A stretch of 60,496 nucleotides of DNA from Natrialba asiatica DSM 12278 (GTDB lineage Archaea; Halobacteriota; Halobacteria; Halobacteriales; Natrialbaceae). The number at the start of each line of letters is the position of its first letter. Within the stretch, counting starts at the first letter, position 1. Shown piece after piece: positions 1 to 60,496 of this stretch. The notes beneath the pieces were generated by a model that saw nothing but the letters and a program-made list of their open reading frames with translations, made no database searches and was not told the DNA's origin. A program made the position numbers and the translations under genes. Where the stretch lies: assembly GCF_000337555.1 (NCBI RefSeq), contig NZ_AOIO01000033.1, positions 63,953-124,448 of the forward strand, given 5' to 3'.

Positions 1-57
1 GGCCTCGACGAGTTCGACGAGTTCGACCGCTCCGACCAGGCGGGTGAGACGCGATGA
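1..57 (+). CDS. C-terminal end of an unknown upstream protein (partial)
   Basis: Frame 1 reads 18 codons from the window edge to a TGA at 55-57. The tail is rich in Asp, Glu and Phe with a short repeated Asp-Glu-Phe pattern. Its stop overlaps the next gene's start as ATGA, so the two are probably translated from one mRNA. Nothing in these residues identifies a family. Confidence 0.55.
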   Translation, partial: GLDEFDEFDRSDQAGETR

Positions 58-842
58 CCGACCGACTCGATCTCGACGAACTCGATGCGGGCGAGGAGGG
101 CGAAGAGTGCGAAGAGACGCCCGACGCGAACCCGGGTGACTGGTTCTGGCGCGGCGAGGGAGATCCCGTGGACGAACCGGAGCCGAAACGCGTCGCCGGG
201 CCCACCGCGGACGTAGAGGACGTGGAGGGCGCGGGCGAGGAGGACGCGCACGCGAAGAACGACGGCGGTGAACGGGACGCGGACGAGTCGGATCCGACGC
301 CCCAACCTGCGCCCCACGTCCCCCGAACGGACGCGGGAAAACCGGCCGGGATACCGACGGAGTACGGGGGTGCCGGTGCTGGTGGCCACGCTGGCGGCGA
401 CGTCGGTACCGGCGCGTCGGAGGAACCGCCCGCCGAACCGCGACCCGCGGGGTCGGCCGCGGACGGACCGCACGGAGGCGGCGTCGACGACATGACGATC
501 GCGTTCACCTACGATGCCCTTCGTCGGATCGCAAACCCGGCGGCCGTCTTCGCGGACGCTTCGACCTGGGCCGACTGGATCGGAATCGTCGGCGATGTCG
601 ACACGCACCACATCACATCGTTCCAGCGAACGCACGCCCTCGACGCCGACTTCTTCACCGGTAGCGGGACGAGTTCATCCGAGCGGCTCCGCGGTATCGA
701 TCGCACTTCGATGTTCTACGCGGAACGGATGGTCGTCGTCGGCAGCGCCGAATCCGACGAAACGATCGCCGAGGCCGCCGACTGGGAGTACGTCCCGGTC
801 GAGAGCGCCGCCGAGAAAGCGGACTGGGATCTACAGGGGTGA
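54..842 (+). CDS. DUF7124-like protein with long acidic N-terminal extension
   Basis: The 262-residue product has two parts. Residues 1-146 are a Pro/Gly/Asp/Glu-rich, probably disordered region. Residues 147-262 form a compact domain beginning MTIAF. That domain aligns without large gaps to the protein at 38163-38573 of this window, sharing the MT(I/L)AF start, a VF-D-A--W segment, a (D)FF(T/S)G block and a WEY(V/L) followed by AA-ADW near the end. I believe this is the haloarchaeal family listed as DUF7124; the name is from memory. No function is known. Its ATG overlaps the previous stop, indicating coupling. The internal Met147 corresponds to the normal start of the family, so a short form could also be made. 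Confidence 0.7.
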   Translation: MTDRLDLDELDAGEEGEECEETPDANPGDWFWRGEGDPVDEPEPKRVAGPTADVEDVEGAGEEDAHAKNDGGERDADESDPTPQPAPHVPRTDAGKPAGIPTEYGGAGAGGHAGGDVGTGASEEPPAEPRPAGSAADGPHGGGVDDMTIAFTYDALRRIANPAAVFADASTWADWIGIVGDVDTHHITSFQRTHALDADFFTGSGTSSSERLRGIDRTSMFYAERMVVVGSAESDETIAEAADWEYVPVESAAEKADWDLQG

Positions 843-879
843 CTGTAACGACACGCGATCGGCGCGGCGGTTCTCGCCC

Positions 880-1059
880 CTAGAGCAGGAACCCGCCGAT
901 CAACGCGGCGATGAAGAGGACGGCGACAATCGTGAGCGCCTCGTACCGATAGCCTCGCCCTTCGGCGGTGTCGGGCGTTCCGAAGACGACCCCGACGAGT
1001 CCGCCGACGGCGACGACGAGGACGGCGATGGCGTAGATCGAGTACAGGAGGCTTGCCAT
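880..1059 (-). CDS. 59-aa membrane protein, two predicted TM helices
   Basis: ATG at 1059 opens a 59-codon frame ending in TAG at 880. The product starts MASLLYSIYA and has two hydrophobic stretches, about residues 5-28 and 40-59, separated by a short polar loop with Asp, Glu and Arg. Codon choice is the normal GC-rich haloarchaeal pattern. It lies tail to tail with the DUF7124-like gene. The family is not recognised; the coding call rests on the two-helix pattern and codon bias. Confidence 0.6.
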   Translation of the reverse strand: MASLLYSIYAIAVLVVAVGGLVGVVFGTPDTAEGRGYRYEALTIVAVLFIAALIGGFLL

Positions 1060-1186
1060 ACTCTATCACGCCACGCGAATCGACGTAAATCCACGGGCGA
1101 GTCGTCGGATTTCCGACGGCATCGTACGCAGCGCACGCGCGATGCTGGTCGTGAAACTGAAACCACGAAAACCCCGAGTCCGGCCC

Positions 1187-2224
1187 TCAATCGTCGCTGG
1201 TACTGGGAGACTCGTCACCGGCGGGTTCGCCGCCCGGCTCACCGCCGTCGGCGGCCGTGCCGGAAGCGCGCTGTTCCCGACGCCGGCGCAGGTAGCGCGC
1301 CCGCAACACGTTGCCGTACATCGAGAGCACGAGTCCGAGAAGTAGTACGAATATCCCCGTATTGATGCCGATCGTTCGCAGAACGCTGCCCTCGGCGAAC
1401 ACCAGCGTCTCCGGAACCGGATAGCCGCCGTAGTCGAGGCTGGCCATGAGGACGCTGACGATGCCGACGACGACCAGCACGCCCGCGACGTTCGTTGCCC
1501 ACCGCCAGGACGGACGGAGCCGAAGTCGCTCGATCCCGGTCGTCTCGTACTCGTCGGGGTCGTCGTGGAAGTTCGGCGTCTGATCCTTCGGGAGGAACGC
1601 CTTCATCTCGACCGGGTAGAACGCCGGATGGAAGCCGTGCTCGAAGGTGTGGAACATCACGCCCATCAGCATGATAATCCCGAGCAGCCCGTGGAACGCG
1701 ACGAAGGCCATCGCGACCGACTGGGAGTTATAGAACTCGATCAGCCACGTCTTCTGCCAGATGAGCAACCCGGAGATCATCAGCAACACGAGTTCAATCG
1801 TGAAGATCCAGATGACGCCCTTGCCGACGTAGGAGATCAGCGGCACCTCGTCGGCCTTGTACCCCGCGAACTGGCGGGCCGCCGGGTGGCGCTCGTCGGC
1901 CCGTCCCAGCGCGAATTTGATGTCCTGGATGAACGCCGCTACGTCGTCCGGGCTCGGGAGAACCGCGCTGAAGTTGGCTCGACTGGCCGAGCGAATGAGC
2001 ATGTAGGGGACCCAGAACCCGGTCAGGGCGATCAGCGAAAAGCCGGCGAAACGGTGGATCGAGAGCACCCCCCGGTTGCCGCCCATCAGTTCGACTACCC
2101 ACCACAGTTCCGTGTTGAAGGCGATGGCGTACCCCGTGAAGAACAGGAGGAACACCGCCAGGGCTAGCAACGAGTGGAATATCGTCGTGGCGCGTGAGAA
2201 TTTCCCGTGATCGAGGTTCGTCAC
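1187..2224 (-). CDS. Formate dehydrogenase cytochrome b (gamma) subunit
   Basis: The 345-residue protein is a di-heme membrane cytochrome b of the FdnI/FdhC type, expected to pass electrons from the iron-sulfur subunit to the quinone pool. Helices carry candidate heme-ligand histidines: His17, His57, His178 and His192. The C-terminal tail after about residue 310 is charged and disordered. It is the last gene of the fdh operon; its ATG overlaps the upstream gene's stop (2221-2224). The dehydrogenase context at 2911-6905 supports the assignment. Confidence 0.88.
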   Translation of the reverse strand: MTNLDHGKFSRATTIFHSLLALAVFLLFFTGYAIAFNTELWWVVELMGGNRGVLSIHRFAGFSLIALTGFWVPYMLIRSASRANFSAVLPSPDDVAAFIQDIKFALGRADERHPAARQFAGYKADEVPLISYVGKGVIWIFTIELVLLMISGLLIWQKTWLIEFYNSQSVAMAFVAFHGLLGIIMLMGVMFHTFEHGFHPAFYPVEMKAFLPKDQTPNFHDDPDEYETTGIERLRLRPSWRWATNVAGVLVVVGIVSVLMASLDYGGYPVPETLVFAEGSVLRTIGINTGIFVLLLGLVLSMYGNVLRARYLRRRREQRASGTAADGGEPGGEPAGDESPSTSDD

Positions 2225-2901
2225 GCGCGGTCACCTCCACTGGCAGCGGCACCATCGTCGCGCGACGGCCCGCTACGGTCATCTCGGCCCGACCCGCCGT
2301 CCGGCGCTGTCGCCGGCTCTGGCTCCTGCGTGCGCGTCCCGCTCGGCGGACGCATTTGCGTCGCCAACCGGCGGAACGCCGCCCAGTGGATAAACAGCAT
2401 CAGGAGGATGAAGATCCCCAGGACGACGTCCGCGAAGTGAACGATTGCGATCAGGGCATCGAGAACGGGTTCGGTGTTGCCGAGGACCCAATCGGCACCG
2501 ACACCGCCGCCGTCGACGGTCGGCCGAACTCGCAGGACGGACTCGAAAAACGGGCCGCGCCCGGAGACGAGCGCGACGGCACCGACCGCCAGCGCGAGAC
2601 CGATCAGGGCGCTGATCCAGAACGCGATTCGATCCGATCGATCGCCGGACGCCGATTCGGCGGTTTCCGGTTCCGGTTCGCTCTCGCGTTGCTCGGTGGC
2701 GGATTCCTCGGCGTATCCCCCGTCGGCCTGTTCGTCGCGGGCATCGCGGATCGATTCCCCGGATTCCCGGGCCGATTCCGTGTCGCCGGGAGCGTCGGCG
2801 TCGCTCGAGGTATCCGGTACGTCCGCTGGCGAGTCGTCGCTCGGGTCGGTCGGCCCGCCGGCGCGGTCGTCGTGGTCGTCGGGTGGTCGTTCGTCGCTCA
2901 T
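2221..2901 (-). CDS. Unrecognised membrane protein inside the fdh operon
   Basis: The 226-residue product has an acidic disordered N terminus (about residues 1-95), then two hydrophobic helices at roughly 100-120 and 150-175, and a polar C-terminal tail rich in Arg, Ser and Asp. It lies 9 nt after the iron-sulfur subunit and overlaps the cytochrome b gene by 4 nt, so it is almost certainly co-translated with the dehydrogenase. Inference: an accessory membrane subunit or assembly factor. I see no cofactor motif and cannot name a family. Confidence 0.8.
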   Translation of the reverse strand: MSDERPPDDHDDRAGGPTDPSDDSPADVPDTSSDADAPGDTESARESGESIRDARDEQADGGYAEESATEQRESEPEPETAESASGDRSDRIAFWISALIGLALAVGAVALVSGRGPFFESVLRVRPTVDGGGVGADWVLGNTEPVLDALIAIVHFADVVLGIFILLMLFIHWAAFRRLATQMRPPSGTRTQEPEPATAPDGGSGRDDRSGPSRDDGAAASGGDRA

Positions 2902-2910
2902 GGTCGGAAG

Positions 2911-3591
2911 TCACTGGAAGAGTTCAGCATCGTCGGCCCCGAAGATGATCTCCATGGCCTCGTTGTTGAAGAACGGTTGGCTGTCGCGTTGCTCGAGTTC
3001 GTCGGCGATTTCGCCGGCGCCGCCGACGAGGATGGCGTCGGTGGCGCACTCCTCGGCGCAGGCCGGTCCCTTCTGGGACTCCTGGCGCTCGCGACAGCCG
3101 GTGCATTTGTCCATGATGCCGCCGGTGCCGAAGATCTGTGCGACGCCGTCGTTGCTGTCGGGGAACTGCGGGGCACCGAACGGACAGCCCGACAGGCAGT
3201 ACTGACAGCCCACACAGAGGTCCTCGTGGACAGTCACGAATCCGTCGTCCTCCTTCTGGAGGGCGTTCGTCGGACAGACCGAGACGCAGGGGGCGTTCTC
3301 GCAGTGGTAGCACTGCATCGGCAGACTCGTCTCGCCGGGGTTCTCGCCCGCTTCGAGCCGACCGGTCTTGTCGGCGTTTTCTCCCTGCGGTCCGGCGACC
3401 CCTTCGGCCATGGTCGTGATGTCGATGCGCTGGTTCTGGATCTCACGGTCCCAGGTGCGTTTACAGGCGACGACGCAGCCGCCGCAGTCGATACAGGCCT
3501 CGACGTCGGGGAAGATCCGCATTCCCTCGCCGGTGCTCATGACGCCCTGGCTCAGTACCTGGCCAGACGGGTCGTCCTGTTCTTGTCTCAT
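2911..3591 (-). CDS. Formate dehydrogenase iron-sulfur (beta) subunit
   Basis: The 226-residue protein carries sixteen cysteines in four ferredoxin-like groups, each able to hold a [4Fe-4S] cluster: C33/36/39/43, C94/97/102/106, C126/129/132/136 and C163/166/178/182. This is the FdnH/DmsB/PsrB layout, a wire between a molybdenum or tungsten subunit and a membrane cytochrome. It has no export signal, so it presumably leaves the cell bound to the Tat-signal-bearing alpha subunit, as in related complexes. Its start overlaps the alpha gene's stop (3588-3591). Confidence 0.92.
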   Translation of the reverse strand: MRQEQDDPSGQVLSQGVMSTGEGMRIFPDVEACIDCGGCVVACKRTWDREIQNQRIDITTMAEGVAGPQGENADKTGRLEAGENPGETSLPMQCYHCENAPCVSVCPTNALQKEDDGFVTVHEDLCVGCQYCLSGCPFGAPQFPDSNDGVAQIFGTGGIMDKCTGCRERQESQKGPACAEECATDAILVGGAGEIADELEQRDSQPFFNNEAMEIIFGADDAELFQ

Positions 3592-6500
3592 AGTTGTTCA
3601 GCTCCGTCGTGCATGTCCCACTCGCGGACGTCGTACTGTTTCTGCGCGCCGAGACCGAGTTCGTCTTGCGGGTAGTCGATGAACGCCATGTCGAGGTCGT
3701 CGACGACTTGCTGGGTCGCCTTCTGGACGTGAACGACGCCCGATTTCGTCTCCTGCATCTGGGTCTCGGCGTCGAATCCGCTCGGCGTGATGATGTTCGC
3801 GCTCTCCCCGATCGCCAGCGGTTCGGTGTCCCCGGGCCAGTTGGGGCTCTGGTCCTCGCCGTGGAAGACGCCGCCCCAGTGGTAGGGAAGGAAGATCTCC
3901 TCGTTGTTGACACGGTTGGTCACCTTGGCCTTCACGAGGATCGATCCCTTGTCGGCCGAGGTGACGACGACGTGGTCGTCGCCGCCGACGACGTCGAGTT
4001 CCGTCGCCAGGCCGGGGCTGATTTCCGCGTACATGTGTGGCTGGCGGTCGGCGGTGTACTGGTTGTTCCGCGTCTCGGCACCGCCGCCCTGGTGTTCGAC
4101 CTGCCGGCCCGAGGTGAGGATCACGGTCCGGCCGCTCTCGGCGTCGCTTCCCAGTTCCGTGTGAACGGCCTCGGTCGCCCGTTGCTGGACGGTGGCATTG
4201 TTCTGGTCGAGCCGCCAGAAATTGGTCTGTTCGCCGTTTGCGGGCCATTCCTCGGTGAGATCCGGTCGCGGGCTCTCGACGGGTTCCCGGTGAACCGGCA
4301 CCGTGTCGAGGAAGTTCCAGACGACCGCCCGCGCTTTCCCGCGGCCGGTCGGCGGATCCGGCTGTGCGGCGTCGTACTCCTCGTACTCCGCGGGGTCGAC
4401 GTCCACCTCGTCGCCGTACTCGTCGGCGATCGCCTGCGCCGCATCGTATACCGATTCTTCCTCGTCGAGGGCCATCTCCACCGGGAGCGTCTGCGTCGAG
4501 GGGTCCGTCGGGTCGTCGGGAAGTATCGTCGAGTAGCCGGGGTACGATGGGACGCCCTCGATCTCCTGGTCGTCCCACCACGGTGCCTCGAACGATCCGG
4601 CGATCAGGTCCAGGCCGTCCTCGCCGTCCTGATCGTAGGTCTCCTGGAGCGGATACTCGTTATCGACGTTCATCTCGTCCCACTCCTCCGGCGTCGGCGC
4701 CTGCGTGCCCCAGTTCTCGCGGAAGTCGTGTCCCCCCTCGCGGGGATCGGCCTCCTTCGTCCAGATGATCGGCGAGCCGGGATGATCGTCGCCCCAGTAC
4801 GGCCAGGGGAGCGACCAGTAGTCGCCGTCGACCGGCGTCCCCGTGTTCTCGGCCCGCAGATCGTCCGTGCTGAACGCCCAATCGTACTCGTGGTGCTGTT
4901 GGAGTTTTTCGGGCGATTGCTGGTAGCCGATCGAGCGCGTTCCGAGGTTGATCTCCCGGAGCGCGTCTTCGTAGGAGGTCCGTCCGTTGTGAACCTCCGG
5001 GCCGGTTCCCCAGTCGAAGTGCTCGCCGAAGCCCATGTGCTGGGCCAACTCCTGGAAGATTTGCAGGTCCGGTTTCGAGTTGTGCGCCGGCGTCGCAACG
5101 CGCTCGCTCCACTGGACCGATCGGTGCGAGTTCGTCACGGACCGCACGTGCTCGTACTGACTCGAGGCGGGCAACAGGAGGACGTCGGCGTCGTCCGGCA
5201 GCGTGCCGGCGACGGCGGGGAAGACGTCGACGACGACCAACAGGTCCAGTTCCTCCATCGCCTGTTTCATCCGATCCATCTCGCTGATCGAGTTCGCCGA
5301 GTGTCCCCAGAAGAAGGCCATCTTCAACGGCTCCGGCTGGTACAGATCCGACTCGAGCAGTCGGTCTTCCTGCCCGAGCGCCGCTTCGTACCAGCGGGCG
5401 ACGGTCAACCCCCGCTGGAACATCATCGACTGCGGATCCGCATCGTCGATCGGTGCCTCCTCCTGGAGGCCCTGTTCTTCGCCCCCTTCCTCGTCGTCTT
5501 CCTCCTCGTCCGGTGGTTCACCTTCGTCTTCCGACTCCGATTCTCCCTCTTCGACCTCGGTCGGGACCTCGAGCCCCTCCCACATCTCGTCGGGCATCCG
5601 CTCGAATTTCTCGTACAGCTCCTCGAACGACGTGCTCCCGCTGGTCCAGGGGCTCCGATCCCAGACGTCCGTCCAGTGATCCCACGAGCCCGGCGAGTCG
5701 ACGCCGTAGTAGCCCGGCAGGATGCTCGAATCGACGCCGAGGTCGGTCGCGCCCTGCACGTTCGCGTGGCCGCGCATAACCTGCAGGCCGCCGCCAGACC
5801 GGGCCGCACTCCCGGTCGCGAGGCTGAACAGCGCGTACGAGCGGATGTTCTGGGTTCCGTTGTTGTGCTGGGTCCCGCCCATCGCCCACTCGACCTGAAT
5901 CTGTGGACTGTTCTCGACGATCAGGTCGCCGATCTCCTCGAGATCATCCTGCCCGATCCAGGTGATATCCGAGACTGTCTCGAGATCGTACTGCTCGAGT
6001 TCGGTCTCGACATCGGGCCAGCCCATCACGCGGTCGCCGAGGAACTCGTCGTCGAGTTCGCCCTGCTCACGGACGTAGTTGAGCAACCCGAAAACCAGCG
6101 CGACGTCCGTCCCGGGGCGGAGCCGGTAGAAGTAGTCGGCGTGGGCCGACGTCTTCGTGTACCGGGGATCGATCGAGACGATCGTTCCGCCGCGGGCCTG
6201 CCCTTCGAGGATGTGCTGCATCGCGATCGGGTGGGACTCGGCAGGGTTCTGCCCGAGGATGATGAGCAGGTCGAAGTTGCGATAGTCGTTGATCGTGTTC
6301 GTCATCGCGCCGAAGCCCCACGTATTGGCGAGGCCGGTGACCGTCGGCGAGTGACAGATCCGCGCCTGGTGGTCGACGTTGTTCGTCCCCATGAACGCCG
6401 CGAACTTGCGGCTGGCGTAGGCCGCCTCGTTCGAGTGGTGGGCGCTCCCCAGCAACATCACGCTCTCGCGGCTGAACTCGTCGATCGTCTCCTCCCAGGT

Positions 6501-6905
6501 GTCGGCGATCTCCTGGTAGGCCTCGTCCCAGGTAACCCGCCGCCACTCGCCGTCTACCTTGCGCATCGGGTGTTTCAACCGCTTGGGCGAGTGTTCGGTT
6601 TCGAGAATCCCCGCTCCCTTCGAACAGAGCGAGCCGTTGTTGATCGGATTCTCGAACCAGGGTTCCTGGGCGACGAAGGAATTACCGTCCTTGACCGCCT
6701 TGAACCCGCAGCCGACGGCGCAGTAGTTACAGATCACCTTCGCCATCTCCGCGTCGTCCGGAACCCCGTCGTCCGGTTCCTGCGTGCCGCCGAGGGCGTG
6801 TCCCGCCGCGCCACCGCCGAGGAACACGCCGCCGGCGAGCGCGCTGGCTTTCATGAACGAGCGCCGATCGAGATCGATCGTGACGGGATCGTCCTCGACG
6901 CTCAT
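3588..6905 (-). CDS. fdhA: Formate dehydrogenase catalytic (alpha) subunit, molybdopterin enzyme
   Basis: The 1105-residue product starts with a Tat signal: DRRSFMK near residues 13-19, then a hydrophobic Ala/Gly stretch to about 40. A [4Fe-4S] site follows at C59-x2-C62-x3-C66 and C94. Cys184 in the ARICHSP motif sits where formate dehydrogenases carry Cys or selenocysteine as metal ligand, followed by His185. No in-frame TGA is present, so this is a Cys enzyme. The C-terminal 150 residues form the dinucleotide-binding fold of the DMSO reductase family. A very acidic insert lies at about 455-500. The expected reaction is formate oxidation to CO2 on the outer membrane face. Other CISM-family reductases are possible, but the ICHSP motif favours FDH. 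Confidence 0.88.
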   Translation of the reverse strand: MSVEDDPVTIDLDRRSFMKASALAGGVFLGGGAAGHALGGTQEPDDGVPDDAEMAKVICNYCAVGCGFKAVKDGNSFVAQEPWFENPINNGSLCSKGAGILETEHSPKRLKHPMRKVDGEWRRVTWDEAYQEIADTWEETIDEFSRESVMLLGSAHHSNEAAYASRKFAAFMGTNNVDHQARICHSPTVTGLANTWGFGAMTNTINDYRNFDLLIILGQNPAESHPIAMQHILEGQARGGTIVSIDPRYTKTSAHADYFYRLRPGTDVALVFGLLNYVREQGELDDEFLGDRVMGWPDVETELEQYDLETVSDITWIGQDDLEEIGDLIVENSPQIQVEWAMGGTQHNNGTQNIRSYALFSLATGSAARSGGGLQVMRGHANVQGATDLGVDSSILPGYYGVDSPGSWDHWTDVWDRSPWTSGSTSFEELYEKFERMPDEMWEGLEVPTEVEEGESESEDEGEPPDEEEDDEEGGEEQGLQEEAPIDDADPQSMMFQRGLTVARWYEAALGQEDRLLESDLYQPEPLKMAFFWGHSANSISEMDRMKQAMEELDLLVVVDVFPAVAGTLPDDADVLLLPASSQYEHVRSVTNSHRSVQWSERVATPAHNSKPDLQIFQELAQHMGFGEHFDWGTGPEVHNGRTSYEDALREINLGTRSIGYQQSPEKLQQHHEYDWAFSTDDLRAENTGTPVDGDYWSLPWPYWGDDHPGSPIIWTKEADPREGGHDFRENWGTQAPTPEEWDEMNVDNEYPLQETYDQDGEDGLDLIAGSFEAPWWDDQEIEGVPSYPGYSTILPDDPTDPSTQTLPVEMALDEEESVYDAAQAIADEYGDEVDVDPAEYEEYDAAQPDPPTGRGKARAVVWNFLDTVPVHREPVESPRPDLTEEWPANGEQTNFWRLDQNNATVQQRATEAVHTELGSDAESGRTVILTSGRQVEHQGGGAETRNNQYTADRQPHMYAEISPGLATELDVVGGDDHVVVTSADKGSILVKAKVTNRVNNEEIFLPYHWGGVFHGEDQSPNWPGDTEPLAIGESANIITPSGFDAETQMQETKSGVVHVQKATQQVVDDLDMAFIDYPQDELGLGAQKQYDVREWDMHDGAEQL

Positions 6906-7161
6906 GACACTGCACCTGTTTCCGCGTACCGTCCTGTTCGCTCCAGGATCATGCCATGGATACTCATACCTAGGAGTACCGTTCTACATCAAACGGTATG
7001 AATATTTGCTTAAGGAACCTACGTGGAAATTATGGTGTAGTTATATTATTCGAATATTCATCCGATATACGCATACATTTTCGACGCTATTACTAATCTC
7101 TGAGGACTGTGTGTCTGAACGGTCATAACGCTATTACCTTGTCATGGTATAGCACAACTGG
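6906..7161. promoter_or_regulatory. AT-rich divergent promoter region between fdhA and the HdrA-like gene
   Basis: This 256-bp gap is far richer in A and T than its flanks and separates two operons that diverge. It holds no credible ORF. A TATA-like element (around 7129-7137) lies about 30 nt before the HdrA-like start. On the minus strand an AT-rich stretch near 7000-7012 could serve fdhA. Inverted repeats next to the fdhA side are listed separately. Confidence 0.6.
6961..6998. promoter_or_regulatory. Two adjacent inverted repeats, candidate operator for fdh
   Basis: TACTC (6961-6965) and GAGTA (6974-6978) form one repeat with an 8-nt spacer. TACCGTT (6977-6983) and AACGGTA (6992-6998) form a second, again with an 8-nt spacer. 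They share two bases, so they sit on nearby helical faces. They are 56-93 bp upstream of fdhA, where an activator or repressor would be expected. Confidence 0.4.
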
Positions 7162-9339
7162 ATGAACGTTGGGAGTTTCGTCTGCTCCTGTGCTAATACG
7201 TGTTCCACCGACCTCGAGGGTGTTCGAGAAGGGATCGAAGGGGTCGATGTCGCGGCAAGTTCGAGTTTACTCTGTGCGGACGGGGTGCCCGCGATGGAAC
7301 AGGTGATCGACGAGTACGACCTCGATCAGTTGGTCGTCACCTGTCCGGAAGCGACGGCACAGCGGAAACTCGAGCGCGTCGCCGAACAACAGGGGATACA
7401 TCCGGATGCGATTTCGTTCGTCGATCAGCGCGAGAGCGCGGGCTGGGTTCACGACGAGAGCGGCGCGACGGCCAAAACTGCCCGAATCGTCAACGCTCGA
7501 ACGGCCGGCCTCGAAGCCGAGTCCGCCTCCCGATCCGTCTCCGCCGAGGCCGGCGACAGCGTCGCGGTCGTCGCCGATCCCGAAACCGCGGCCGCACTCG
7601 CCGACGACGCCGCCGTCACGCTGATCGCCGACGGGAACGAGTACGTCGGGTCGACGGCCAACCTCGACGGCGTTACGATCGAGCGCGGTCGAGTCACCGA
7701 CGTCGACGGCCGGTTCGGCGAGTTCACCGTCCGTCTCGAGTCGCGGGTCACCGAAGACTGCGTCTCCTGTATGAAGTGCGTCCGCGAGGGACCGGACGAG
7801 ATGGTCACGCGCTACCCGGTCGACATCGATCCCGAAGCCCCCGACGGCGAGTGGACCGGCGTCTGTCCCACCGACGCGATCGAGACGGACGGCGTCGAAC
7901 GCAGCCTCGAGTTCGATCAGATCGTCTATCCCGCCGCGACCCGCCGAACGCGGGGCGGTCGCATCGGCTTCTACACCGCGCCGATCGACGCCGCGACGAT
8001 TTCGGCGGTGAAAAAGCACCTCGGCGGGATCGAGAAACCCGACCACCTCGACCTCGAGATGGACGTTTGCGCGGCGGGTGACTCGAGTCAACCGGGGTGT
8101 ACCGAGTGCGTCGAGGCCTGTCCTCACGACGCGGTCGAGCGGACGCGGATCGACGAGGTCGAATTTCACAAGGACGCCTGCCAGAACTGCGGGGCCTGCA
8201 CCAGTTCCTGTCCGACGGGCGCGACGATGCTCCGCGAGCCCTCGAACGAGCGGCTCGCCCGCGAGGTCGAGGCGCTGTGCCGGCCGACCGACGCGGAGGG
8301 CGGCCGACTGCTGAACCGATCCGGGTCCGACGTGGAGCGCCCGATCGTCGCCTTCGTTTGCTCCGAGGAGGCCGACGACGCGCTGGCCGAGTACGGCCGC
8401 CTGGCCGCCGCGGGCAAGGCGGACATCGAGTATCCGCCGATTCTCCCCGTGCGCGTCAACTGCGCGGACACCGTCGGCGAGGCCCACGCCGTGCACGCAC
8501 TGGCCTGCGGTGCCGACGGCGTCGCGATCGTCGGTTGCGGCGACGACTGTCACCACTCCGGCCCGGATCCGAAAACCGAACTCGTCGACCGGCTCAACCG
8601 GGCCAGTCGGGACCTCGAACTGGGCGAGCGGTTCGCGTTCTTCGCGCCGGAGCCCGACGGTCACGAAGCCTTCGTCGAGGCGATTTCGACGTTCGCCGCT
8701 GAACTCGAGACCTCGCCGATTCCCGCCGGCGAACACGAGGCAGCCGGCGAGATCGACACCGCGGAACGAAGTTCCGCGAGCGGCCGGACGCAGTCCGGCG
8801 ATGCCGACCGGGAGCACCCGGCGTTCGACAGCCACGGCTGGACCTTAGAGAGCGTCCGCGCGATCGTAGAACACGTCGACCCGGATCGGGAGGTGATCCG
8901 CGGCCTCAAAGACTTCGGACGGATGGAAGTCGAGGACGGGTGTACGTTCACCCCGACGTGTTCGACCCTCTGTCCGACCGACGCGATCCGCCGCAACGAG
9001 GAGACGGCCACGCTCGAGTTCAACCACGAACAGTGCGTCAACTGCGGGCTCTGCGAGGAGGGCTGCGTCGAAGATGTCATCACGGTGCGCGACGGGCTCG
9101 ATAGGTCACTGCTACCGGAGAACCGCGACGGAGAGCCGTGGATACCGGTCTTCGAGGGCTCGATGCGCGAGTGTGCCAACTGCGGCACGCCGTTCACGAG
9201 CGAGGGATCCGCCCGGAAGATCCAGGCGGAGGTCGGCGAACTCGTCGCCGGGATCGCCCCGAACGCGTCGGGCAGCATCTTCGACTACTGCGGCGACTGT
9301 CGTGCACAACTGCTGTACGACCGGGGTGAGAGCGAATGA
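7162..9339 (+). CDS. HdrA-like / MvhD-fused iron-sulfur electron carrier
   Basis: The 725-residue protein follows the HdrA order. The N-terminal domain has C8, C10 and C14. A shortened central region (about 130-195) stands where HdrA binds FAD, but I see no GxGxxG. Ferredoxin-type cysteines follow at C200/203/206 with C235, C313/316/320, and C340/343/346/350. An MvhD-like domain (about 393-510) contains FVC400 and CGDDCHH (459-465). A second ferredoxin pair lies at C594/600/604 and C625/628/631/635. The C terminus is a zinc-ribbon-like CxxC pair (C671/674, C710/713). It faces fdhA and overlaps a TorD-type gene, so it probably exchanges electrons with formate dehydrogenase. Tat or Sec signals are absent, implying a cytoplasmic protein. 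Confidence 0.8.
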   Translation: MNVGSFVCSCANTCSTDLEGVREGIEGVDVAASSSLLCADGVPAMEQVIDEYDLDQLVVTCPEATAQRKLERVAEQQGIHPDAISFVDQRESAGWVHDESGATAKTARIVNARTAGLEAESASRSVSAEAGDSVAVVADPETAAALADDAAVTLIADGNEYVGSTANLDGVTIERGRVTDVDGRFGEFTVRLESRVTEDCVSCMKCVREGPDEMVTRYPVDIDPEAPDGEWTGVCPTDAIETDGVERSLEFDQIVYPAATRRTRGGRIGFYTAPIDAATISAVKKHLGGIEKPDHLDLEMDVCAAGDSSQPGCTECVEACPHDAVERTRIDEVEFHKDACQNCGACTSSCPTGATMLREPSNERLAREVEALCRPTDAEGGRLLNRSGSDVERPIVAFVCSEEADDALAEYGRLAAAGKADIEYPPILPVRVNCADTVGEAHAVHALACGADGVAIVGCGDDCHHSGPDPKTELVDRLNRASRDLELGERFAFFAPEPDGHEAFVEAISTFAAELETSPIPAGEHEAAGEIDTAERSSASGRTQSGDADREHPAFDSHGWTLESVRAIVEHVDPDREVIRGLKDFGRMEVEDGCTFTPTCSTLCPTDAIRRNEETATLEFNHEQCVNCGLCEEGCVEDVITVRDGLDRSLLPENRDGEPWIPVFEGSMRECANCGTPFTSEGSARKIQAEVGELVAGIAPNASGSIFDYCGDCRAQLLYDRGESE

Positions 9340-9968
9340 GCGTCGACCAACGCGCGCTGTACGTGGCGCGACTCGAGCTGGTGAACTTCCTGATCGACGC
9401 GTTCGCGGACGCGCCGAGCACGGCGTTCGTCGAGACGCTACTGGACGACGGAATCACGGTCCCCGACGGGAGCGTCGGCGAAACGCTCGATCGCGGCTTC
9501 GAGCGGTTGGAGACGGTTCTCGACGAAAACGAGGGACGCGATCCCGAACTCGTCCAGGACGAACTCGAACGCGAGTTCACGCGCTTATTCGTCGGCCCGC
9601 GGCCGCCGATCCTCCCGCACGAAACGTACTACCGCGAGGACACCGACTTCCGCGGGACTGGGCTCACCGAGGTCGAGGCCGGCTACGGGGCGGCCGGTTG
9701 GTCCCCGCCCGACGACTATCCCGAGGAGAACGATTACGTCGCCGTCGAACTCGCATTTCTCCGGAATCTGATCCGGCGACAGCGCACGGGCGACGAGGAG
9801 ACGTTCGGCTACCAGCGAGTCTTCCACGAGGAACACCTCTCCGCGTGGATCGATGACCTCGCCGCCGATATCCGCGAGCGAACCGACGAGCCGTTCTATG
9901 CGGCCGTCGCCGACGTTCTCGAGGGGGATATCGCGTTCGAAGAAGAGATCGCGATGCAGATGGCCTGA
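9336..9968 (+). CDS. TorD/DmsD-family molybdoenzyme chaperone
   Basis: The 210-residue protein is all-alpha in character and has the TorD-family landmarks: a (E)-x-x-RLFVGP segment followed by PHETYYRE, and a later D(Y)VAVELAFL helix. Such chaperones bind the Tat signal and fold of a molybdopterin subunit until the cofactor is inserted. The ATG overlaps the stop of the HdrA-like gene as ATGA. The probable client is the Tat-signal-bearing formate dehydrogenase on the other side of the divergent promoter. Confidence 0.85.
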   Translation: MSVDQRALYVARLELVNFLIDAFADAPSTAFVETLLDDGITVPDGSVGETLDRGFERLETVLDENEGRDPELVQDELEREFTRLFVGPRPPILPHETYYREDTDFRGTGLTEVEAGYGAAGWSPPDDYPEENDYVAVELAFLRNLIRRQRTGDEETFGYQRVFHEEHLSAWIDDLAADIRERTDEPFYAAVADVLEGDIAFEEEIAMQMA

Positions 9969-9980
9969 GATCCCGTTCCG

Positions 9981-10187
9981 TTACCGTTCCGCGGCCGTCT
10001 CTTCGGGATTCGGCTCGCTTTCATCCTCGCCGTCGTCGTCGACGAACTGCGCAAGTACGTCGTCGGAGAACGAGACATCTCCGTCCCGTTCGCCGTCGTT
10101 GACGTAGTGCGGTGCCGTGTGCGTCCAGACCTTCCTGCCGCGTTTCTTGTCGAGACCGGCTTTCGTTTCCCAGTCCGTGTGGGTCAT
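9981..10187 (-). CDS. 68-aa soluble hypothetical protein
   Basis: A 68-residue, highly charged protein starting MTHTDWETKA. A basic segment (KKRGRK, about residues 14-19) is followed by an aromatic stretch and an Asp/Glu-rich C terminus. No cysteines or membrane segments. It lies tail to tail with the TorD-type gene, 12 bp apart. I do not recognise the family. Composition is typical of small conserved haloarchaeal proteins. Confidence 0.6.
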   Translation of the reverse strand: MTHTDWETKAGLDKKRGRKVWTHTAPHYVNDGERDGDVSFSDDVLAQFVDDDGEDESEPNPEETAAER

Positions 10188-10300
10188 ACGTTCATGTGTG
10201 ACGGTACCACGGATATACTTTTGTGACGGTGAACTCGTCCGTCAGGCTTCCTGATCCGTTGGAACGATCGAAACGGGCGACCTGCCACGGCACTGCTCAC

Positions 10301-10651
10301 TCACCGTCCGGGACGCGGATCGGCTGGCGGTGAGCCCGACCCGCCTTCGTCTTCGAGGAACGCCCGCGCGAACAGATCGACGTGCAATTCGAGGACATCC
10401 GCGGGGTCGATGCCGTACGCGTCAGCCTGTCGCTCGAGAAACGCCTCGAGTTCTTCGCTCGGTTCGTGCCGAATTGTGTCGCCATCGACGTCGAACGCTA
10501 CGTCGGTCGCACCGGCGACGAGGTGTTCGATCTCGAGCAGCGCCTGCTCGGCTTTGACCTCGAGTGCGTCCGTCTCTTCCATGAGGCGGTCGTCGCCCCA
10601 GTCGGCTGCAGCGGTGCGAAACCGATCGCTGACGGTGATCGACAGCGTCAT
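10301..10651 (-). CDS. 116-aa acidic helical hypothetical protein
   Basis: I place the start at the ATG at 10651 (MTLSITV), preceded by a purine-rich GGGGGAAG stretch. An in-frame ATG at 10675 would add eight residues (MQQEGGSV). The body is acidic and looks helical, with Leu/Ala heptad-like spacing at about 35-50 and 65-100, and ends in a Pro/Gly/Arg tail. No metal or nucleotide motif is visible. The family is unknown. Confidence 0.6.
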   Translation of the reverse strand: MTLSITVSDRFRTAAADWGDDRLMEETDALEVKAEQALLEIEHLVAGATDVAFDVDGDTIRHEPSEELEAFLERQADAYGIDPADVLELHVDLFARAFLEDEGGSGSPPADPRPGR

Positions 10652-10840
10652 GACGCTTCCCCCTTCCTGTTGCACGCAAGCGGCGAGCGGGACCGGCTGT
10701 CGCCGTTCTGCCGGATCCGATACCGATCACCGCGCTCTCGGGATCCGAGTCGATTCGACTGTCTGCAGCGGGAACGAGGATGTGTGTAGCCGTCGACCAT
10801 CGAAGTACAATACGAGCTGACGTTCGAGTCGGGTAGCGGG

Positions 10841-11101
10841 CTACTCATCGGGTGGCCACTCCTCGGGTGTCGGTTCCGGTTCGCCGAGTTCACCGAACGC
10901 GACGAGGATGAGAACGAGAAACGCGGCCATCACGAGCAGGCCCATCACGCCGCCGAATCCGTGCTGTCCGACCCAGTTACCGGGAGTAACTCCTCCCATC
11001 TGGGTGACAATGCGAGCTCCGATCAGCCCGGTCCACACCGCGGCGAACAACAGTCCGAACGCGACGAGCGAATTGTGCTCGACTGCAGTTCGAAGTCCCA
11101 T
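10841..11101 (-). CDS. 86-aa membrane protein
   Basis: The start is placed at ATG 11101 (MGLRTAVEH); the longer frame from 11143 adds a charged segment unlikely to precede a membrane helix. Two hydrophobic helices are visible at about residues 12-33 and 48-70, with a Gly-rich loop between and an acidic Pro/Glu tail. It belongs to the many small haloarchaeal membrane proteins of unknown role. It is followed downstream on the same strand by the gene at 10301-10651, but the 190-bp gap argues against a tight operon. Confidence 0.6.
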   Translation of the reverse strand: MGLRTAVEHNSLVAFGLLFAAVWTGLIGARIVTQMGGVTPGNWVGQHGFGGVMGLLVMAAFLVLILVAFGELGEPEPTPEEWPPDE

Positions 11102-11212
11102 AGCTCTCTCATCACCCTCCACCGTGAAAACGTACCACGGCAACAGTAAGCAAACCCCACAGTCACGGGTTTGAACCGATCGGCGAACCGATCGGAGGCT
11201 ATCGGTGACTGG

Positions 11213-11611
11213 TCAGGTGAGGATCTCCGCGCTTTCGGGTGAGAGACCGACGGAAACATCCTGTCTCGTTTTTTCGGAGATTTGATCGAGATTCCGCGTC
11301 AGCACCTCGAGAACATCGTCGGGCTCGGGATAGACGAGGACGTTCCCGTCGTCGTCCTCCATGACGAGTTGCGTGTCGTTGATCTGCACCTGCTCGTTAC
11401 CGATGCTCGCGACGTAGACCGATAGCGCTTCGGCACCGCCGGTGTCGCCCTCCTCGACCATCGTGACGTACAGCGAGTCGATCTCGATCAGGTCCTTGTA
11501 CTCTCGAATCGTCCTGGCGCAGGCGACCATGTCGTTCGTCACCGCCGTCTTCTGCGGATTTCCATGATCCCCGTTATAACAGTGCTTACAGACCCGAAGC
11601 TCCATTCGCAT
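11213..11611 (-). CDS. 132-aa hypothetical protein with N-terminal Cys/His motif
   Basis: The start at ATG 11611 is chosen because a TATA box at 11634-11642 lies about 27 nt upstream, giving a leaderless mRNA; a longer frame to 11761 runs through that promoter and is rejected. The first residues read MRMELRVCKHCYNGDH, with Cys8, Cys11 and nearby His residues that could bind a metal. The rest is acidic alpha/beta with a Val/Ile-rich core and a Leu-rich C-terminal helix. Function unknown. Confidence 0.65.
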   Translation of the reverse strand: MRMELRVCKHCYNGDHGNPQKTAVTNDMVACARTIREYKDLIEIDSLYVTMVEEGDTGGAEALSVYVASIGNEQVQINDTQLVMEDDDGNVLVYPEPDDVLEVLTRNLDQISEKTRQDVSVGLSPESAEILT

Positions 11612-11633
11612 GCGGGATGATAACAGACGAGGA

Positions 11634-11642
11634 CTATTATAA
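11634..11642 (-). promoter_or_regulatory. TATA box for the gene at 11213-11611
   Basis: On the minus strand the bases read TTATAATAG, centred about 27 nt before the ATG at 11611. That is the archaeal TATA-to-start distance, so the mRNA probably begins at or very near the first codon. Confidence 0.6.
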
Positions 11643-11732
11643 TCGCCCGTTTGTGAGCTAATGTCAAGGGACGGCTCCTTCGTCCCCGGAACTGAATGGA
11701 CTCGCGCTCCGAGATGGCGCGTCGACCCGAAA

Positions 11733-13568
11733 TCAGACGTGTTCGTCGAGGAAGTCGGCAATCGCCGAGTACGCCTCGATACGGTTCTCGAGTTTCGAGA
11801 AGCCGTGTCCCTCGTCGTCGAAGACGAGTTTCCGTACCGGAACGCCCTGTTCGCCGGCCCGATCCGCGATCTGTTCGGCCTCCCCGACCGGCACGCGCGG
11901 GTCGTTCTCGCCGTGGAGGACGAACAGCGGGGCCGCGATATCCTCGATGTTGTTCGTCGGGGAAATCTCCGCCAAGAACTCGCGATCCTCGGCGAGGCTT
12001 CCGTACTCCGCCTCGCGGAGTTCGCGCCGCCAGTCGCCGGTGTTCTCGAGGAACGTGACGAAGTTGGCGATGCCGACGATATCGATGCCGGCGGCCCAGA
12101 GTTCGGGATACGTGGTCAGCGAAGCGAGGACCATGAAGCCGCCGTAGGAGCCGCCCTTCGCGATGATGCGGTCGGGATCGACGGCGGGGTGGTCTTGCAG
12201 CCACTCGACGCAGGCCTTGATGTCGGCGACCGAATCCATGCGGTTCTCGACGTCGTCGAGGGCCGCGTAGTCGGCCCCGTAGCCGGCCGAACCGCGGACG
12301 TTCGGCTCGAAGTAGGCGTAGCCCCGATCGAGGAAGTACTGCTTGACGCTCGAGAAGGAGGGGCGGCGCTGGCTCTCGGGGCCGCCGTGGATGTCGACGA
12401 TAACGGGCGTCTCGCCGGCACCGTCGCTGCTCTCTGCGCCGGCGCTTCGATCGTCCGGAAGCGTGACGAATCCCGGCACTTCGAGCCCGTCGAAACTCTC
12501 GACGTGAACCAGTTCGGACTCGTCGAACGTCTCGCGCGGGATGCCCGCCGTCGGCGCGTCCGTCCACCGTTCGGCCTCGCCGGACTCGATGTCGACGACG
12601 AAGACGTTCGTGTTGACCGTATCCCCGGTCGTCGACAGCGCGAACCGCTCCGCGTCCGGACCGAAGCTTACGCCGCCCGACACGCCGCCCGGCAGGTCGG
12701 GCGCGGGGAACTCCTCGAACGCCGTCGGGTCGTCCGCACTGAACTCGCCGACGGTGAGTTCGGTGTACCCCTCGACGTTCTGGGAGTACACGAACCGCCC
12801 GGTTTCGTCGTCCAGCGCGATGCCGTCGACGTTCCACTCGTCCGCGACGACGGTCTCGAGTTCAGCCGAGGCGACGTCGAGGTAGGCCAGCGAGAGGGTG
12901 TCGGCGTCGCCGCGGTCCGTGACGAGGTAGATCCCCTCGCCGTCGGGTGCCCAACTCGCACTTTGATAGCGAACGTCGCCCTCGTGTGGTGTGAGGTGCT
13001 CGATCTCGGTCGTCTCGAGGTCGAGAACGTACAGGTCCTGGTCGAAGTTCGAGTAGGCCTGGGAGACGAGCAGTCGGGAGTCGTCCGGACTCCAACCGGC
13101 GAGCGAGAGCCAGCCGTCGCCCTCGTGGAGAAGGGTTGCACCCTTTCCGCGTTCGTCTCGGTGCTGGACGTACACGTCGAAGACGGCTTCGTCGCGGCGG
13201 TTCGACGTGAACGCGAACCGCTCGCCGTCGTGGCTCCAGCCGCCCCATCGGTGCTTGGCGTCGGGCATCGCCGTCAGATTCTCGATTGCACCCGTCTCGG
13301 CGTCGAGACGGAAGAGTTGGGCGCGCTCGTTCCCGCCCTCGTCCATCCCGAAGATCAGTTCCGGGCGCTCCGGGGACCACGAGGCGAACGTGACGCGCTC
13401 GTCGGCGAACGTCCGCTGTTGGGGCCACTCGCGCGGGCCGTCGAGCGTCCAAACCTGCGGGGTGCCGGTCGTGTCCATCAGAAACGAGAGTTCGTCGCCG
13501 TCGGGGCCGAACGAGACCCCGTATGCGCTGCGAATGTTGAGATAACGATCGATTTCGTAGGCTGCCAT
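11733..13568 (-). CDS. S9-family serine peptidase (prolyl oligopeptidase / acylaminoacyl-peptidase type)
   Basis: With the ATG at 13568 the protein has 611 residues. Roughly residues 1-360 form a beta-propeller of repeated WSPDG-like blades that gates substrate access. The alpha/beta-hydrolase domain follows, with nucleophile Ser474 in GGSYGG, Asp556 in ENDPRVP and His588 in DEGHGF, the full S9 triad. No signal peptide, so it should act on peptides in the cytoplasm. A longer frame (to 13649) adds 27 low-complexity residues and is less likely. The HGGP oxyanion segment at about 394-397 is intact. Exact specificity cannot be read from sequence. Confidence 0.92.
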   Translation of the reverse strand: MAAYEIDRYLNIRSAYGVSFGPDGDELSFLMDTTGTPQVWTLDGPREWPQQRTFADERVTFASWSPERPELIFGMDEGGNERAQLFRLDAETGAIENLTAMPDAKHRWGGWSHDGERFAFTSNRRDEAVFDVYVQHRDERGKGATLLHEGDGWLSLAGWSPDDSRLLVSQAYSNFDQDLYVLDLETTEIEHLTPHEGDVRYQSASWAPDGEGIYLVTDRGDADTLSLAYLDVASAELETVVADEWNVDGIALDDETGRFVYSQNVEGYTELTVGEFSADDPTAFEEFPAPDLPGGVSGGVSFGPDAERFALSTTGDTVNTNVFVVDIESGEAERWTDAPTAGIPRETFDESELVHVESFDGLEVPGFVTLPDDRSAGAESSDGAGETPVIVDIHGGPESQRRPSFSSVKQYFLDRGYAYFEPNVRGSAGYGADYAALDDVENRMDSVADIKACVEWLQDHPAVDPDRIIAKGGSYGGFMVLASLTTYPELWAAGIDIVGIANFVTFLENTGDWRRELREAEYGSLAEDREFLAEISPTNNIEDIAAPLFVLHGENDPRVPVGEAEQIADRAGEQGVPVRKLVFDDEGHGFSKLENRIEAYSAIADFLDEHV

Positions 13569-13648
13569 AGCAGACGGTGCGTGTGGCGGGCCGGTAGTCG
13601 TTTGGGTTCCGGAGACGGAGCCCCGACAATAGCCGGTGGCTACCGTCA

Positions 13649-13662
13649 TTTCAAAATTGAAA
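13649..13662. repeat. Short inverted repeat TTTCAA-N2-TTGAAA
   Basis: Perfect 6-bp arms with a 2-nt centre lie about 80 bp upstream of the peptidase start and about 200 bp before the acidic protein gene. It could be an operator for either divergent gene, but there is no second copy nearby to strengthen that. Confidence 0.3.
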
Positions 13663-13864
13663 CTGTCACGGCGTCCGCCGTTCCCACCGTAGTCCCCGCC
13701 GAGGCGGGCGACTATCTCCGTTTGCGTTCACTTTCAACCGCGCTCGAATCGAGTGCCTGGCAGGCGTTGATACTTGTAGCCCTGGCATGCGAGTGACAGC
13801 CTTCGGCTCGTCACCCACCGAATTGCTGTGCTTAACAAAGGCCACACAGGGGAAGCAACGACCA

Positions 13865-14722
13865 ATGACTGGCGCGGACGCAACCGACGAACCAACTACT
13901 GAGGGGAACGGTTCAGTGGGGGTGGTCATGGTCACGATTCTGGTCGTTCTCGTCGCGTTCGGGACGACTGTCGCTGTCGTCGGCCCGGAACTGGGCGGTG
14001 GAGACGGTGAGCCCTCGACGGGAAGTGGATTCGGCGTCCTTGAGACGAACGGCGACGACGACGGGGCCAGCGGTGCATCGACGAACGATACCGGATCGAC
14101 CACACCGAACTCGGGCGAGCGGGAAGAAGACGAAAACGGGTTCTCGATGGGGTCCGGTGAGGATGCAGATGACGAAGGTGCGGCTGATGAAGATTCGGAT
14201 AGCGAGACCGGGGATGAAAACGGAGAGAGCGACGACCGAGAGACCAGTGATGAAGACGATGGGACGGACGAAACGGAGGATGAAAGCGAGGAAGACGGTG
14301 ATGGTGAAGATGCGGCTGACGACGGTGAGGGTGAAGACGAGGATGGTGGCGGAGAGGATGAAGACGAAGGTGACGACGGTGAAAGCGGGGATGAAACTGA
14401 CGACGGTGACAGTGACGCCGGAGCGGACGAAACCGACGGGAGAAACGGTGATCGTGGCGAAGACGAACGCGAGGACGAAACCGACGAGAACGATGACGGT
14501 GACGCCGAGGACACCGGCAACGAGGAGACCGACGACGAAACAGAAGGCGAGAGCGACAGCACCGACGCTGAAACGGACGGTGCAGACGAGACCGGCGAGA
14601 CGGAGACACCCGGCAACTCACAACCCGACGAGGACAGTTTCACGGATCGACTCGACTCGGCTATTGAGGGTGCGATGAACGATCTTCGCGAAGACATCGC
14701 TGACGAGAACAGCGACGAATGA
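13865..14722 (+). CDS. Membrane-anchored, extremely acidic low-complexity protein
   Basis: The start at ATG 13865 gives 285 residues: a short polar N terminus, one hydrophobic helix (about residues 17-38), and then about 230 residues made mostly of Asp, Glu, Gly and Ser/Thr. The helix is Val-rich and followed by a Gly-rich segment, somewhat like haloarchaeal type IV pilin N termini, but I see no clear peptidase III site. A TTAA-type promoter element lies about 30 nt upstream. The last about 30 residues (from DRLDSAIEGAM) look structured and helical. Probably a cell-surface or spacer protein; the function is unknown. Confidence 0.65.
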   Translation: MTGADATDEPTTEGNGSVGVVMVTILVVLVAFGTTVAVVGPELGGGDGEPSTGSGFGVLETNGDDDGASGASTNDTGSTTPNSGEREEDENGFSMGSGEDADDEGAADEDSDSETGDENGESDDRETSDEDDGTDETEDESEEDGDGEDAADDGEGEDEDGGGEDEDEGDDGESGDETDDGDSDAGADETDGRNGDRGEDEREDETDENDDGDAEDTGNEETDDETEGESDSTDAETDGADETGETETPGNSQPDEDSFTDRLDSAIEGAMNDLREDIADENSDE

Positions 14723-14830
14723 GACCGTTGAGCGACAGTCCGCGAACACCCGATTATGGCTTTCGGGCCGTCGCCGCAGGGCAGCCATTCGCAGCCGATC
14801 AATTACTGAACCCGTTATTCGGTCCTTCCG

Positions 14831-17638
14831 CTATTCATCGGCGCTGGCGAAAGCGGGAGTGCTCACCGGCGTCCGTCCACCGACCCGTCGCGTATCTAAG
14901 TCGAACTCGGGCGACTGCCAGGTTTCCCAGTGGTCCTCGTTTTCAGGCTCCCCGAGGGCGTGCAGGACTTCCACCCTGAGCGTGTACGTCCCCTTCGGAA
15001 CCGGCCGCATGTTATCGCTCTCCCCGGCCTGCGTCAGTCCCATCCACGGGAACTCGTAGTACGTGTCTGGACTATCGCTTCGTGAGAGGTACCGATCTTC
15101 CATCGCGAGATACTCGTGCCCGCGCTTCTGATCGACCGCGTATATCCGCATCTCACGCGGGAAGTGCCCGAAGAACGCCTCGACGATCGGATAGTCACCT
15201 TCCGCAACGGTGAACTCATAGCCTTCCTCGACCGGTTCGGTGATCGGATTCCCGTCTTCATCTTCACCAACGATCGCCGATACTCGCGGTTCTTGCTCGA
15301 CGAACTCGTCGACACTCTCATAGTATCCGAACAGTGGGAGCTCGTGATAGTCACCATCGTAACCGGCGTATGGAACCCGAAGCGTCGCTGCGGTCTCGTC
15401 CGTTGGGTCAAACTCGATGTAGCCGCCGTACTGGTGATTCGGGAGCCCAAACGCGGGCGCAGTCAGGTGGACATCGACTTCCGCAGCGCCGCCTGCAGGC
15501 ACCGCGACGGTCTCCGGCGCTTCGAGCGTGCTTCCGGCTCCGTAAAACGACGGTGCGAACGTGTTACCCGCGGTACCGATCGCGCCGACGTGAGCGATCG
15601 AATAGACGATTTCCTCGTCACCATCGTTTCGAATCGTCACTGTGGCGTCGGTTCCAGCCCCATCACCGACAGCGATCTGTCCCGGAGACACCCCGTGGTT
15701 GGCTTCAATCGCCTCGTCAATCTGGATCATCCCAGCACCTTGTCGGAAGCTATGATCCAGGCCGAGATCCGGCGCAAGCGACCACGGCGCGGGTTCGGCC
15801 GTATTCTGGAGTCGATCGCGTACCTCGACCGGATCGAGACCCGACTCGGATTCACACAACAGTGCGACTGCGCCAGCGACGTGTGGGGCGCTCATCGATG
15901 TTCCCGACAACATCGCGTACTCGTCTAGCGCCAGTGGATACGTGGAGGTAATCAGGCCCCCCGGCGCTGTGACGCTCGGGCCGAACTCGAGTTCAACATC
16001 CTGCCCGTACGAACTGAAATCCGACAACAGGCCGCCGTTCGGATTCGGAACGGTCGCTGCGTCGCTTGTGAACTCGAGCGAGACGTCGGTACCGTCTTCG
16101 AGGAGCGCCGCGAGCGATTGACCGTCGGTATCGCTGAGCCCGGCACTCCAGACGCCGTCGACACCGGCGTCTTGGACCGTCCCCGAGAAGAGTCCCGAGA
16201 CGTTATTGTAGATCACGACGCCCGTGGCACCGGCTTCGACGGCGTTCAGGTACTTCTGTGCGAACGAGCAGTGGCCGCGCTCGATCAGGGCGACATGGCC
16301 CTCGGGGAACTCGTCGAAATCACCGCTATCGCAGCCGAAGTAACCGCTTTCACCCTCGAGTTCACTCGCGCTGGGGAGTGCGAGTGGCGCAGATTCACCC
16401 TCGGTTGGGGGTCGTTCTGCGCCGGTCATCTCGAGATACGGGACCGGCTCGGTACGGTGGTCGACGCCGAAAAGTTGCGCTTCGAGGTGGGTGTTCTCGG
16501 CACTAGCGACGCTAATGATATCGTGGCCGTTCGCCGGCGCACTCATGCTCCAGGTACCGAGTCCGCCATCGTTGCCGGCGGAGTTGACGACGACGACGCC
16601 CTGTGCGACGAGTTCGTTACTCGCTGCTGTCGTCGGGTACTCCTGCCCCCACGCCAGCGTTGCTCCGAGTGACATGTTTACGATGTCCATGCCGTCTTCG
16701 TAGGCGTCCTCGAGAGCCGCGACGATAATGTCGGCTGAACTCGAGCCGACGTCGAATATCTTGTACGCGCCGAGTGCCGTATCGGGGGCGACGCCGGAGA
16801 CACCGTCTTCGGCTGCTGCATCCGCACCGACGATTCCGGCGACGTGGGTCCCGTGTCCCTGTCTGTCCATCGGATCGGGGTTCGGGTTCGGCTCCGAGGT
16901 AGCCGGATCGCTAGCGTCGAAGCCCTCGCCGACGTAGTCCCAGCCGTGGCTGATTCGGGGATGGTGTTCGCCGTCGGGGTCAGTGACGGTGCGGTCGTGC
17001 TCGGCGACAGCAGTATACGTCCCGTTTTGGTTTCCACTGCCGCCGAGGTCCGGATGGTTGTAATCGATGCCCGTGTCGACGACTGCAACGCGTTGACCGG
17101 CGCCGGAGTATCCGAGTTCGGACTGGGCGGTCGCAGCACCGGTCATTTCGAGTGCGGTGTCGAGCGCCGGCGATGCGTCTTCGGGCTCGGGATGGTCGAC
17201 GATCGCAACCGGATACACCGCGTTGACGCTCTCAAACGTGCTTACCGTGATGGCGGTCGCTAGATCGGCGTCGACTGATAAGCCGTTCCACAGCGTGGTG
17301 TAATCGAACTGCTCCGTAAACTGGGCCTCCTCCCGACGAGCCTGTGCGCGCAGATTCGCTCGTTCGGATGCGTGAGCGTGCACGTTGCCGCCGCGAGCAG
17401 TCGGCGGTGTGTCTAGCTCGACGAACCATCGATTTTGCGCCCACCGGTCCGGGAGGTCATCACGATTCTCCCACGGTGGGGAGCGTTCCGGATCGATCGA
17501 TACATCGTCTACCGAGTTCGTGTCGGCGAGCGTCGTTCCCGAAAAAACCGCCCCGAGGCCGACCACACTGGCGAGTTTCAGCGTCGTTCGTCTGTCGATT
17601 CGATGCTCGTCACCCTCCTGAAAGTTATCATTTACCAT
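14831..17638 (-). CDS. Tat-exported subtilisin-like (S8) halolysin with PA domain
   Basis: The 935-residue protein starts with a Tat signal (DRRTTLKLAS, about 15-24, then a hydrophobic stretch). An inhibitor-like propeptide follows (about 68-150), with an RWFVEL strand. The S8 catalytic domain has Asp188 (VVDTG), His262 (GHGTHVAG), oxyanion Asn356 (SAGN) and Ser581 (GTSMSAPH). A protease-associated (PA) domain of about 150 residues is inserted between Asn356 and Ser581, with a Cys pair (C436, C457). The C-terminal ~300 residues are beta-rich, like lactocepin/Fn3-type regions. It should degrade extracellular protein. Compared with ordinary halolysins (about 400-530 aa) it is large, closer to minor extracellular protease Vpr. 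Confidence 0.92.
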   Translation of the reverse strand: MVNDNFQEGDEHRIDRRTTLKLASVVGLGAVFSGTTLADTNSVDDVSIDPERSPPWENRDDLPDRWAQNRWFVELDTPPTARGGNVHAHASERANLRAQARREEAQFTEQFDYTTLWNGLSVDADLATAITVSTFESVNAVYPVAIVDHPEPEDASPALDTALEMTGAATAQSELGYSGAGQRVAVVDTGIDYNHPDLGGSGNQNGTYTAVAEHDRTVTDPDGEHHPRISHGWDYVGEGFDASDPATSEPNPNPDPMDRQGHGTHVAGIVGADAAAEDGVSGVAPDTALGAYKIFDVGSSSADIIVAALEDAYEDGMDIVNMSLGATLAWGQEYPTTAASNELVAQGVVVVNSAGNDGGLGTWSMSAPANGHDIISVASAENTHLEAQLFGVDHRTEPVPYLEMTGAERPPTEGESAPLALPSASELEGESGYFGCDSGDFDEFPEGHVALIERGHCSFAQKYLNAVEAGATGVVIYNNVSGLFSGTVQDAGVDGVWSAGLSDTDGQSLAALLEDGTDVSLEFTSDAATVPNPNGGLLSDFSSYGQDVELEFGPSVTAPGGLITSTYPLALDEYAMLSGTSMSAPHVAGAVALLCESESGLDPVEVRDRLQNTAEPAPWSLAPDLGLDHSFRQGAGMIQIDEAIEANHGVSPGQIAVGDGAGTDATVTIRNDGDEEIVYSIAHVGAIGTAGNTFAPSFYGAGSTLEAPETVAVPAGGAAEVDVHLTAPAFGLPNHQYGGYIEFDPTDETAATLRVPYAGYDGDYHELPLFGYYESVDEFVEQEPRVSAIVGEDEDGNPITEPVEEGYEFTVAEGDYPIVEAFFGHFPREMRIYAVDQKRGHEYLAMEDRYLSRSDSPDTYYEFPWMGLTQAGESDNMRPVPKGTYTLRVEVLHALGEPENEDHWETWQSPEFDLDTRRVGGRTPVSTPAFASADE

Positions 17639-18198
17639 GGTTATCCGAGCGGCGGTAAACCGTCGAGCGTGTGTCCTCAGACCGCTGAGACGGGCGATCG
17701 CTCCTCGATCCGGTATCGGTCAGTCAATCGCGTTCTCGGTTAATTTTTCCTGACAGTCTCCGCTCAGTGAAATTATATGAAAGAATACACTCGTTACTCT
17801 AGTGGAATAGGAAATTGATTCCGGTAATTCCCATAGCCGACCGCTGGCTATCCAGCTGCGAAACCCGATGATCCTCGATCGTATCGATCCAGCGGCGTCC
17901 CTGATTGTCACGTCGTGCCGTCCGGCAGTATCCTTCGGACCACCTGTAACGGATTACACGCCGATCGCATAGCCGTCGCGTGATCAGGTGTGCAGCGACT
18001 TGCAATGGCTACTATAGCAATCGTCCTCGAACCGGAACCAGTCCGGAAACACAACCCGTTCGAGACGCAAAACGTCTCTCCAGGGAATAGATCCGTCTTC
18101 AAACACTTCAGAAGCGTTCGGCCGGCGCTGCCCACAGAGCGGATTGGTCGAGTACGAAAGAAGTGATTTTTTATCCTCTCGCTTCGTGGCCGTGGCAT
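17639..18198. other. 560-bp gap without a confident gene
   Basis: The stretch separates the divergent subtilase and glycosyltransferase genes. Short minus-strand frames (17720-17911 and 17799-18005) are ungainly, have no family resemblance and are not called. A 6-bp hairpin, GAGACG-CAAAA-CGTCTC, lies at 18062-18078. An AT-rich patch at 17735-17815 includes TATA-like sequence that does not sit at the right distance from either gene. The base composition is closer to a degraded region than to coding sequence. Confidence 0.4.
18167..18175 (+). promoter_or_regulatory. TATA-like box for the glycosyltransferase gene
   Basis: The bases TTTTTATC lie about 27 nt before ATG 18199. The spacing fits leaderless transcription and helps fix the start at 18199 rather than 18163. 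Confidence 0.5.
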
Positions 18199-19260
18199 AT
18201 GCGCGTCGCGTTCGTCTCCTCCGAAACGGTTTTCCACCACGACACCGAGGCGAACCAGCGACTCCAGACCGTTCTCGAACTCCTTCGAGACGCCGGCCAC
18301 GAGATTCACGTCTACTGTACCCAATTCTGGGACGGCGAACACTCGGCGTTCGAACGCGAGGACATCACCTATCACGGCGTCTCCGTCGGCCCCGACGCCC
18401 GGGCGTCGTTTCTCGTTCGGCTGCCGTTCGTCCTCGCCGCTTCAAACCCCGACATCATCCACGCCAGTGCCGACCGACCAAAACAGGCTCTCGCCGCCAG
18501 TGTGGGCGCAACGCTCGCTCGAGCCCCGGCCGTGGCCGACTGGTACGGCCACGGCGGCCTCCCGACGGACCGCTGGCGACGACTCGCCGCGCGTTCGGTC
18601 GACCGGAATTTCGTCCCGTCGGAACTGGTCGCAACCTGGGTCCGCGAACTCGGCGTCGCCGAACGCGCCGTCGACACGTTTCCGAACCCGATCGATATCG
18701 ACCGCATTCGCTCGGTCACGCCGGGCGAGCGCACCGACGTCCTCTACGCCCGTCGCCTCGACGACGGCGCGAACCTCGAGAGCCTCCTGCTCGCACTCGC
18801 CGAACACCGGACGCGAGACTGGCGAGCCACCGTCATCGGCGACGGCCCCGAACGAGCGACCTACGAACAACTTACGCGAGACCTCCGCATCGAAGACCGC
18901 GTCACCTTCGCCGGCGACCTCTCGCTCGACGACCGGATCGCCGCCTACCGCGGTGCCCACGTCTTCGCCCAGACCGCAGAACGCTGTGTCTTCCCTACCG
19001 AAATGCTCCGGGCACTGGCCGCGGGCTGCGTCGGCGTCGTCGAATACCACGCCAACTCGAGCGCCCACGAACTCGTCGAAGGCTGGGACCGCGGCTTTCG
19101 AACCACCAGCGAAGACGAACTCGGCGACGCGATTCTCGACGCCGGTGAACTCGAGTTCCGCGACGTCGACGACCACTTCGCGACGTACGACCGAGACGAC
19201 GTTCGCGACCGGTATCTGACGACCTACCGGGCGCTACAGGAGTCGGCGGGTATTTTCTGA
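18199..19260 (+). CDS. GT4-type glycosyltransferase
   Basis: The 353-residue protein begins MRVAFVSSE, the typical first strand of a GT-B enzyme, with a Glu/Ala/Arg loop where acceptor-domain residues usually lie. The C-terminal half has the nucleotide-sugar domain: VIGDGPER (about 213-220), RVTFAGDLS and the FPTEMLRALAAG segment, which stands where GT4 enzymes carry E-x7-E; here Glu is present at the first site. It lacks a membrane segment. The role is probably transfer of a sugar to a lipid or glycan, but donor and acceptor are not readable. A frame starting at 18163 begins inside the promoter and is rejected. Confidence 0.85.
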   Translation: MRVAFVSSETVFHHDTEANQRLQTVLELLRDAGHEIHVYCTQFWDGEHSAFEREDITYHGVSVGPDARASFLVRLPFVLAASNPDIIHASADRPKQALAASVGATLARAPAVADWYGHGGLPTDRWRRLAARSVDRNFVPSELVATWVRELGVAERAVDTFPNPIDIDRIRSVTPGERTDVLYARRLDDGANLESLLLALAEHRTRDWRATVIGDGPERATYEQLTRDLRIEDRVTFAGDLSLDDRIAAYRGAHVFAQTAERCVFPTEMLRALAAGCVGVVEYHANSSAHELVEGWDRGFRTTSEDELGDAILDAGELEFRDVDDHFATYDRDDVRDRYLTTYRALQESAGIF

Positions 19261-19280
19261 TCGCGAAGACGGGCAGACGG

Positions 19281-19290
19281 GTATATAATC
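19281..19290 (+). promoter_or_regulatory. TATA box for the HIT gene
   Basis: GTATATAATC is centred about 27 nt before ATG 19312. It is one of the best TATA matches in the window and implies a leaderless mRNA. Confidence 0.65.
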
Positions 19291-19311
19291 GTCTGCTGAG
19301 AGGGCGTTCGT

Positions 19312-19785
19312 ATGAGCGACGACGGGAGAATTGCAACCGACGGCATTGCTGAGCGAGAGTGCGGCGAGCCACAGCGCGAACCCCCCTGCGAGTTCTGCCA
19401 CATCGCCGCCGGAGACGAACCGGCTGCCCGCCTCTACGCCGACGAGCAGACGGTCGCGTTTCTCGATCGACAGCCGGCCGTCACGGGCCACACCCTGATC
19501 GTACCGCGCGCACACGAGGGAGAACTCTTCCACCTCGACGCGGCGGCAACGGCTGCGGTGTTCGAGACGGTACAGACGATGACCGACGCGCTCGAAGCCG
19601 CGCTCGAACCCGACGGATTTAGCGTCTTCTACACGAGCGGACCGCTGGTCGGGACCGTCGAGCACGCGCACGTCCATCTGGTCCCGCGGTTCGAAGACGA
19701 TTCCGTGTCCCTGGCGCTGTCGCGCCGTCGCCTCGGCGAGTCGGATGCGAGTGAACTCGTCTCGGCGATTCGAGAATACTGCTAG
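19312..19785 (+). CDS. HIT-family nucleotide hydrolase/transferase
   Basis: The 157-residue protein has the histidine-triad motif, His118-x-His120-x-His122, in EHAHVHLVP, and the earlier PAVTGHTLIVPR strand-turn common to HIT proteins. His120 is the family's usual nucleophile position. CEFC (26-29) near the N terminus may bind zinc, as in many HIT proteins. These enzymes cleave nucleotide phosphoramidates or dinucleotide polyphosphates. The first 25 residues are an extra charged tail. The gene stands alone with its own promoter. Confidence 0.92.
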   Translation: MSDDGRIATDGIAERECGEPQREPPCEFCHIAAGDEPAARLYADEQTVAFLDRQPAVTGHTLIVPRAHEGELFHLDAAATAAVFETVQTMTDALEAALEPDGFSVFYTSGPLVGTVEHAHVHLVPRFEDDSVSLALSRRRLGESDASELVSAIREYC

Positions 19786-19797
19786 TCGGATCGAGCG

Positions 19798-20976
19798 TCA
19801 GAGTTCGAATTTCGCCGCGGCGGTCTCCATGTCCTTGTCGCCGCGACCCGAGAGATTGACCAGGATCGTCTCGTGGTCGCCGCGTTCGGCGAGTTCAATC
19901 GCGCGGGCGACGGCGTGACTGGACTCGAGCGCCGGGATGATCCCCTCCGTTTCGCTCAGTTCGCGAAACGCAGCAAGCGCCTCTTCGTCCGTAATGCCGG
20001 TGTACTCACAGCGGCCGACGGCGCGGAACATGGCGTGTTCGGGGCCGACGCCGGGATAATCCAGGCCGGCCGAGACCGAGTGTACCTCGACATCGTCGTC
20101 GAGGACGCGCGTCTTCATGCCGTGGATGGTGTCGTCCGTTCCCTTCGCGAGCGGGGCCGCGTGTCGGCTCGAGTTCGTCCCTTCGCCGCCGCCTTCGGCA
20201 CCGTAGAAGTCGACGTCGTCGTCGCGGAAGGCGTGGAAGAGTCCGATGGCGTTCGAGCCGCCGCCGACGCAGGCGACGGCGGCGTCGGGGAGGCCGCCGG
20301 TTCGCTCCTGAAACTGCTCGCGGGCTTCCGTACCGATGACGCTCTGGAAGTCCCGGACCATCCGCGGGAACGGGTCCGGACCGACGACGCTGCCCACGAG
20401 GTAGTGGGTGTTGTCGACGTTTTCGGCGAAGTCCTCCAGCGCGGCGTCGACGGCGTCCGCGAGCCCCTGCCCGCCGCGGGTCACCTCGTTGACCTCGGCT
20501 CCAAGCAGCCGCATCCGGAAGACGTTCATCGTCTGGCGCTCGGCGTCCTTTTTCCCCATGTAGATTTCCGTCTCGAGACCGAGCAACGCGCCGACCATCG
20601 CGGTCGCGGTGCCGTGCTGTCCGGCTCCGGTTTCGGCGATGAGTCGGTCCCGCCCGGCGCGCTTCGCGAGTAGAGCCTGTCCGAGACAGTTGTTGATCTT
20701 GTGTGCGCCGCCGTGGAGCAGGTCCTCGCGTTTGAAGTAGAGTTCCGCGCCGTAGCGCTCGCTCAGGTTCTCCGCGTAGTAAAGCGGCGTCGGTCGTCCC
20801 GCGAACTCCTCGAGATAGCCGCGAAACGCCGTCTCGAACTCGTCGGTCGCCGCCACCTCGTCGTAGGCGCTTGCAAGTTGCTCGAGCGGCTCCTGTAGCG
20901 GCTCCGGGACGTATCGCCCGCCGTACCCTTCGAACTCGCCACCGCTCTCGTCTCCGCCGAACTCTCGTTCAGGCAT
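19798..20976 (-). CDS. trpB: Tryptophan synthase beta subunit
   Basis: The 392-residue protein converts indole and serine to tryptophan using PLP. The PLP lysine is Lys93 in GGAHKINNC, the phosphate-binding loop GGGSNAIG follows at about 222-229, and the EGGGEG/HAAPL and [11 protein letters not shown] blocks of TrpB1 are intact. Length matches E. coli TrpB. No trpA, trpC or other tryptophan gene lies within the window, so either the pathway is split or this is a separate trpB copy. The stop is 13 bp from the HIT gene's stop (convergent). Confidence 0.96.
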
Positions 20977-21139
20977 ATATCCGGCTTGTCGGGCCTCACC
21001 GGCAAGTAAGTTCTGCGCTCGGAGCGCCGACGGATCGCCCTTACAGCGGTTCGCGAAAGAATAGGAAAGTATCTCCGTTACCTTCGACGGACGTTCGATT
21101 TCGACGCAGCGGTACGGCGACTCGAAGGCTGCGGACCGC

Positions 21140-22168
21140 TCACGCCGACGGGAACGCCAGTAGAAGCACCGCGAGCGACAGTATGCTGGCGACGAGCAGC
21201 GCCAGCAGCACGACGAACGCGGGCGTCACGCCGGTCTGTCGCAACTCGTCCAGCCGGATTTCGGTCCCGAGGCCGACGAACGCGACCAGGAACAGCCAGT
21301 TGTATGCGTTCTCGAGCGAGGCCCGCTGTGCCGCCGAAAACGCGCCGAGGCTCGAGAGCACGGCGAGCACGAGGAAGCCGAGGACGAACTTCGGGAACTC
21401 GCTCCAGAGCGTTCGAATCGTCGAGCTCGCGGCGCCGGCGGACGGAGCGCTACGATCGCCGTCCGTGCGATTCGCTTCTCGGGCGTAGTAACTGGCGTAC
21501 GCGAGGACGACGACGCCGATCAGCGCGTTGCGCGCGAGCTTCGTTATCGTCGCCCACTGGCCGGCGATGTCCGAGTGGGCGAAGCCGACGGCGACGACGG
21601 GCCCCGTCGAGAACATGCTGATTCCGGCCCAGATGCCGAACACTCGCCCCGACAGACCGAGCAGGTCGCCGATCACCGGGTAGATCGCGATCGTCACGGC
21701 GTCGAACAGGAGCACCGTCGCCGCGGCGTAGGCGACGTGTTCCTCCCGGGCGCGGATCGCACCAGCGACGGCGACGACGGCCGAGACGCCGCAGATGCTG
21801 CTTCCCGCCGCGAGCAGCGAGCCGAGCCGATCGGTCAGCCCGAAGACGAACCGCGAGAGGAGTTCGACGACGAGCAGCGTGGTTCCGACCACGGCAAGGA
21901 TCGCGAGGAGGACGAGCCAGCCGGCGTCACGGACCGCGCCGAGGGAAACGGACGCGCCCATGAGGACGATACCGGCGCCGAGCCAGAGTTTGTGCGTCGC
22001 GATGCCCGGTTCGAGACGGGCCGGAACGCCGACCGCGTTGGTCAGGACGAATCCGAGCGCGATGGCGAGGAGCAGGTGGTTGAACCCGATAACTGGAGCG
22101 AGCGCTCGGGCGAAAAACGCACCGATACCGAGGACGGCGAGCCCCGGAAGGAGCCGGTGAACCGCCAT
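21140..22168 (-). CDS. YeiH-family (UPF0324) putative sulfate/anion exporter
   Basis: The 342-residue protein has about ten hydrophobic helices and the family's sequence marks: a [17 protein letters not shown] segment early on, [11 protein letters not shown] in the middle, [14 protein letters not shown], and [21 protein letters not shown] near the end. YeiH proteins are proposed exporters of sulfate or taurine-derived sulfite. A charged cytoplasmic loop at about 235-255 is richer in Ser/Ala than usual. A 45-codon ORF ends 4 nt upstream of its start, suggesting they share an mRNA. Confidence 0.9.
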
Positions 22169-22171
22169 CCG

Positions 22172-22309
22172 TCACCAAGGGATCTGCAGTTCGAGTAGGC
22201 CGGTCGTGACGATGATCGTCGCGGCGACGACGCTCTGCGAGTCGCGTTCGAGTCCCGTCCAGCGGGACCGAACGACTGTGACACCGGACTCCCATCGATC
22301 GAGCGACAT
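22172..22309 (-). CDS. 45-aa ORF just upstream of the YeiH gene
   Basis: ATG at 22309 opens 45 codons ending in TGA at 22172, 3 nt before the YeiH ATG. The product starts MSLDRWESGV and has one hydrophobic segment (about 28-42) with two Arg/Trp pairs before it. The tight spacing suggests translational coupling. No family is recognised. It could be spurious: the only support is the position and the single helix. Confidence 0.4.
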   Translation of the reverse strand: MSLDRWESGVTVVRSRWTGLERDSQSVVAATIIVTTGLLELQIPW

Positions 22310-22472
22310 TCGTTCGGATGCACCGGACCCGCGAACTTAACGCTTGTCGATTCGTCAGTGATGCAGGTGTATATTGCATCTTTCTGTGACGCGTGAACGT
22401 GCCGACGAGACGGCTCTCCGGTCGCTGACACGTGCTCACTCGGTCTATATCCGGTTCCCGCTCGTACGACGA

Positions 22473-22833
22473 AGTCTTCCCGCCGAGGACGCCGAGAACA
22501 GTAAGGACGACACGGACTTCCTCGATCGAGCCCACGAACTCCTGCGTCGAGCGAGCGACGCGGCCGACCGAACGGTTCAGAAATCTGGTCGACTCGCTCA
22601 ACGAGGGGACGTCCGAGGAACAGGACGGGCACAGGACGCAGACGGAACCGGGACCGAAACCCGACCGGATCGACGAGGTGGCGAAAAAACTCGACGGGCT
22701 CGAGTCGGAGGCGGCGGGGACGGCCAGCGAGCACATCGCAGCAGATCGGGACTGCTGTCCGGAGTACCTGGACGGGGTCGAAGAGGAGGACGGAGATGAA
22801 GGCGGGAACGGGAACGGAGATCGAGACAGGTGA
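22473..22833 (+). pseudogene. Frameshifted remnant of a small acidic helical protein
   Basis: Two frames together look like one protein. From 22473 the frame encodes an acidic helical segment ending in DRAHELLRRASDAADRTVQ near 22570-22581. After that the frame loses sense, and from about 22580 the next frame (+1) continues with RFRNLVDSLNEGT, then DRIDEVAKKLDGLE and a Glu/Gly tail to a TGA at 22831. That split fits small haloarchaeal two-helix-repeat proteins. No ATG is found for the first part. The break could be a natural decay or a sequencing error of one base. Confidence 0.45.
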
Positions 22834-22961
22834 ACAGAGAGCGGAGACGTGGGTAAAGACCGGGACGGGGTGAGCGGAGGGCGGAACGAGGACAGGAACA
22901 GAAACGGAGAACGGGACGGGCGGCCGAATGCCGATCATCCGTCACCCGACGCGTCAGATTG
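22834..22961. repeat. Purine-rich low-complexity tract
   Basis: The tract extends back into the remnant above (from about 22790) and on the plus strand is almost entirely G and A with short GGAACGG-like repeats. No gene is visible. Such tracts can adopt triplex forms, but nothing in the sequence ties this to a function. Confidence 0.4.
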
Positions 22962-24644
22962 CTACCGGTCGACGCTTCCGAGCACGATATCCAGACTGCC
23001 GAGCGAGGCGATCAGATCCGGGACGTACTCCCCCTCGGACATCTCGGGGAGCGCGGAGAGGTTGTGAAAGCACGGGCTCCGAATCTTGAACCGGGCCGGT
23101 TTGTTCGACCCGTCCGTTCGGAGATAGATGCCGAGTTCACCCTTCGCGGACTCGACTGCGCGGTACGTTTCGATGTCCGGGTCCGGTTTCAGCGTTCGCG
23201 GGACGTTGCTCTGGACGGTCCGCTCGTCTTCCGGCCAGTCCTCGATCAGGTCGAGACACTGCTGTACGATCTTCGCCGACTCCTCGACCTCTCGCATGCG
23301 GACGAGCACCCGCGCGTGATTGTCGCACCCGTCCGCCGTGACCACATCCCAGTCAAGGTGTTCGTAGTAGCCGTACGGATCGTCTCGCCGCAAATCGTAG
23401 TCGATGCCGGATGCGCGGGCCACCGGCCCCGTACAGCCGTAGTCCTTCGCGACATCGGGTTCGAGAACCCCCGTGTTGACCGTCCGAATCTGGAAGATTT
23501 CGTTACCGCTGATGAGGGCGTGATACTCGTCCATCTTCGCCGGCAACTCGTCGAGAAACGCCCGGCACTTGTCGATGAACTCGTCGCGAGGCTCCGGCAA
23601 GCCCCAGGCGACGCCGCCCAATCGGAAAAAGTAGAACATCATCCGCTGACCGGTCAGATCCTCCAGGATGTCCTGGACGACCTCGCGGTCGCGGAACGCG
23701 TACTGGAAGATCGCCGTGAACTCGCCGTACACGTCGAGTGCAAAGGTGCCGAGCGCGAGGAAGTGACCGAGCATCCGGCCGAACTCGGTCGCCATCGTGC
23801 GAAGAATCTGCGCGTACGTCGGGACCTCGATAGCGGCCACATCCTCGATAACGCGGGCGACCGCCCACTCGTTCGGCAGGTTCGCCGTGTAATCCCACCG
23901 GTTCGAGTAGGGGATGATCTGGTAGCGATAGGTCCCCTGTTCGCACATCTGCTCCTCACAGCGGTGGAGGTAGCCGACATCCGGGTCGACATCGACGACC
24001 GTTTCGCCGTCGAGGGTCGCCTTGAGGTGCAACACGCCGTGGGTCGCCGGATGGTGCGGTCCGATGTTCAGGACCATCGTATCCGTCTCGGTTCTGTGGT
24101 CGGACTGGAGCGGATTCGCGTGTTCGGCGTATTTGACGACTTGCGGTTTGGTCTGGTCGTACTCTCGCGACAGCGGATGGCCCTGCCAGGAGTCGGGAAG
24201 GAGGATTCGCCGCGGGTCGGGATGGCCCTCGTACTCGATGCCGACGAGATCGAATATTTCTCGTTCGTGCCAGTCAGCGGTCCGAAAGACCGGCTCGGCG
24301 GTCTGAGAGACGGGCGCGTCCGTCGGAAGCTGAACGACGAGCGTCACCTCGTGGGTTCGCCGGTCGTATTTCGTCACGTGCAGGAGCGACTCGTAGCGAT
24401 CCTCGTACTCCTGGCCCGTGATACACGAGAGGTGGTCGAACCCCGCCTCGTCCCGAAGGATGGTCAACACCGTTTGCACGTCGTCGGGTCGGATGACGAA
24501 CGCGGGCGCGTTCTCGTGGTCGTCCCGCCCGACGGTGTACCCAGCCAGCAGCGATTCGAGTTCGGACTCGTCGACGCCATCCTCGCGGCGGTGGTCGTAC
24601 TCGGGATCAATCTCTGCGCGGGTGCGCTGTGATGGGTCGCTCAT
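22962..24644 (-). CDS. nuoCD: NADH-quinone oxidoreductase-type NuoC-NuoD fusion, orphan copy
   Basis: The 560-residue protein joins a 30-kDa NuoC domain (about 1-185, with the DWHEREIFDLVGI(E)Y(E)GHPD(P)RRIL signature) to a 49-kDa NuoD domain (about 190-560, with NIGPHHPATHG and RCEEQMCEQG where hydrogenases carry a Ni-site Cys). In respiratory complex I or Fpo this module helps build the quinone site. Haloarchaea normally keep it inside a nuo/fpo cluster, but here no other complex I gene is present within 20 kb on either side. Inference: a second copy, possibly with a different partner. The sequence shows no frameshift and retains the C-terminal LGSLDIVLG(S)VDR end. Confidence 0.93.
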   Translation of the reverse strand: MSDPSQRTRAEIDPEYDHRREDGVDESELESLLAGYTVGRDDHENAPAFVIRPDDVQTVLTILRDEAGFDHLSCITGQEYEDRYESLLHVTKYDRRTHEVTLVVQLPTDAPVSQTAEPVFRTADWHEREIFDLVGIEYEGHPDPRRILLPDSWQGHPLSREYDQTKPQVVKYAEHANPLQSDHRTETDTMVLNIGPHHPATHGVLHLKATLDGETVVDVDPDVGYLHRCEEQMCEQGTYRYQIIPYSNRWDYTANLPNEWAVARVIEDVAAIEVPTYAQILRTMATEFGRMLGHFLALGTFALDVYGEFTAIFQYAFRDREVVQDILEDLTGQRMMFYFFRLGGVAWGLPEPRDEFIDKCRAFLDELPAKMDEYHALISGNEIFQIRTVNTGVLEPDVAKDYGCTGPVARASGIDYDLRRDDPYGYYEHLDWDVVTADGCDNHARVLVRMREVEESAKIVQQCLDLIEDWPEDERTVQSNVPRTLKPDPDIETYRAVESAKGELGIYLRTDGSNKPARFKIRSPCFHNLSALPEMSEGEYVPDLIASLGSLDIVLGSVDR

Positions 24645-24763
24645 ACTGGATCGGTCGCCGACGTGGCGACGGTTCCTCGGAGCTACAACCGACCGTAAAA
24701 TGAGAATTTTCCCGCCTTTGGGTGACTGTCAGCGAGAGCGGACGGGAGAAATAGCGCCCGCTC

Positions 24764-25486
24764 TCAGGTATCGGTGTCGACCTCGTCGGTATCGGACTCG
24801 TCGTCACCGGTCACGTCGGATGAGCCCTCACCGCCGTCTTCGGCCGCCCCATCCTCGTCACCGGATTCCGCTGCCGTATCCGACGCTCCTTCGTCCACCG
24901 AACCCGAATCGCCGCCCGGCGTCCGCTCAGGTTCGGTGGCTTCGGTCTGGACGGGCTCGGCCTGTTCGGGGTCGGGACCAGTCGCCTCCGAAACCTCGTC
25001 CCTCGTCGCCGACTCGGAGACGTCAATTTCGAGCGGCTCGTCGTCGTCGGTGTTCCGTCGCGGATCGTGCTCGTCGGAGTCGAGTTCTGGCTTCGAACCC
25101 GTCGGCGACGCCGCCTCGTTCTCGCCGTCGACGAACTCGATTCCGGACGACGCGTCCTCGTCCGCGGTCTCGTCACTGGGGGTCGACTCCTCGGTCGTCT
25201 CGGCGAACGACGCGAGTGCAGTCTGGGCGCTGCCCTCCTCGCGGCGCTTTCGCAGCCCGTAGCTCAGCAGGCCAAGGCCGGCAGCGCCGATCGGAAGCGA
25301 GCGGAGCCGCCCGCGAAGCAGCGAGCGAAGCCCGGAGAGGACCAGAACCGCACCGCCGACGACTGGCAGCGTTCCGGGGGCGGAAACGGAATCCGCGTTC
25401 GGCCCCGTCGGAAGCATCGTTCCGGAGCCGTACTCGTCGCGTTGCTCTTCACCGTCGCCGTGATCTGACGGATGCTCTCCTGTCAT
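24764..25486 (-). CDS. Membrane protein with Gly/Leu-rich helices and acidic tail
   Basis: The 240-residue product has a short polar N terminus, a Gly/Leu/Val-rich helical region (about residues 38-80, one or two membrane passes with Arg-rich loops between), then about 150 residues dominated by Glu, Asp, Ser and Thr. The tail is low-complexity and probably disordered. It resembles a family of haloarchaeal glycine-zipper-like membrane proteins in overall layout only. No function is assigned. Confidence 0.6.
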   Translation of the reverse strand: MTGEHPSDHGDGEEQRDEYGSGTMLPTGPNADSVSAPGTLPVVGGAVLVLSGLRSLLRGRLRSLPIGAAGLGLLSYGLRKRREEGSAQTALASFAETTEESTPSDETADEDASSGIEFVDGENEAASPTGSKPELDSDEHDPRRNTDDDEPLEIDVSESATRDEVSEATGPDPEQAEPVQTEATEPERTPGGDSGSVDEGASDTAAESGDEDGAAEDGGEGSSDVTGDDESDTDEVDTDT

Positions 25487-25618
25487 CGAAAGACACCGAG
25501 CACCGAGCGGAAGCGATCGGGCTCGTCGGCACTACGCGCTCCTGACGGTTGAAAGTTAGACCGGCAACTGACTACCGAAACCGATCCGGGCCATTGGAAC
25601 CGGATCCCGACCGGCGAC

Positions 25619-28309
25619 TCACCACTCGAACCGCTCCGGATCGCGCGTCGCAAGCGCCGTCCGCACCGCGGCGACGTTCTCCGGCACGTCGTGGACCCGA
25701 ACGATATCCGCTCCCCGATCCGCCGCCAGCGCACTCGCCGCAACCGTCGCCTCGCGGCGCTCACCCGCCTCCCGACCGACGCGGGCGAACATCGACTTGT
25801 GAGAGTGGCCGACCAACACCGGACACCCGAGCGCGCCGAACTCGTCGATCCGGTCTAACAGTTCGAAGCTCTCGGCCGCGGACTTGCCGAAGCCGATCCC
25901 CGGATCGACGACGATCCGGTCTCGGTCGACGCCCGCCTTCTCCGCGAGCAACACGCGCTCTGCGAGCTGGTCGATCACGTCTTCGACGACGTCGTCGTAG
26001 GCCACCTCGCGGCCCGGCACGACCGGCGCGTCGATGCTGTGCATCACGACCAGCCCCGCGTCGTGGTCGGCTGCGACGAACCGCATCTCCGGATCTTCGA
26101 GCCCCGACACGTCGTTGATGATGTCCGCGCCGGCCTCGAGCGCGGCGTCCGCCACCGCGGCCTTTCTGGTGTCGACCGAGAGTTCGACGTCGAGTTCAGC
26201 GAGCCGTTCGACGACGGGCACCACGCGATCGATTTCCTCGTCGGTAGGGACGGGATCGGCACCGGGTCGAGTCGACTCGCCGCCGATGTCGATCACGTCC
26301 ACGTCGGCCTCGACCATCGCCTCGGCGCGCTCGACGGCGTCCGCCAGCGCGCTGAACTCGCCGCCGTCGTGGAAACTATCGGGCGTGACGTTCAGGATGC
26401 CCATGACTGCGGTGCGGTCGTCGGTCCAGGGGCGGGTCACGGCGTTGTTTGCGTCCGCGTCCGTCTCCATATCTACAGCTACAGCTCCATCTCCATCTGC
26501 ATCCGCGTCATCGCCGGGGACCGAGAGTTCGAGCGTGTCTGCGAGTTCGCGCGCGACGGTGTCGAGTCCGTCGCCGTCCGCCGGCGTCGACGTGAGCGTC
26601 TCGACGAGCCGTTCGAACTGCTCGAGCGTGCCCATCAGTACGGCATCGACGCGCTCGTCGTGCTGGCGGTCGGTTCCCGACAGGACGCATTCGCCGTCGA
26701 GGCGCACCAACTCCTCCCGGAGGCGATTCGCCTGTCGAGCCTGGAGGTTCGTCCTGACGACGCGATGGACGGCCTGCTCGTCGAACCGGTCGACATCGCC
26801 CGGGGCGACCTGTGCCGATTCGAGCGCGTCTCTGGCGTCCGTCCGGTCGCGGATACGCTTCGTCACGCCGGTCGTCGTCCAGCGCGAACGCGCCTCCGCG
26901 ACCGCGAACAGCGACCCAGCGACGAGCACGCAGTCGTCCGCACCCGCCCGCTCGAGCGCCATCGAGAGCCCGTCCTGAACGCTCCGGGTCGTCTCGACGG
27001 CCGGCGCGCCGGCGTGCTCGAACACCGTCGCGAGCACGTCGCGGTCCTCCGCCCGATCGAGACCCGGCTCCGTCGTGACCACCGACGCCGGCGTCGGCAA
27101 CGCCGCGGCCATCTCGCGGTGATCCTTGTCGTGCATCGCCCCGAAGACGAGGTGCAACTCGCTGAACTCGTAGGTGTCGAGCGTCGCCGCGAGTTGCTCG
27201 CAGGCACCGGGGTTGTGCGCGCCGTCGAGGACGACGAGCGGGTCGGTATCCATGACCTCGAACCGACCGGGCCAGTGGGCGTTCCGAAGTCCGCGGGCGA
27301 GTTCAGCGTCGGAGATATCGGTAACTTGCCGAGCGAGGGTGGCGGCGATACCGGCGTTTTCGGCCTGGTGTGGACCCAGAAGCGGAATTCGGGTCGAGAC
27401 GGCCCAGTCGTCGGCGTCGATCGAGATGGCGGCTTCGGTGTGGTTCACACGGCCGTTGTAGGAGACGCGGATGTCGGGGGCCGCCGAAGTGGAGTCAGTG
27501 TCTCCGTCCGCTGTCGCCTCCGTTTCGGTCTCCGCTGGCGCGCCGTCGTCTGCGTCCGGCCCGTTGCTCTCGTCGTTTTCGCCTCTCTCATCGCTCGCGT
27601 CGCTTTCGTCGCTCGAATCCTGATCGGCGCTGGTTCCCGCGGCCACACCCCTCGATCCGACTGTAACGACCTCGCCTGCAACGTCGCGAATCGCATCGAG
27701 CGTCGGCCCCGAAACGCCGGTGACGAGGGGCGTGTGCTCGTCCTCGGGGGCGACGTGGGCCTTGTCGCGCGCGATCTCGGCCTCGGTCTCGCCCAGGATA
27801 CCGGTGTGTTCGAGCGTCACGCTCGTCACCGCGCTTGCGACGGGATCGACGACACTGGTGGCGTCGTAGCGCCCGCCGATACCGACCTCGAGCACGGCGA
27901 CGTCGACGGCCTCGCGGTCGAACTGCCACAGCGCCATGGCCGTCATCGCTTCGAAGAACGTCGGCGATTCGCCGGCCGCAGCCCGTTCCGTCAGATAGTC
28001 GTGAATCGCCTCGACGTACGCACAAACCGCAGACCGGGGCATCTTCCGTCCGTCGACCTGCACGCGCTCGCGGAGGTCCTCGAGATGCGGAGACGTGTAG
28101 AGTCCGACCGAGAGCCCGGCCTCGCGAAGCGTCCGCTCGACCATTCGCGCCGTACTTCCCTTCCCGTTCGAGCCGGCGACCTGCACGAACGCGACCCCGT
28201 CGTGGGGGTCCTCGAGGTGGGCGAGCAGCTGTGCCGTCGACGCCGTCCCCGGCTTGGGTCGAAAACGCCGCAAGCCAAAGAGAACGTCCGCCGCCTCGTG
28301 ATACTCCAT
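25619..28309 (-). CDS. FolC-FolP fusion: folylpolyglutamate/dihydrofolate synthase plus dihydropteroate synthase
   Basis: The 896-residue protein contains two enzymes. The N-terminal Mur-ligase-like FolC part (about 1-475) has the ATP loop AGSNGKGSTARM (about 44-55), the YTSPHLEDLRER motif, GIGGRYDAT and the VLDGAHNPGA hinge. An acidic insert lies around 240-290. After a linker (about 480-620) comes FolP, with the GILNVTPDSFHDGG start (about 644), DIGGESTRPGA and VDPGIGFGKS, the pterin- and pyrophosphate-binding segments of DHPS. A FolC-FolP gene of this type has been described in Haloferax volcanii as a fused folate enzyme. The N-terminal part of the linker resembles archaeal DHPS-like extensions. 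Confidence 0.93.
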   Translation of the reverse strand: MEYHEAADVLFGLRRFRPKPGTASTAQLLAHLEDPHDGVAFVQVAGSNGKGSTARMVERTLREAGLSVGLYTSPHLEDLRERVQVDGRKMPRSAVCAYVEAIHDYLTERAAAGESPTFFEAMTAMALWQFDREAVDVAVLEVGIGGRYDATSVVDPVASAVTSVTLEHTGILGETEAEIARDKAHVAPEDEHTPLVTGVSGPTLDAIRDVAGEVVTVGSRGVAAGTSADQDSSDESDASDERGENDESNGPDADDGAPAETETEATADGDTDSTSAAPDIRVSYNGRVNHTEAAISIDADDWAVSTRIPLLGPHQAENAGIAATLARQVTDISDAELARGLRNAHWPGRFEVMDTDPLVVLDGAHNPGACEQLAATLDTYEFSELHLVFGAMHDKDHREMAAALPTPASVVTTEPGLDRAEDRDVLATVFEHAGAPAVETTRSVQDGLSMALERAGADDCVLVAGSLFAVAEARSRWTTTGVTKRIRDRTDARDALESAQVAPGDVDRFDEQAVHRVVRTNLQARQANRLREELVRLDGECVLSGTDRQHDERVDAVLMGTLEQFERLVETLTSTPADGDGLDTVARELADTLELSVPGDDADADGDGAVAVDMETDADANNAVTRPWTDDRTAVMGILNVTPDSFHDGGEFSALADAVERAEAMVEADVDVIDIGGESTRPGADPVPTDEEIDRVVPVVERLAELDVELSVDTRKAAVADAALEAGADIINDVSGLEDPEMRFVAADHDAGLVVMHSIDAPVVPGREVAYDDVVEDVIDQLAERVLLAEKAGVDRDRIVVDPGIGFGKSAAESFELLDRIDEFGALGCPVLVGHSHKSMFARVGREAGERREATVAASALAADRGADIVRVHDVPENVAAVRTALATRDPERFEW

Positions 28310-28379
28310 ATCCGAACCACAGAGCCAGCCCGCTTTAGGGTGTCGGACTCGGGTTTCGGGTCGCTCCCTTCACCCCTCC

Positions 28380-29213
28380 TCACGCAGACTGATGATCGAC
28401 GAATCGGCCACCGTTCCAGCCGCGCAGCCGCGATCGGAGCAAGTTCTCGAACGCCGCAACGATGAGGAGGCCGACCGCGTAGGGGCCGAACAACATAATG
28501 TGGACGGGGCTGTCGGTCGCGGTGAACACCTCGATCGTCAGAAAGTACGGTACCAGCAGCGCGAACAGGACTGTCGGCAACAACAGTCCCCGCGCCAACA
28601 ACGCTGCGAGCGGAACGGCAGCCACGGCGGTTGCACCGACGAAGACGACCGCTGCTGCTACCCGCGGGTTGATCCCCGCTCGGAGCACGAGTCGCGTCGT
28701 CCCAACGCCGAGGGATCCGGAACCCACCGCGACCATCCCCAGCATTGCGGTGCGCGAGAGCGGCATCGACGGTAGATTTCGGAGCCGCCGATCACCGAGT
28801 CCGTAGCCGCGACGAACGCCGAACTCGACCAGTCCGGCGATCAGTAGCAAGGAAAGCCAGACGTACCACGAGTTCGCGTAGCTCGAGATATGGGTCGGTC
28901 CCTCGACGATGACGTAGCCGCCCAGTTCGCCCCACTCGGGCATCGGCGTGGTGAGTTCAGTGTAGACGGTTCCGAGGAGGACGGCGACGAAGCCGACCGC
29001 GGGCGTCAGCAGGCGGGTGTGTGCTGAGACGAACAGCGAGACGAAGCCGAGCGCGAACCCGGTCGCTGCGAGGACGGCGAGTTCGGGCGGCGATTCGAGC
29101 GCCGGATAGTCCGCGCGGGCGAACAGCGCGAGAACGGCGACGACGTTGGCGGCTCCACCCAACGCGGCGAGTGCGAGCGTAGACGGCGACGGACGGAGGG
29201 ATGAACGCGTCAT
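28380..29213 (-). CDS. Seven- to eight-helix membrane protein next to an ABC ATPase
   Basis: The 277-residue protein is almost entirely hydrophobic helices with short Arg/Pro loops. It starts 33 bp after the ABC ATPase gene on the same strand, so it could be its membrane partner, although I see no ABC-2 permease signature. The C-terminal tail is basic. An alternative is an unrelated polytopic protein that shares the transcript. Confidence 0.65.
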   Translation of the reverse strand: MTRSSLRPSPSTLALAALGGAANVVAVLALFARADYPALESPPELAVLAATGFALGFVSLFVSAHTRLLTPAVGFVAVLLGTVYTELTTPMPEWGELGGYVIVEGPTHISSYANSWYVWLSLLLIAGLVEFGVRRGYGLGDRRLRNLPSMPLSRTAMLGMVAVGSGSLGVGTTRLVLRAGINPRVAAAVVFVGATAVAAVPLAALLARGLLLPTVLFALLVPYFLTIEVFTATDSPVHIMLFGPYAVGLLIVAAFENLLRSRLRGWNGGRFVDHQSA

Positions 29214-29246
29214 TCGTACCGGTGAGTGGTGGCGTCGACTGACGGC

Positions 29247-30068
29247 TTACTCGAACGACGGGTCGGCGCTCACGCCAGCCTCGCGTCGCTCGTCGGACGA
29301 CTCCTTCGTGACTTCGAGGAACGCATCCTCGAGACTGCGCGTCTCGCCGGTTTCGGCGCGGGATTTCAGCGTCTCGGGGTCGTCTTCGGCGACGAGTTCG
29401 CCGCCGTGGAGGACGCCGACGCGGTCGGCGAGGTCGTCGACGACGGAGAGGATGTGCGTCGAGAGGAAGATCGTCATCTGCTGGTCGGCCAGTTCGGCGA
29501 TCGTCTCGCGCATCGTCCGAGCGGCGCGGGGGTCGAGACCGCTGGTCGGTTCGTCGAGGAAGGCGACGGCGGGTTCGTGGAGGACGGCCTGGATGACGCC
29601 GACCTTCTGGCGCATCCCCTTCGAGTAGTCCGAGATCCGTTTGTCGGCGTCGGTCGTGAGATCGAAGCGAGCGAGCAGGGACTCGATTCGCTCCGTCGAT
29701 TCCGCTTCGGGGAGGTCGCGCAAGCCGGCGGCGTACTCGAGTTGCTCGCGGCCGGTGAGTTCGTCGTAGATCGGCGGCTCTTCGGGCAGGTAGCCGATGT
29801 GGGGCGTGACGGCCTCGCGGTCGGTGATCGGGTGGCCGGCGACGCGTGCCGAACCCGATGTCGGCTTCGTCAGCGTCGTCAGCATCCGCATCGTCGTCGT
29901 CTTGCCCGCGCCGTTCGGCCCGAGGAAGCCGTAGACCGTTCCGCGCGGGACCTCGAACGTCAGATCGGAGACGGCACTCGTCTCTCCGTAGTGTTTCGTA
30001 AGCCCGTCGGTCGCGATGGCGGGGGCCGTTTTCGGGGTCGGGGACGCAGTGTCGAACTCGGGGGCCAT
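29247..30068 (-). CDS. ABC-2-type transporter ATP-binding protein
   Basis: The 273-residue protein has the complete ABC ATPase set: Walker A GPNGAGKTT (about 50-58), Q-loop region at YLPEEPP, signature YSKGMRQK (about 148-155), Walker B VAFLDEPTSGLD and switch His in STHIL. It belongs to the CcmA/NatA group that drives drug, sodium or ABC-2 exporters. It diverges from the 550-aa membrane protein at 30247 across a 178-bp promoter region, and is followed on the same strand by a membrane protein (28380-29213). Either or both membrane proteins may be partners. Confidence 0.9.
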   Translation of the reverse strand: MAPEFDTASPTPKTAPAIATDGLTKHYGETSAVSDLTFEVPRGTVYGFLGPNGAGKTTTMRMLTTLTKPTSGSARVAGHPITDREAVTPHIGYLPEEPPIYDELTGREQLEYAAGLRDLPEAESTERIESLLARFDLTTDADKRISDYSKGMRQKVGVIQAVLHEPAVAFLDEPTSGLDPRAARTMRETIAELADQQMTIFLSTHILSVVDDLADRVGVLHGGELVAEDDPETLKSRAETGETRSLEDAFLEVTKESSDERREAGVSADPSFE

Positions 30069-30148
30069 ACGCCCCGTTTTCTCTCCAGGGGGTTAAATTT
30101 ATGACATTCCGTCTTTCCCGCTGCTGGGGAATGACAGCGATCCAAATT

Positions 30149-30155
30149 GTTTATC
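30149..30155 (+). promoter_or_regulatory. TATA-like box for the leader mini-ORF/ABC permease transcript
   Basis: TTTATC at this position, after a GTTTA run, is centred about 27 nt before the ATG at 30179 of a 23-codon ORF. It fits a leaderless start at that ATG. Confidence 0.5.
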
Positions 30156-30178
30156 ACTCCCATCGTCGAAGTGTCGGT

Positions 30179-30250
30179 ATGGCCCGTGACCCGCCCATTC
30201 TCGTCTCCTTCCTCCATCCGACGCAGCCACCGACGGGTGGTCGCCGATGA
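30179..30250 (+). CDS. 23-aa leader peptide overlapping the ABC permease start
   Basis: ATG at 30179 opens 23 codons and a TGA at 30248-30250 overlapping the permease ATG (30247-30249) as ATGA. The peptide is basic and proline-rich, with no clear domain. Its ATG stands at a leaderless-type distance from the TATA box, whereas the permease ATG lies about 95 nt from it. Inference: ribosomes initiate at this short ORF and reach the permease by termination and re-initiation. It may instead be chance. Confidence 0.5.
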   Translation: MARDPPILVSFLHPTQPPTGGRR

Positions 30251-31899
30251 ACTCGCGTGCGACTCTCGTCGCTCGAACGGAGGTCCGTCGAACCGTTCGA
30301 ACGGTCGTCGGTAACCGGACGAAACTCCTCATGATGGCGATTGTCGCCCTCCTCGCGCTGGGGCCGATGACGGCACTCGGCGTGTTGTTCCTGCCGACGT
30401 TCGGCGAGGAAATCGCAACCGGAACCGTCGACAACGCGATGGCGACTACTATCGTGACGGGTGTCGTCGCGCTCGCGTGGATCTTTCTGATATTCATGGC
30501 GGCGATCAGGACGGTCACCGCCGCAGCCGATATCGATCAGCCGGCGGTGCTCCTGCTCTCGGCACCGCTTCGATCGACCGTTATCGGCATCGTCTGTGCG
30601 GAGATACTACTGTTTGCGATTTGGCTCGTTCCACCGGTTGTGGTCTTTTCAGCGGCGTTCGCGAGCGGTGCTGGAACGGTCCTACCGGCGCTTGCGATTC
30701 CGGCTGTCGCCCTTTTGTTGCTCGTCACCGCGGTCCCCGTCGGGTTCGTTATCGGAACCTGGGTTCGACACCTGCTGACCGTCTACGAACCGATCGCCCG
30801 GTATCGCACACCGCTCATTATCGTTCTCGCAGTCGCGTACTTCGGCTCGATATCGCTCGGCTGGTTCGACATCCTCGCCGGAATGCTGTTCGACGTTCTC
30901 GGAGACGGCCCGCTCGGCTGGTTCGGACATCTGTTCCTCCTCGGGGTTCCGAACGTCGATCCCTCAATGGGTGCGATCGTCGGCGCACTCGTCGGCTCGG
31001 CCGTCCTGGTTCCGCTGATGATCGGTGCCGGCGTCGTCTCCGCACGAGTTCACTGGTACGCCGATCCCGCGCGGGTTGAAGACGACGCGAAGGCGACAGC
31101 GGAGTCCGAGAGTCGCCTCGACGGAGTTTTAGAATACGGCCTCTCGAAACAGCTTCGAACGCTGACGCTGACGACGATCCGGCGGACGAAGCGCGCTCCG
31201 ATTCGGCTCATGTACGCCGCCTATCCGCTGTTCGGGTCGCTCTTTTTCGCGCAGGAGATCATTCAGACGGGCGCGGTGCCGTCGTACATCGCCGTCATGC
31301 TCTGTCTGTACGTCGTCTGGGGGACCGGTGTGTTGTTCTCGCTGAACCCGCTCGGGGACCTCGGCCAGACGCTGCCGGCGGTGTTGTCCTCGCCGGTTAA
31401 CGGAACGACGATGATTCGCAGTCGGATGATCGCGAGTTCGCTCGTCGGCGTGCCACTCGGCGTGCTCGTGGCGCTGGCGGCGGGACTCGCGAGTCCGATC
31501 TCGCTCGAGTCGACCGCGGTTTTGCTCGCGGGGACGGTTCTCGGCGCGCTCGCCTCGCCGGCGCTGGCCGTCGGTGTCGGGTCGGCGTTCCCGCGATTCG
31601 GGAGCGTCTCGATCACCGGCAACCGCGAGGCCGTCATGCCGAGCAAGATGTCGTTCGTCGTCTATACCGCAGGGATTATCTTCCCGATCGGGGCCGCCGT
31701 CGTGCTCTATACCGACGCTGCGGCGCTGGTCGCTCAGATCGCAACGGCGATGGCCACGATGCTCCCGCAGGTCGAAGTCGGGCTGACGGCGAGTCAGGTC
31801 ACGATGATGGCGTGGATAGTGGTAGCGATCGGCGTCGTCGCACCGCCGGTCGCTTATCGGTACGCGGTCGAGCGGTTCGACTGGTACGCGATCGAGTGA
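30247..31899 (+). CDS. Large ABC-2-like membrane protein (permease)
   Basis: The 550-residue protein has about twelve hydrophobic segments in two halves of roughly 280 residues, which resembles a fused pair of ABC-2 permeases. A charged linker (about 280-310) separates the halves, and the second half repeats a TTIRRTKR/RLMYA basic segment ahead of its helices. It diverges from an ABC ATPase gene, which is its likely motor. No substrate can be inferred. The start at 30247 overlaps the leader ORF. Confidence 0.8.
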   Translation: MNSRATLVARTEVRRTVRTVVGNRTKLLMMAIVALLALGPMTALGVLFLPTFGEEIATGTVDNAMATTIVTGVVALAWIFLIFMAAIRTVTAAADIDQPAVLLLSAPLRSTVIGIVCAEILLFAIWLVPPVVVFSAAFASGAGTVLPALAIPAVALLLLVTAVPVGFVIGTWVRHLLTVYEPIARYRTPLIIVLAVAYFGSISLGWFDILAGMLFDVLGDGPLGWFGHLFLLGVPNVDPSMGAIVGALVGSAVLVPLMIGAGVVSARVHWYADPARVEDDAKATAESESRLDGVLEYGLSKQLRTLTLTTIRRTKRAPIRLMYAAYPLFGSLFFAQEIIQTGAVPSYIAVMLCLYVVWGTGVLFSLNPLGDLGQTLPAVLSSPVNGTTMIRSRMIASSLVGVPLGVLVALAAGLASPISLESTAVLLAGTVLGALASPALAVGVGSAFPRFGSVSITGNREAVMPSKMSFVVYTAGIIFPIGAAVVLYTDAAALVAQIATAMATMLPQVEVGLTASQVTMMAWIVVAIGVVAPPVAYRYAVERFDWYAIE

Positions 31900-31917
31900 G
31901 CCGGCCGGGAGGACCCG

Positions 31918-33051
31918 TTACACCGGCGTGATCCACTCCCCTTCGACGTAGTGCTCGACCGACAGCGGTTCCGCGTCGAGCACGTCCACTGCGAGAGCTG
32001 TAGTTTCGACCGTCGTCGAATTCGTCTCGTTCCCGTCGCCGTCGGAGCCGGCGGAGCCATCGGAGCCGGCGGCGGCCCGCTCGAGGATCGTCCCGCCGTC
32101 ACCGACCGCGACGTCGTACGATGATCCCGTTGCGACGCCGTCCAATTTGGACTCGATTCCGGTTTCGTACTGTTGCCACTGGCCGGCGGATTGGCGTTCG
32201 TACAGTGCGCCGCCGTCGCCGGCCGCGAGGCCGTCGGTTCCGTCGCGGTCGATCGCGCGGATGGCCCGTCGGGCGTCGTCGACGACGTGAGGCGTCCAGC
32301 GGAAGCCATCGTAGCGGTAGACGATCCCGGAGCCGGCGGCGACGTTCACGTCTCGCTCGCCCCGACTCGCGAGATCGAAGAACGCGCCGCCCGCGAAGTC
32401 GATGCCGATCTGCTCCCACGTCACCCCGCCGTCGGCCGTTTCCGCGACGAACTGACTCGTGCTGCAGACGTGCCCCGCGTCCCGAGAATGACAGTCGATA
32501 GCAGGGATCGTCGAGCCGCCGCCGGGTTTGATTACCTCCGCGTACTCGATCGCGCCGCTGTCTTGACGGATGCCGACGAGCAGTTCGCCGGACCCGTTGA
32601 CGAAGTAGAGGCGCTCGTTCTCTCCGGCCGTTCCCCGTACGGTGCAGTCTTCCCACGTGCTCGTCTTCCCGTTCGGCGCGGAGTAATTCGTCAGGGTCTG
32701 CGTCTCGACGTCGTACTCGCCGATGACGCCGCTTCCGCCGACGAACCAGACCGCCCGTCCGTCGTCGGTGGCGTCGACGCCGGTCAGGCGGCGGCTTCGG
32801 GCTTGCGGGCCATACGCGACGACCGTCTGCCAGCCGTCTTCCCGCCGGGCGAGGACGTTGCCGTCGGCACCGACCGCGAACGGCCCCGCGGCGGTATCGA
32901 CGGCGTCGTTGAGCGCCTTTCCGGTCGGTGAATCAGCCTGTTGCCACTCGGTCTCGTTCGTTTGGGCGGCCGCCGATCCGAGCGCGAGAACGCCGGTTGC
33001 TGCCGAGACGGTCGCGAATTGAAGGACGTCGCGTCTGGTCTGTTCGGACAT
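31918..33051 (-). CDS. Tat-exported beta-propeller (BNR/YVTN-like) protein, family copy 1
   Basis: The 377-residue product begins with a Tat signal: TRRDVLQF at residues 5-12 and a hydrophobic segment ending in GSAAAQT around 25-31. No lipobox Cys follows, so it should be released or retained by charge. The mature part has several WD/BNR-like blades, e.g. AVGADGNVLARREDGWQTV, VWFVGGSGVIGEYDV and GNG-like turns. It is clearly paralogous to the proteins at 43670 and 56335 in this window: the SAP-x-x-KTSTWE, NGSGE(L/V)L and PGGGST(I)P blocks match. A low-complexity Ser/Gly tail (about 340-365) precedes the end. Confidence 0.85.
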   Translation of the reverse strand: MSEQTRRDVLQFATVSAATGVLALGSAAAQTNETEWQQADSPTGKALNDAVDTAAGPFAVGADGNVLARREDGWQTVVAYGPQARSRRLTGVDATDDGRAVWFVGGSGVIGEYDVETQTLTNYSAPNGKTSTWEDCTVRGTAGENERLYFVNGSGELLVGIRQDSGAIEYAEVIKPGGGSTIPAIDCHSRDAGHVCSTSQFVAETADGGVTWEQIGIDFAGGAFFDLASRGERDVNVAAGSGIVYRYDGFRWTPHVVDDARRAIRAIDRDGTDGLAAGDGGALYERQSAGQWQQYETGIESKLDGVATGSSYDVAVGDGGTILERAAAGSDGSAGSDGDGNETNSTTVETTALAVDVLDAEPLSVEHYVEGEWITPV

Positions 33052-33288
33052 GGGTCGCGATCCGGGGTAGCGGCTGAACAGGGAAAAGGATGTGAGATAG
33101 TATACATATCTGCACCGAACGTCGCGATCCGCTCGCGTCGAGGAACGAGATCAGTTCGCCACCGATCGCTGCGTCTCCGTCGGGGTCGACGACGCTGACG
33201 GCGTACGTGGCCTCACTCGGACGGATCGAATCATCTGGCGATGGCGCCGCACGGATCGACGGTGAAACCACACCGAGGATCGACGGCG

Positions 33289-36200
33289 TTACTCCGACAT
33301 ACCCCACCGGGCCGCTCCCTTCGGGCGGTCGGTCACGGACGCGACCTCGAGTTCACCCTCGAAGCTCTCGAGTCCTTCGACGTACGCCTCGGCGCTCGCT
33401 TCCGTCGAGAGGTACGGCACTTCCTCTTCGACGGCCATCTCGAGCGAATCGCGGTCGCGGCTGACGACGAAGTCGACCGCGCCCTCGCGGATCGCCTGCG
33501 GCACGTCGTCGAAGACGACCACGTCGAAGTGGTTCTCGAAGCCCGCAACATCGAGGTCGACGACGGCGGTACCCTCATCGATGTCGTTGTGGGCCGCCTG
33601 CTGGGCCTTCCAGTAGGCCGTGCCGAACTCGCTCGCGGTGCCCATGACTTCGCCGGTCGATTTCATCTCCGGGCCGAGACGCGGGTCCGAACCCGGCAGG
33701 CGGTCGAACGGTAGGACGACCTCCTTGATCGAGGTGTGTTCGGGCACCTGTTCCGTCGCGTCGAGGGTCGAGAGCGTCTCGCCGGCCATGACCTTCGCCG
33801 CGAGTTTGGCGATGGGAACGCCGGTCGCCTTGGAGACGAACGGAACGGTCCGCGAGGAGCGCGGGTTCGCTTCCAGGACGTACACCTCGCCATCGCGGAC
33901 GGCGAGCTGGACGTTTAACAGGCCGCGCGTCTGCAGCGCCTCGGCGATGTCCTCCGTGACCTCGCGGACGCGGGCGAGGGTGTCGTCGTCGAGCGAGCGC
34001 GGCGGGATCATACAGGCCGAGTCGCCGGAGTGGACGCCGGCGCTCTCGACGTGTTCCATAATGCCGCCGATCAGCACCGAGCGGCCGTCCGAGACCGCGT
34101 CCACGTCGAGTTCGATCGCGTCTTCGAGGAAGTCGTCGACCAGGATCGGCTTCTCGGGGCTGACGCGGACGGCCTCCTCGATGTAGGTTTCGAGTTCGGC
34201 GTCGTCGTAGACGACGTCCATCGCGCGGCCGCCGAGCACGTAGGACGGCCGCACGAGGACGGGGTAACCGATGTCGTGGGCCAGATCGAGCGCTTCGTCC
34301 TTCGAGAAGGCGGTGCCGCCCTCGGGCTGGGCGATCTCGAGTTCGTCCATCAGGGCGTTAAAGCGGTCGCGGTCCTCCGCTAAGTCCATCGCTTCGACGG
34401 AGGTGCCCATGACCTCGCAGTCGAGGCCCCGACGCTCGAGTTCGTCCTCGAGCGGTTCGCCGATGTTGACGGAGGTCTGGCCGCCGAACTGGACCATCAC
34501 GCCGTCGGCACCGGTCGCCTCGGCGACGTCCGCGACCTCCTCGGCAGTGATCGGTTCGAAGAACAGCCCGTCGGAGGTGTCGTAGTCGGTCGAGACGGTT
34601 TCGGGGTTGTTGTTCACCACGTGCGCGTCGATTCCCAGCTCCCTGAGCGCGCGGACCGCGTGGACCGAGCAGTAGTCGAACTCGACGCCCTGGCCGATGC
34701 GGATCGGGCCGCCGCCGACGACGATCACGCTCTCGATGTCGGGGTCGATCTCGAGTTCACCCGCGGCGGCCATCCCTTCGTACGGTCCGGTTTCGAACTC
34801 GTTCTTGCGCGCGGAGTAGTAGTAGGGGGTTTCGGCTTCGAACTCGCCGGCGCAGGTGTCGACCTGTTTGTACGTGCGGCCGGGGACTTCCTGTTCGACG
34901 GTTCCAACGTCCGAACCGGCGGTAGCGGCGATCGACGTGTTGGTGTGGCCGGCGATGGCGGCTTCGGTGAAGTCGCCCTCCTGTGCGGCGAGCGTCGAAT
35001 CGGCGATGTTCTTGTAGCGCTCGGTGTACCACTCGAAGATGCCGGTCAGGTCGACGACCTCGTCGAGGGTGTAGCCGCGCTCGAAGGCCTCGAACATAGC
35101 GTACGGACGGTCGGGGGACGGCCGTTCGAGGTAGTGCTCCTCGAGTTCGTCGTCGCCGACCTCGGCCCAGTCGACGTCCGGCTCGTATTCCGAGGAGCGA
35201 AGCGCCTTCAACAGGCTCTCCTCGAAAGAGCGGCCGATGGCCATCGCCTCGCCGGTCGATTTCATCGCCGTCGTCAACTCGAAGTCGACGTCGTCGAACT
35301 TGTCCTTGGGCCACCTCGGAACTTTCGTAACCACGTAGTCGATCGCGGGCTCGAAGGCGGCGGTCGTCTCGCCCGTGATCTCGTTTTCGATCTCGTGGAG
35401 GCGCTTGCCGAGGGCGACCTTCGCGGTCACGCGGGCGATCGGATACCCCGTCGCCTTCGAGGCCAGCGCGGAGGAGCGGGAGACGCGCGGGTTCACTTCG
35501 ACGACGCGGTACTCGCCGCCTGGCGTGCCGTCGTCGTGCCAGGCGAACTGGATGTTACAGCCGCCCTGAATGCCGAGTTCGCGGATCACGTCGAGCGCCG
35601 CGGTGCGCATCTCCTGGTGGCCCTCGTCGGGGACGATCTGGGAGGGGGTGACGACCGTCGACTCCCCGGTGTGGATGCCCATCGGGTCGATGTTCTCCAT
35701 GTTGCAGATGATGATACAGGAGTCGTCGGCGTCGCGCATGACCTCGTACTCGTACTCGACCCAGCCCGCGATGGACTCGGTGATCAGCACCTCGCTGTTC
35801 CGGGAGAGGCGCAGTCCCTTCCGAACGCGGCGCAGGAGTTCGTCCATCTCCGCGACGACGCCCGATCCGGAGCCGCCGAGCGTGTAGGTCGTCCGGGCGA
35901 TGACCGGGAGCCCGCCGACCTCGTCGACAGCGTCCCGTACGCGATCTTTCAGGTCGTCCTCGGTCAGTTCCGAGACTTCCTCGTCCGCGTCGAGCGAGAT
36001 CGTCGTGGACTTGGGCACCGGCTGACCGATCTTTTCCATGCGCTGGCGGAAGAGGTCGCGGTCTTCCGTCGCGTAGATTGTCTCCAGGGGCGTGCCCATG
36101 ATGTCCACGTCGAACTCCTCGAGGACGCCCTCCTCGGCGAGTTCGGCGGTGACGTTCAGTCCGGTCTGGCCACCAAGGCCGGCGATGACGCCGTCGGGGT

Positions 36201-36456
36201 TTTCCTTCCGGATGATCTCGGCAATGGCGTCGGTCGTGATCGGCTCGATGTACACTTCGTCCGCCATCTCCGGGTCCGTCATGATCGTCGCCGGATTCGA
36301 GTTCACGAGGACGACGCGAGCGCCCTCCTCCTGGAGCGCCCGGCAGGCCTGGGCTCCCGAATAGTCGAACTCGGCGGCCTGCCCGATCTGGATCGGGCCG
36401 CTCCCGATGAGGAGGATCGTGCGTCCGTCCCCTGCTGTATCGTTGTCCGTACTCAT
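33289..36456 (-). CDS. carB: Carbamoyl-phosphate synthase large subunit
   Basis: The 1055-residue protein makes carbamoyl phosphate for arginine and pyrimidines. It has two ATP-grasp halves, each with an IGSGPIQIGQAAEFDYSG / GGGPIRIGQGVEFDYC-type motif near its start (about 16 and about 551), and the carboxyphosphate/carbamate segments with ARTTYTLGGSGSG and RPSYVLGGRAM. The C-terminal 130 residues are an MGS-type regulatory domain. The small glutaminase subunit carA is not in the window. A TATA-like box is about 34 nt before the start. Confidence 0.97.
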   Translation of the reverse strand: MSTDNDTAGDGRTILLIGSGPIQIGQAAEFDYSGAQACRALQEEGARVVLVNSNPATIMTDPEMADEVYIEPITTDAIAEIIRKENPDGVIAGLGGQTGLNVTAELAEEGVLEEFDVDIMGTPLETIYATEDRDLFRQRMEKIGQPVPKSTTISLDADEEVSELTEDDLKDRVRDAVDEVGGLPVIARTTYTLGGSGSGVVAEMDELLRRVRKGLRLSRNSEVLITESIAGWVEYEYEVMRDADDSCIIICNMENIDPMGIHTGESTVVTPSQIVPDEGHQEMRTAALDVIRELGIQGGCNIQFAWHDDGTPGGEYRVVEVNPRVSRSSALASKATGYPIARVTAKVALGKRLHEIENEITGETTAAFEPAIDYVVTKVPRWPKDKFDDVDFELTTAMKSTGEAMAIGRSFEESLLKALRSSEYEPDVDWAEVGDDELEEHYLERPSPDRPYAMFEAFERGYTLDEVVDLTGIFEWYTERYKNIADSTLAAQEGDFTEAAIAGHTNTSIAATAGSDVGTVEQEVPGRTYKQVDTCAGEFEAETPYYYSARKNEFETGPYEGMAAAGELEIDPDIESVIVVGGGPIRIGQGVEFDYCSVHAVRALRELGIDAHVVNNNPETVSTDYDTSDGLFFEPITAEEVADVAEATGADGVMVQFGGQTSVNIGEPLEDELERRGLDCEVMGTSVEAMDLAEDRDRFNALMDELEIAQPEGGTAFSKDEALDLAHDIGYPVLVRPSYVLGGRAMDVVYDDAELETYIEEAVRVSPEKPILVDDFLEDAIELDVDAVSDGRSVLIGGIMEHVESAGVHSGDSACMIPPRSLDDDTLARVREVTEDIAEALQTRGLLNVQLAVRDGEVYVLEANPRSSRTVPFVSKATGVPIAKLAAKVMAGETLSTLDATEQVPEHTSIKEVVLPFDRLPGSDPRLGPEMKSTGEVMGTASEFGTAYWKAQQAAHNDIDEGTAVVDLDVAGFENHFDVVVFDDVPQAIREGAVDFVVSRDRDSLEMAVEEEVPYLSTEASAEAYVEGLESFEGELEVASVTDRPKGAARWGMSE

Positions 36457-36514
36457 TGGTCTTGTCCGTTCGAAGTTCGTACATCGTAATAAGCCCCACG
36501 ATACAGTACGATTC

Positions 36515-36531
36515 TCGAAATCAGTTTTCGA
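36515..36531. repeat. Inverted repeat TCGAAA-N5-TTTCGA
   Basis: Perfect 6-bp arms with a 5-nt loop lie between divergent carB and the DoxX leader ORF, 59-75 bp upstream of the carB start. It might be an operator or a small hairpin; there is no direct proof. Confidence 0.35.
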
Positions 36532-36649
36532 ATTTCGTACCGGTGCGAACGCGACCCGAATTCTCCATCGTTCGGGCCGTTCACTCGACCACCGCTCGGA
36601 TCGCGAGGTAACACGCCCGTTAGTCGGTGATACTGATGTCCAAGAATCG

Positions 36650-36657
36650 ATATATAG
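36650..36657 (+). promoter_or_regulatory. TATA box for the DoxX leader transcript
   Basis: ATATATAG centres near 36653, about 30 nt before ATG 36683. An AGGT...ACCT inverted repeat (36655-36674) follows directly downstream, between the box and the start, where a repressor could block transcription. Confidence 0.6.
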
Positions 36658-36682
36658 GTTCGAGTTCGTACCTGGTAACGTA

Positions 36683-36763
36683 ATGCAATCAGTAACCGGT
36701 ATCGACGCGACTCGTACGAATCCGATCCGAACCGACGGTTCCGAACGCGAGGTGCTCGCCTAA
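36683..36763 (+). CDS. 26-aa leader peptide overlapping the DoxX start
   Basis: ATG 36683 opens 26 codons ending with TAA (36761-36763), which overlaps the DoxX ATG as TAATG. The peptide is polar with several Thr, Arg and Asp residues and no hydrophobic segment. Since the mRNA should start within a few nt of 36683, this short ORF must be read first, and DoxX probably depends on re-initiation. The arrangement repeats that at 30179-30250, which supports a real strategy. Confidence 0.55.
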   Translation: MQSVTGIDATRTNPIRTDGSEREVLA

Positions 36764-37176
36764 TGTTCGACGCGACCGGAGCCGATTTGCTCTTTCTGGT
36801 CTCTCGACTGCTCTTCGGCGGCGTCCTCGCGTTTACCGGGCTGAACCACTTCCTGGACGTCGAGGAGATGGCTGGCTACGCGGAGTTCAAGGGCATCCCG
36901 GCGCCCACGGCCTCGGTACTGCTCAGCGGCGTGTTGCTCCTCCTGGGCGGGCTCTCGCTCATCGTGGGCGTCTTCCCGGCGCTCGGAGCCGCCGGACTCG
37001 CGCTCTTCTTGCTCGTCTCTGCTGTGACGATGCACGACTTCTGGAACGCCGACGGCGCGGACGCCCAGGACGAGTTCACGAGTTTCCTCAAGAACGTCTA
37101 CGGAACGGGGGCCGCCCTGCTCTTTCTCGCCGTCAGCACCGTGCACTGGCCCTACGCGCTGAACGTCGGACTCTAG
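36763..37176 (+). CDS. DoxX-family membrane protein
   Basis: The 137-residue protein has four hydrophobic helices and the DoxX pattern: an RLLFGGVLAFTGLNHF segment followed by a GIPAP motif and a C-terminal HDFWN segment. DoxX-type proteins are quinone- or redox-linked membrane subunits in archaea and bacteria. The start overlaps a leader ORF (TAATG). The role cannot be pinned down. Confidence 0.85.
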   Translation: MFDATGADLLFLVSRLLFGGVLAFTGLNHFLDVEEMAGYAEFKGIPAPTASVLLSGVLLLLGGLSLIVGVFPALGAAGLALFLLVSAVTMHDFWNADGADAQDEFTSFLKNVYGTGAALLFLAVSTVHWPYALNVGL

Positions 37177-37303
37177 GGTTCGACTCGTAGCCTTCGGAGA
37201 ACGAAACTCTTCTCTCGCCGTGCGAGCCGCCGGATCGATCACTATCTGTCTCTCGTGTCACACATCAGAAGACGTATTGAACGTGACCCGGGATACCAGG
37301 TAC

Positions 37304-37480
37304 ATGAACGAAACGGCGATTCGACGCCGACTCGATCTCATCATCGGGCTCCTACTGGTGAGTATCGCGCTTCGCCTCTTTCCGATCGCACCGGACGCCG
37401 CCCGCGCCGCCGTTCTTCTCTTGCTCCTCGTCGGCACCGGCGTCCTGCTCTGGCGGCTGAACGACGCCTTTCGATTGTAG
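37304..37480 (+). CDS. 58-aa membrane protein, two helices
   Basis: The start at ATG 37304 (MNETAIRRR) is preferred to an in-frame one at 37220, which would add a Cys-rich segment not typical of this size class. The product has a basic N terminus, two hydrophobic stretches (about 12-27 and 33-50), and a short polar end. It follows the DoxX gene by 127 bp and has no known family. Confidence 0.6.
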   Translation: MNETAIRRRLDLIIGLLLVSIALRLFPIAPDAARAAVLLLLLVGTGVLLWRLNDAFRL

Positions 37481-37533
37481 CCCCCAAACCGCCGGGCTAG
37501 CGCTTCCGTCCCGTGTCGCCCCACCGACGCTGC

Positions 37534-38073
37534 TCAGACCGGCCGGTCGTGCTCGCTCTCGAAATCCCGCTGCCGGCGATACTGCTCGACGAATTCCGAG
37601 ACGTCGAACTCGAGCATCTGCGACTCGAACTCGCTCACCGCCGTATCGTCCTCCGCGTGACTGATCGCGTGCTCCATCAACTCCACGACGAGTTCAACGA
37701 CGATCTCGTGCAGCCGTCGGGAATCGAAGTCGGTGACCCAGACCATCGAATAGCCGACCGCGCCGTCGTCGCTCGCGTCGTGCGTGACGACCCGTTCCGG
37801 AAACTCCTCCAGCACGACGCCCATGAGGTGGGGCGTGCCGAAGTCGCCGAAGTCGTCCTCGGTGTCGATCGTCTCCTGGAGAATCGTCACGAGCGATTCC
37901 GGGAAAAAGCGAGACGGCGGATGCACGTCGGTGACGACCGCGTGGGACTCCCCGCAGGACGGACAGGTGAACTCGCGCATCCCGAGATCGATATCGTGCG
38001 GATCGATCGTCGCACCGCAGGGTAACTCGAGTTGCCGTTCGTCCTCGGGACCCGGCACGCGGGGTGTTGCCAT
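37534..38073 (-). CDS. DUF5815-like protein with CxxC motif
   Basis: The 179-residue protein has an N-terminal CG (residues 19-20) and CPSC (37-40), which with neighbouring residues form a likely small metal site. An acidic alpha/beta domain follows, ending in an HAEDD segment and a Glu/Arg-rich tail. I believe this is the haloarchaeal DUF5815 family; the name is from memory. It has no known activity. The gene lies on the same strand and just downstream of the DUF7124-like gene, about 90 bp away. Confidence 0.65.
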   Translation of the reverse strand: MATPRVPGPEDERQLELPCGATIDPHDIDLGMREFTCPSCGESHAVVTDVHPPSRFFPESLVTILQETIDTEDDFGDFGTPHLMGVVLEEFPERVVTHDASDDGAVGYSMVWVTDFDSRRLHEIVVELVVELMEHAISHAEDDTAVSEFESQMLEFDVSEFVEQYRRQRDFESEHDRPV

Positions 38074-38162
38074 CAGCTATCGTTGGGCCGGGCCGGCCAT
38101 AAGCGCGACGACTTCGCTGCTCGTGAACTCGGGACGGAACTCGGTGAAAAGGAAACGGCGCG

Positions 38163-38573
38163 TTACGGCCAGTCGTCTCGAACCGGTTCCGAGTCTCCCG
38201 TCTCCTCCTCGACGCTCGTCGCCAGCACCCAGTCGGCCGCCTCCGCGGCATCGTCGACGGAGAGGTACTCCCACTCGACGTCTTCGGCTAACTGTTCGTC
38301 CGCGTCGTCGATGCCGACGTAGACGTAGCGCTCGGTGTCGAACTGGTCTTTGACACCCGCGAGACTCTCCTCCTTGCCGCGCGGACCCGAGAAGAAGTCC
38401 TGCCGAATGCGATTCTTTCGGGTGAAGTTCGTCACGACGTACGTCGGCTTCTCGGAGACGACGCCGATGTACTCGGTCCAGCCGCGGGCGTCTTCGAAAA
38501 CGCTCTCCGGCGATGCGAACTCCTTCAACGCCTCGAGTTCGAACGCCAGGGTCATGTCGCTACCGCCGTTCAT
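38163..38573 (-). CDS. DUF7124-like protein, single-domain paralogue
   Basis: The 136-residue protein starts MNGGSDMTLAFELEAL; an ATG at residue 7 matches the family's MTLAF start. It aligns without a long gap to the domain at the C terminus of the gene at 54-842, sharing the (S/N)PE(S)VF-DA, YVVTNF, DFF(S)GPRG and AAEAADW segments. No cofactor site is seen. The family is widespread in haloarchaea and uncharacterised. It lies upstream of the DUF5815-like gene on the same strand. Confidence 0.7.
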   Translation of the reverse strand: MNGGSDMTLAFELEALKEFASPESVFEDARGWTEYIGVVSEKPTYVVTNFTRKNRIRQDFFSGPRGKEESLAGVKDQFDTERYVYVGIDDADEQLAEDVEWEYLSVDDAAEAADWVLATSVEEETGDSEPVRDDWP

Positions 38574-38727
38574 ACTGTCTCAAAACGGTGCACCGGGGAA
38601 AACGGCTTCGATACGTCGGACGACGATGCCGTGTCGCCTCGCCCTGTCGTCGTGCTATTACTACCTTGACACGAGACGGCCAAGGCGTCAAGTTGATAGC
38701 GAGAGAGTCCTTCGGATTAGCCTGACT

Positions 38728-39759
38728 ATGCCGCTCGCTTCAGCCGCGGCCGACGCAGCGCCGGCCGCCGGCCTCGAGTTCGCAGGCGACGCCGTCGCGC
38801 TCACACCCCCATCCCTCTCGGCGATCCTGAACTCGCCGCTGACGGACGCCCTCGCGTGGATCGCGATCGTCGCGTTCATGGGTGCGGCCCTCCTGCAGTG
38901 GTACGGGAACGTCGATTCGGCGCGCCTTCTGGCCGGGGGTGCCTGGGTCGTCTTTGGCGTCTTCTGGCTGACGATGGTGCCGTACTACTTCGCGGACGCC
39001 CAGAGTCCGATCAAGACGCTCCTCGCGCTCGCGGCGTTACCGCTGTCTGCGTACACTGCATACCTCCTCTATGGCGGTCGCACGTCGTTGCTCTTGCTCT
39101 CGAAGGCGGTCGCCTTTATGGGCCTGATCTACCTGCCAGCCGAGACGATACCGGTCGTTCGGACGTGGCTGATCGAGACGACGGCGGCCCAGACTCACTA
39201 CGGGATGGAGCTGCTCGGACACAGTCCCGGACTCATTGAAGGGGCGAACGGCTATCAGAGCAAGTTCGCCTTCGATCCGTCCGAGACGGTGACCGGCCGG
39301 ACGACCTACATCGTCCTCTCCTGTACCGGAATCGGGAGCATGGCGATCTTCGGCGGGCTGATCGCGTCGGTGACGGCACCGCTAAAACGCAAGCTCTCGG
39401 CGTTCACCATGGCGATCGGCGTCATCTGGGTTCTGAACCTCGGACGAAACATCTTCATCGGCCTGGCGTCGCCGTGGGGCTGGTTCCAACAAGAAATGCT
39501 GGTCTCGTTGCTGACGACCTACATGGGCGCCGAACCCGACCGCGTCTCGTTTCTCGTCTCCCACAACTACATCGCCCAATCGCTGTCGATCGTCGCCCTC
39601 CTCGGGATCACCTACCTCGTCGTCAAACTCGTTCCCGAGGTGCTCGCGCCCCTGGAAGACGTACTCTACATCCTGACCGGCACCGAGTACGACCTCTTCG
39701 AGGCCCTCGACGTCGAGGAGCGGCGGCCCGCGTACGCGCCGAGCGCCCTCGAACAGTAG
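38728..39759 (+). CDS. artA: Archaeosortase A
   Basis: The 343-residue, eight-helix membrane protein cleaves PGF-CTERM surface proteins, such as the S-layer glycoprotein, and joins them to a membrane lipid. The catalytic Cys199 lies in VLSCTGIGS and the conserved Arg240 in NLGRN, 41 residues apart as in the Haloferax volcanii enzyme (Cys173/Arg214). The third motif here reads VSHNYIA (about 277-283), with His279 at the position of a third conserved residue. The start at ATG 38728 is chosen because the longer frame is shadow coding. The gene implies that PGF-CTERM substrates are encoded elsewhere. Confidence 0.92.
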   Translation: MPLASAAADAAPAAGLEFAGDAVALTPPSLSAILNSPLTDALAWIAIVAFMGAALLQWYGNVDSARLLAGGAWVVFGVFWLTMVPYYFADAQSPIKTLLALAALPLSAYTAYLLYGGRTSLLLLSKAVAFMGLIYLPAETIPVVRTWLIETTAAQTHYGMELLGHSPGLIEGANGYQSKFAFDPSETVTGRTTYIVLSCTGIGSMAIFGGLIASVTAPLKRKLSAFTMAIGVIWVLNLGRNIFIGLASPWGWFQQEMLVSLLTTYMGAEPDRVSFLVSHNYIAQSLSIVALLGITYLVVKLVPEVLAPLEDVLYILTGTEYDLFEALDVEERRPAYAPSALEQ

Positions 39760-39766
39760 CAAAACA

Positions 39767-40531
39767 GTGACTCCACGCCCACCCGACGTTCCGTTCGTCC
39801 TCCGCTCGCGCGCCGCCTTCTTTCCCGACTCGGCAACGCTCGTCGTCGCGGACCTCCACCTCGGCCGCGGCGTCTCCTCCGCCGTCGACGCTCCGATCGC
39901 CGACAGCACGAACGCGAGTTCACGAGCGCGCCTTGATGCGGTGCTCGCGGAGCTGGGGCCGGCGGCCGTCGTCGTCGCCGGCGACCTGCTGCACGCGTTC
40001 GATCGCGTTCCCCGCGGGGTCACCGACGCGCTGGCTGCGCTCGAATCGACGGTCGCCGATGCCGACGCATCGCTCGTCGTCACGTCCGGCAACCACGACG
40101 CGATGCTCTCGTCGGTGTTCGACGGGGAGACGAGAGCGGCGTGCCGACTCCCGCCCGCAGGCAAGAATGAGAACGAGAGTGAGAATACGAGCGAAGCCCA
40201 AGAGAGCGTGGTCGTCTGTCACGGCCACGAACCGCCCACCCTCGACGCCACCCTGTACGTCGTCGGTCACGACCACCCCGCCCTCTCGATCGAGGGCCGC
40301 AAACGCCCCTGTTTTCTCTTCGGTCCCGGGGCCTACGACGGGGCGGACGTACTCATGGTGCCGGCGTTTACTGAACTCGCCGCCGGAGCGACGGTAAACA
40401 GCATGTCCGCTCGGGACTTTCAGTCGCCGCTGGTCACCGACGCGAACGCGTTCCATCCGATCGTCTGGGACGTCGGAGCCGAAGAACCGCTGTGGTTCCC
40501 GCCGCTCGGCGAGTGCCGGCAACTGTTATAG
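39767..40531 (+). CDS. Metallophosphoesterase (COG1407-like, ICC type)
   Basis: The 254-residue protein uses a GTG start 8 nt after artA's stop. It has the calcineurin-like metal motifs: DLHLGRG (about 25-31), GDLLH, GNHD and GHEPP, which bind two metal ions. It resembles the archaeal branch found next to DNA-repair helicases, but none lies in this window. It could act on a nucleotide or nucleic acid phosphodiester. The tight spacing suggests co-transcription with artA. Confidence 0.85.
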   Translation: MTPRPPDVPFVLRSRAAFFPDSATLVVADLHLGRGVSSAVDAPIADSTNASSRARLDAVLAELGPAAVVVAGDLLHAFDRVPRGVTDALAALESTVADADASLVVTSGNHDAMLSSVFDGETRAACRLPPAGKNENESENTSEAQESVVVCHGHEPPTLDATLYVVGHDHPALSIEGRKRPCFLFGPGAYDGADVLMVPAFTELAAGATVNSMSARDFQSPLVTDANAFHPIVWDVGAEEPLWFPPLGECRQLL

Positions 40532-40547
40532 CGTTCCGAACTCGCGG

Positions 40548-40682
40548 TCACGAATCCGTCAGTATCCGAAGCACGATTCCCAGCACGAGCGCGATCGGGC
40601 CCAGAATCATCCCGACTGGCGGAATCGGTGCGATGATGAGGACGATCCCGAGCAGGATCAAGATCGTCGATGGTTTGACCAT
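40548..40682 (-). CDS. 44-aa membrane protein
   Basis: ATG 40682 opens a 44-codon frame ending TGA at 40548. Residues 6-18 and 22-38 are hydrophobic with a Pro-Ile-Pro-Pro turn between (API-PPVGM), a common pattern of tiny haloarchaeal membrane proteins. It is convergent with the phosphoesterase gene, 16 bp apart. No function is known. Confidence 0.6.
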   Translation of the reverse strand: MVKPSTILILLGIVLIIAPIPPVGMILGPIALVLGIVLRILTDS

Positions 40683-40855
40683 ACGAACCAATTAACGCCG
40701 AAACGGGTAGCAGTACGGCCGGCATTTACAGCGACTCCAGTATCACCACCAGCGCCGCATTCGTCGATCCCGCTCAGACGGACTGCTGGCAGTCAGTTCC
40801 ATCGTCCCCGCGACCGTTCTGCGGTTGCGCCGAGAAATTAGGACAGCAGTCCGCC

Positions 40856-41860
40856 TCAGTCGTCAGCCGCGACGACGTGGTCGAGATCGAGTTCAGCGTC
40901 GTCCGCTGTGAGTCGGTACTCGCCGTCGTCGAGTTCGACGATGCCCTCGTGGTGGAGGTGATCGAGGTGGGCGTAGGCTTCGCCGGGGCCGTGGACGATG
41001 TGGATGCCGTCGAGGTCGCCGAACAGGTGTGCGCTGACGGTCCAGGGGTCCGCCGGGCCGTGGTCTGCGAGCACGTCGAGGACGTTCTCCGTTCGTTCGC
41101 GGTGGTGATCGACGATGGTCGTCGCGCGACCGCTCGGGTCCGTAATCGGGTCCCGGTGGCCGGGCCAGACGCGGTCGTAGTCGCGATCCGCAATCGTTCG
41201 CAGCGTCGTGAGGTACTTTTCGAGCGGCCGCTCGACGCGGACGTCAGCCCCGCCGACGTTCGGCGTGTAGACCGGCAGGAGGGCGTCGCCGACGAACGCT
41301 GTGTCGTCGTCCGCCGTTTCCGGCCCGTTCGCGAGTTCGAAGCAACAGAGACCCGCCGCGTGGCCGGGTGCGTGTACCGCTTCCAGCGTGCGACCGCCGA
41401 CATCGATTACGTCGCCGTCCTCGATCGGCGTCGCGTCGACCGGTTCGCCCTCGAGCCGCGAGGAGGCGTCGACGAACTCGAGCAGTTCCGATTTGGGTCC
41501 CTCGGGAACGCCCCACTCGTCGAGGTACGCCCGTCGGCGCTCGTGGAGCGCAGCAGTCTCCTCGGGGTCCTGTTCGACCAGCGGCGCGTCGGCCTCGTGG
41601 ACGTAGACCGTCGCCCCGCCTGCGTCCTGGACCTCACCGGCGAGGCCGGCGTGGTCGACGTGAAAGTGCGTCAGGACGATCGCGTCGACGTCGGCGAACT
41701 CGTAGCCGCGGTCTGCCAGCCCCTCCCGAAGGTCGTCGCGAACGTCGGGGGTTGCAACGCCCGTATCGACGAGTGCGAGTTCGTCGCCGTCCGGGTCCTC
41801 GAGCACGTAGGAATTGTTGTGTCCCTCGAACTCGTCGTTACCCAGCGAAATACGATCCAT
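40856..41860 (-). CDS. MBL-fold metallo-hydrolase with C-terminal winged helix
   Basis: With the ATG at 41860 the protein has 334 residues. A TATA-type element (41881-41890) lies about 26 nt before it, so I reject the ATG at 41872. The beta-lactamase-fold motif THFHVDH (His65, His67, Asp69, His70) and the later GHAAG and GHRDP loops supply the binuclear zinc site. The last about 80 residues read like a winged helix, the layout of the glyoxalase II/RNase Z-like hydrolases with a C-terminal dimer domain (e.g. LACTB2). The substrate is unknown. Confidence 0.87.
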   Translation of the reverse strand: MDRISLGNDEFEGHNNSYVLEDPDGDELALVDTGVATPDVRDDLREGLADRGYEFADVDAIVLTHFHVDHAGLAGEVQDAGGATVYVHEADAPLVEQDPEETAALHERRRAYLDEWGVPEGPKSELLEFVDASSRLEGEPVDATPIEDGDVIDVGGRTLEAVHAPGHAAGLCCFELANGPETADDDTAFVGDALLPVYTPNVGGADVRVERPLEKYLTTLRTIADRDYDRVWPGHRDPITDPSGRATTIVDHHRERTENVLDVLADHGPADPWTVSAHLFGDLDGIHIVHGPGEAYAHLDHLHHEGIVELDDGEYRLTADDAELDLDHVVAADD

Positions 41861-41880
41861 ACCGAGATGCATCCGTCGAG

Positions 41881-41890
41881 CGATAATAAC
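41881..41890 (-). promoter_or_regulatory. TATA-like box for the MBL-fold gene
   Basis: On the minus strand the bases read GTTATTATCG, about 26 nt before the chosen ATG 41860. Spacing to the alternative ATG (41872) would be only 14 nt. Confidence 0.55.
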
Positions 41891-42063
41891 TCACTGGGTA
41901 CCGGAACGGCGCGCAGGCAGAATTTGGGGGAGTGAAAGTGAGGGAGGGCGAGGCGGGAGTGAGTTTGTATCCGTGTGACTGAGCCTGTGTCTCTGTCTGT
42001 ATACGACTGAGTCTCTATCTGTCTGTAGCTGTACGTACGAGCGAGTGTAAGAATCGGAACCCG

Positions 42064-43554
42064 TCAGCTCTCGAGTTCAGTTCGGAGCAACTGATTCACG
42101 TCGCCGGGATCGGCGCTGCCGCCGGTCTTTTGCATGACTTGGCCGACGAGGAAGTTGATCGCGCCGTCGTCGCCGGATTCGTAGTCCTCGACCGCGCCGG
42201 GATTCTCGTCGATGGCTTCGACCACGGCCTGCTGTACTTCGTCCTCGTCCGTCTTGCCGAGTCCCTCCTCGGCGACGACCTCGTCAGGCGTGCGACCGTC
42301 GTCGAGCATCGATCGGAGGACGGTCTCGCGGGCGTTCTTCGCCGTAATCTCGTCCGTTGCGACGAGTTCGACGAGACGAGTGACCTCGTCGAGTCGACCC
42401 TCGAGATCGGTAATTTCCATGTCGCGGTAGTTGAGTTCGCCGAGCAGGTTGTCCGCGACCCACGTGGCCGCGAGATCGGGATCGAACTCGCCGGCCACGT
42501 CCTCATAGAAGTCGGCGACCTGCTTCGTGGAGGTCAGTTTCGAGGCGGCCTCCTCGCTCAGACTGAACTCGTCCTGGAAGCGCTCGCGGCGGGCCGAGGG
42601 GAGTTCCGGAATCGAAATTTCGTCCTTCCAGTGGGAGACGCGAAGCGGCGGCAGGTCGGCTTCCTCGAAGTACCGGTAATCTTTCTCTTCTTCCTTCGAG
42701 CGCATCGAGACCGTGATGCCGCGGGATTCGTCCCAGTGGCGGGTTTCCTGTTCGACCGCGCGGCCGCGCTGGATGGCGTTCTTCTGGCGAGTCTCCTCGT
42801 ACGCGAGCGCTTTCTCCGCGCCCTTGTGACTCGAGATGTTTTTGACTTCGGTGCGGTTGGCGGCGGCGAGCGCGTCCGCGCCGATCTCGTCGATGCCGTC
42901 GCCGGCGATTTCGTCCGCGGGGATCATCGAGAGGTTCGCGTCGATGCGCAGGCTGCCGTCGCGCTCGGCGTCGAAGACGCCCAGGTACTCGAGCACTTCC
43001 TCGAGTTCGGCGAGGAAGGCGCGGACTTCGCTCGGACTGCGGAAGTCGGGGGCGGTGACGACCTCCATGAGCGGCGTGCCGGCGCGGTTGTAGTCGACCA
43101 GCGTGTAGTCTGCGGTGTCGATGCCGCCGCCGACGTGCTGGAGGCTGCCGGGGTCTTCCTCCAGGTGGGCGCGCTCGATGGCGATCGTGCGGCGGTCGCC
43201 CTCGACGGCGACTTCGAGTTCGCCGTCGGCGCAGATGGGTTCGTCGTACTGCGTGATCTGGAAGTTCTTGGGCAGGTCGGGGTAGTAGTAGTTCTTGCGG
43301 TGGAAGCGGGTTTCCTCGGGGATGTCGGCGTCGATGGCCTTGCCGACCTTGACGGCGGCTTCGACGGCACCTTCGTTCAGCACCGGCAGCGCGCCCGGGA
43401 GGCCGAGACAGACGGGGCAGACGTTCTCGTTCGGCTCGTCGGTCTGATCCGTCGAGCAGCCACAGAAGATCTTCGTGTCGGTCTCCAGCTGGACGTGGAC
43501 CTCGAGCCCGATGACGGTCACGAGGTCGCCCTGCTGGACGGTTTGGGCAGTCAT
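42064..43554 (-). CDS. gatB: Glutamyl/aspartyl-tRNA amidotransferase subunit B
   Basis: With the ATG at 43554 (MTAQTVQQGD) the protein has 496 residues. It activates Glu-tRNA(Gln) or Asp-tRNA(Asn) for amidation, with GatA and GatC. The N-terminal IGLEVHVQL motif, the zinc-binding CGCS...CPVCLGLPG pair, and the SYSRIND-like GLR/DFRSPSEV segments of the cradle domain are present, followed by the helical and YqeY-like tail domains (DEVQQAVVEAIDENPGAVEDY). The longer frame (to 43644) adds 30 residues with no family match. gatA and gatC are not in this window. Confidence 0.96.
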   Translation of the reverse strand: MTAQTVQQGDLVTVIGLEVHVQLETDTKIFCGCSTDQTDEPNENVCPVCLGLPGALPVLNEGAVEAAVKVGKAIDADIPEETRFHRKNYYYPDLPKNFQITQYDEPICADGELEVAVEGDRRTIAIERAHLEEDPGSLQHVGGGIDTADYTLVDYNRAGTPLMEVVTAPDFRSPSEVRAFLAELEEVLEYLGVFDAERDGSLRIDANLSMIPADEIAGDGIDEIGADALAAANRTEVKNISSHKGAEKALAYEETRQKNAIQRGRAVEQETRHWDESRGITVSMRSKEEEKDYRYFEEADLPPLRVSHWKDEISIPELPSARRERFQDEFSLSEEAASKLTSTKQVADFYEDVAGEFDPDLAATWVADNLLGELNYRDMEITDLEGRLDEVTRLVELVATDEITAKNARETVLRSMLDDGRTPDEVVAEEGLGKTDEDEVQQAVVEAIDENPGAVEDYESGDDGAINFLVGQVMQKTGGSADPGDVNQLLRTELES

Positions 43555-43669
43555 TGAGCCACGATTCGGCCCGGTGGGGGTAAAGCGTAACGGGATCGTA
43601 TCCTCGCGGCGGTCGTTTGCGGCCGCAGCTGCGACCCGGGCCACGGGTCGAGCGGCGGTCGGCCGACGG

Positions 43670-44653
43670 TCAGTACCGCCGCTCGATCACCATCCCCGAC
43701 TCGCCGACGACGAGTTCGGGGGCGCGAGACGTGCCGAGCGCGATCGCGAGCGGGTCGTTTTGGGCCGGCAGCGTCGTTTGCGTCGTCCAGCCGTCGAAAT
43801 CGCGCTCGAAGAGTTCGCCGGAGGAGGCGATCGCCAGCGCGTCGTAGCGGTTCCGGACCAGGGCCGTAATCGCCGTTTCGGCGAGCGACGCGCGCGACCA
43901 GTCGACGCCGTTGTAGGTCCAGACGGTGCCGTCGCCGCCGGCGACGGATACCGCCCCGGAATCGACCGCGGCGACGGCGTCGAAATCGATAGCCGCCGCA
44001 TCGATTCCGATACGCGTCCAGGTATCGCCGCCGTCCCGCGATTCGAACGCACCGCCGTCCGTGTCGACGGTGTAGACGTACGACAGCGGCGTGATATCGA
44101 CGTCGGTGACGCTCGAACCGGTACCGGGTTCGATCACCTCGGCCCACTCGACCGACGTGCCGTCGCGTTGCCCGTGGAGGAGTTCACCCGAGCCGTTGAG
44201 CGCCGTAATCCGTTCTTCGCCGGCGAGACCGGCGACGGCGACCGCCGTCCAGGAGGACGTCATCTCCTTCGGTGCCGAGAAGTCCACGGCCCGATCGGCG
44301 ACGACGTCGTAGAGGCCGAGTGCGCCGCTATCGCCGGCGGCCCAGACCGCGCGGCCGTTGTTCGTCACGGCGAGCGAACGAAGCGTATCGGCCGTCCCAC
44401 CGGGGCCGTTCGGAAGCGCGACGGTCCACGACTCGTCGCCTCGAGTCAGGACGATCCCGTCCTCGCCGACGGCGACGGCGCCAGTCGCCGTCGTTCCGAC
44501 GTCGTACAGCGTCGCGTCGGTCGGAACGGTGGCCGGCGTCCACTCGGCGGTCGTCTCGCCGCAGCCGGCCAGCGACGCCGAGACTGAAACCGCAGCCCCG
44601 CCGATCGCGGCGAGGACGGTCCGCCGACGGACTCGATCAGGCTCCATCGCCAT
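43670..44653 (-). CDS. Tat-lipoprotein beta-propeller, family copy 2
   Basis: The 327-residue protein has a Tat signal with RRRTVLAAIGG (about 9-19) and a lipobox SLAGC ending at Cys31, so it should be lipid-anchored outside the membrane. The mature part is built of BNR-like blades and shares the DSGALGLYDV, SAP...SSWTAVAV, NGSGELL and EWAEVIEPG blocks with the proteins at 31918 and 56335. It overlaps the upstream membrane-protein gene by 17 nt. No enzymatic motif is visible; it is more likely a binding protein. Confidence 0.85.
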   Translation of the reverse strand: MAMEPDRVRRRTVLAAIGGAAVSVSASLAGCGETTAEWTPATVPTDATLYDVGTTATGAVAVGEDGIVLTRGDESWTVALPNGPGGTADTLRSLAVTNNGRAVWAAGDSGALGLYDVVADRAVDFSAPKEMTSSWTAVAVAGLAGEERITALNGSGELLHGQRDGTSVEWAEVIEPGTGSSVTDVDITPLSYVYTVDTDGGAFESRDGGDTWTRIGIDAAAIDFDAVAAVDSGAVSVAGGDGTVWTYNGVDWSRASLAETAITALVRNRYDALAIASSGELFERDFDGWTTQTTLPAQNDPLAIALGTSRAPELVVGESGMVIERRY

Positions 44654-46133
44654 CGGTCTCGTCCTCCCGTTCCTGCTCGTGAACTCGAGTGCTCGACGGG
44701 CCGTTGTTTAGCCGCTGGTCCGGAGCGGTCGCCGCCGGTTCGCTGTCGGCGGTTTCGATCCCGGCTTCCGACGGGCGGCTCGGCGGGGACGACGGCGTGA
44801 ACGCGCCGGGGGCGGACGTGCGTTTGAGGACCGCGGAGATGCGAACGACGTACGCGAAGAGGACACCGAGGGGACTGAACGCGACCGCGAGCGCGAGGCT
44901 CACGAGGACGAGCAGCGGGCCCTCGTGGGCGACCGGCGGATACCCGCTCGCGTAGATCATGATGACCAGGGTCGAGAGCAACAGCGCCGCGGTGCCGCTG
45001 TAGGTGATCCACCGGGACAGCCGCGCGAGGTCGCGCTGGAGGTAGATCGTCGTGAAGTACTGTCGCGTGGCGTCCGCGGCGACGAACAGTTCTCGGAGTT
45101 CGGAGAGCAGTTCCGACGCCCGGTCGGACAGTTCGTCGTCGAACCGTCGCCGAAACCGCCGTGCCTCGGTGGCGGCACCCGCGTAGTCGTGATCGATCGT
45201 CGGCAAGACGACGTCGAAGACGGAGTCCGTCCCGCCGGTTAGCGTCGACGAGAGTTCACTCGTGTGGTCGCGGGTTTGCGATGCGAAGCGGCGAATGGAC
45301 TCGAAGGCGTCCATCGAACAGCCCGCAGTTTGGTCGTCGGTCGCGGTTCCGTCGTCGGATTCACATTCGGAGACGAGCGCGTCGGCGCGGCTGCCGAGCG
45401 TTCCGGCCAGGCGGGCGAGAAACGGTGCGGGATTGGTCGGGCTCACGCCGTCCCCTTCCGTCTGTTGCTCGATACGCGTGCGAAACTCCTGGACGCCGTC
45501 GATGCGATCCGTCAGTCGGTCCGGCGTGCCGAACAGCCGCGAGATGATCAACTGGTTGACCGCGACGACGATCGGAATGAACGAGAACAGGCCCGCGATC
45601 ATCGTGCTGAACATCGTCGTCACGAAGCGACTCTCGCGAACCCCGATGACGTCGCTCACTCCGAGCAAAAGCGCGATGACGAAGATACCGCCGACGAATC
45701 CGCCGGCGATCACGCGACGGTCGCCCTCGAGTAAGAGCCAGCGGTGGCTGTCTCGACGGGATTTCGTTTCGGTGAACAGCCGGATGCCGATTCGAGCGCC
45801 GACCCAGAGCAAGCGCCCACCCACGAGGAGTCCGGCGACGGTCAGCCGAACGACGTAGACCGCAAGGGAGAGACCGAGCGATGACCCCTCATCACTGGAG
45901 CGATCGGACTCGGCGTGCGACCGCTCGGAGGGGGGTGTCGAGTCGTCAGCGGGGGTGTCGGCCGTTGAGTCGGCGTCATCGTGGACAGTTTCGTCGGCCG
46001 TCCTGGAGTCGCCGCGGTCGGGCGCACCGAGTTCAGTCGAGTCCCGTGCTGTGTTGGGGGGCGTTTGCGAGGCCGCAGTGTCCGGGACTGAGTCGGTCGA
46101 TGTGGGATCGGGAGATGAGGGGTCGTCAGTCAT
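44637..46133 (-). CDS. Large membrane protein with acidic tails, overlapping the propeller lipoprotein gene
   Basis: The 498-residue protein has an acidic, Ser/Thr/Pro/Glu-rich N terminus (about 1-85), then hydrophobic helices at about 88-110, 135-155, 165-195, and a second pair after a helical middle (about 365-390 and 400-425), with a disordered tail. The middle region (about 210-360) is charged and helical. The gene's 3' end overlaps the start of the propeller lipoprotein by 17 nt, so the two are probably made together, perhaps as a complex. No family is recognised. Confidence 0.7.
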   Translation of the reverse strand: MTDDPSSPDPTSTDSVPDTAASQTPPNTARDSTELGAPDRGDSRTADETVHDDADSTADTPADDSTPPSERSHAESDRSSDEGSSLGLSLAVYVVRLTVAGLLVGGRLLWVGARIGIRLFTETKSRRDSHRWLLLEGDRRVIAGGFVGGIFVIALLLGVSDVIGVRESRFVTTMFSTMIAGLFSFIPIVVAVNQLIISRLFGTPDRLTDRIDGVQEFRTRIEQQTEGDGVSPTNPAPFLARLAGTLGSRADALVSECESDDGTATDDQTAGCSMDAFESIRRFASQTRDHTSELSSTLTGGTDSVFDVVLPTIDHDYAGAATEARRFRRRFDDELSDRASELLSELRELFVAADATRQYFTTIYLQRDLARLSRWITYSGTAALLLSTLVIMIYASGYPPVAHEGPLLVLVSLALAVAFSPLGVLFAYVVRISAVLKRTSAPGAFTPSSPPSRPSEAGIETADSEPAATAPDQRLNNGPSSTRVHEQEREDETDGDGA

Positions 46134-46194
46134 GGGATGGGGAGTGAGATCGTGTGGTGCTGGGATCGTCCAGCGGCTGGTTGCAGCGGGCGGG

Positions 46195-47214
46195 TCAGAG
46201 GAGGGCCGAGACGAGTTCGAGCAGGCGGAGTGCGAGGGCGAGCAGGATGATCAGTACGGCGACGCGTCGCAGGATGGCGCTTCGCGTCGTCCTGATGCGG
46301 GCGCGATCCGACGGGTGAAAGCCGACGGTCCAGAGCGTTGCGATCGACCCGACGTTGATCGCGATGAGGTTGACGGCGACGACGACGAACGACCCGAGCG
46401 TCGCCTCGGGTGCACCCCAAGCGACGGCGACGCCGATGACGCCGATCGGCGGCATAAGTGCGGCGGCGATCATCACCCCGATCAGGTCCGTAATGCCCGT
46501 GGTTGCCATGCCGAGTCCGCCGGCGACGCCGGAGCAGATGGCGACGGTGACGAGCAGCGATGGTGGTAAGCCGTGGCTTCCGAGCCCGAGACTCGCCTCG
46601 AGATCGACGACGGAGGAGATGATCGTCGACGTCCGTGCGAACGCCGCAAAGGCGAGCGCGGTGACGAGGGCGACGACGATGCCAAGCAGTTGGAGTTTGA
46701 CGCCGCGGACGAACAGCGGTCGGTCGTCGAGGACCGTCGCAACGCTTGCGGCCATCGCCGGGCCGAGCAGCGGAGCGATGACCATCGAGCCGACGAGGAC
46801 GGGCAGCGAGTTCAGGAGGACGCCGGTGGTTGCGACGACGCTGCTGATCGCCGTCATCGTGGCGAAGATGATGAAGGAGGGGAGCTGTGAGCGGGCTTTC
46901 GACCGCAATTCGCTTCTGGAGACGCGTTCGAACGAGAGCCACTCCGGCCGTCGGTTGGAACGGTTGCGCGAGGAGTTGCTGCCGGCTTCGAGGATCGCCA
47001 TCGGCGCTTCGACGATGATGGTGACGTTTCCGGTGATCGCCTCCAGATCGTCCTCGACCGGTTCGACCGCGTGTGCGGGCACGGGAACGGTAAGCGTCCA
47101 GTGCTCGCCGTCGGTGTGATCGGTGAGGCTGTACGTGAGATCGTGGGACTCGAGGACGGCCATCACCTCGTCGATACTCGGCTGTGTGTCTGCGAGTACC
47201 GTCAGGAGGCGCAT
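46195..47214 (-). CDS. TIGR00341/DUF389-family membrane protein
   Basis: With the ATG at 47214 (MRLLTVLADT) the product has 339 residues. An N-terminal ACT-like domain (about 1-85) is followed by seven to eight hydrophobic helices. The family's GSMVIAPLLGPAMA segment and the GVMIAAALMPPIGVIG repeat are present. These proteins are common in archaea and cyanobacteria; a role in membrane transport is only a guess. A longer frame at the start is rejected for its basic residues. Confidence 0.82.
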   Translation of the reverse strand: MRLLTVLADTQPSIDEVMAVLESHDLTYSLTDHTDGEHWTLTVPVPAHAVEPVEDDLEAITGNVTIIVEAPMAILEAGSNSSRNRSNRRPEWLSFERVSRSELRSKARSQLPSFIIFATMTAISSVVATTGVLLNSLPVLVGSMVIAPLLGPAMAASVATVLDDRPLFVRGVKLQLLGIVVALVTALAFAAFARTSTIISSVVDLEASLGLGSHGLPPSLLVTVAICSGVAGGLGMATTGITDLIGVMIAAALMPPIGVIGVAVAWGAPEATLGSFVVVAVNLIAINVGSIATLWTVGFHPSDRARIRTTRSAILRRVAVLIILLALALRLLELVSALL

Positions 47215-47267
47215 ATTCGACCGCCACGTTCGTCTCGGTGATGATCGTCGAACGCTGTCGCGATCGA

Positions 47268-47834
47268 TCACAGTAGCGTGAGTGCATCGGCCTCAGACAG
47301 TGAATAGGTGGGAAACGTTCGATTGAGAAGCGAGCGGACGAGGTGGCGGATCACCGCGAGTTGGTCCCTGCCGGTGTCCGTACACGAGGTCCCACAGCGG
47401 CCGATCAATCCGTCCGTCCCGTCGAGGTACGTCAGGCGGCCACCGCAGTTCTGACACCGCGGCTCGACGTGGCTGGTCATCCACTCGACGGCGAACTCGT
47501 CACGAGCGAGTCGCTCGCCGAGTGCGTACCAGACGATGACGTCGCGCTCACCTCGGCCCGACGCCGCACGCTTCAACCGCGTGAGCGTGACCGCAGCGCG
47601 GGTGTACAGTTCGTCGTCCTGGCCGGCGTGTCGTTGGTGACAACGCCGGAAGTACGTCAGCAGTGCTCGCTTCGACGACCGTCGCTTTCCCGTCGTCAGT
47701 GGCGTCTCGAGAGCGACGTTCTGCAAACAGCCGTCTGCCTCCGGAGCGCGTTCCGGACGTCCGTGTTCGTCGTAATGGCGCTCTCGCGAGAGAGACGCAC
47801 CGCTGGTCGGACAGAATGCGTGTTCACCAATCAT
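47268..47834 (-). CDS. Zinc-ribbon-like hypothetical protein
   Basis: The 188-residue protein has a C-terminal cysteine set: Cys-x2-Cys near residue 130, then Cys-x3-Cys about 17 residues later (RCGTSC), consistent with a zinc ribbon. An N-terminal CPTSG and basic helical middle with RRSSKR suggest contact with nucleic acid. No known family. It diverges from the membrane protein at 48048, sharing an AT-rich region with nested palindromes (47964-47999). Confidence 0.6.
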   Translation of the reverse strand: MIGEHAFCPTSGASLSRERHYDEHGRPERAPEADGCLQNVALETPLTTGKRRSSKRALLTYFRRCHQRHAGQDDELYTRAAVTLTRLKRAASGRGERDVIVWYALGERLARDEFAVEWMTSHVEPRCQNCGGRLTYLDGTDGLIGRCGTSCTDTGRDQLAVIRHLVRSLLNRTFPTYSLSEADALTLL

Positions 47835-47963
47835 TTGTTAGTTGTTGGGACGGCCGAACCGGGCACCGATCCGACCGGGTACCTCAGCGTAGCGGTGCCA
47901 GGGGGATAAACTGACACAGTAGTGAGAGAATCTAAAATAAATAGAGCGACCCATTTCCTACTC

Positions 47964-47999
47964 TAGAAACGTGTTATAGATGTTTTCTATATGTTTCTA
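47964..47999. promoter_or_regulatory. Nested inverted repeats in a divergent AT-rich region
   Basis: Outer arms TAGAAAC (47964-47970) and GTTTCTA (47993-47999) are perfect. Inside them lie ATAGA (47976-47980) and TCTAT (47986-47990). The region between 47920 and 48047 is AT-rich with no gene and serves two divergent genes (47834 minus, 48048 plus). It is a candidate operator for a dimeric regulator. Confidence 0.45.
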
Positions 48000-48047
48000 A
48001 TGTTTGTTGATACCTTATCCGTGCCCGGCCACTACAACGATTGCACC

Positions 48048-48491
48048 ATGTCACGTGGTGATCTTCCAGCCATCGATTCGACCGATTTAGCACCGTGGTA
48101 CTGGTACATACTGATCGGCTATCCCGTATTGAGTCTGCTCGGGATCATCTCGCTCGCCCGCCTCACTGGCGGTGGCTCGGTACTGGCTTCGAGTGTCGGC
48201 AGTATCGCACTCCTGATCGTCATCGTCGCCGCAAGTGCTATCACGCTGCCGGCGATCTGGCGGGACGCCGAGTTCGTTGCGACCGAAACCGATGCGTGGG
48301 ACCCCGATCGGCAAATCTACGTCGGTGCGGCCGTCGCCGTCCCGCTGCTCCTCGGCGTTCTCTCCGGACTGGCGGCCGGGTTCGGAATCGCGATCGCAAT
48401 CACCGTCCTCGGCTTCCTGCTGTCGACGGTAACTGTCTGTTCGGCGTACCTGTACAACCGCCACCGCAGCGTTGGATTACTCGCTCGCTGA
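48048..48491 (+). CDS. 147-aa four-helix membrane protein
   Basis: The start is ATG 48048 (MSRGDLPAID); a longer frame from 47991 crosses the AT-rich promoter. Four hydrophobic segments lie at about 20-36, 45-66, 85-105 and 112-133, linked by short loops, and the end is basic. No cofactor or catalytic residue pattern. The family is unknown. Confidence 0.7.
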   Translation: MSRGDLPAIDSTDLAPWYWYILIGYPVLSLLGIISLARLTGGGSVLASSVGSIALLIVIVAASAITLPAIWRDAEFVATETDAWDPDRQIYVGAAVAVPLLLGVLSGLAAGFGIAIAITVLGFLLSTVTVCSAYLYNRHRSVGLLAR

Positions 48492-48980
48492 TACCGCCGA
48501 GAGCTATCGTAACCACTGCAGGTCACGGCACACCCGATCGCACGACGGCTCTGCGATCGGCGGATAACCCGTTGCAGTTGGGACTCTCGTTGCGGCGTGG
48601 ACACAGCGGTCCTCACTCGGCGACGGCCGCGAGTTCGGACCGCGGTTTCACCAACGGCTGGCCGACAAGGTGTCTGCCCGACACCCGGCACCGACCGCCG
48701 CGGCAGTCCGGTTCGATCCGCTCACGCCGCGTTGGTCTATATTCTCTAGGTTTTGCCCATGTTTATGTGGCCACAACTTCTGGCTATATCTGTTAGTAGC
48801 CCGGACGACACGCCACCGTCGCTGGCGTGGATGACCTCCTGGCCAACCGACACAGCCGCCACTATCCTCACTCCCGCGTCCCGTCTTCGCGTGCCGCTCC
48901 CTGCTCGACCGGCGGCGATTACCCGTCACCGCTCACCTCACACCGACCAGCTACCGCCTCGATACCGAGTTCACCCAGCC
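48492..48980. other. 489-bp gap without a confident gene
   Basis: It lies between two plus-strand genes. Minus-strand frames in it are Arg- and Ser-rich shadow coding. An AT-rich patch (48735-48800) has TATA-like sequences, e.g. TCTATATT and GCTATATC, that might start the transcript for the permease at 48981, giving a leader of 170-220 nt. An in-frame extension upstream of 48981 exists but encodes a Pro/Arg/Thr-rich sequence unlike the permease. Confidence 0.4.
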
Positions 48981-50546
48981 ATGCTCTCAGAGATACACCT
49001 GCTCACCGACCAGGCCAGTCTCTGGCCCGCGTCCGGCCACCAGTTCGTCTCGTTGCTCCGACTGCTGCTCGTCCAGAGCCACCTGGAATCCGGGTCGGCC
49101 ATCATCAACACCACCCCCACCACCAACACTACCACCACCGCCACCACCATCGCCATCGTCGTCTCGGCCGACCTCGGCTTCGTCTTCGGACCGATCTCCG
49201 GCGGCGGACTCGACCTCGCGGCCAGACTCGTCGGGCTGCTCGGTGCCTTCCTACTCCAGCTCGTGACGGCCCTGGTCGTCGCACTCGAGATGGCCTGGGA
49301 CACCTGGTGGGCGCTCGTCCTCGGCTTTACGATCACCGGTGCCATCCAGGAGTTCGTCGACGAGGATCAGCTCACCGACTACCTCGGCGACGACGGCTGG
49401 CGGGAGATCGGCTACGGAACCGCCTTCGGCACGGCCTCCTCGAGTTGCTCGTTCTCCGCGGTCGCGATGACCCGGTCGCTGTTCACCAAGGGTGCCTCGG
49501 CCGCGTCCTCCCTCGGGGCGTTCCAGTTCGCGAGTACGGATCTCGTGCTCGAACTCGCACTCGTCGTCCTGACGCTGCTCGGGTGGCAGTTCGCCGTCGC
49601 AGAGATCACCGGCGGATTAATCGCCGTCGTCGTCCTCGGCATCATTTACCGGCGATTCGTCCCGCCCTCGTGGGTCGAGCGAGCACGTTCCCACGCCCGC
49701 GCGCTCGACGAAACCGAATGCGCGACCTGCGGCATGGCCGCCCCGCCGACCGACGAGGAGACGATCACGCGAACGTTCGACGGCGAGCACCGATACTTCT
49801 GCTGTGGCGGCTGTCTCAACGCGTACGACCCGGCCGACGACCGCGAGGCCGTTACCGCCGGCCCCGAACTCCTCTCGGGCGACCGCTGGCAAAGTGCGAT
49901 CACGAACACGATGAGCGAGTGGGACATGCTCTGGCGGGACATCCTCTTCGGATTCCTCCTCGCCGGCCTCCTGGCCGCGTTCGTCCCGGACGCCTGGTGG
50001 ACGGCCCTCTTCGGGGTCGGTCCCGAGGGAAGCCTCACGCGCCTCCTCTCGAACGTCGTGCTCGGAGCCATCGTCGGCGTGCTGACGTTCCTCTGCTCGG
50101 TCGGCAACATCCCCTTCGCCGTCGTCCTCTGGCAAAACGGCGTCTCGTTCGGCGGCGTCCTCGCGTTCATCTTCGCCGATCTGCTGATCCTTCCGCTGGT
50201 CCGAACGTACCACCGCTACTACGGCCTTCGCATGGCCGGCGTCATGTTCGCCGCGTTCTTCGCCGCCGCCGTCATCGCCGGCTTCCTCGTCGAACTCGTC
50301 TTTTCCGGAGTCGGTCTCGTTCCGTCACCCGGTACGTCCGGCGGGACGGTCCCTGGAGCGTACACGTCCCTGTTCAACGTCGTTACGCTCCCCCTCTTCG
50401 CCGTGCAGGTGTACGTCGCCCTCGAGCCGGACCAACGCGTCCGCCTCGGCAACCGAATCGCACCGCACGTCGCGGGCGTTCTCTACCACGCCTACGACCT
50501 CGTGAGACGAGTCGCGTACGCGCTCGAATCGCGAGGCCTGAAGTAA
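48981..50546 (+). CDS. Permease (COG0701-type) with internal YHS/TRASH metal domain
   Basis: The 521-residue protein has two halves of four or so helices, with the permease signature GTASSSCSFSAVA (about 150-162) and a related FLCSVGNIPFA segment in the second half. Between the halves (about 240-290) lies a cysteine set, C247/C250 (CATCG) and C274/C275/C278 (FCCGGC), the layout of a YHS/TRASH domain that binds Cu or other soft metals. The N-terminal stretch has a Thr/Asn tract (about 43-56) from an ACC simple repeat. It is a candidate heavy-metal exporter. The start at ATG 48981 is chosen because the upstream extension does not resemble the family. Confidence 0.8.
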   Translation: MLSEIHLLTDQASLWPASGHQFVSLLRLLLVQSHLESGSAIINTTPTTNTTTTATTIAIVVSADLGFVFGPISGGGLDLAARLVGLLGAFLLQLVTALVVALEMAWDTWWALVLGFTITGAIQEFVDEDQLTDYLGDDGWREIGYGTAFGTASSSCSFSAVAMTRSLFTKGASAASSLGAFQFASTDLVLELALVVLTLLGWQFAVAEITGGLIAVVVLGIIYRRFVPPSWVERARSHARALDETECATCGMAAPPTDEETITRTFDGEHRYFCCGGCLNAYDPADDREAVTAGPELLSGDRWQSAITNTMSEWDMLWRDILFGFLLAGLLAAFVPDAWWTALFGVGPEGSLTRLLSNVVLGAIVGVLTFLCSVGNIPFAVVLWQNGVSFGGVLAFIFADLLILPLVRTYHRYYGLRMAGVMFAAFFAAAVIAGFLVELVFSGVGLVPSPGTSGGTVPGAYTSLFNVVTLPLFAVQVYVALEPDQRVRLGNRIAPHVAGVLYHAYDLVRRVAYALESRGLK

Positions 50547-50560
50547 GTCGCTTCACACCC

Positions 50561-52042
50561 ATGACGACATCCCAACCACAGTCCCGATCCCAGGGCCAGT
50601 CCCGGTCTCGGCCCCAGCCACGGCCACGACCATCACCCGGCGGACGGTTCGATCCCGTTCGGATCGTCCTGCTCGTCGCCCTCGTCACGAGCCACGGGTT
50701 GATCCGCGTCGCCGAACGGTACTTCCCCGAGTTCCTGTCAGCACTTGGCTACGGGCCGATCGTCACCGGACTGGTCGTCAGCATCGGTCTCGGCGTGACC
50801 GTCATCATAACGGCATCCGCGACCGCCGGGCTGAACTCTGGCGACGAGACAGAAAGTGGCGATAGAAACGCCGAAACCGGCGGCTTCCCGGCACGGGTAG
50901 TCGCAGTCGTCTCGGTGCTGTTTGCGACCCTCGGACTGTTCGTCTGGACGGGCGCACCGACACTCGATGCGCTCCTCGGCACGCCGCTTTCGGCGCTCGG
51001 CTGGCTCGCGGTCGGGGTCGTGCTCCTCCAGGCCTGGCACAGTTTCGGCCCGGTGCGGACCCTCTGGCCGATCGACACCAGGATCGTCGGTCGAAAGACG
51101 CGATCGACCCGAACCGAAGCCGACGAGTTCACGCCGTCGGGAGCCGATCGAGAGCGCGACGCTCGTGCGGGCACCGTTATCGGCGCACTTGGGATCGGTG
51201 CCGGCGCGCTGATCGTGACTGCAGCGATCGCGATCGTTGGCGGCGTCAAAACCGGGTTTTCGATCGTCGCAGCGACGGGTGCGGCGGTCACGCTCGTCGC
51301 AGCGATTACGCGGGGGGTCATCGGCGATACCGACCGGCTTCCGCTCGTCGGTCGCATCGAAGCGCCGAGTGCGGCGAGGGGTCGGGTTCCCGATTCGGTC
51401 GCGTCGGTTCGCCGGGCGGTCGTCGCCCTCTCCGACCGGCGGCGCTGGACGATCACCGGCGACGCGCTCGTCAGGCTGGCGCTCGTGGGGAGTACGCCGT
51501 ACCTGGTGTTGCTGTTCGTCGAGGAACAGCCGCTTTCGCTCTCGGTCGGCGGGCGGTCGCTGATGCCAGCCGCGATGTTCGGCGCGTTCGTCCTCGCGGA
51601 GGCGGGCGGGGCGCTTCTCGGCGCGATAGCCGCTCCGCGACTCGTCTCTGCGGTCGATCGGCGGTGGCTCCTGACCCTCGGTCTCGCGGGCGTCTCACTG
51701 GTTCCGATGGCCCTCGTCGCGACATCGTCCGTCGCCATCGTTGCGCTCCTGTTTGCCGTGCTCGGCTGCCGGACCGCGATCGAACCGCTCAGACCGACCG
51801 TCGGACCGCGCATCAGACCGAGCCACGACGTGAGTCCCGATGCGGACGCAACGGCGCTCGGTCTCCCGCCACCCGAGCCTCTCCAGACGGCGGTTCGGAT
51901 CGCACTCGTCCCGGCCCCGTTCGTCGGCGGCCTTCTGTACGCGATCCACCCCGTTGCGGCGTTTACCGTCGCAACGACCGTCTCTCTGCTCGGGGTTCGC
52001 GAACTGCTCAGATCGTTCAGTTTCGAGCGAATAGGCGACTGA
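50561..52042 (+). CDS. MFS-like multi-helix membrane protein
   Basis: The 493-residue product begins 14 nt after the permease stop, so they share an mRNA. The N terminus has a Gln/Ser/Arg/Pro-rich stretch, and then about twelve hydrophobic helices. A long hydrophilic loop lies in the middle. The second half has helix pairs with GXXX(G/A) spacing typical of MFS carriers, but no named motif is clear. The N-terminal reading overlaps out-of-frame with the upstream permease and is rejected before ATG 50561. Confidence 0.75.
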   Translation: MTTSQPQSRSQGQSRSRPQPRPRPSPGGRFDPVRIVLLVALVTSHGLIRVAERYFPEFLSALGYGPIVTGLVVSIGLGVTVIITASATAGLNSGDETESGDRNAETGGFPARVVAVVSVLFATLGLFVWTGAPTLDALLGTPLSALGWLAVGVVLLQAWHSFGPVRTLWPIDTRIVGRKTRSTRTEADEFTPSGADRERDARAGTVIGALGIGAGALIVTAAIAIVGGVKTGFSIVAATGAAVTLVAAITRGVIGDTDRLPLVGRIEAPSAARGRVPDSVASVRRAVVALSDRRRWTITGDALVRLALVGSTPYLVLLFVEEQPLSLSVGGRSLMPAAMFGAFVLAEAGGALLGAIAAPRLVSAVDRRWLLTLGLAGVSLVPMALVATSSVAIVALLFAVLGCRTAIEPLRPTVGPRIRPSHDVSPDADATALGLPPPEPLQTAVRIALVPAPFVGGLLYAIHPVAAFTVATTVSLLGVRELLRSFSFERIGD

Positions 52043-52105
52043 TCGCACGAGAACCGGTTCGAATCGAGACGACGCTTTCGCACCGACTTTGCACGGTGAC
52101 CCAGC

Positions 52106-53683
52106 ATGTCCCACTCATCCGATACTGACGGCACTGACGGCACTGGCGGCACTGGCGACGCTGAACTCGAAGCGACAAGCGGGCCCCTCGAAACGGGTCG
52201 CCGACTGATCGCCGTCGACCACGTTCGACTCGGACGGTGGTTCCTCGTCTTCGCGCTGGTGATGGGACTCTGGGGCGGCCTCGACGCCGTGCTCCTTCGG
52301 ACGACGCTCGTCACGCCGACGCTGGATCACTGGTCGGCCGACGTCTACAGTTCGCTCTTTACGACCCACGGGTTGACGATGTTGTTCCTGTTCGCGGTCC
52401 CTGTGATATGGGGATTTGCGTACGCGACGATTCCGTCGTTGATCCGGGCCGAGCGAACCGCGTTTCCCGCCCTTGCAGCGGCGGCGTTCTGGCTGCAGAT
52501 CCCGGCTGCGATACTGGTTCGAGCCGGAACGATCGGCAGTGCACTCGACGTGGCGGGACTCGACCCCGTCGCGATCGGCTGGACGATGTACCCGCCGATG
52601 AGCGTCACATCGTCGAACCCCGCCGTCGACGCGCTGGTCGCCGGCCTCCTGTTCGTTGCTATCAGCACGTCGCTGACCGCGGCGGACCTCGTCGTCACGG
52701 TCTGTCGTCGGCGGACGATTCCGTGGAGCGACGTCGACACGTTCACCTGGACGGTGGTAACGAGTGCGGCGATGGCGGTCGTCGCCTTCCCGGTCCTCGC
52801 CGGTTCGCTTGCGCTCTTGCTCCTCGAACGGGCGGCTGGGGTCGGGCTCCTCGTCGGTCGGAGCGGCCCGATGGTCTGGTTGAACCTGTTCTGGTTCTTC
52901 GCTCATCCGCTGGTGTACATCCTGGTGTTGCCACCGATGGGCATCACCAGTCACGTGCTACCGCGGTTTGCCGGGCGGCGGCTGTTCGGCCGCCGGTCGG
53001 TCGTCTACTCGACGTTTGCGATCGGCATCCTCTCGTTTACCGTCTGGGGACACCACCTGTTCATGGCCGGGATGAGCGTCAGCGTCCGCGCCGTGTTCAT
53101 GTTCGTGACGCTGGCGGTCGCCGTCCCGAGTTCGGCGAAGCTCTGTACGTGGCTCGGCACGCTGTGGGGTGGTGCAATCCAGCACACAGCGCCGATGATC
53201 GCGAGCATCGCAGCGATCGCCTTCTTCATTGTCGGCGGCGTGACCGGCGTCTTTCTCGCGGTGGCTCCGATCAACGTCCTCTACAACGGGACGTACTACG
53301 TCGTCGCTCACTTCCACATGATGCTCGTCGGGTTCGTCGCGTTCACGCTCGTCGCCGGGGGGTACTACTGGTTTCCGTTGCTTACCGGGCGGTGGTACGA
53401 TCCGACGCTCGCTCACCTGCACGTCTGGCTCACCATCGTCGGAATCATCGTGACCTTCGGCGCGCTCTTCGTCGTCGGCTTCGCAGAGTTACCGCGACGA
53501 ATCGCGACCTACCCGCCCGCGTTCGCGCCGATCCACCAGCTTGCCACCGTCGGAGCCTACGTCATCGCCGTGGGCCAACTCGTCTTCCTCCTCAACATCG
53601 GTCGATCGCTCTGGGTCGGCGAGCGCGCCGGCGACGATCCGTGGGGCCTCGCCGACGAGCCGTCACACGCACGAGAATGGTGA
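52106..53683 (+). CDS. Heme-copper oxidase subunit I, without subunit II nearby
   Basis: The 525-residue membrane protein has all ligand histidines: His88 and His404 (low-spin heme), His402 (heme a3) in VAHFH, His267 (HPLVY) with cross-link Tyr271, and His316/His317 (GHH) for CuB. The K-channel Lys345 is present, but the usual D-channel Glu (HPEVY) is Leu269, as in B-type oxidases such as ba3. No subunit II with a CuA site is seen in the 10 kb around it. Its start follows the MFS-like gene by 63 bp. It should reduce oxygen if a partner is supplied elsewhere. Confidence 0.88.
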   Translation: MSHSSDTDGTDGTGGTGDAELEATSGPLETGRRLIAVDHVRLGRWFLVFALVMGLWGGLDAVLLRTTLVTPTLDHWSADVYSSLFTTHGLTMLFLFAVPVIWGFAYATIPSLIRAERTAFPALAAAAFWLQIPAAILVRAGTIGSALDVAGLDPVAIGWTMYPPMSVTSSNPAVDALVAGLLFVAISTSLTAADLVVTVCRRRTIPWSDVDTFTWTVVTSAAMAVVAFPVLAGSLALLLLERAAGVGLLVGRSGPMVWLNLFWFFAHPLVYILVLPPMGITSHVLPRFAGRRLFGRRSVVYSTFAIGILSFTVWGHHLFMAGMSVSVRAVFMFVTLAVAVPSSAKLCTWLGTLWGGAIQHTAPMIASIAAIAFFIVGGVTGVFLAVAPINVLYNGTYYVVAHFHMMLVGFVAFTLVAGGYYWFPLLTGRWYDPTLAHLHVWLTIVGIIVTFGALFVVGFAELPRRIATYPPAFAPIHQLATVGAYVIAVGQLVFLLNIGRSLWVGERAGDDPWGLADEPSHAREW

Positions 53684-53820
53684 GCTGTCGGCCGAGTAAC
53701 GTTAATATCGGATTACGACGGCAGTCGTGCCAAACTTCGATATCGGGGTTGCTCGTAGCTAGCGCTACTCAAACTCGATCCCGACTCGTTCCGAATCGCG
53801 ACCGGCGGGCCTGGCGCTGG

Positions 53821-53853
53821 CCCAGACCCGACCCAGACCCAACCCAGACCCAG
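53821..53853. repeat. 11-bp tandem repeat, three copies
   Basis: The unit CCCAGACCCRA occurs three times with single-base changes (CCCAGACCCGA, CCCAGACCCAA, CCCAGACCCAG), followed at once by the palindrome CCCGATCGGG (53854-53863). It lies in a 365-bp gap between the oxidase gene and the small membrane-protein gene and has no coding value. Confidence 0.6.
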
Positions 53854-54048
53854 CCCGATCGGGCCCGACGGGAGACATCCCCGACCCAGCCGCCGATCGG
53901 CCCCGCCGCTGACCAACGACAGTAACCCCCTCGTTCGTGACCGCAGCGACTCGCCAGTCCTCTCCACCCACCTCGCACAGGCATCTCACCAGTCACCGAG
54001 ACAGCACACCCACTGCGCACCGGTATCCCGACTTCTAACCCACAATCC

Positions 54049-54375
54049 ATGGCATCCACCACAAGCACCGACGTTGCACTGATGCTCCTGCAGTTGATCG
54101 CACTAACAATTCCACCAGCCGTCGTCCTGATCGACCAGCTCCGCCGCTCGCAGAACCTCGAATGGACCATCCGAAAACTGAGCTTCGGACTCGTGTTCTC
54201 GTGTGTCACCCTCCTGCTCGGCGGCGCAGTCGCCGTCCTCCTGTACTTCCTGACGGCAGTCTCGCTGCCAATCACCCTCATTGCAGGGCTGCTCCTCGTT
54301 CTGCTCGGCCTCCTCCCGCTCGGGACGTTCGTCCTCGTCCTCTACCGAGAACACCGGAAGGAACACGGTCCCTGA
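54049..54375 (+). CDS. 108-aa membrane protein
   Basis: A small protein with three hydrophobic segments (about 8-26, 43-67 and 72-98) and a charged C-terminal end (REHRKEHG). It follows a 365-bp gap and precedes, by 10 bp, the tRNA-like element upstream of the PadR gene. The family is unknown. No signal peptide is visible. Confidence 0.65.
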   Translation: MASTTSTDVALMLLQLIALTIPPAVVLIDQLRRSQNLEWTIRKLSFGLVFSCVTLLLGGAVAVLLYFLTAVSLPITLIAGLLLVLLGLLPLGTFVLVLYREHRKEHGP

Positions 54376-54385
54376 TCCGATTCTC

Positions 54386-54432
54386 GCTACGTCCGGGCTC
54401 GGCCGGGAGTGGGTTCGACCCCCACACGTAGC
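54386..54432 (+). other. tRNA-like minihelix: perfect acceptor-type stem plus T-arm
   Basis: A 7-bp stem GCTACGT (54386-54392) / ACGTAGC (54426-54432) encloses a T-arm-like hairpin: stem GTGGG (54409-54413) / CCCAC (54421-54425) with a 7-nt loop TTCGACC (54414-54420), the canonical T-loop form. The T-stem abuts the 3' acceptor strand exactly, as in a real tRNA. Between the 5' strand and the T-arm there are only 16 nt (a GC-rich short hairpin, CCGG...CCGG), so D- and anticodon arms are absent. It is a possible tRNA remnant, integration-site trace, terminator or functional tRNA mimic. It lies 31 nt before the PadR start. Confidence 0.45.
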
Positions 54433-54462
54433 TTCGGCGGTCTTCCCGCCGATGATGCACCG

Positions 54463-54837
54463 ATGTGTAGGAACATCCCCACCAACCACGACACCGACGA
54501 CAACGACGAGCACGAATCGAGTATCGACGGGTCGACACCCCCTCGCCCCCTGACGAACCTGACCGGGTTCAAGCGCGACCAGCTATTCGTCATCCGACTG
54601 CTGGCCGAACGCAACCCCCACGGGCTCGTGATCAAAGACAAACTCGACTGCTACTACGACGAGGACATCAACCAGGGCCGGCTTTACCAGAACCTCAGTG
54701 AACTCGTCGATGAGGGGTACGTCGAAAAGCACCCACTCGACGGACGAACCAATGCCTACCGGCCGAGCACGCGCGCCAACAGGCGACTCGAAGAACACCA
54801 CGAGTGGGAACGTCACTGTCTCTTCTGTGACCCCTGA
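54463..54837 (+). CDS. PadR-like winged-helix transcription regulator
   Basis: With the ATG at 54463 the product has 124 residues. The core LTGFKRDQLFVIRLLAERN...HGLVIKDKL...YYDEDINQGRLYQNLSELVDEGYVEK (about 28-100) matches haloarchaeal PadR-type regulators: the helix-turn-helix, then the wing with the GRT/Y motif. The N terminus is acidic and disordered. An HCLFC pattern at the end might bind metal. It lies upstream of the pseudo-GDH/propeller pair on the same strand, with a 169-bp gap, and could control it. A longer frame would extend into the tRNA-like element. Confidence 0.8.
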   Translation: MCRNIPTNHDTDDNDEHESSIDGSTPPRPLTNLTGFKRDQLFVIRLLAERNPHGLVIKDKLDCYYDEDINQGRLYQNLSELVDEGYVEKHPLDGRTNAYRPSTRANRRLEEHHEWERHCLFCDP

Positions 54838-55006
54838 TGCGGATGCGTAACTGCCACACTTGAGACACTGAGACGCGGCTGCATTGCAGACCGGTATTCG
54901 GCCACACGCGATCGAAACAGCCGGCGCTGTGCAGACTGGCCGTGTCGACGTGGTCGTACCAACCGCACCACCGCCAACGCACGCACAAAACTGCTCGAAA
55001 CAACCG

Positions 55007-56338
55007 ATGACTACTCCACACGATACTTCAACCGACACGACCAGCCGAACCGCTCCCGCACTCGATGCTCCGTGGAGCCACCTTCGTACCGCCGCCCACC
55101 GTCTCTCGGTCCCGGACGACATCGAACAGCGGCTCCTGTACGCGCGCCAGCGCCAGCAAATCGCAATTCCGTTCGAGCGCGACGACGGAACTATCGACGT
55201 TCGAGCAGGGTATCGCGTTCGCCACGACGACGTTCGCGGTCCCTACATCGGCCCGCACCGCTACGTCCCCGGACTGACAATCGGCGACTGTGCCGGACTC
55301 GCGGTCGCAACTGCCGTAACCGCCGCACTCGCCGACGTTCCGTTCGGCGGCGCAGCGGGCGGCATCGACTGCGATCCGGAAACGCTCTCGTGGGACGAAC
55401 GCGCCAGACTCACGCGCGCCTACGCACGTCGGATTACCGACATCGGGCCGAACAGCGACGTTCTCGTTCCCGACCTGGGAACCGACGAACGCACCATGGC
55501 TCGCGCCGCCGATGCCGTCGCCGAACACGTCGACGGCCCCCACACCGCGACAGCCGCCGGGAAGCCGGCCGTTCTCGGCGGCTCACGAGAGTTCACCTGT
55601 GCCGGCGGCCACAGCGTCGCCCACGTCGTCCGAGATATCCTCGAAACGGATCTCAACCGATCGCTGTCGGACGGAACTGTCGCCGTGTACGGCACCAGTA
55701 CCGTCGGTGCGACGGCTGCGCGCTTGCTCGACCGCTGGGGCAGCACTATCGTCGCACTGTGTAGCGATCACGTCGGGCTTGCTGTCGACGGCGATAGCGA
55801 CGAGGAGACCGACGATGAAGACGGCGACAGCGACGACGCTACCGACGACGGCATCGATACGACCGTCGCACCCAGCTACCTCGACGGACCGGGTGCGATC
55901 GACGAGTTCAGCGGCGGCACGATGACCGGAACCGAGAACGTCCTCGAAGCGGATGTCGACGTGCTGGTTCTCGCCGGATCGGGGACGGCGGTGACCGCCA
56001 GGAACGCGGAGACGATCCGGGCGGATCTCGTCGTCGAAGGCGCGTACGGCGCGGTGACCGCCGGCGGGCAACGCGTTCTCGAGGAGCAGGATGTCGCCGT
56101 CGTGCCGGCCGTGCTGTCGCTCGCCGGCAAACTATCGGCTGCGAGTCTCGAATGGCGTCGCCACGTCGGCCGCAGCGAGATGAGCGACACCCGCATGGCG
56201 AACGAACTCTCGTATGCGGTTATCGACGCCGTTTCCGACGTTCGGGCCCATCGCGTGCGCCGCGACGTGGGCTGGCGCGACGGCGCGTACGAACTCGGGC
56301 TCTCGCGGCTCGTCTCGGCTCACGAGGTGGTTCGATGA
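55007..56338 (+). CDS. Glutamate dehydrogenase homologue lacking the catalytic lysines
   Basis: With the ATG at 55007 the protein has 443 residues and aligns to Glu/Leu/Phe/Val dehydrogenases. It has the GYRVRHDD/GPY segment (about 69-80), the PFGGAAGG turn (112-119), the VPDLGTDERTM segment (Asp156 kept), and the AGKPAVLGGS motif. But the residues that should be lysines are Ile81 (GPYKGG), Thr105 (the MTWK position) and Ala117 (GGAKGG). In the dinucleotide loop, GFGNVG reads GTSTVG. An acidic insert lies near 265-290. Amination or deamination therefore seems unlikely; a binding or regulatory role is possible. It overlaps the next gene by 4 nt. Confidence 0.82.
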   Translation: MTTPHDTSTDTTSRTAPALDAPWSHLRTAAHRLSVPDDIEQRLLYARQRQQIAIPFERDDGTIDVRAGYRVRHDDVRGPYIGPHRYVPGLTIGDCAGLAVATAVTAALADVPFGGAAGGIDCDPETLSWDERARLTRAYARRITDIGPNSDVLVPDLGTDERTMARAADAVAEHVDGPHTATAAGKPAVLGGSREFTCAGGHSVAHVVRDILETDLNRSLSDGTVAVYGTSTVGATAARLLDRWGSTIVALCSDHVGLAVDGDSDEETDDEDGDSDDATDDGIDTTVAPSYLDGPGAIDEFSGGTMTGTENVLEADVDVLVLAGSGTAVTARNAETIRADLVVEGAYGAVTAGGQRVLEEQDVAVVPAVLSLAGKLSAASLEWRRHVGRSEMSDTRMANELSYAVIDAVSDVRAHRVRRDVGWRDGAYELGLSRLVSAHEVVR

Positions 56339-57486
56339 TCGATCGTCTCGACGACTCGCTCAGCGACGCAATCGAGTGGCTGACCGAGATCGGTCCCGAG
56401 ATCGAACCGTCTGCCGACTCCGAATCCGATTCTGACTCCGAATCCGAACCCGAGTCGGAAGCCGCCGATTCCCCATCGAACTCCGAATCCCAGGACGAGG
56501 CTGTGCCGCGGTCGGACGGCGGTCGCGAGACCGATCCGCCGAGCGCCGAAACGGCCGCTGACTGGGAAGAAGCCGACTCGCCGACCTCGAGAACACTGCA
56601 CGGCGTCATCCACGGCGCGGACGGTGCCTACGCCTGTGGCGAGGGCGGTATCCTGTTGCACCGGCGCGACGACGGGTGGCAGACACTGATCGAGCGCGGT
56701 CCGGGCGTCGCGGACAACACGTTGCGGACGATCGACGCAACAGCCGACGGCTGTCGACTCTGGTTCGCCGGTGACAGCGGTGCACTCGGGTACTACGACG
56801 TCGCCGACGGCTACTTAAGCGACTACTCGGCACCGGGGGAAAAGACGAGCACCTGGGAGGGAATCGCCGTGTCCGGGCCGACCGGCGAGGAGCGCATCCG
56901 CATCGCGAACGGGTCCGGCGAAGTTCTCGACTGTACCGTCGAGGACGGCTGTCCGGTCTGGGGCGACGTCGTCGAACCCGGCGGCGGGTCGACGATACCC
57001 GGCCTAACCGCCGGTCCGGACGGGTTCTACGCCATCGACACCAGCGGCGGCGCGTACTACGAGGATGCAAACGGCGAGTGGGAACGAATCGGCGTTCGCA
57101 ACGCCGAAGTCGACTTCTACGACATCTGGGCCGGCGATGAAACCGTCTTCGTCGCCGGTGCCGACGGCATCGCGTACCGGTACGACCCGCACTGCGAGAA
57201 CTGGACTCCGATCAACGTCGGACAGGGTGCGCTCCAGTCCATCCAGGTGGCCGAGGGCAGCGACACTGCCGTCGCCGTCGCAACCGGCGGACGCGTCTAC
57301 GAGCGCATCGAAAGCATCCGCTGGAAGGAACGGGACACGCCGACGGAACAATCCCTCCTCGATCTCGCCCTCGCCCGCCGGCGGTCGGACGACGAGGGAC
57401 TGGCGACCGTTCCCGTCGACATCGCCGTCGGTGCTGGCGGCACCGTTCTCGAGCGCCAGCGAGACCGTTCGGACACCTCGAACTAA
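56335..57486 (+). CDS. Cytoplasmic beta-propeller (BNR/YVTN-like), family copy 3
   Basis: The 383-residue protein starts at an ATG overlapping the stop of the GDH homologue (56335-56338). No signal peptide is present. An acidic Ser/Glu/Asp stretch lies at about 26-80, followed by blades such as GGILLHRRDDGWQTLIERGPG, FAGDSGALGYYDV, NGSGEVL and EPGGGSTIPG. These match the proteins at 31918 and 43670 along their length, so the family has three members in three predicted locations. The coupling to the pseudo-GDH suggests a shared complex. Confidence 0.85.
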   Translation: MIDRLDDSLSDAIEWLTEIGPEIEPSADSESDSDSESEPESEAADSPSNSESQDEAVPRSDGGRETDPPSAETAADWEEADSPTSRTLHGVIHGADGAYACGEGGILLHRRDDGWQTLIERGPGVADNTLRTIDATADGCRLWFAGDSGALGYYDVADGYLSDYSAPGEKTSTWEGIAVSGPTGEERIRIANGSGEVLDCTVEDGCPVWGDVVEPGGGSTIPGLTAGPDGFYAIDTSGGAYYEDANGEWERIGVRNAEVDFYDIWAGDETVFVAGADGIAYRYDPHCENWTPINVGQGALQSIQVAEGSDTAVAVATGGRVYERIESIRWKERDTPTEQSLLDLALARRRSDDEGLATVPVDIAVGAGGTVLERQRDRSDTSN

Positions 57487-57666
57487 CGCCTCCCACCGGC
57501 CCACACCACCGCTCACAACCTCTTCCGCCTCTCGCTCGCGCAACTGACCGATCCGCATGACAGCCCCACCGTTTCTGTCTCTTCCACCACCGTTCGGTAC
57601 CGTCGTACGAACCGTTTTATCGTCGAAATCCGACCCCGAACCGCCGATCGTCCTGCTACTCACTCG

Positions 57667-58485
57667 ATGCTCCCAGACAATCCACTCTCGTTCACCGCTC
57701 GTATCGATTCCGACTCGCTCCCCATCGCCGAACTCGCCACCCTCTCGCTCTCGGCACTCCTTTGGCTCGTCCTCTTCGAAGGCTGGCTTCCCGACCTCGG
57801 CCCCGCTCCCGCTGAACTCGAGGCGCCGATGGCCGCCCCCGGCGTCCCCGAAGCGATGGCGACGGCAAACGGGCTCTCGGGTACCGTCGCGTACCTGCTC
57901 ATGTGGGGCACGATGATGCTCGCGATGATGCTCCCGTCGCTGATTCCGGTCGTTCGACAGCATCTCGATGACGTGTGCCAGAGTCCGACCGTCGCCGCTC
58001 CGTCGATCGCCGGGTTCCTCGGCGGCTACGCGCTCGTCTGGACGGCGATCGGTGCAGTGCCGCTCGCGGTCGAACTGCTCGTCTCGATTCACGAGTTCTC
58101 GACCGCGTCCGCGTTCGGTCTCGGTGCGGGGACGGTCCCCGTCGCCGGACTGCTCGCGTTCGCCGGCGGTTACCAGCTGACGCCGTTCAAACGTCGGGTG
58201 CTCTCGCGGTGTGCGTCCTGCCAGTCGATTCCGCACTGTCCCAACGTGAACCGGATGGTTCGCAGGGGGATCTCCTACGCGACGAACTGCGTCGCGTGCA
58301 CCTGGCCGCTGTTCGCGCTGATGGTCGCGCTCGGGTCGATGAATTTCCTCGTGATGGTCGGCCTGACGCTCGTCGTCTCGATCGAGCGCCTGACGCCGGA
58401 CGGCGAGCGCGTCGCGTTCGCTATGGGCGTTCCGTTGATCTGCGCCGCCGCGTTTTCGCTGCTGTTCGGCGTTCCGACGGTCTGA
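57667..58485 (+). CDS. DUF2182-family membrane protein, predicted metal-binding
   Basis: The 272-residue product has about six hydrophobic helices and the family's MWGTMMLAMMLPS segment (about 78-90), followed by a YQLTPFKRRVLSRC segment with a Cys pair (CASC) and later CVAC. DUF2182 proteins are annotated as predicted metal-binding membrane proteins; the substrate is unproven. The start at ATG 57667 is preferred over short out-of-frame ORFs. It may belong with the permease and oxidase block upstream, given the metal-binding features. Confidence 0.78.
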   Translation: MLPDNPLSFTARIDSDSLPIAELATLSLSALLWLVLFEGWLPDLGPAPAELEAPMAAPGVPEAMATANGLSGTVAYLLMWGTMMLAMMLPSLIPVVRQHLDDVCQSPTVAAPSIAGFLGGYALVWTAIGAVPLAVELLVSIHEFSTASAFGLGAGTVPVAGLLAFAGGYQLTPFKRRVLSRCASCQSIPHCPNVNRMVRRGISYATNCVACTWPLFALMVALGSMNFLVMVGLTLVVSIERLTPDGERVAFAMGVPLICAAAFSLLFGVPTV

Positions 58486-58861
58486 TTCCTGTCCACCATC
58501 TTCCCGTCCCCCGGCCCCCGCCCCCCGTCTCCCCGGACCGGCCGGAGTCGCTTCGATCGCTCTTTCACGCAGTCACCGCGTATTCCCGTCCGGATCGATC
58601 CACGTCGATCCGTTCCCGTGTCCGCCGTAATCGATCGAATAACGAAGCATGACCGGTAGCGGTGCCCTTCGGCCGGTCGAATAGTGAAATCTCCGTTACA
58701 AGGCGCTGTCACAGTGGATGATAATACGTTTTCGATAGTCAGCGGCTCCAGTAATGCCTGCAGTAGGTAGTCATTTCGTACGGACTGCTGGTCGTCATTT
58801 CCGGCGCGACCGCAAACGGGTCGCGGGTGCGCCGATAAATCGTTCAACCAATTCGTCTCAG
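58486..58861. other. 376-bp gap with G-rich motif and hairpin, no gene
   Basis: It contains a C-rich tract (58503-58534, listed separately), an inverted repeat GCGACC (58806-58811) / GGTCGC (58819-58824) with a 7-nt loop just beyond the small minus-strand gene's stop, and no credible ORF on either strand. The hairpin might end that transcript. Confidence 0.4.
58503..58534 (-). other. Potential G-quadruplex motif
   Basis: On the minus strand the bases hold runs of 4, 6, 5, 5 and 3 Gs separated by 1-4 nt loops, a strong quadruplex pattern. It lies 18-49 bp after the stop of the DUF2182 gene, in a transcript's non-coding 3' part. Confidence 0.5.
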
Positions 58862-59035
58862 TCACTCTTGGGTCGTCTGGTGCAGTCCAAAGACACGTTC
58901 CAAGCCGAACATGACGAGAGCCATCGTGAGCGCCCGAACAAGGAGGAGTTCCGTACCCAACGGGAGACCGGCTACGAGAACGCCGGTACCTGCCGATATC
59001 TCCAAGAAAACTGCATACTGCCCACGAGAGCCCAC
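58862..59035 (-). CDS. 57-aa membrane protein with GTG start
   Basis: A GTG at 59035 opens 57 codons ending in TGA at 58862; a TGA in the same frame sits directly before the GTG. The product has two hydrophobic stretches (about 8-28 and 30-46) and a short polar tail (HQTTQE). A TATA-type element (59056-59062) lies about 24 nt upstream, in line with a leaderless start. No family is recognised. It could be a fragment of a larger membrane protein. Confidence 0.45.
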   Translation of the reverse strand: MGSRGQYAVFLEISAGTGVLVAGLPLGTELLLVRALTMALVMFGLERVFGLHQTTQE

Positions 59036-59055
59036 TCAGCCGCTCGTGGCTGCGG

Positions 59056-59062
59056 TTATAGA
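59056..59062 (-). promoter_or_regulatory. TATA box for the 57-aa gene
   Basis: On the minus strand the bases read TCTATAA, centred about 24 nt before the GTG at 59035. The match to the haloarchaeal TATA element is good. Confidence 0.45.
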
Positions 59063-59186
59063 GACGTTTCACAGTAGTTCCTCACGATGCGATTTCGCCC
59101 GACAAATATCTCAGGATCGCCGCTCGAAGAGTCCGTGCCGCGACAGGAGCCCCCAGGGCCCGATGCGACCCTCGTCTCCGTGCCGA

Positions 59187-60496
59187 CTACCGGGCGGACT
59201 CGAGTTCATCGAGCGCCGCCGGGTTTTCGATACTGCTCATATCGCCGAGATCTTCGCCCGTGTAGGTCGCTTCGATCGCGCGGCGGATGATCTTGCCCGA
59301 CTGCGTCTTGGGGAACTCGTCGACGAACAGGACCTCGCGAGGGCGGAAGGGTTTGCCCAGTTCCTCGCCGACCTGCGCGCGCAGTTCCTCGCGGAGGCGG
59401 TCGGTTTCCTCGACGCCGTCCGCTAAAATCGCGTAGGCGACGACTGCGGTGCCCGTGGTGTCGTCCGGCGCGCCGATGGCGGCGGCCTGGTTGACCGCCG
59501 CGTGGTCGATGAGCGCGCCCTCCACTTCGGCGGGGCCGACCTTGCGGCCGGCGACGTTCAGCGCGTCGTCGGCGCGGCCGTGGAGGAACCAGAAGCCGTC
59601 CGCGTCTTTCTGGGCCCAGTCGCCGTGGTCCCACATTGCCGGGTCATCGAAGGTCGACCAGTACTCGTTCAGATAGCGTTCGTCGCCCGACCAGAGGGAC
59701 TTGGTCATGGAGGGACAGGAGTCTCGGGCGACGAGGAAGCCGCGCTCGTGGTCGTCCGCGACCGATTCGCCCGCGGAGTCGACGATGTCGATGTCCATGC
59801 CGATCCCCGGCCCGCCGAGCGTGCAGGGTTTGAGCGGTTCGGTCGGCATCGGCATCAGGAAACAGCCGCAGATTTCGGTACCCCCGGAGATGTTGATGAT
59901 CGGGCACTCGCCGCCGCCGACGTTTTCGTAGAACCACTGCCAGGATTCGGGGTCCCAGGGTTCGCCGGTCGACCCGAGCAGGCGCAGCGAGGAGAGGTCG
60001 TGGCCCTCCAGCCAGTCGTCCCCGTGTTTACGAAGTGCTCGGATGGCGGTCGGCGAAATACCGAACTGGGTGAGATTGTGGCGGTCGATCATCTCCCAGA
60101 AGCGATCCGGCGCGGGGTAGTCGGGCGCACCCTCGTACATGAAGACGGTGCCGCCGAAGGTGTGCGTCCCGATGAGCGTCCAAGGCCCCATCATCCAACC
60201 GATGTCCGAAACCCAGAAGAACCGGTCCGCAGGTTTGAGATCCATGCCGAAGTAGACCTCCTTCGCGCACTGGACCTGCACGCCGGCGTGAGTGTGGACG
60301 ATCCCCTTCGGCTTTCCGGTGGTGCCCGAGGAGTAGAGAAGCATTGACTCCCGATCCGAGGGCAGCGACTTCGTTTCGAACTCGTCGTTCGCGGTTTCGA
60401 CGGCCTCAGCCCACCACTCGTCGCGGTCATCGTTCCAGGGAATCTCGCGTTCCGTCCCGTCCCCGCCGGAACCGAGCCGATCGAAGACGATCGTGT
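59187..60496 (-). CDS. AMP-forming acyl/acetyl-CoA synthetase (partial, continues beyond the window)
   Basis: The frame is open to the window end, so the N-terminal part is missing. The visible part has the ATP loop YSSGTTGKPKG, the GSTGEPWDPESW and ISGGTEICG segments, the HGRADDALNVAGRKVGPAEVE hinge, and the catalytic lysine segment TQSGKIIRRAIE near the end. It joins acetate or another acid to CoA with AMP release. The layout is that of the haloarchaeal acetyl-CoA synthetase group; the exact acyl chain is not certain. An internal ATG at 60344 is not the true start. Confidence 0.9.
   Translation of the reverse strand, partial: TIVFDRLGSGGDGTEREIPWNDDRDEWWAEAVETANDEFETKSLPSDRESMLLYSSGTTGKPKGIVHTHAGVQVQCAKEVYFGMDLKPADRFFWVSDIGWMMGPWTLIGTHTFGGTVFMYEGAPDYPAPDRFWEMIDRHNLTQFGISPTAIRALRKHGDDWLEGHDLSSLRLLGSTGEPWDPESWQWFYENVGGGECPIINISGGTEICGCFLMPMPTEPLKPCTLGGPGIGMDIDIVDSAGESVADDHERGFLVARDSCPSMTKSLWSGDERYLNEYWSTFDDPAMWDHGDWAQKDADGFWFLHGRADDALNVAGRKVGPAEVEGALIDHAAVNQAAAIGAPDDTTGTAVVAYAILADGVEETDRLREELRAQVGEELGKPFRPREVLFVDEFPKTQSGKIIRRAIEATYTGEDLGDMSSIENPAALDELESAR

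Follow-up and report, generated by a model that had tools for sequence, protein, structure and literature searches.

A conserved glutamate dehydrogenase-fold pseudoenzyme candidate encoded with a beta-propeller in a haloarchaeal heme-copper oxidase operon

We analyzed a stretch of 60,496 nucleotides from Natrialba asiatica DSM 12278 (hereafter, the window) and found that it encodes a glutamate dehydrogenase (GDH) homologue whose catalytic residues have been replaced. We regard this protein, denoted pGDH (55007–56338, forward strand, 443 amino acids), as a pseudoenzyme candidate, an assignment supported by the loss of these residues throughout a conserved family under selection, from which we infer a loss of activity. 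Its gene overlaps that of a cytosolic beta-propeller, and both genes reside in an operon organized around a heme-copper oxidase subunit I. In the reading that we prefer, to which we give about even chances, pGDH would bind the propeller and act as a non-catalytic scaffold of GDH fold, and the pair would support the assembly or regulation of an oxidase/copper module, following the capture of a GDH gene by the operon.

The similarity of pGDH to GDHs extends over almost the entire protein, which is covered by the domains PF02812 (108.9 bits) and PF00208 (93.9 bits). The protein thus comprises a dimerization domain and a Rossmann domain in the order found in GDHs, which is the arrangement of the Glu/Leu/Phe/Val dehydrogenase (ELFV) superfamily. 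The closest PDB structure by sequence is a glutamate dehydrogenase (E = 1.3e-51), and the structure predicted for pGDH has a GDH fold at moderate confidence (pLDDT 68, pTM 0.74), with GDHs as all of its best PDB matches. The coordinates, reading frame, and motif order reported for this gene in a preliminary description were, hence, correct. Among NCBIfam models, the top match was the haloarchaeal GdhB (NF041398), aligned over the full length at 334.3 bits; this is well below the 620-bit cut-off of that equivalog, and pGDH is, therefore, not a member. It shares with GdhB the two Pfam domains and the predicted fold, but differs from it in the loss of catalytic and substrate-binding residues and in its operon context. 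Searching the N. asiatica genome with profiles of the same Pfam family yielded seven matches, four of them partial or weaker.

Pairwise and multiple alignments with solved and haloarchaeal GDHs place Ile81, Thr105, and Ala117 of pGDH at the positions of Lys89, Lys113, and Lys125, the lysines known from Clostridium symbiosum GDH, in the numbering of that enzyme. Similarly, GTSTVG occupies the position of GFGNVG in the NAD loop. Both substitutions had been proposed in the preliminary description and were borne out by the alignments. The possibility that the lysines were merely shifted was ruled out, as neither the pairwise nor the multiple alignments contained a lysine adjacent to any of the three positions. 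The residues listed as lost were correct as given, but the list was incomplete: Ser380 is replaced by Ala, and the Asn of the NAGGV motif is missing as well.

To define the family, we searched 119 related genomes and then 391 genomes of the class. We recovered 19 orthologous pGDH–propeller pairs, all from Natrialbaceae, and one additional, more distant pair. A contig-wide search identified as hosts Natrialba taiwanensis, N. aegyptia, three Natrinema species, Halobiforma nitratireducens, Haloterrigena salina, Natronoglomus mannanivorans, Halovivax sp., and Saliphagus infecundisoli. The window derives from a close relative of N. taiwanensis and N. aegyptia (96–97% identity), and in Natrinema zhouii the locus is plasmid-borne. 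Lys89, Lys113, and Lys125 are absent from all 19 orthologues, position 125 being Ala in every one of them; the Ser380-to-Ala replacement and the loss of the NAGGV Asn are likewise found in 19 of 19. The catalytic Asp165 of the PD(L)GT motif had been described as kept, which holds for the N. asiatica protein but not for the family as a whole, where this position is D in nine, G in six, E in three, and N in one of the 19 sequences. The other haloarchaeal GDHs of the same genomes retain all these residues (84 of 84), indicating that their loss in pGDH is not a matter of chance; the three lysines were lost together in 19 of 19 pGDHs and in none of the 84 other GDHs. Nine further GDHs that seemed to lack the lysines turned out to be antisense frames rather than GDHs.

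The gene and its propeller had been viewed as an isolated pair, but both are members of an eight-gene operon on the forward strand. The operon begins with an ArsP-like permease (49221–50546; PF03773, also matching a Cu/Zn efflux family below the cut-off), followed by an MFS-like transporter (50633–52042; weak PF07690), the heme-copper oxidase subunit I (52106–53683), a small membrane protein of 108 amino acids that has no Pfam match and is conserved in the operon (54049–54375), and a PadR-like regulator (54409–54837; PF03551, 36.2 bits), whose presence upstream of the GDH homologue had been recognized previously. Then come pGDH, the propeller, and a DUF2182/PpoB2 protein (57667–58485), for which the Pfam name is copper chaperone. 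The start codons of the permease, the transporter, and the regulator are unsettled. The divergent genes on the reverse strand encode a second, exported propeller (see below), a cysteine-rich hypothetical protein conserved with the operon (47268–47834), a membrane protein with family matches to DUF389/TIGR00341 (46195–47271), and a predicted membrane protein with no Pfam match (44637–46133). A homologue of the latter (2995–4470 of neighborhood L208) is labeled in RefSeq as a cbb3-type oxidase subunit I, a label that is probably wrong.

The order of the operon genes is identical in nine neighborhoods of 20 kb and in four more (L100–L102 and L113), and in the other pGDH pairs an oxidase gene is found at most 5 kb from the propeller. 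In Haloprofundus salinisoli, a gene encoding a heavy-metal-associated domain adjoins the permease. Judging by family names and weak matches, copper appears to be a recurring theme of the operon. No nitrogen-metabolism gene recurs in the pGDH neighborhoods.

The oxidase matches PF00115 with 396 bits, and the histidines of heme and CuB, the Tyr, and the Lys of the K channel are retained throughout. In these respects, it resembles subunit I of A-type heme-copper oxidases, from which it differs by the absence of an adjoining subunit II gene and by the replacement of the Glu of the HPEVY motif in nearly all pGDH operons. The only two PF00116 matches in the genome lie on another contig (C23), and a subunit II encoded elsewhere may act in trans with the operon oxidase. 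In the A-type oxidases that have been studied, the D proton channel ends at the Glu of HPEVY. The oxidases of the pGDH operons (the window, L068–L076, L100–L102, and L113) carry HPLVY, or HPQVY in one case, except for L074, in which HPEVY is kept. It is also kept in all operons that have no GDH, an intact GDH, or the half-way form described below. The loss of this Glu and the loss of the GDH active site thus fall in the same lineage; on these data they represent one event, which is no proof of a link between them.

The cytosolic propeller (56335–57486, forward strand, 383 amino acids) is predicted to adopt a seven-bladed fold, and the best PDB matches of its model are seven-bladed propellers (E = 1e-11). 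A short helix followed by a disordered, acidic linker forms its N-terminus. Its match to PF23366 (HVO_0234-like) is weak and covers only a partial stretch (29.4 bits, with a gathering cut-off of 27). As noted in the preliminary description, the gene starts within the stop codon of pGDH: its ATG overlaps the TGA in an ATGA sequence (56335–56338). This arrangement is invariant, with a four-nucleotide overlap, either ATGA or GTGA, in all 19 orthologous pairs, and makes the equal synthesis of the two proteins likely. In Haloferax volcanii, 45.2% of the gene pairs spaced this closely specify members of a single complex, eight times the share among wider pairs (5.6%; PMC10666635). Four-nucleotide overlaps are, however, frequent among haloarchaeal genes, and over half of the pairs concerned do not form complexes.

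Two additional propellers of the same family are encoded in the window (43670–44653, reverse strand, and 31918–33051), both with Tat-type N-termini, that of the first being lipoprotein-like. This first, exported paralogue stands behind the membrane protein gene conserved with the oxidase operon; it is labeled YCF48-related in RefSeq and matches YCF48 models weakly. While this label and these matches liken the family to YCF48-/HVO_0234-type propellers, the partner of pGDH differs from them in having no signal peptide, in barely reaching the PF23366 cut-off, and in its weak similarity to YCF48.

The same operon is found in several other haloarchaeal families with no GDH gene within 20 kb, in 12 complete neighborhoods and one cut short by the end of its stretch (L103, L105–L109, L111, L193–L196, L198, and L199). 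The oxidases of these operons show 48–53% identity. Since most oxidase operons have no GDH, their core function does not require one. Most of the GDH-less operons do carry the cytosolic propeller, so that it belongs first to the oxidase operon rather than to the GDH as such, which weakens the notion of a GDH-specific partner. One neighborhood of this set, on a plasmid of Haladaptatus halobius (L194), includes two partial copies of the operon within 20 kb, with two MFS-like genes and a single oxidase gene, which lies at the edge.

GDHs in which the NAD loop is normal and every catalytic residue is present were detected in the operon in three genomes of two other families: G406 and G428 of family f17, and G206 of family f5 (Haloferacaceae), where an operon GDH is present in one of 170 genomes. 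In G206, the stop codon of the intact GDH overlaps the GTG start of the propeller (GTGA, as read from the junction). A half-way form is encoded in another genome of Natrialbaceae (G072): Lys89, Lys113, Lys125, and Asp165 are replaced by Leu, Gln, Met, and Gly, respectively, the NAD loop, the Asn, and Ser380 are intact, and the gene has no overlap with the propeller.

In an unrooted maximum-likelihood tree, from which long rows were left out, a single branch (support 100/99.8) separates the operon GDHs from the housekeeping GDHs. When the tree was rooted with an outgroup and G206 was excluded, the operon GDHs formed one clade (99/97). Because intact operon GDHs exist and the operon GDHs branch together, the simplest reading is that the operon captured a GDH whose active site was later lost. 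A single capture is favored by these sequences but not proven, since the intact operon GDHs of the unrooted tree are positioned between pGDH and the housekeeping GDHs rather than as one clade, with G206 nearer to the housekeeping GDHs than G406 and G428, and the branches are long.

We considered several other explanations for the conservation of pGDH. The emptied cleft could bind a different small molecule, making pGDH a ligand sensor that signals via the propeller. Indeed, the cleft seems rebuilt rather than randomly altered, as new invariant residues were established in it (K89-G-G to x-G-P, K125A, C106A, and S380A). However, the residues at position 89 (I, L, V, or A) and at position 113 (S, T, A, R, or G) vary among the orthologues, roughly half of these have a degenerate NAD loop, and the neighborhood points to no ligand; we thus view a sensor of this kind as unlikely. 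The preliminary description had proposed a pseudoenzyme and propeller acting as a sensor or scaffold, perhaps for nitrogen status, under putative PadR control. This proposal is supported as regards a conserved pseudoenzyme candidate of GDH fold that is invariably coupled to a propeller, but not as regards the nitrogen role. Nitrogen sensing at the old glutamate site is unlikely, because the residues that bind the carboxylates of glutamate/2-oxoglutarate (Lys89, Lys113, and Ser380) are precisely those lost in every orthologue, and the surroundings are those of an oxidase operon.

A second explanation casts pGDH as a regulatory subunit in mixed assemblies with the housekeeping GDHs. There is a precedent in Thermus thermophilus, where the inactive, regulatory GdhA and GdhB make up a heterohexamer that has a further, AMP-sensing partner (PMC9570180). 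In agreement with this, other GDHs are also encoded in the pGDH genomes, among those listed, and the dimerization domain of pGDH is more conserved than its Rossmann part (mean pairwise identity of 70% vs. 62%). Yet the pGDH gene is located inside the oxidase operon and not beside a catalytic GDH. Moreover, out of 184 columns that are invariant in other haloarchaeal GDHs, 76 are kept in pGDH, 19 are now fixed for a different residue, and 89 were released, many of the latter in the N-terminal half. Taken together, we find such mixing quite improbable. GdhA, which works through its partners, is nevertheless the closest precedent for an inactive GDH subunit. The resemblance, drawn at the level of description, is that of a GDH-fold subunit without activity, as presumed for pGDH; the difference is that GdhA partners a catalytic GDH, whereas pGDH is encoded with a propeller.

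An active enzyme of altered chemistry would explain the retention of the fold and of many glycines, as well as the clear purifying selection, but the catalytic side chains of the superfamily are all lost, the Asp varies among orthologues, and neither the Lys113 nor the Lys125 position has gained a conserved acid, base, or nucleophile, leaving this explanation with little probability. A pseudogene is ruled out by dN/dS values of 0.08–0.27 in ten orthologue pairs (NG86, pairwise), equal to or below those of the adjoining propeller, and by frames that are open in 19 of 19 orthologues. Given the same values and a mean column identity of 71% over the family, it is very improbable that pGDH is decaying and retained solely for the sake of translating the downstream propeller gene, even though the catalytic residues are gone, many once-invariant columns were released, and the overlap makes translation of the propeller depend on pGDH.

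In the scaffold reading, which we prefer, a GDH gene would have been taken up by a haloarchaeal operon encoding a heme-copper oxidase subunit I together with metal-transport and copper-chaperone-like proteins. In a lineage of Natrialbaceae, the captured GDH would then have lost catalysis and kept its fold. GDHs are hexamers, and the fold could hence serve as a ready scaffold, to which the propeller translated directly behind pGDH would bind; on the cytoplasmic side, the pair may then help to assemble or regulate the oxidase/copper module. A part in assembling or regulating the oxidase, along with its copper supply, is suggested by the operon itself and by analogy to the weakly similar YCF48-type propellers, Ycf48 being reported to act in the assembly of photosystem II, a membrane redox complex (PMC10403576). 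The moderate fold model of pGDH and the predominance of oxidase operons without a GDH speak against the scaffold. More tentatively still, a non-catalytic pGDH hexamer with propellers attached to it might sit under an orphan oxidase that lost the HPEVY Glu in the same lineage, forming a respiratory accessory complex of a new kind, with living relatives displaying the steps from an operon-borne active GDH to a pseudoenzyme; we doubt this fuller picture more than we credit it.

Non-catalytic roles of GDHs have been reported in Bacillus subtilis, where RocG and GudB reportedly also act on the regulator GltC (PMC6794564). RocG, however, combines this additional role with enzymatic activity. The open-access papers searched contained nothing joining haloarchaea, glutamate dehydrogenase, and a beta-propeller, no GDH pseudoenzyme as a topic, and no association of DUF2182 with copper, all of which is weak evidence of novelty. 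Pseudoenzymes as a kind are already known; what is new here is the fold that hosts this one, its operon, and the survival of intermediate forms. GDH is a textbook enzyme, and we found no description in the papers searched of a conserved family in which the loss of all its catalytic lysines is fixed. At a single operon position, a natural series runs from no GDH through a GDH with all catalytic residues and a half-way form to one that is fully emptied, so that the emergence of a pseudoenzyme can be tested in successive steps. The results also indicate that haloarchaea possess an operon, as yet undescribed, centered on an orphan heme-copper oxidase subunit. For annotation, pGDH genes labeled “Glu/Leu/Phe/Val dehydrogenase” in these genomes should not be taken as nitrogen metabolism. 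Elsewhere in the window, an archaeosortase A gene (38335–39759; TIGR04125, 312 bits) is listed with a start that lies upstream of its likely true start.
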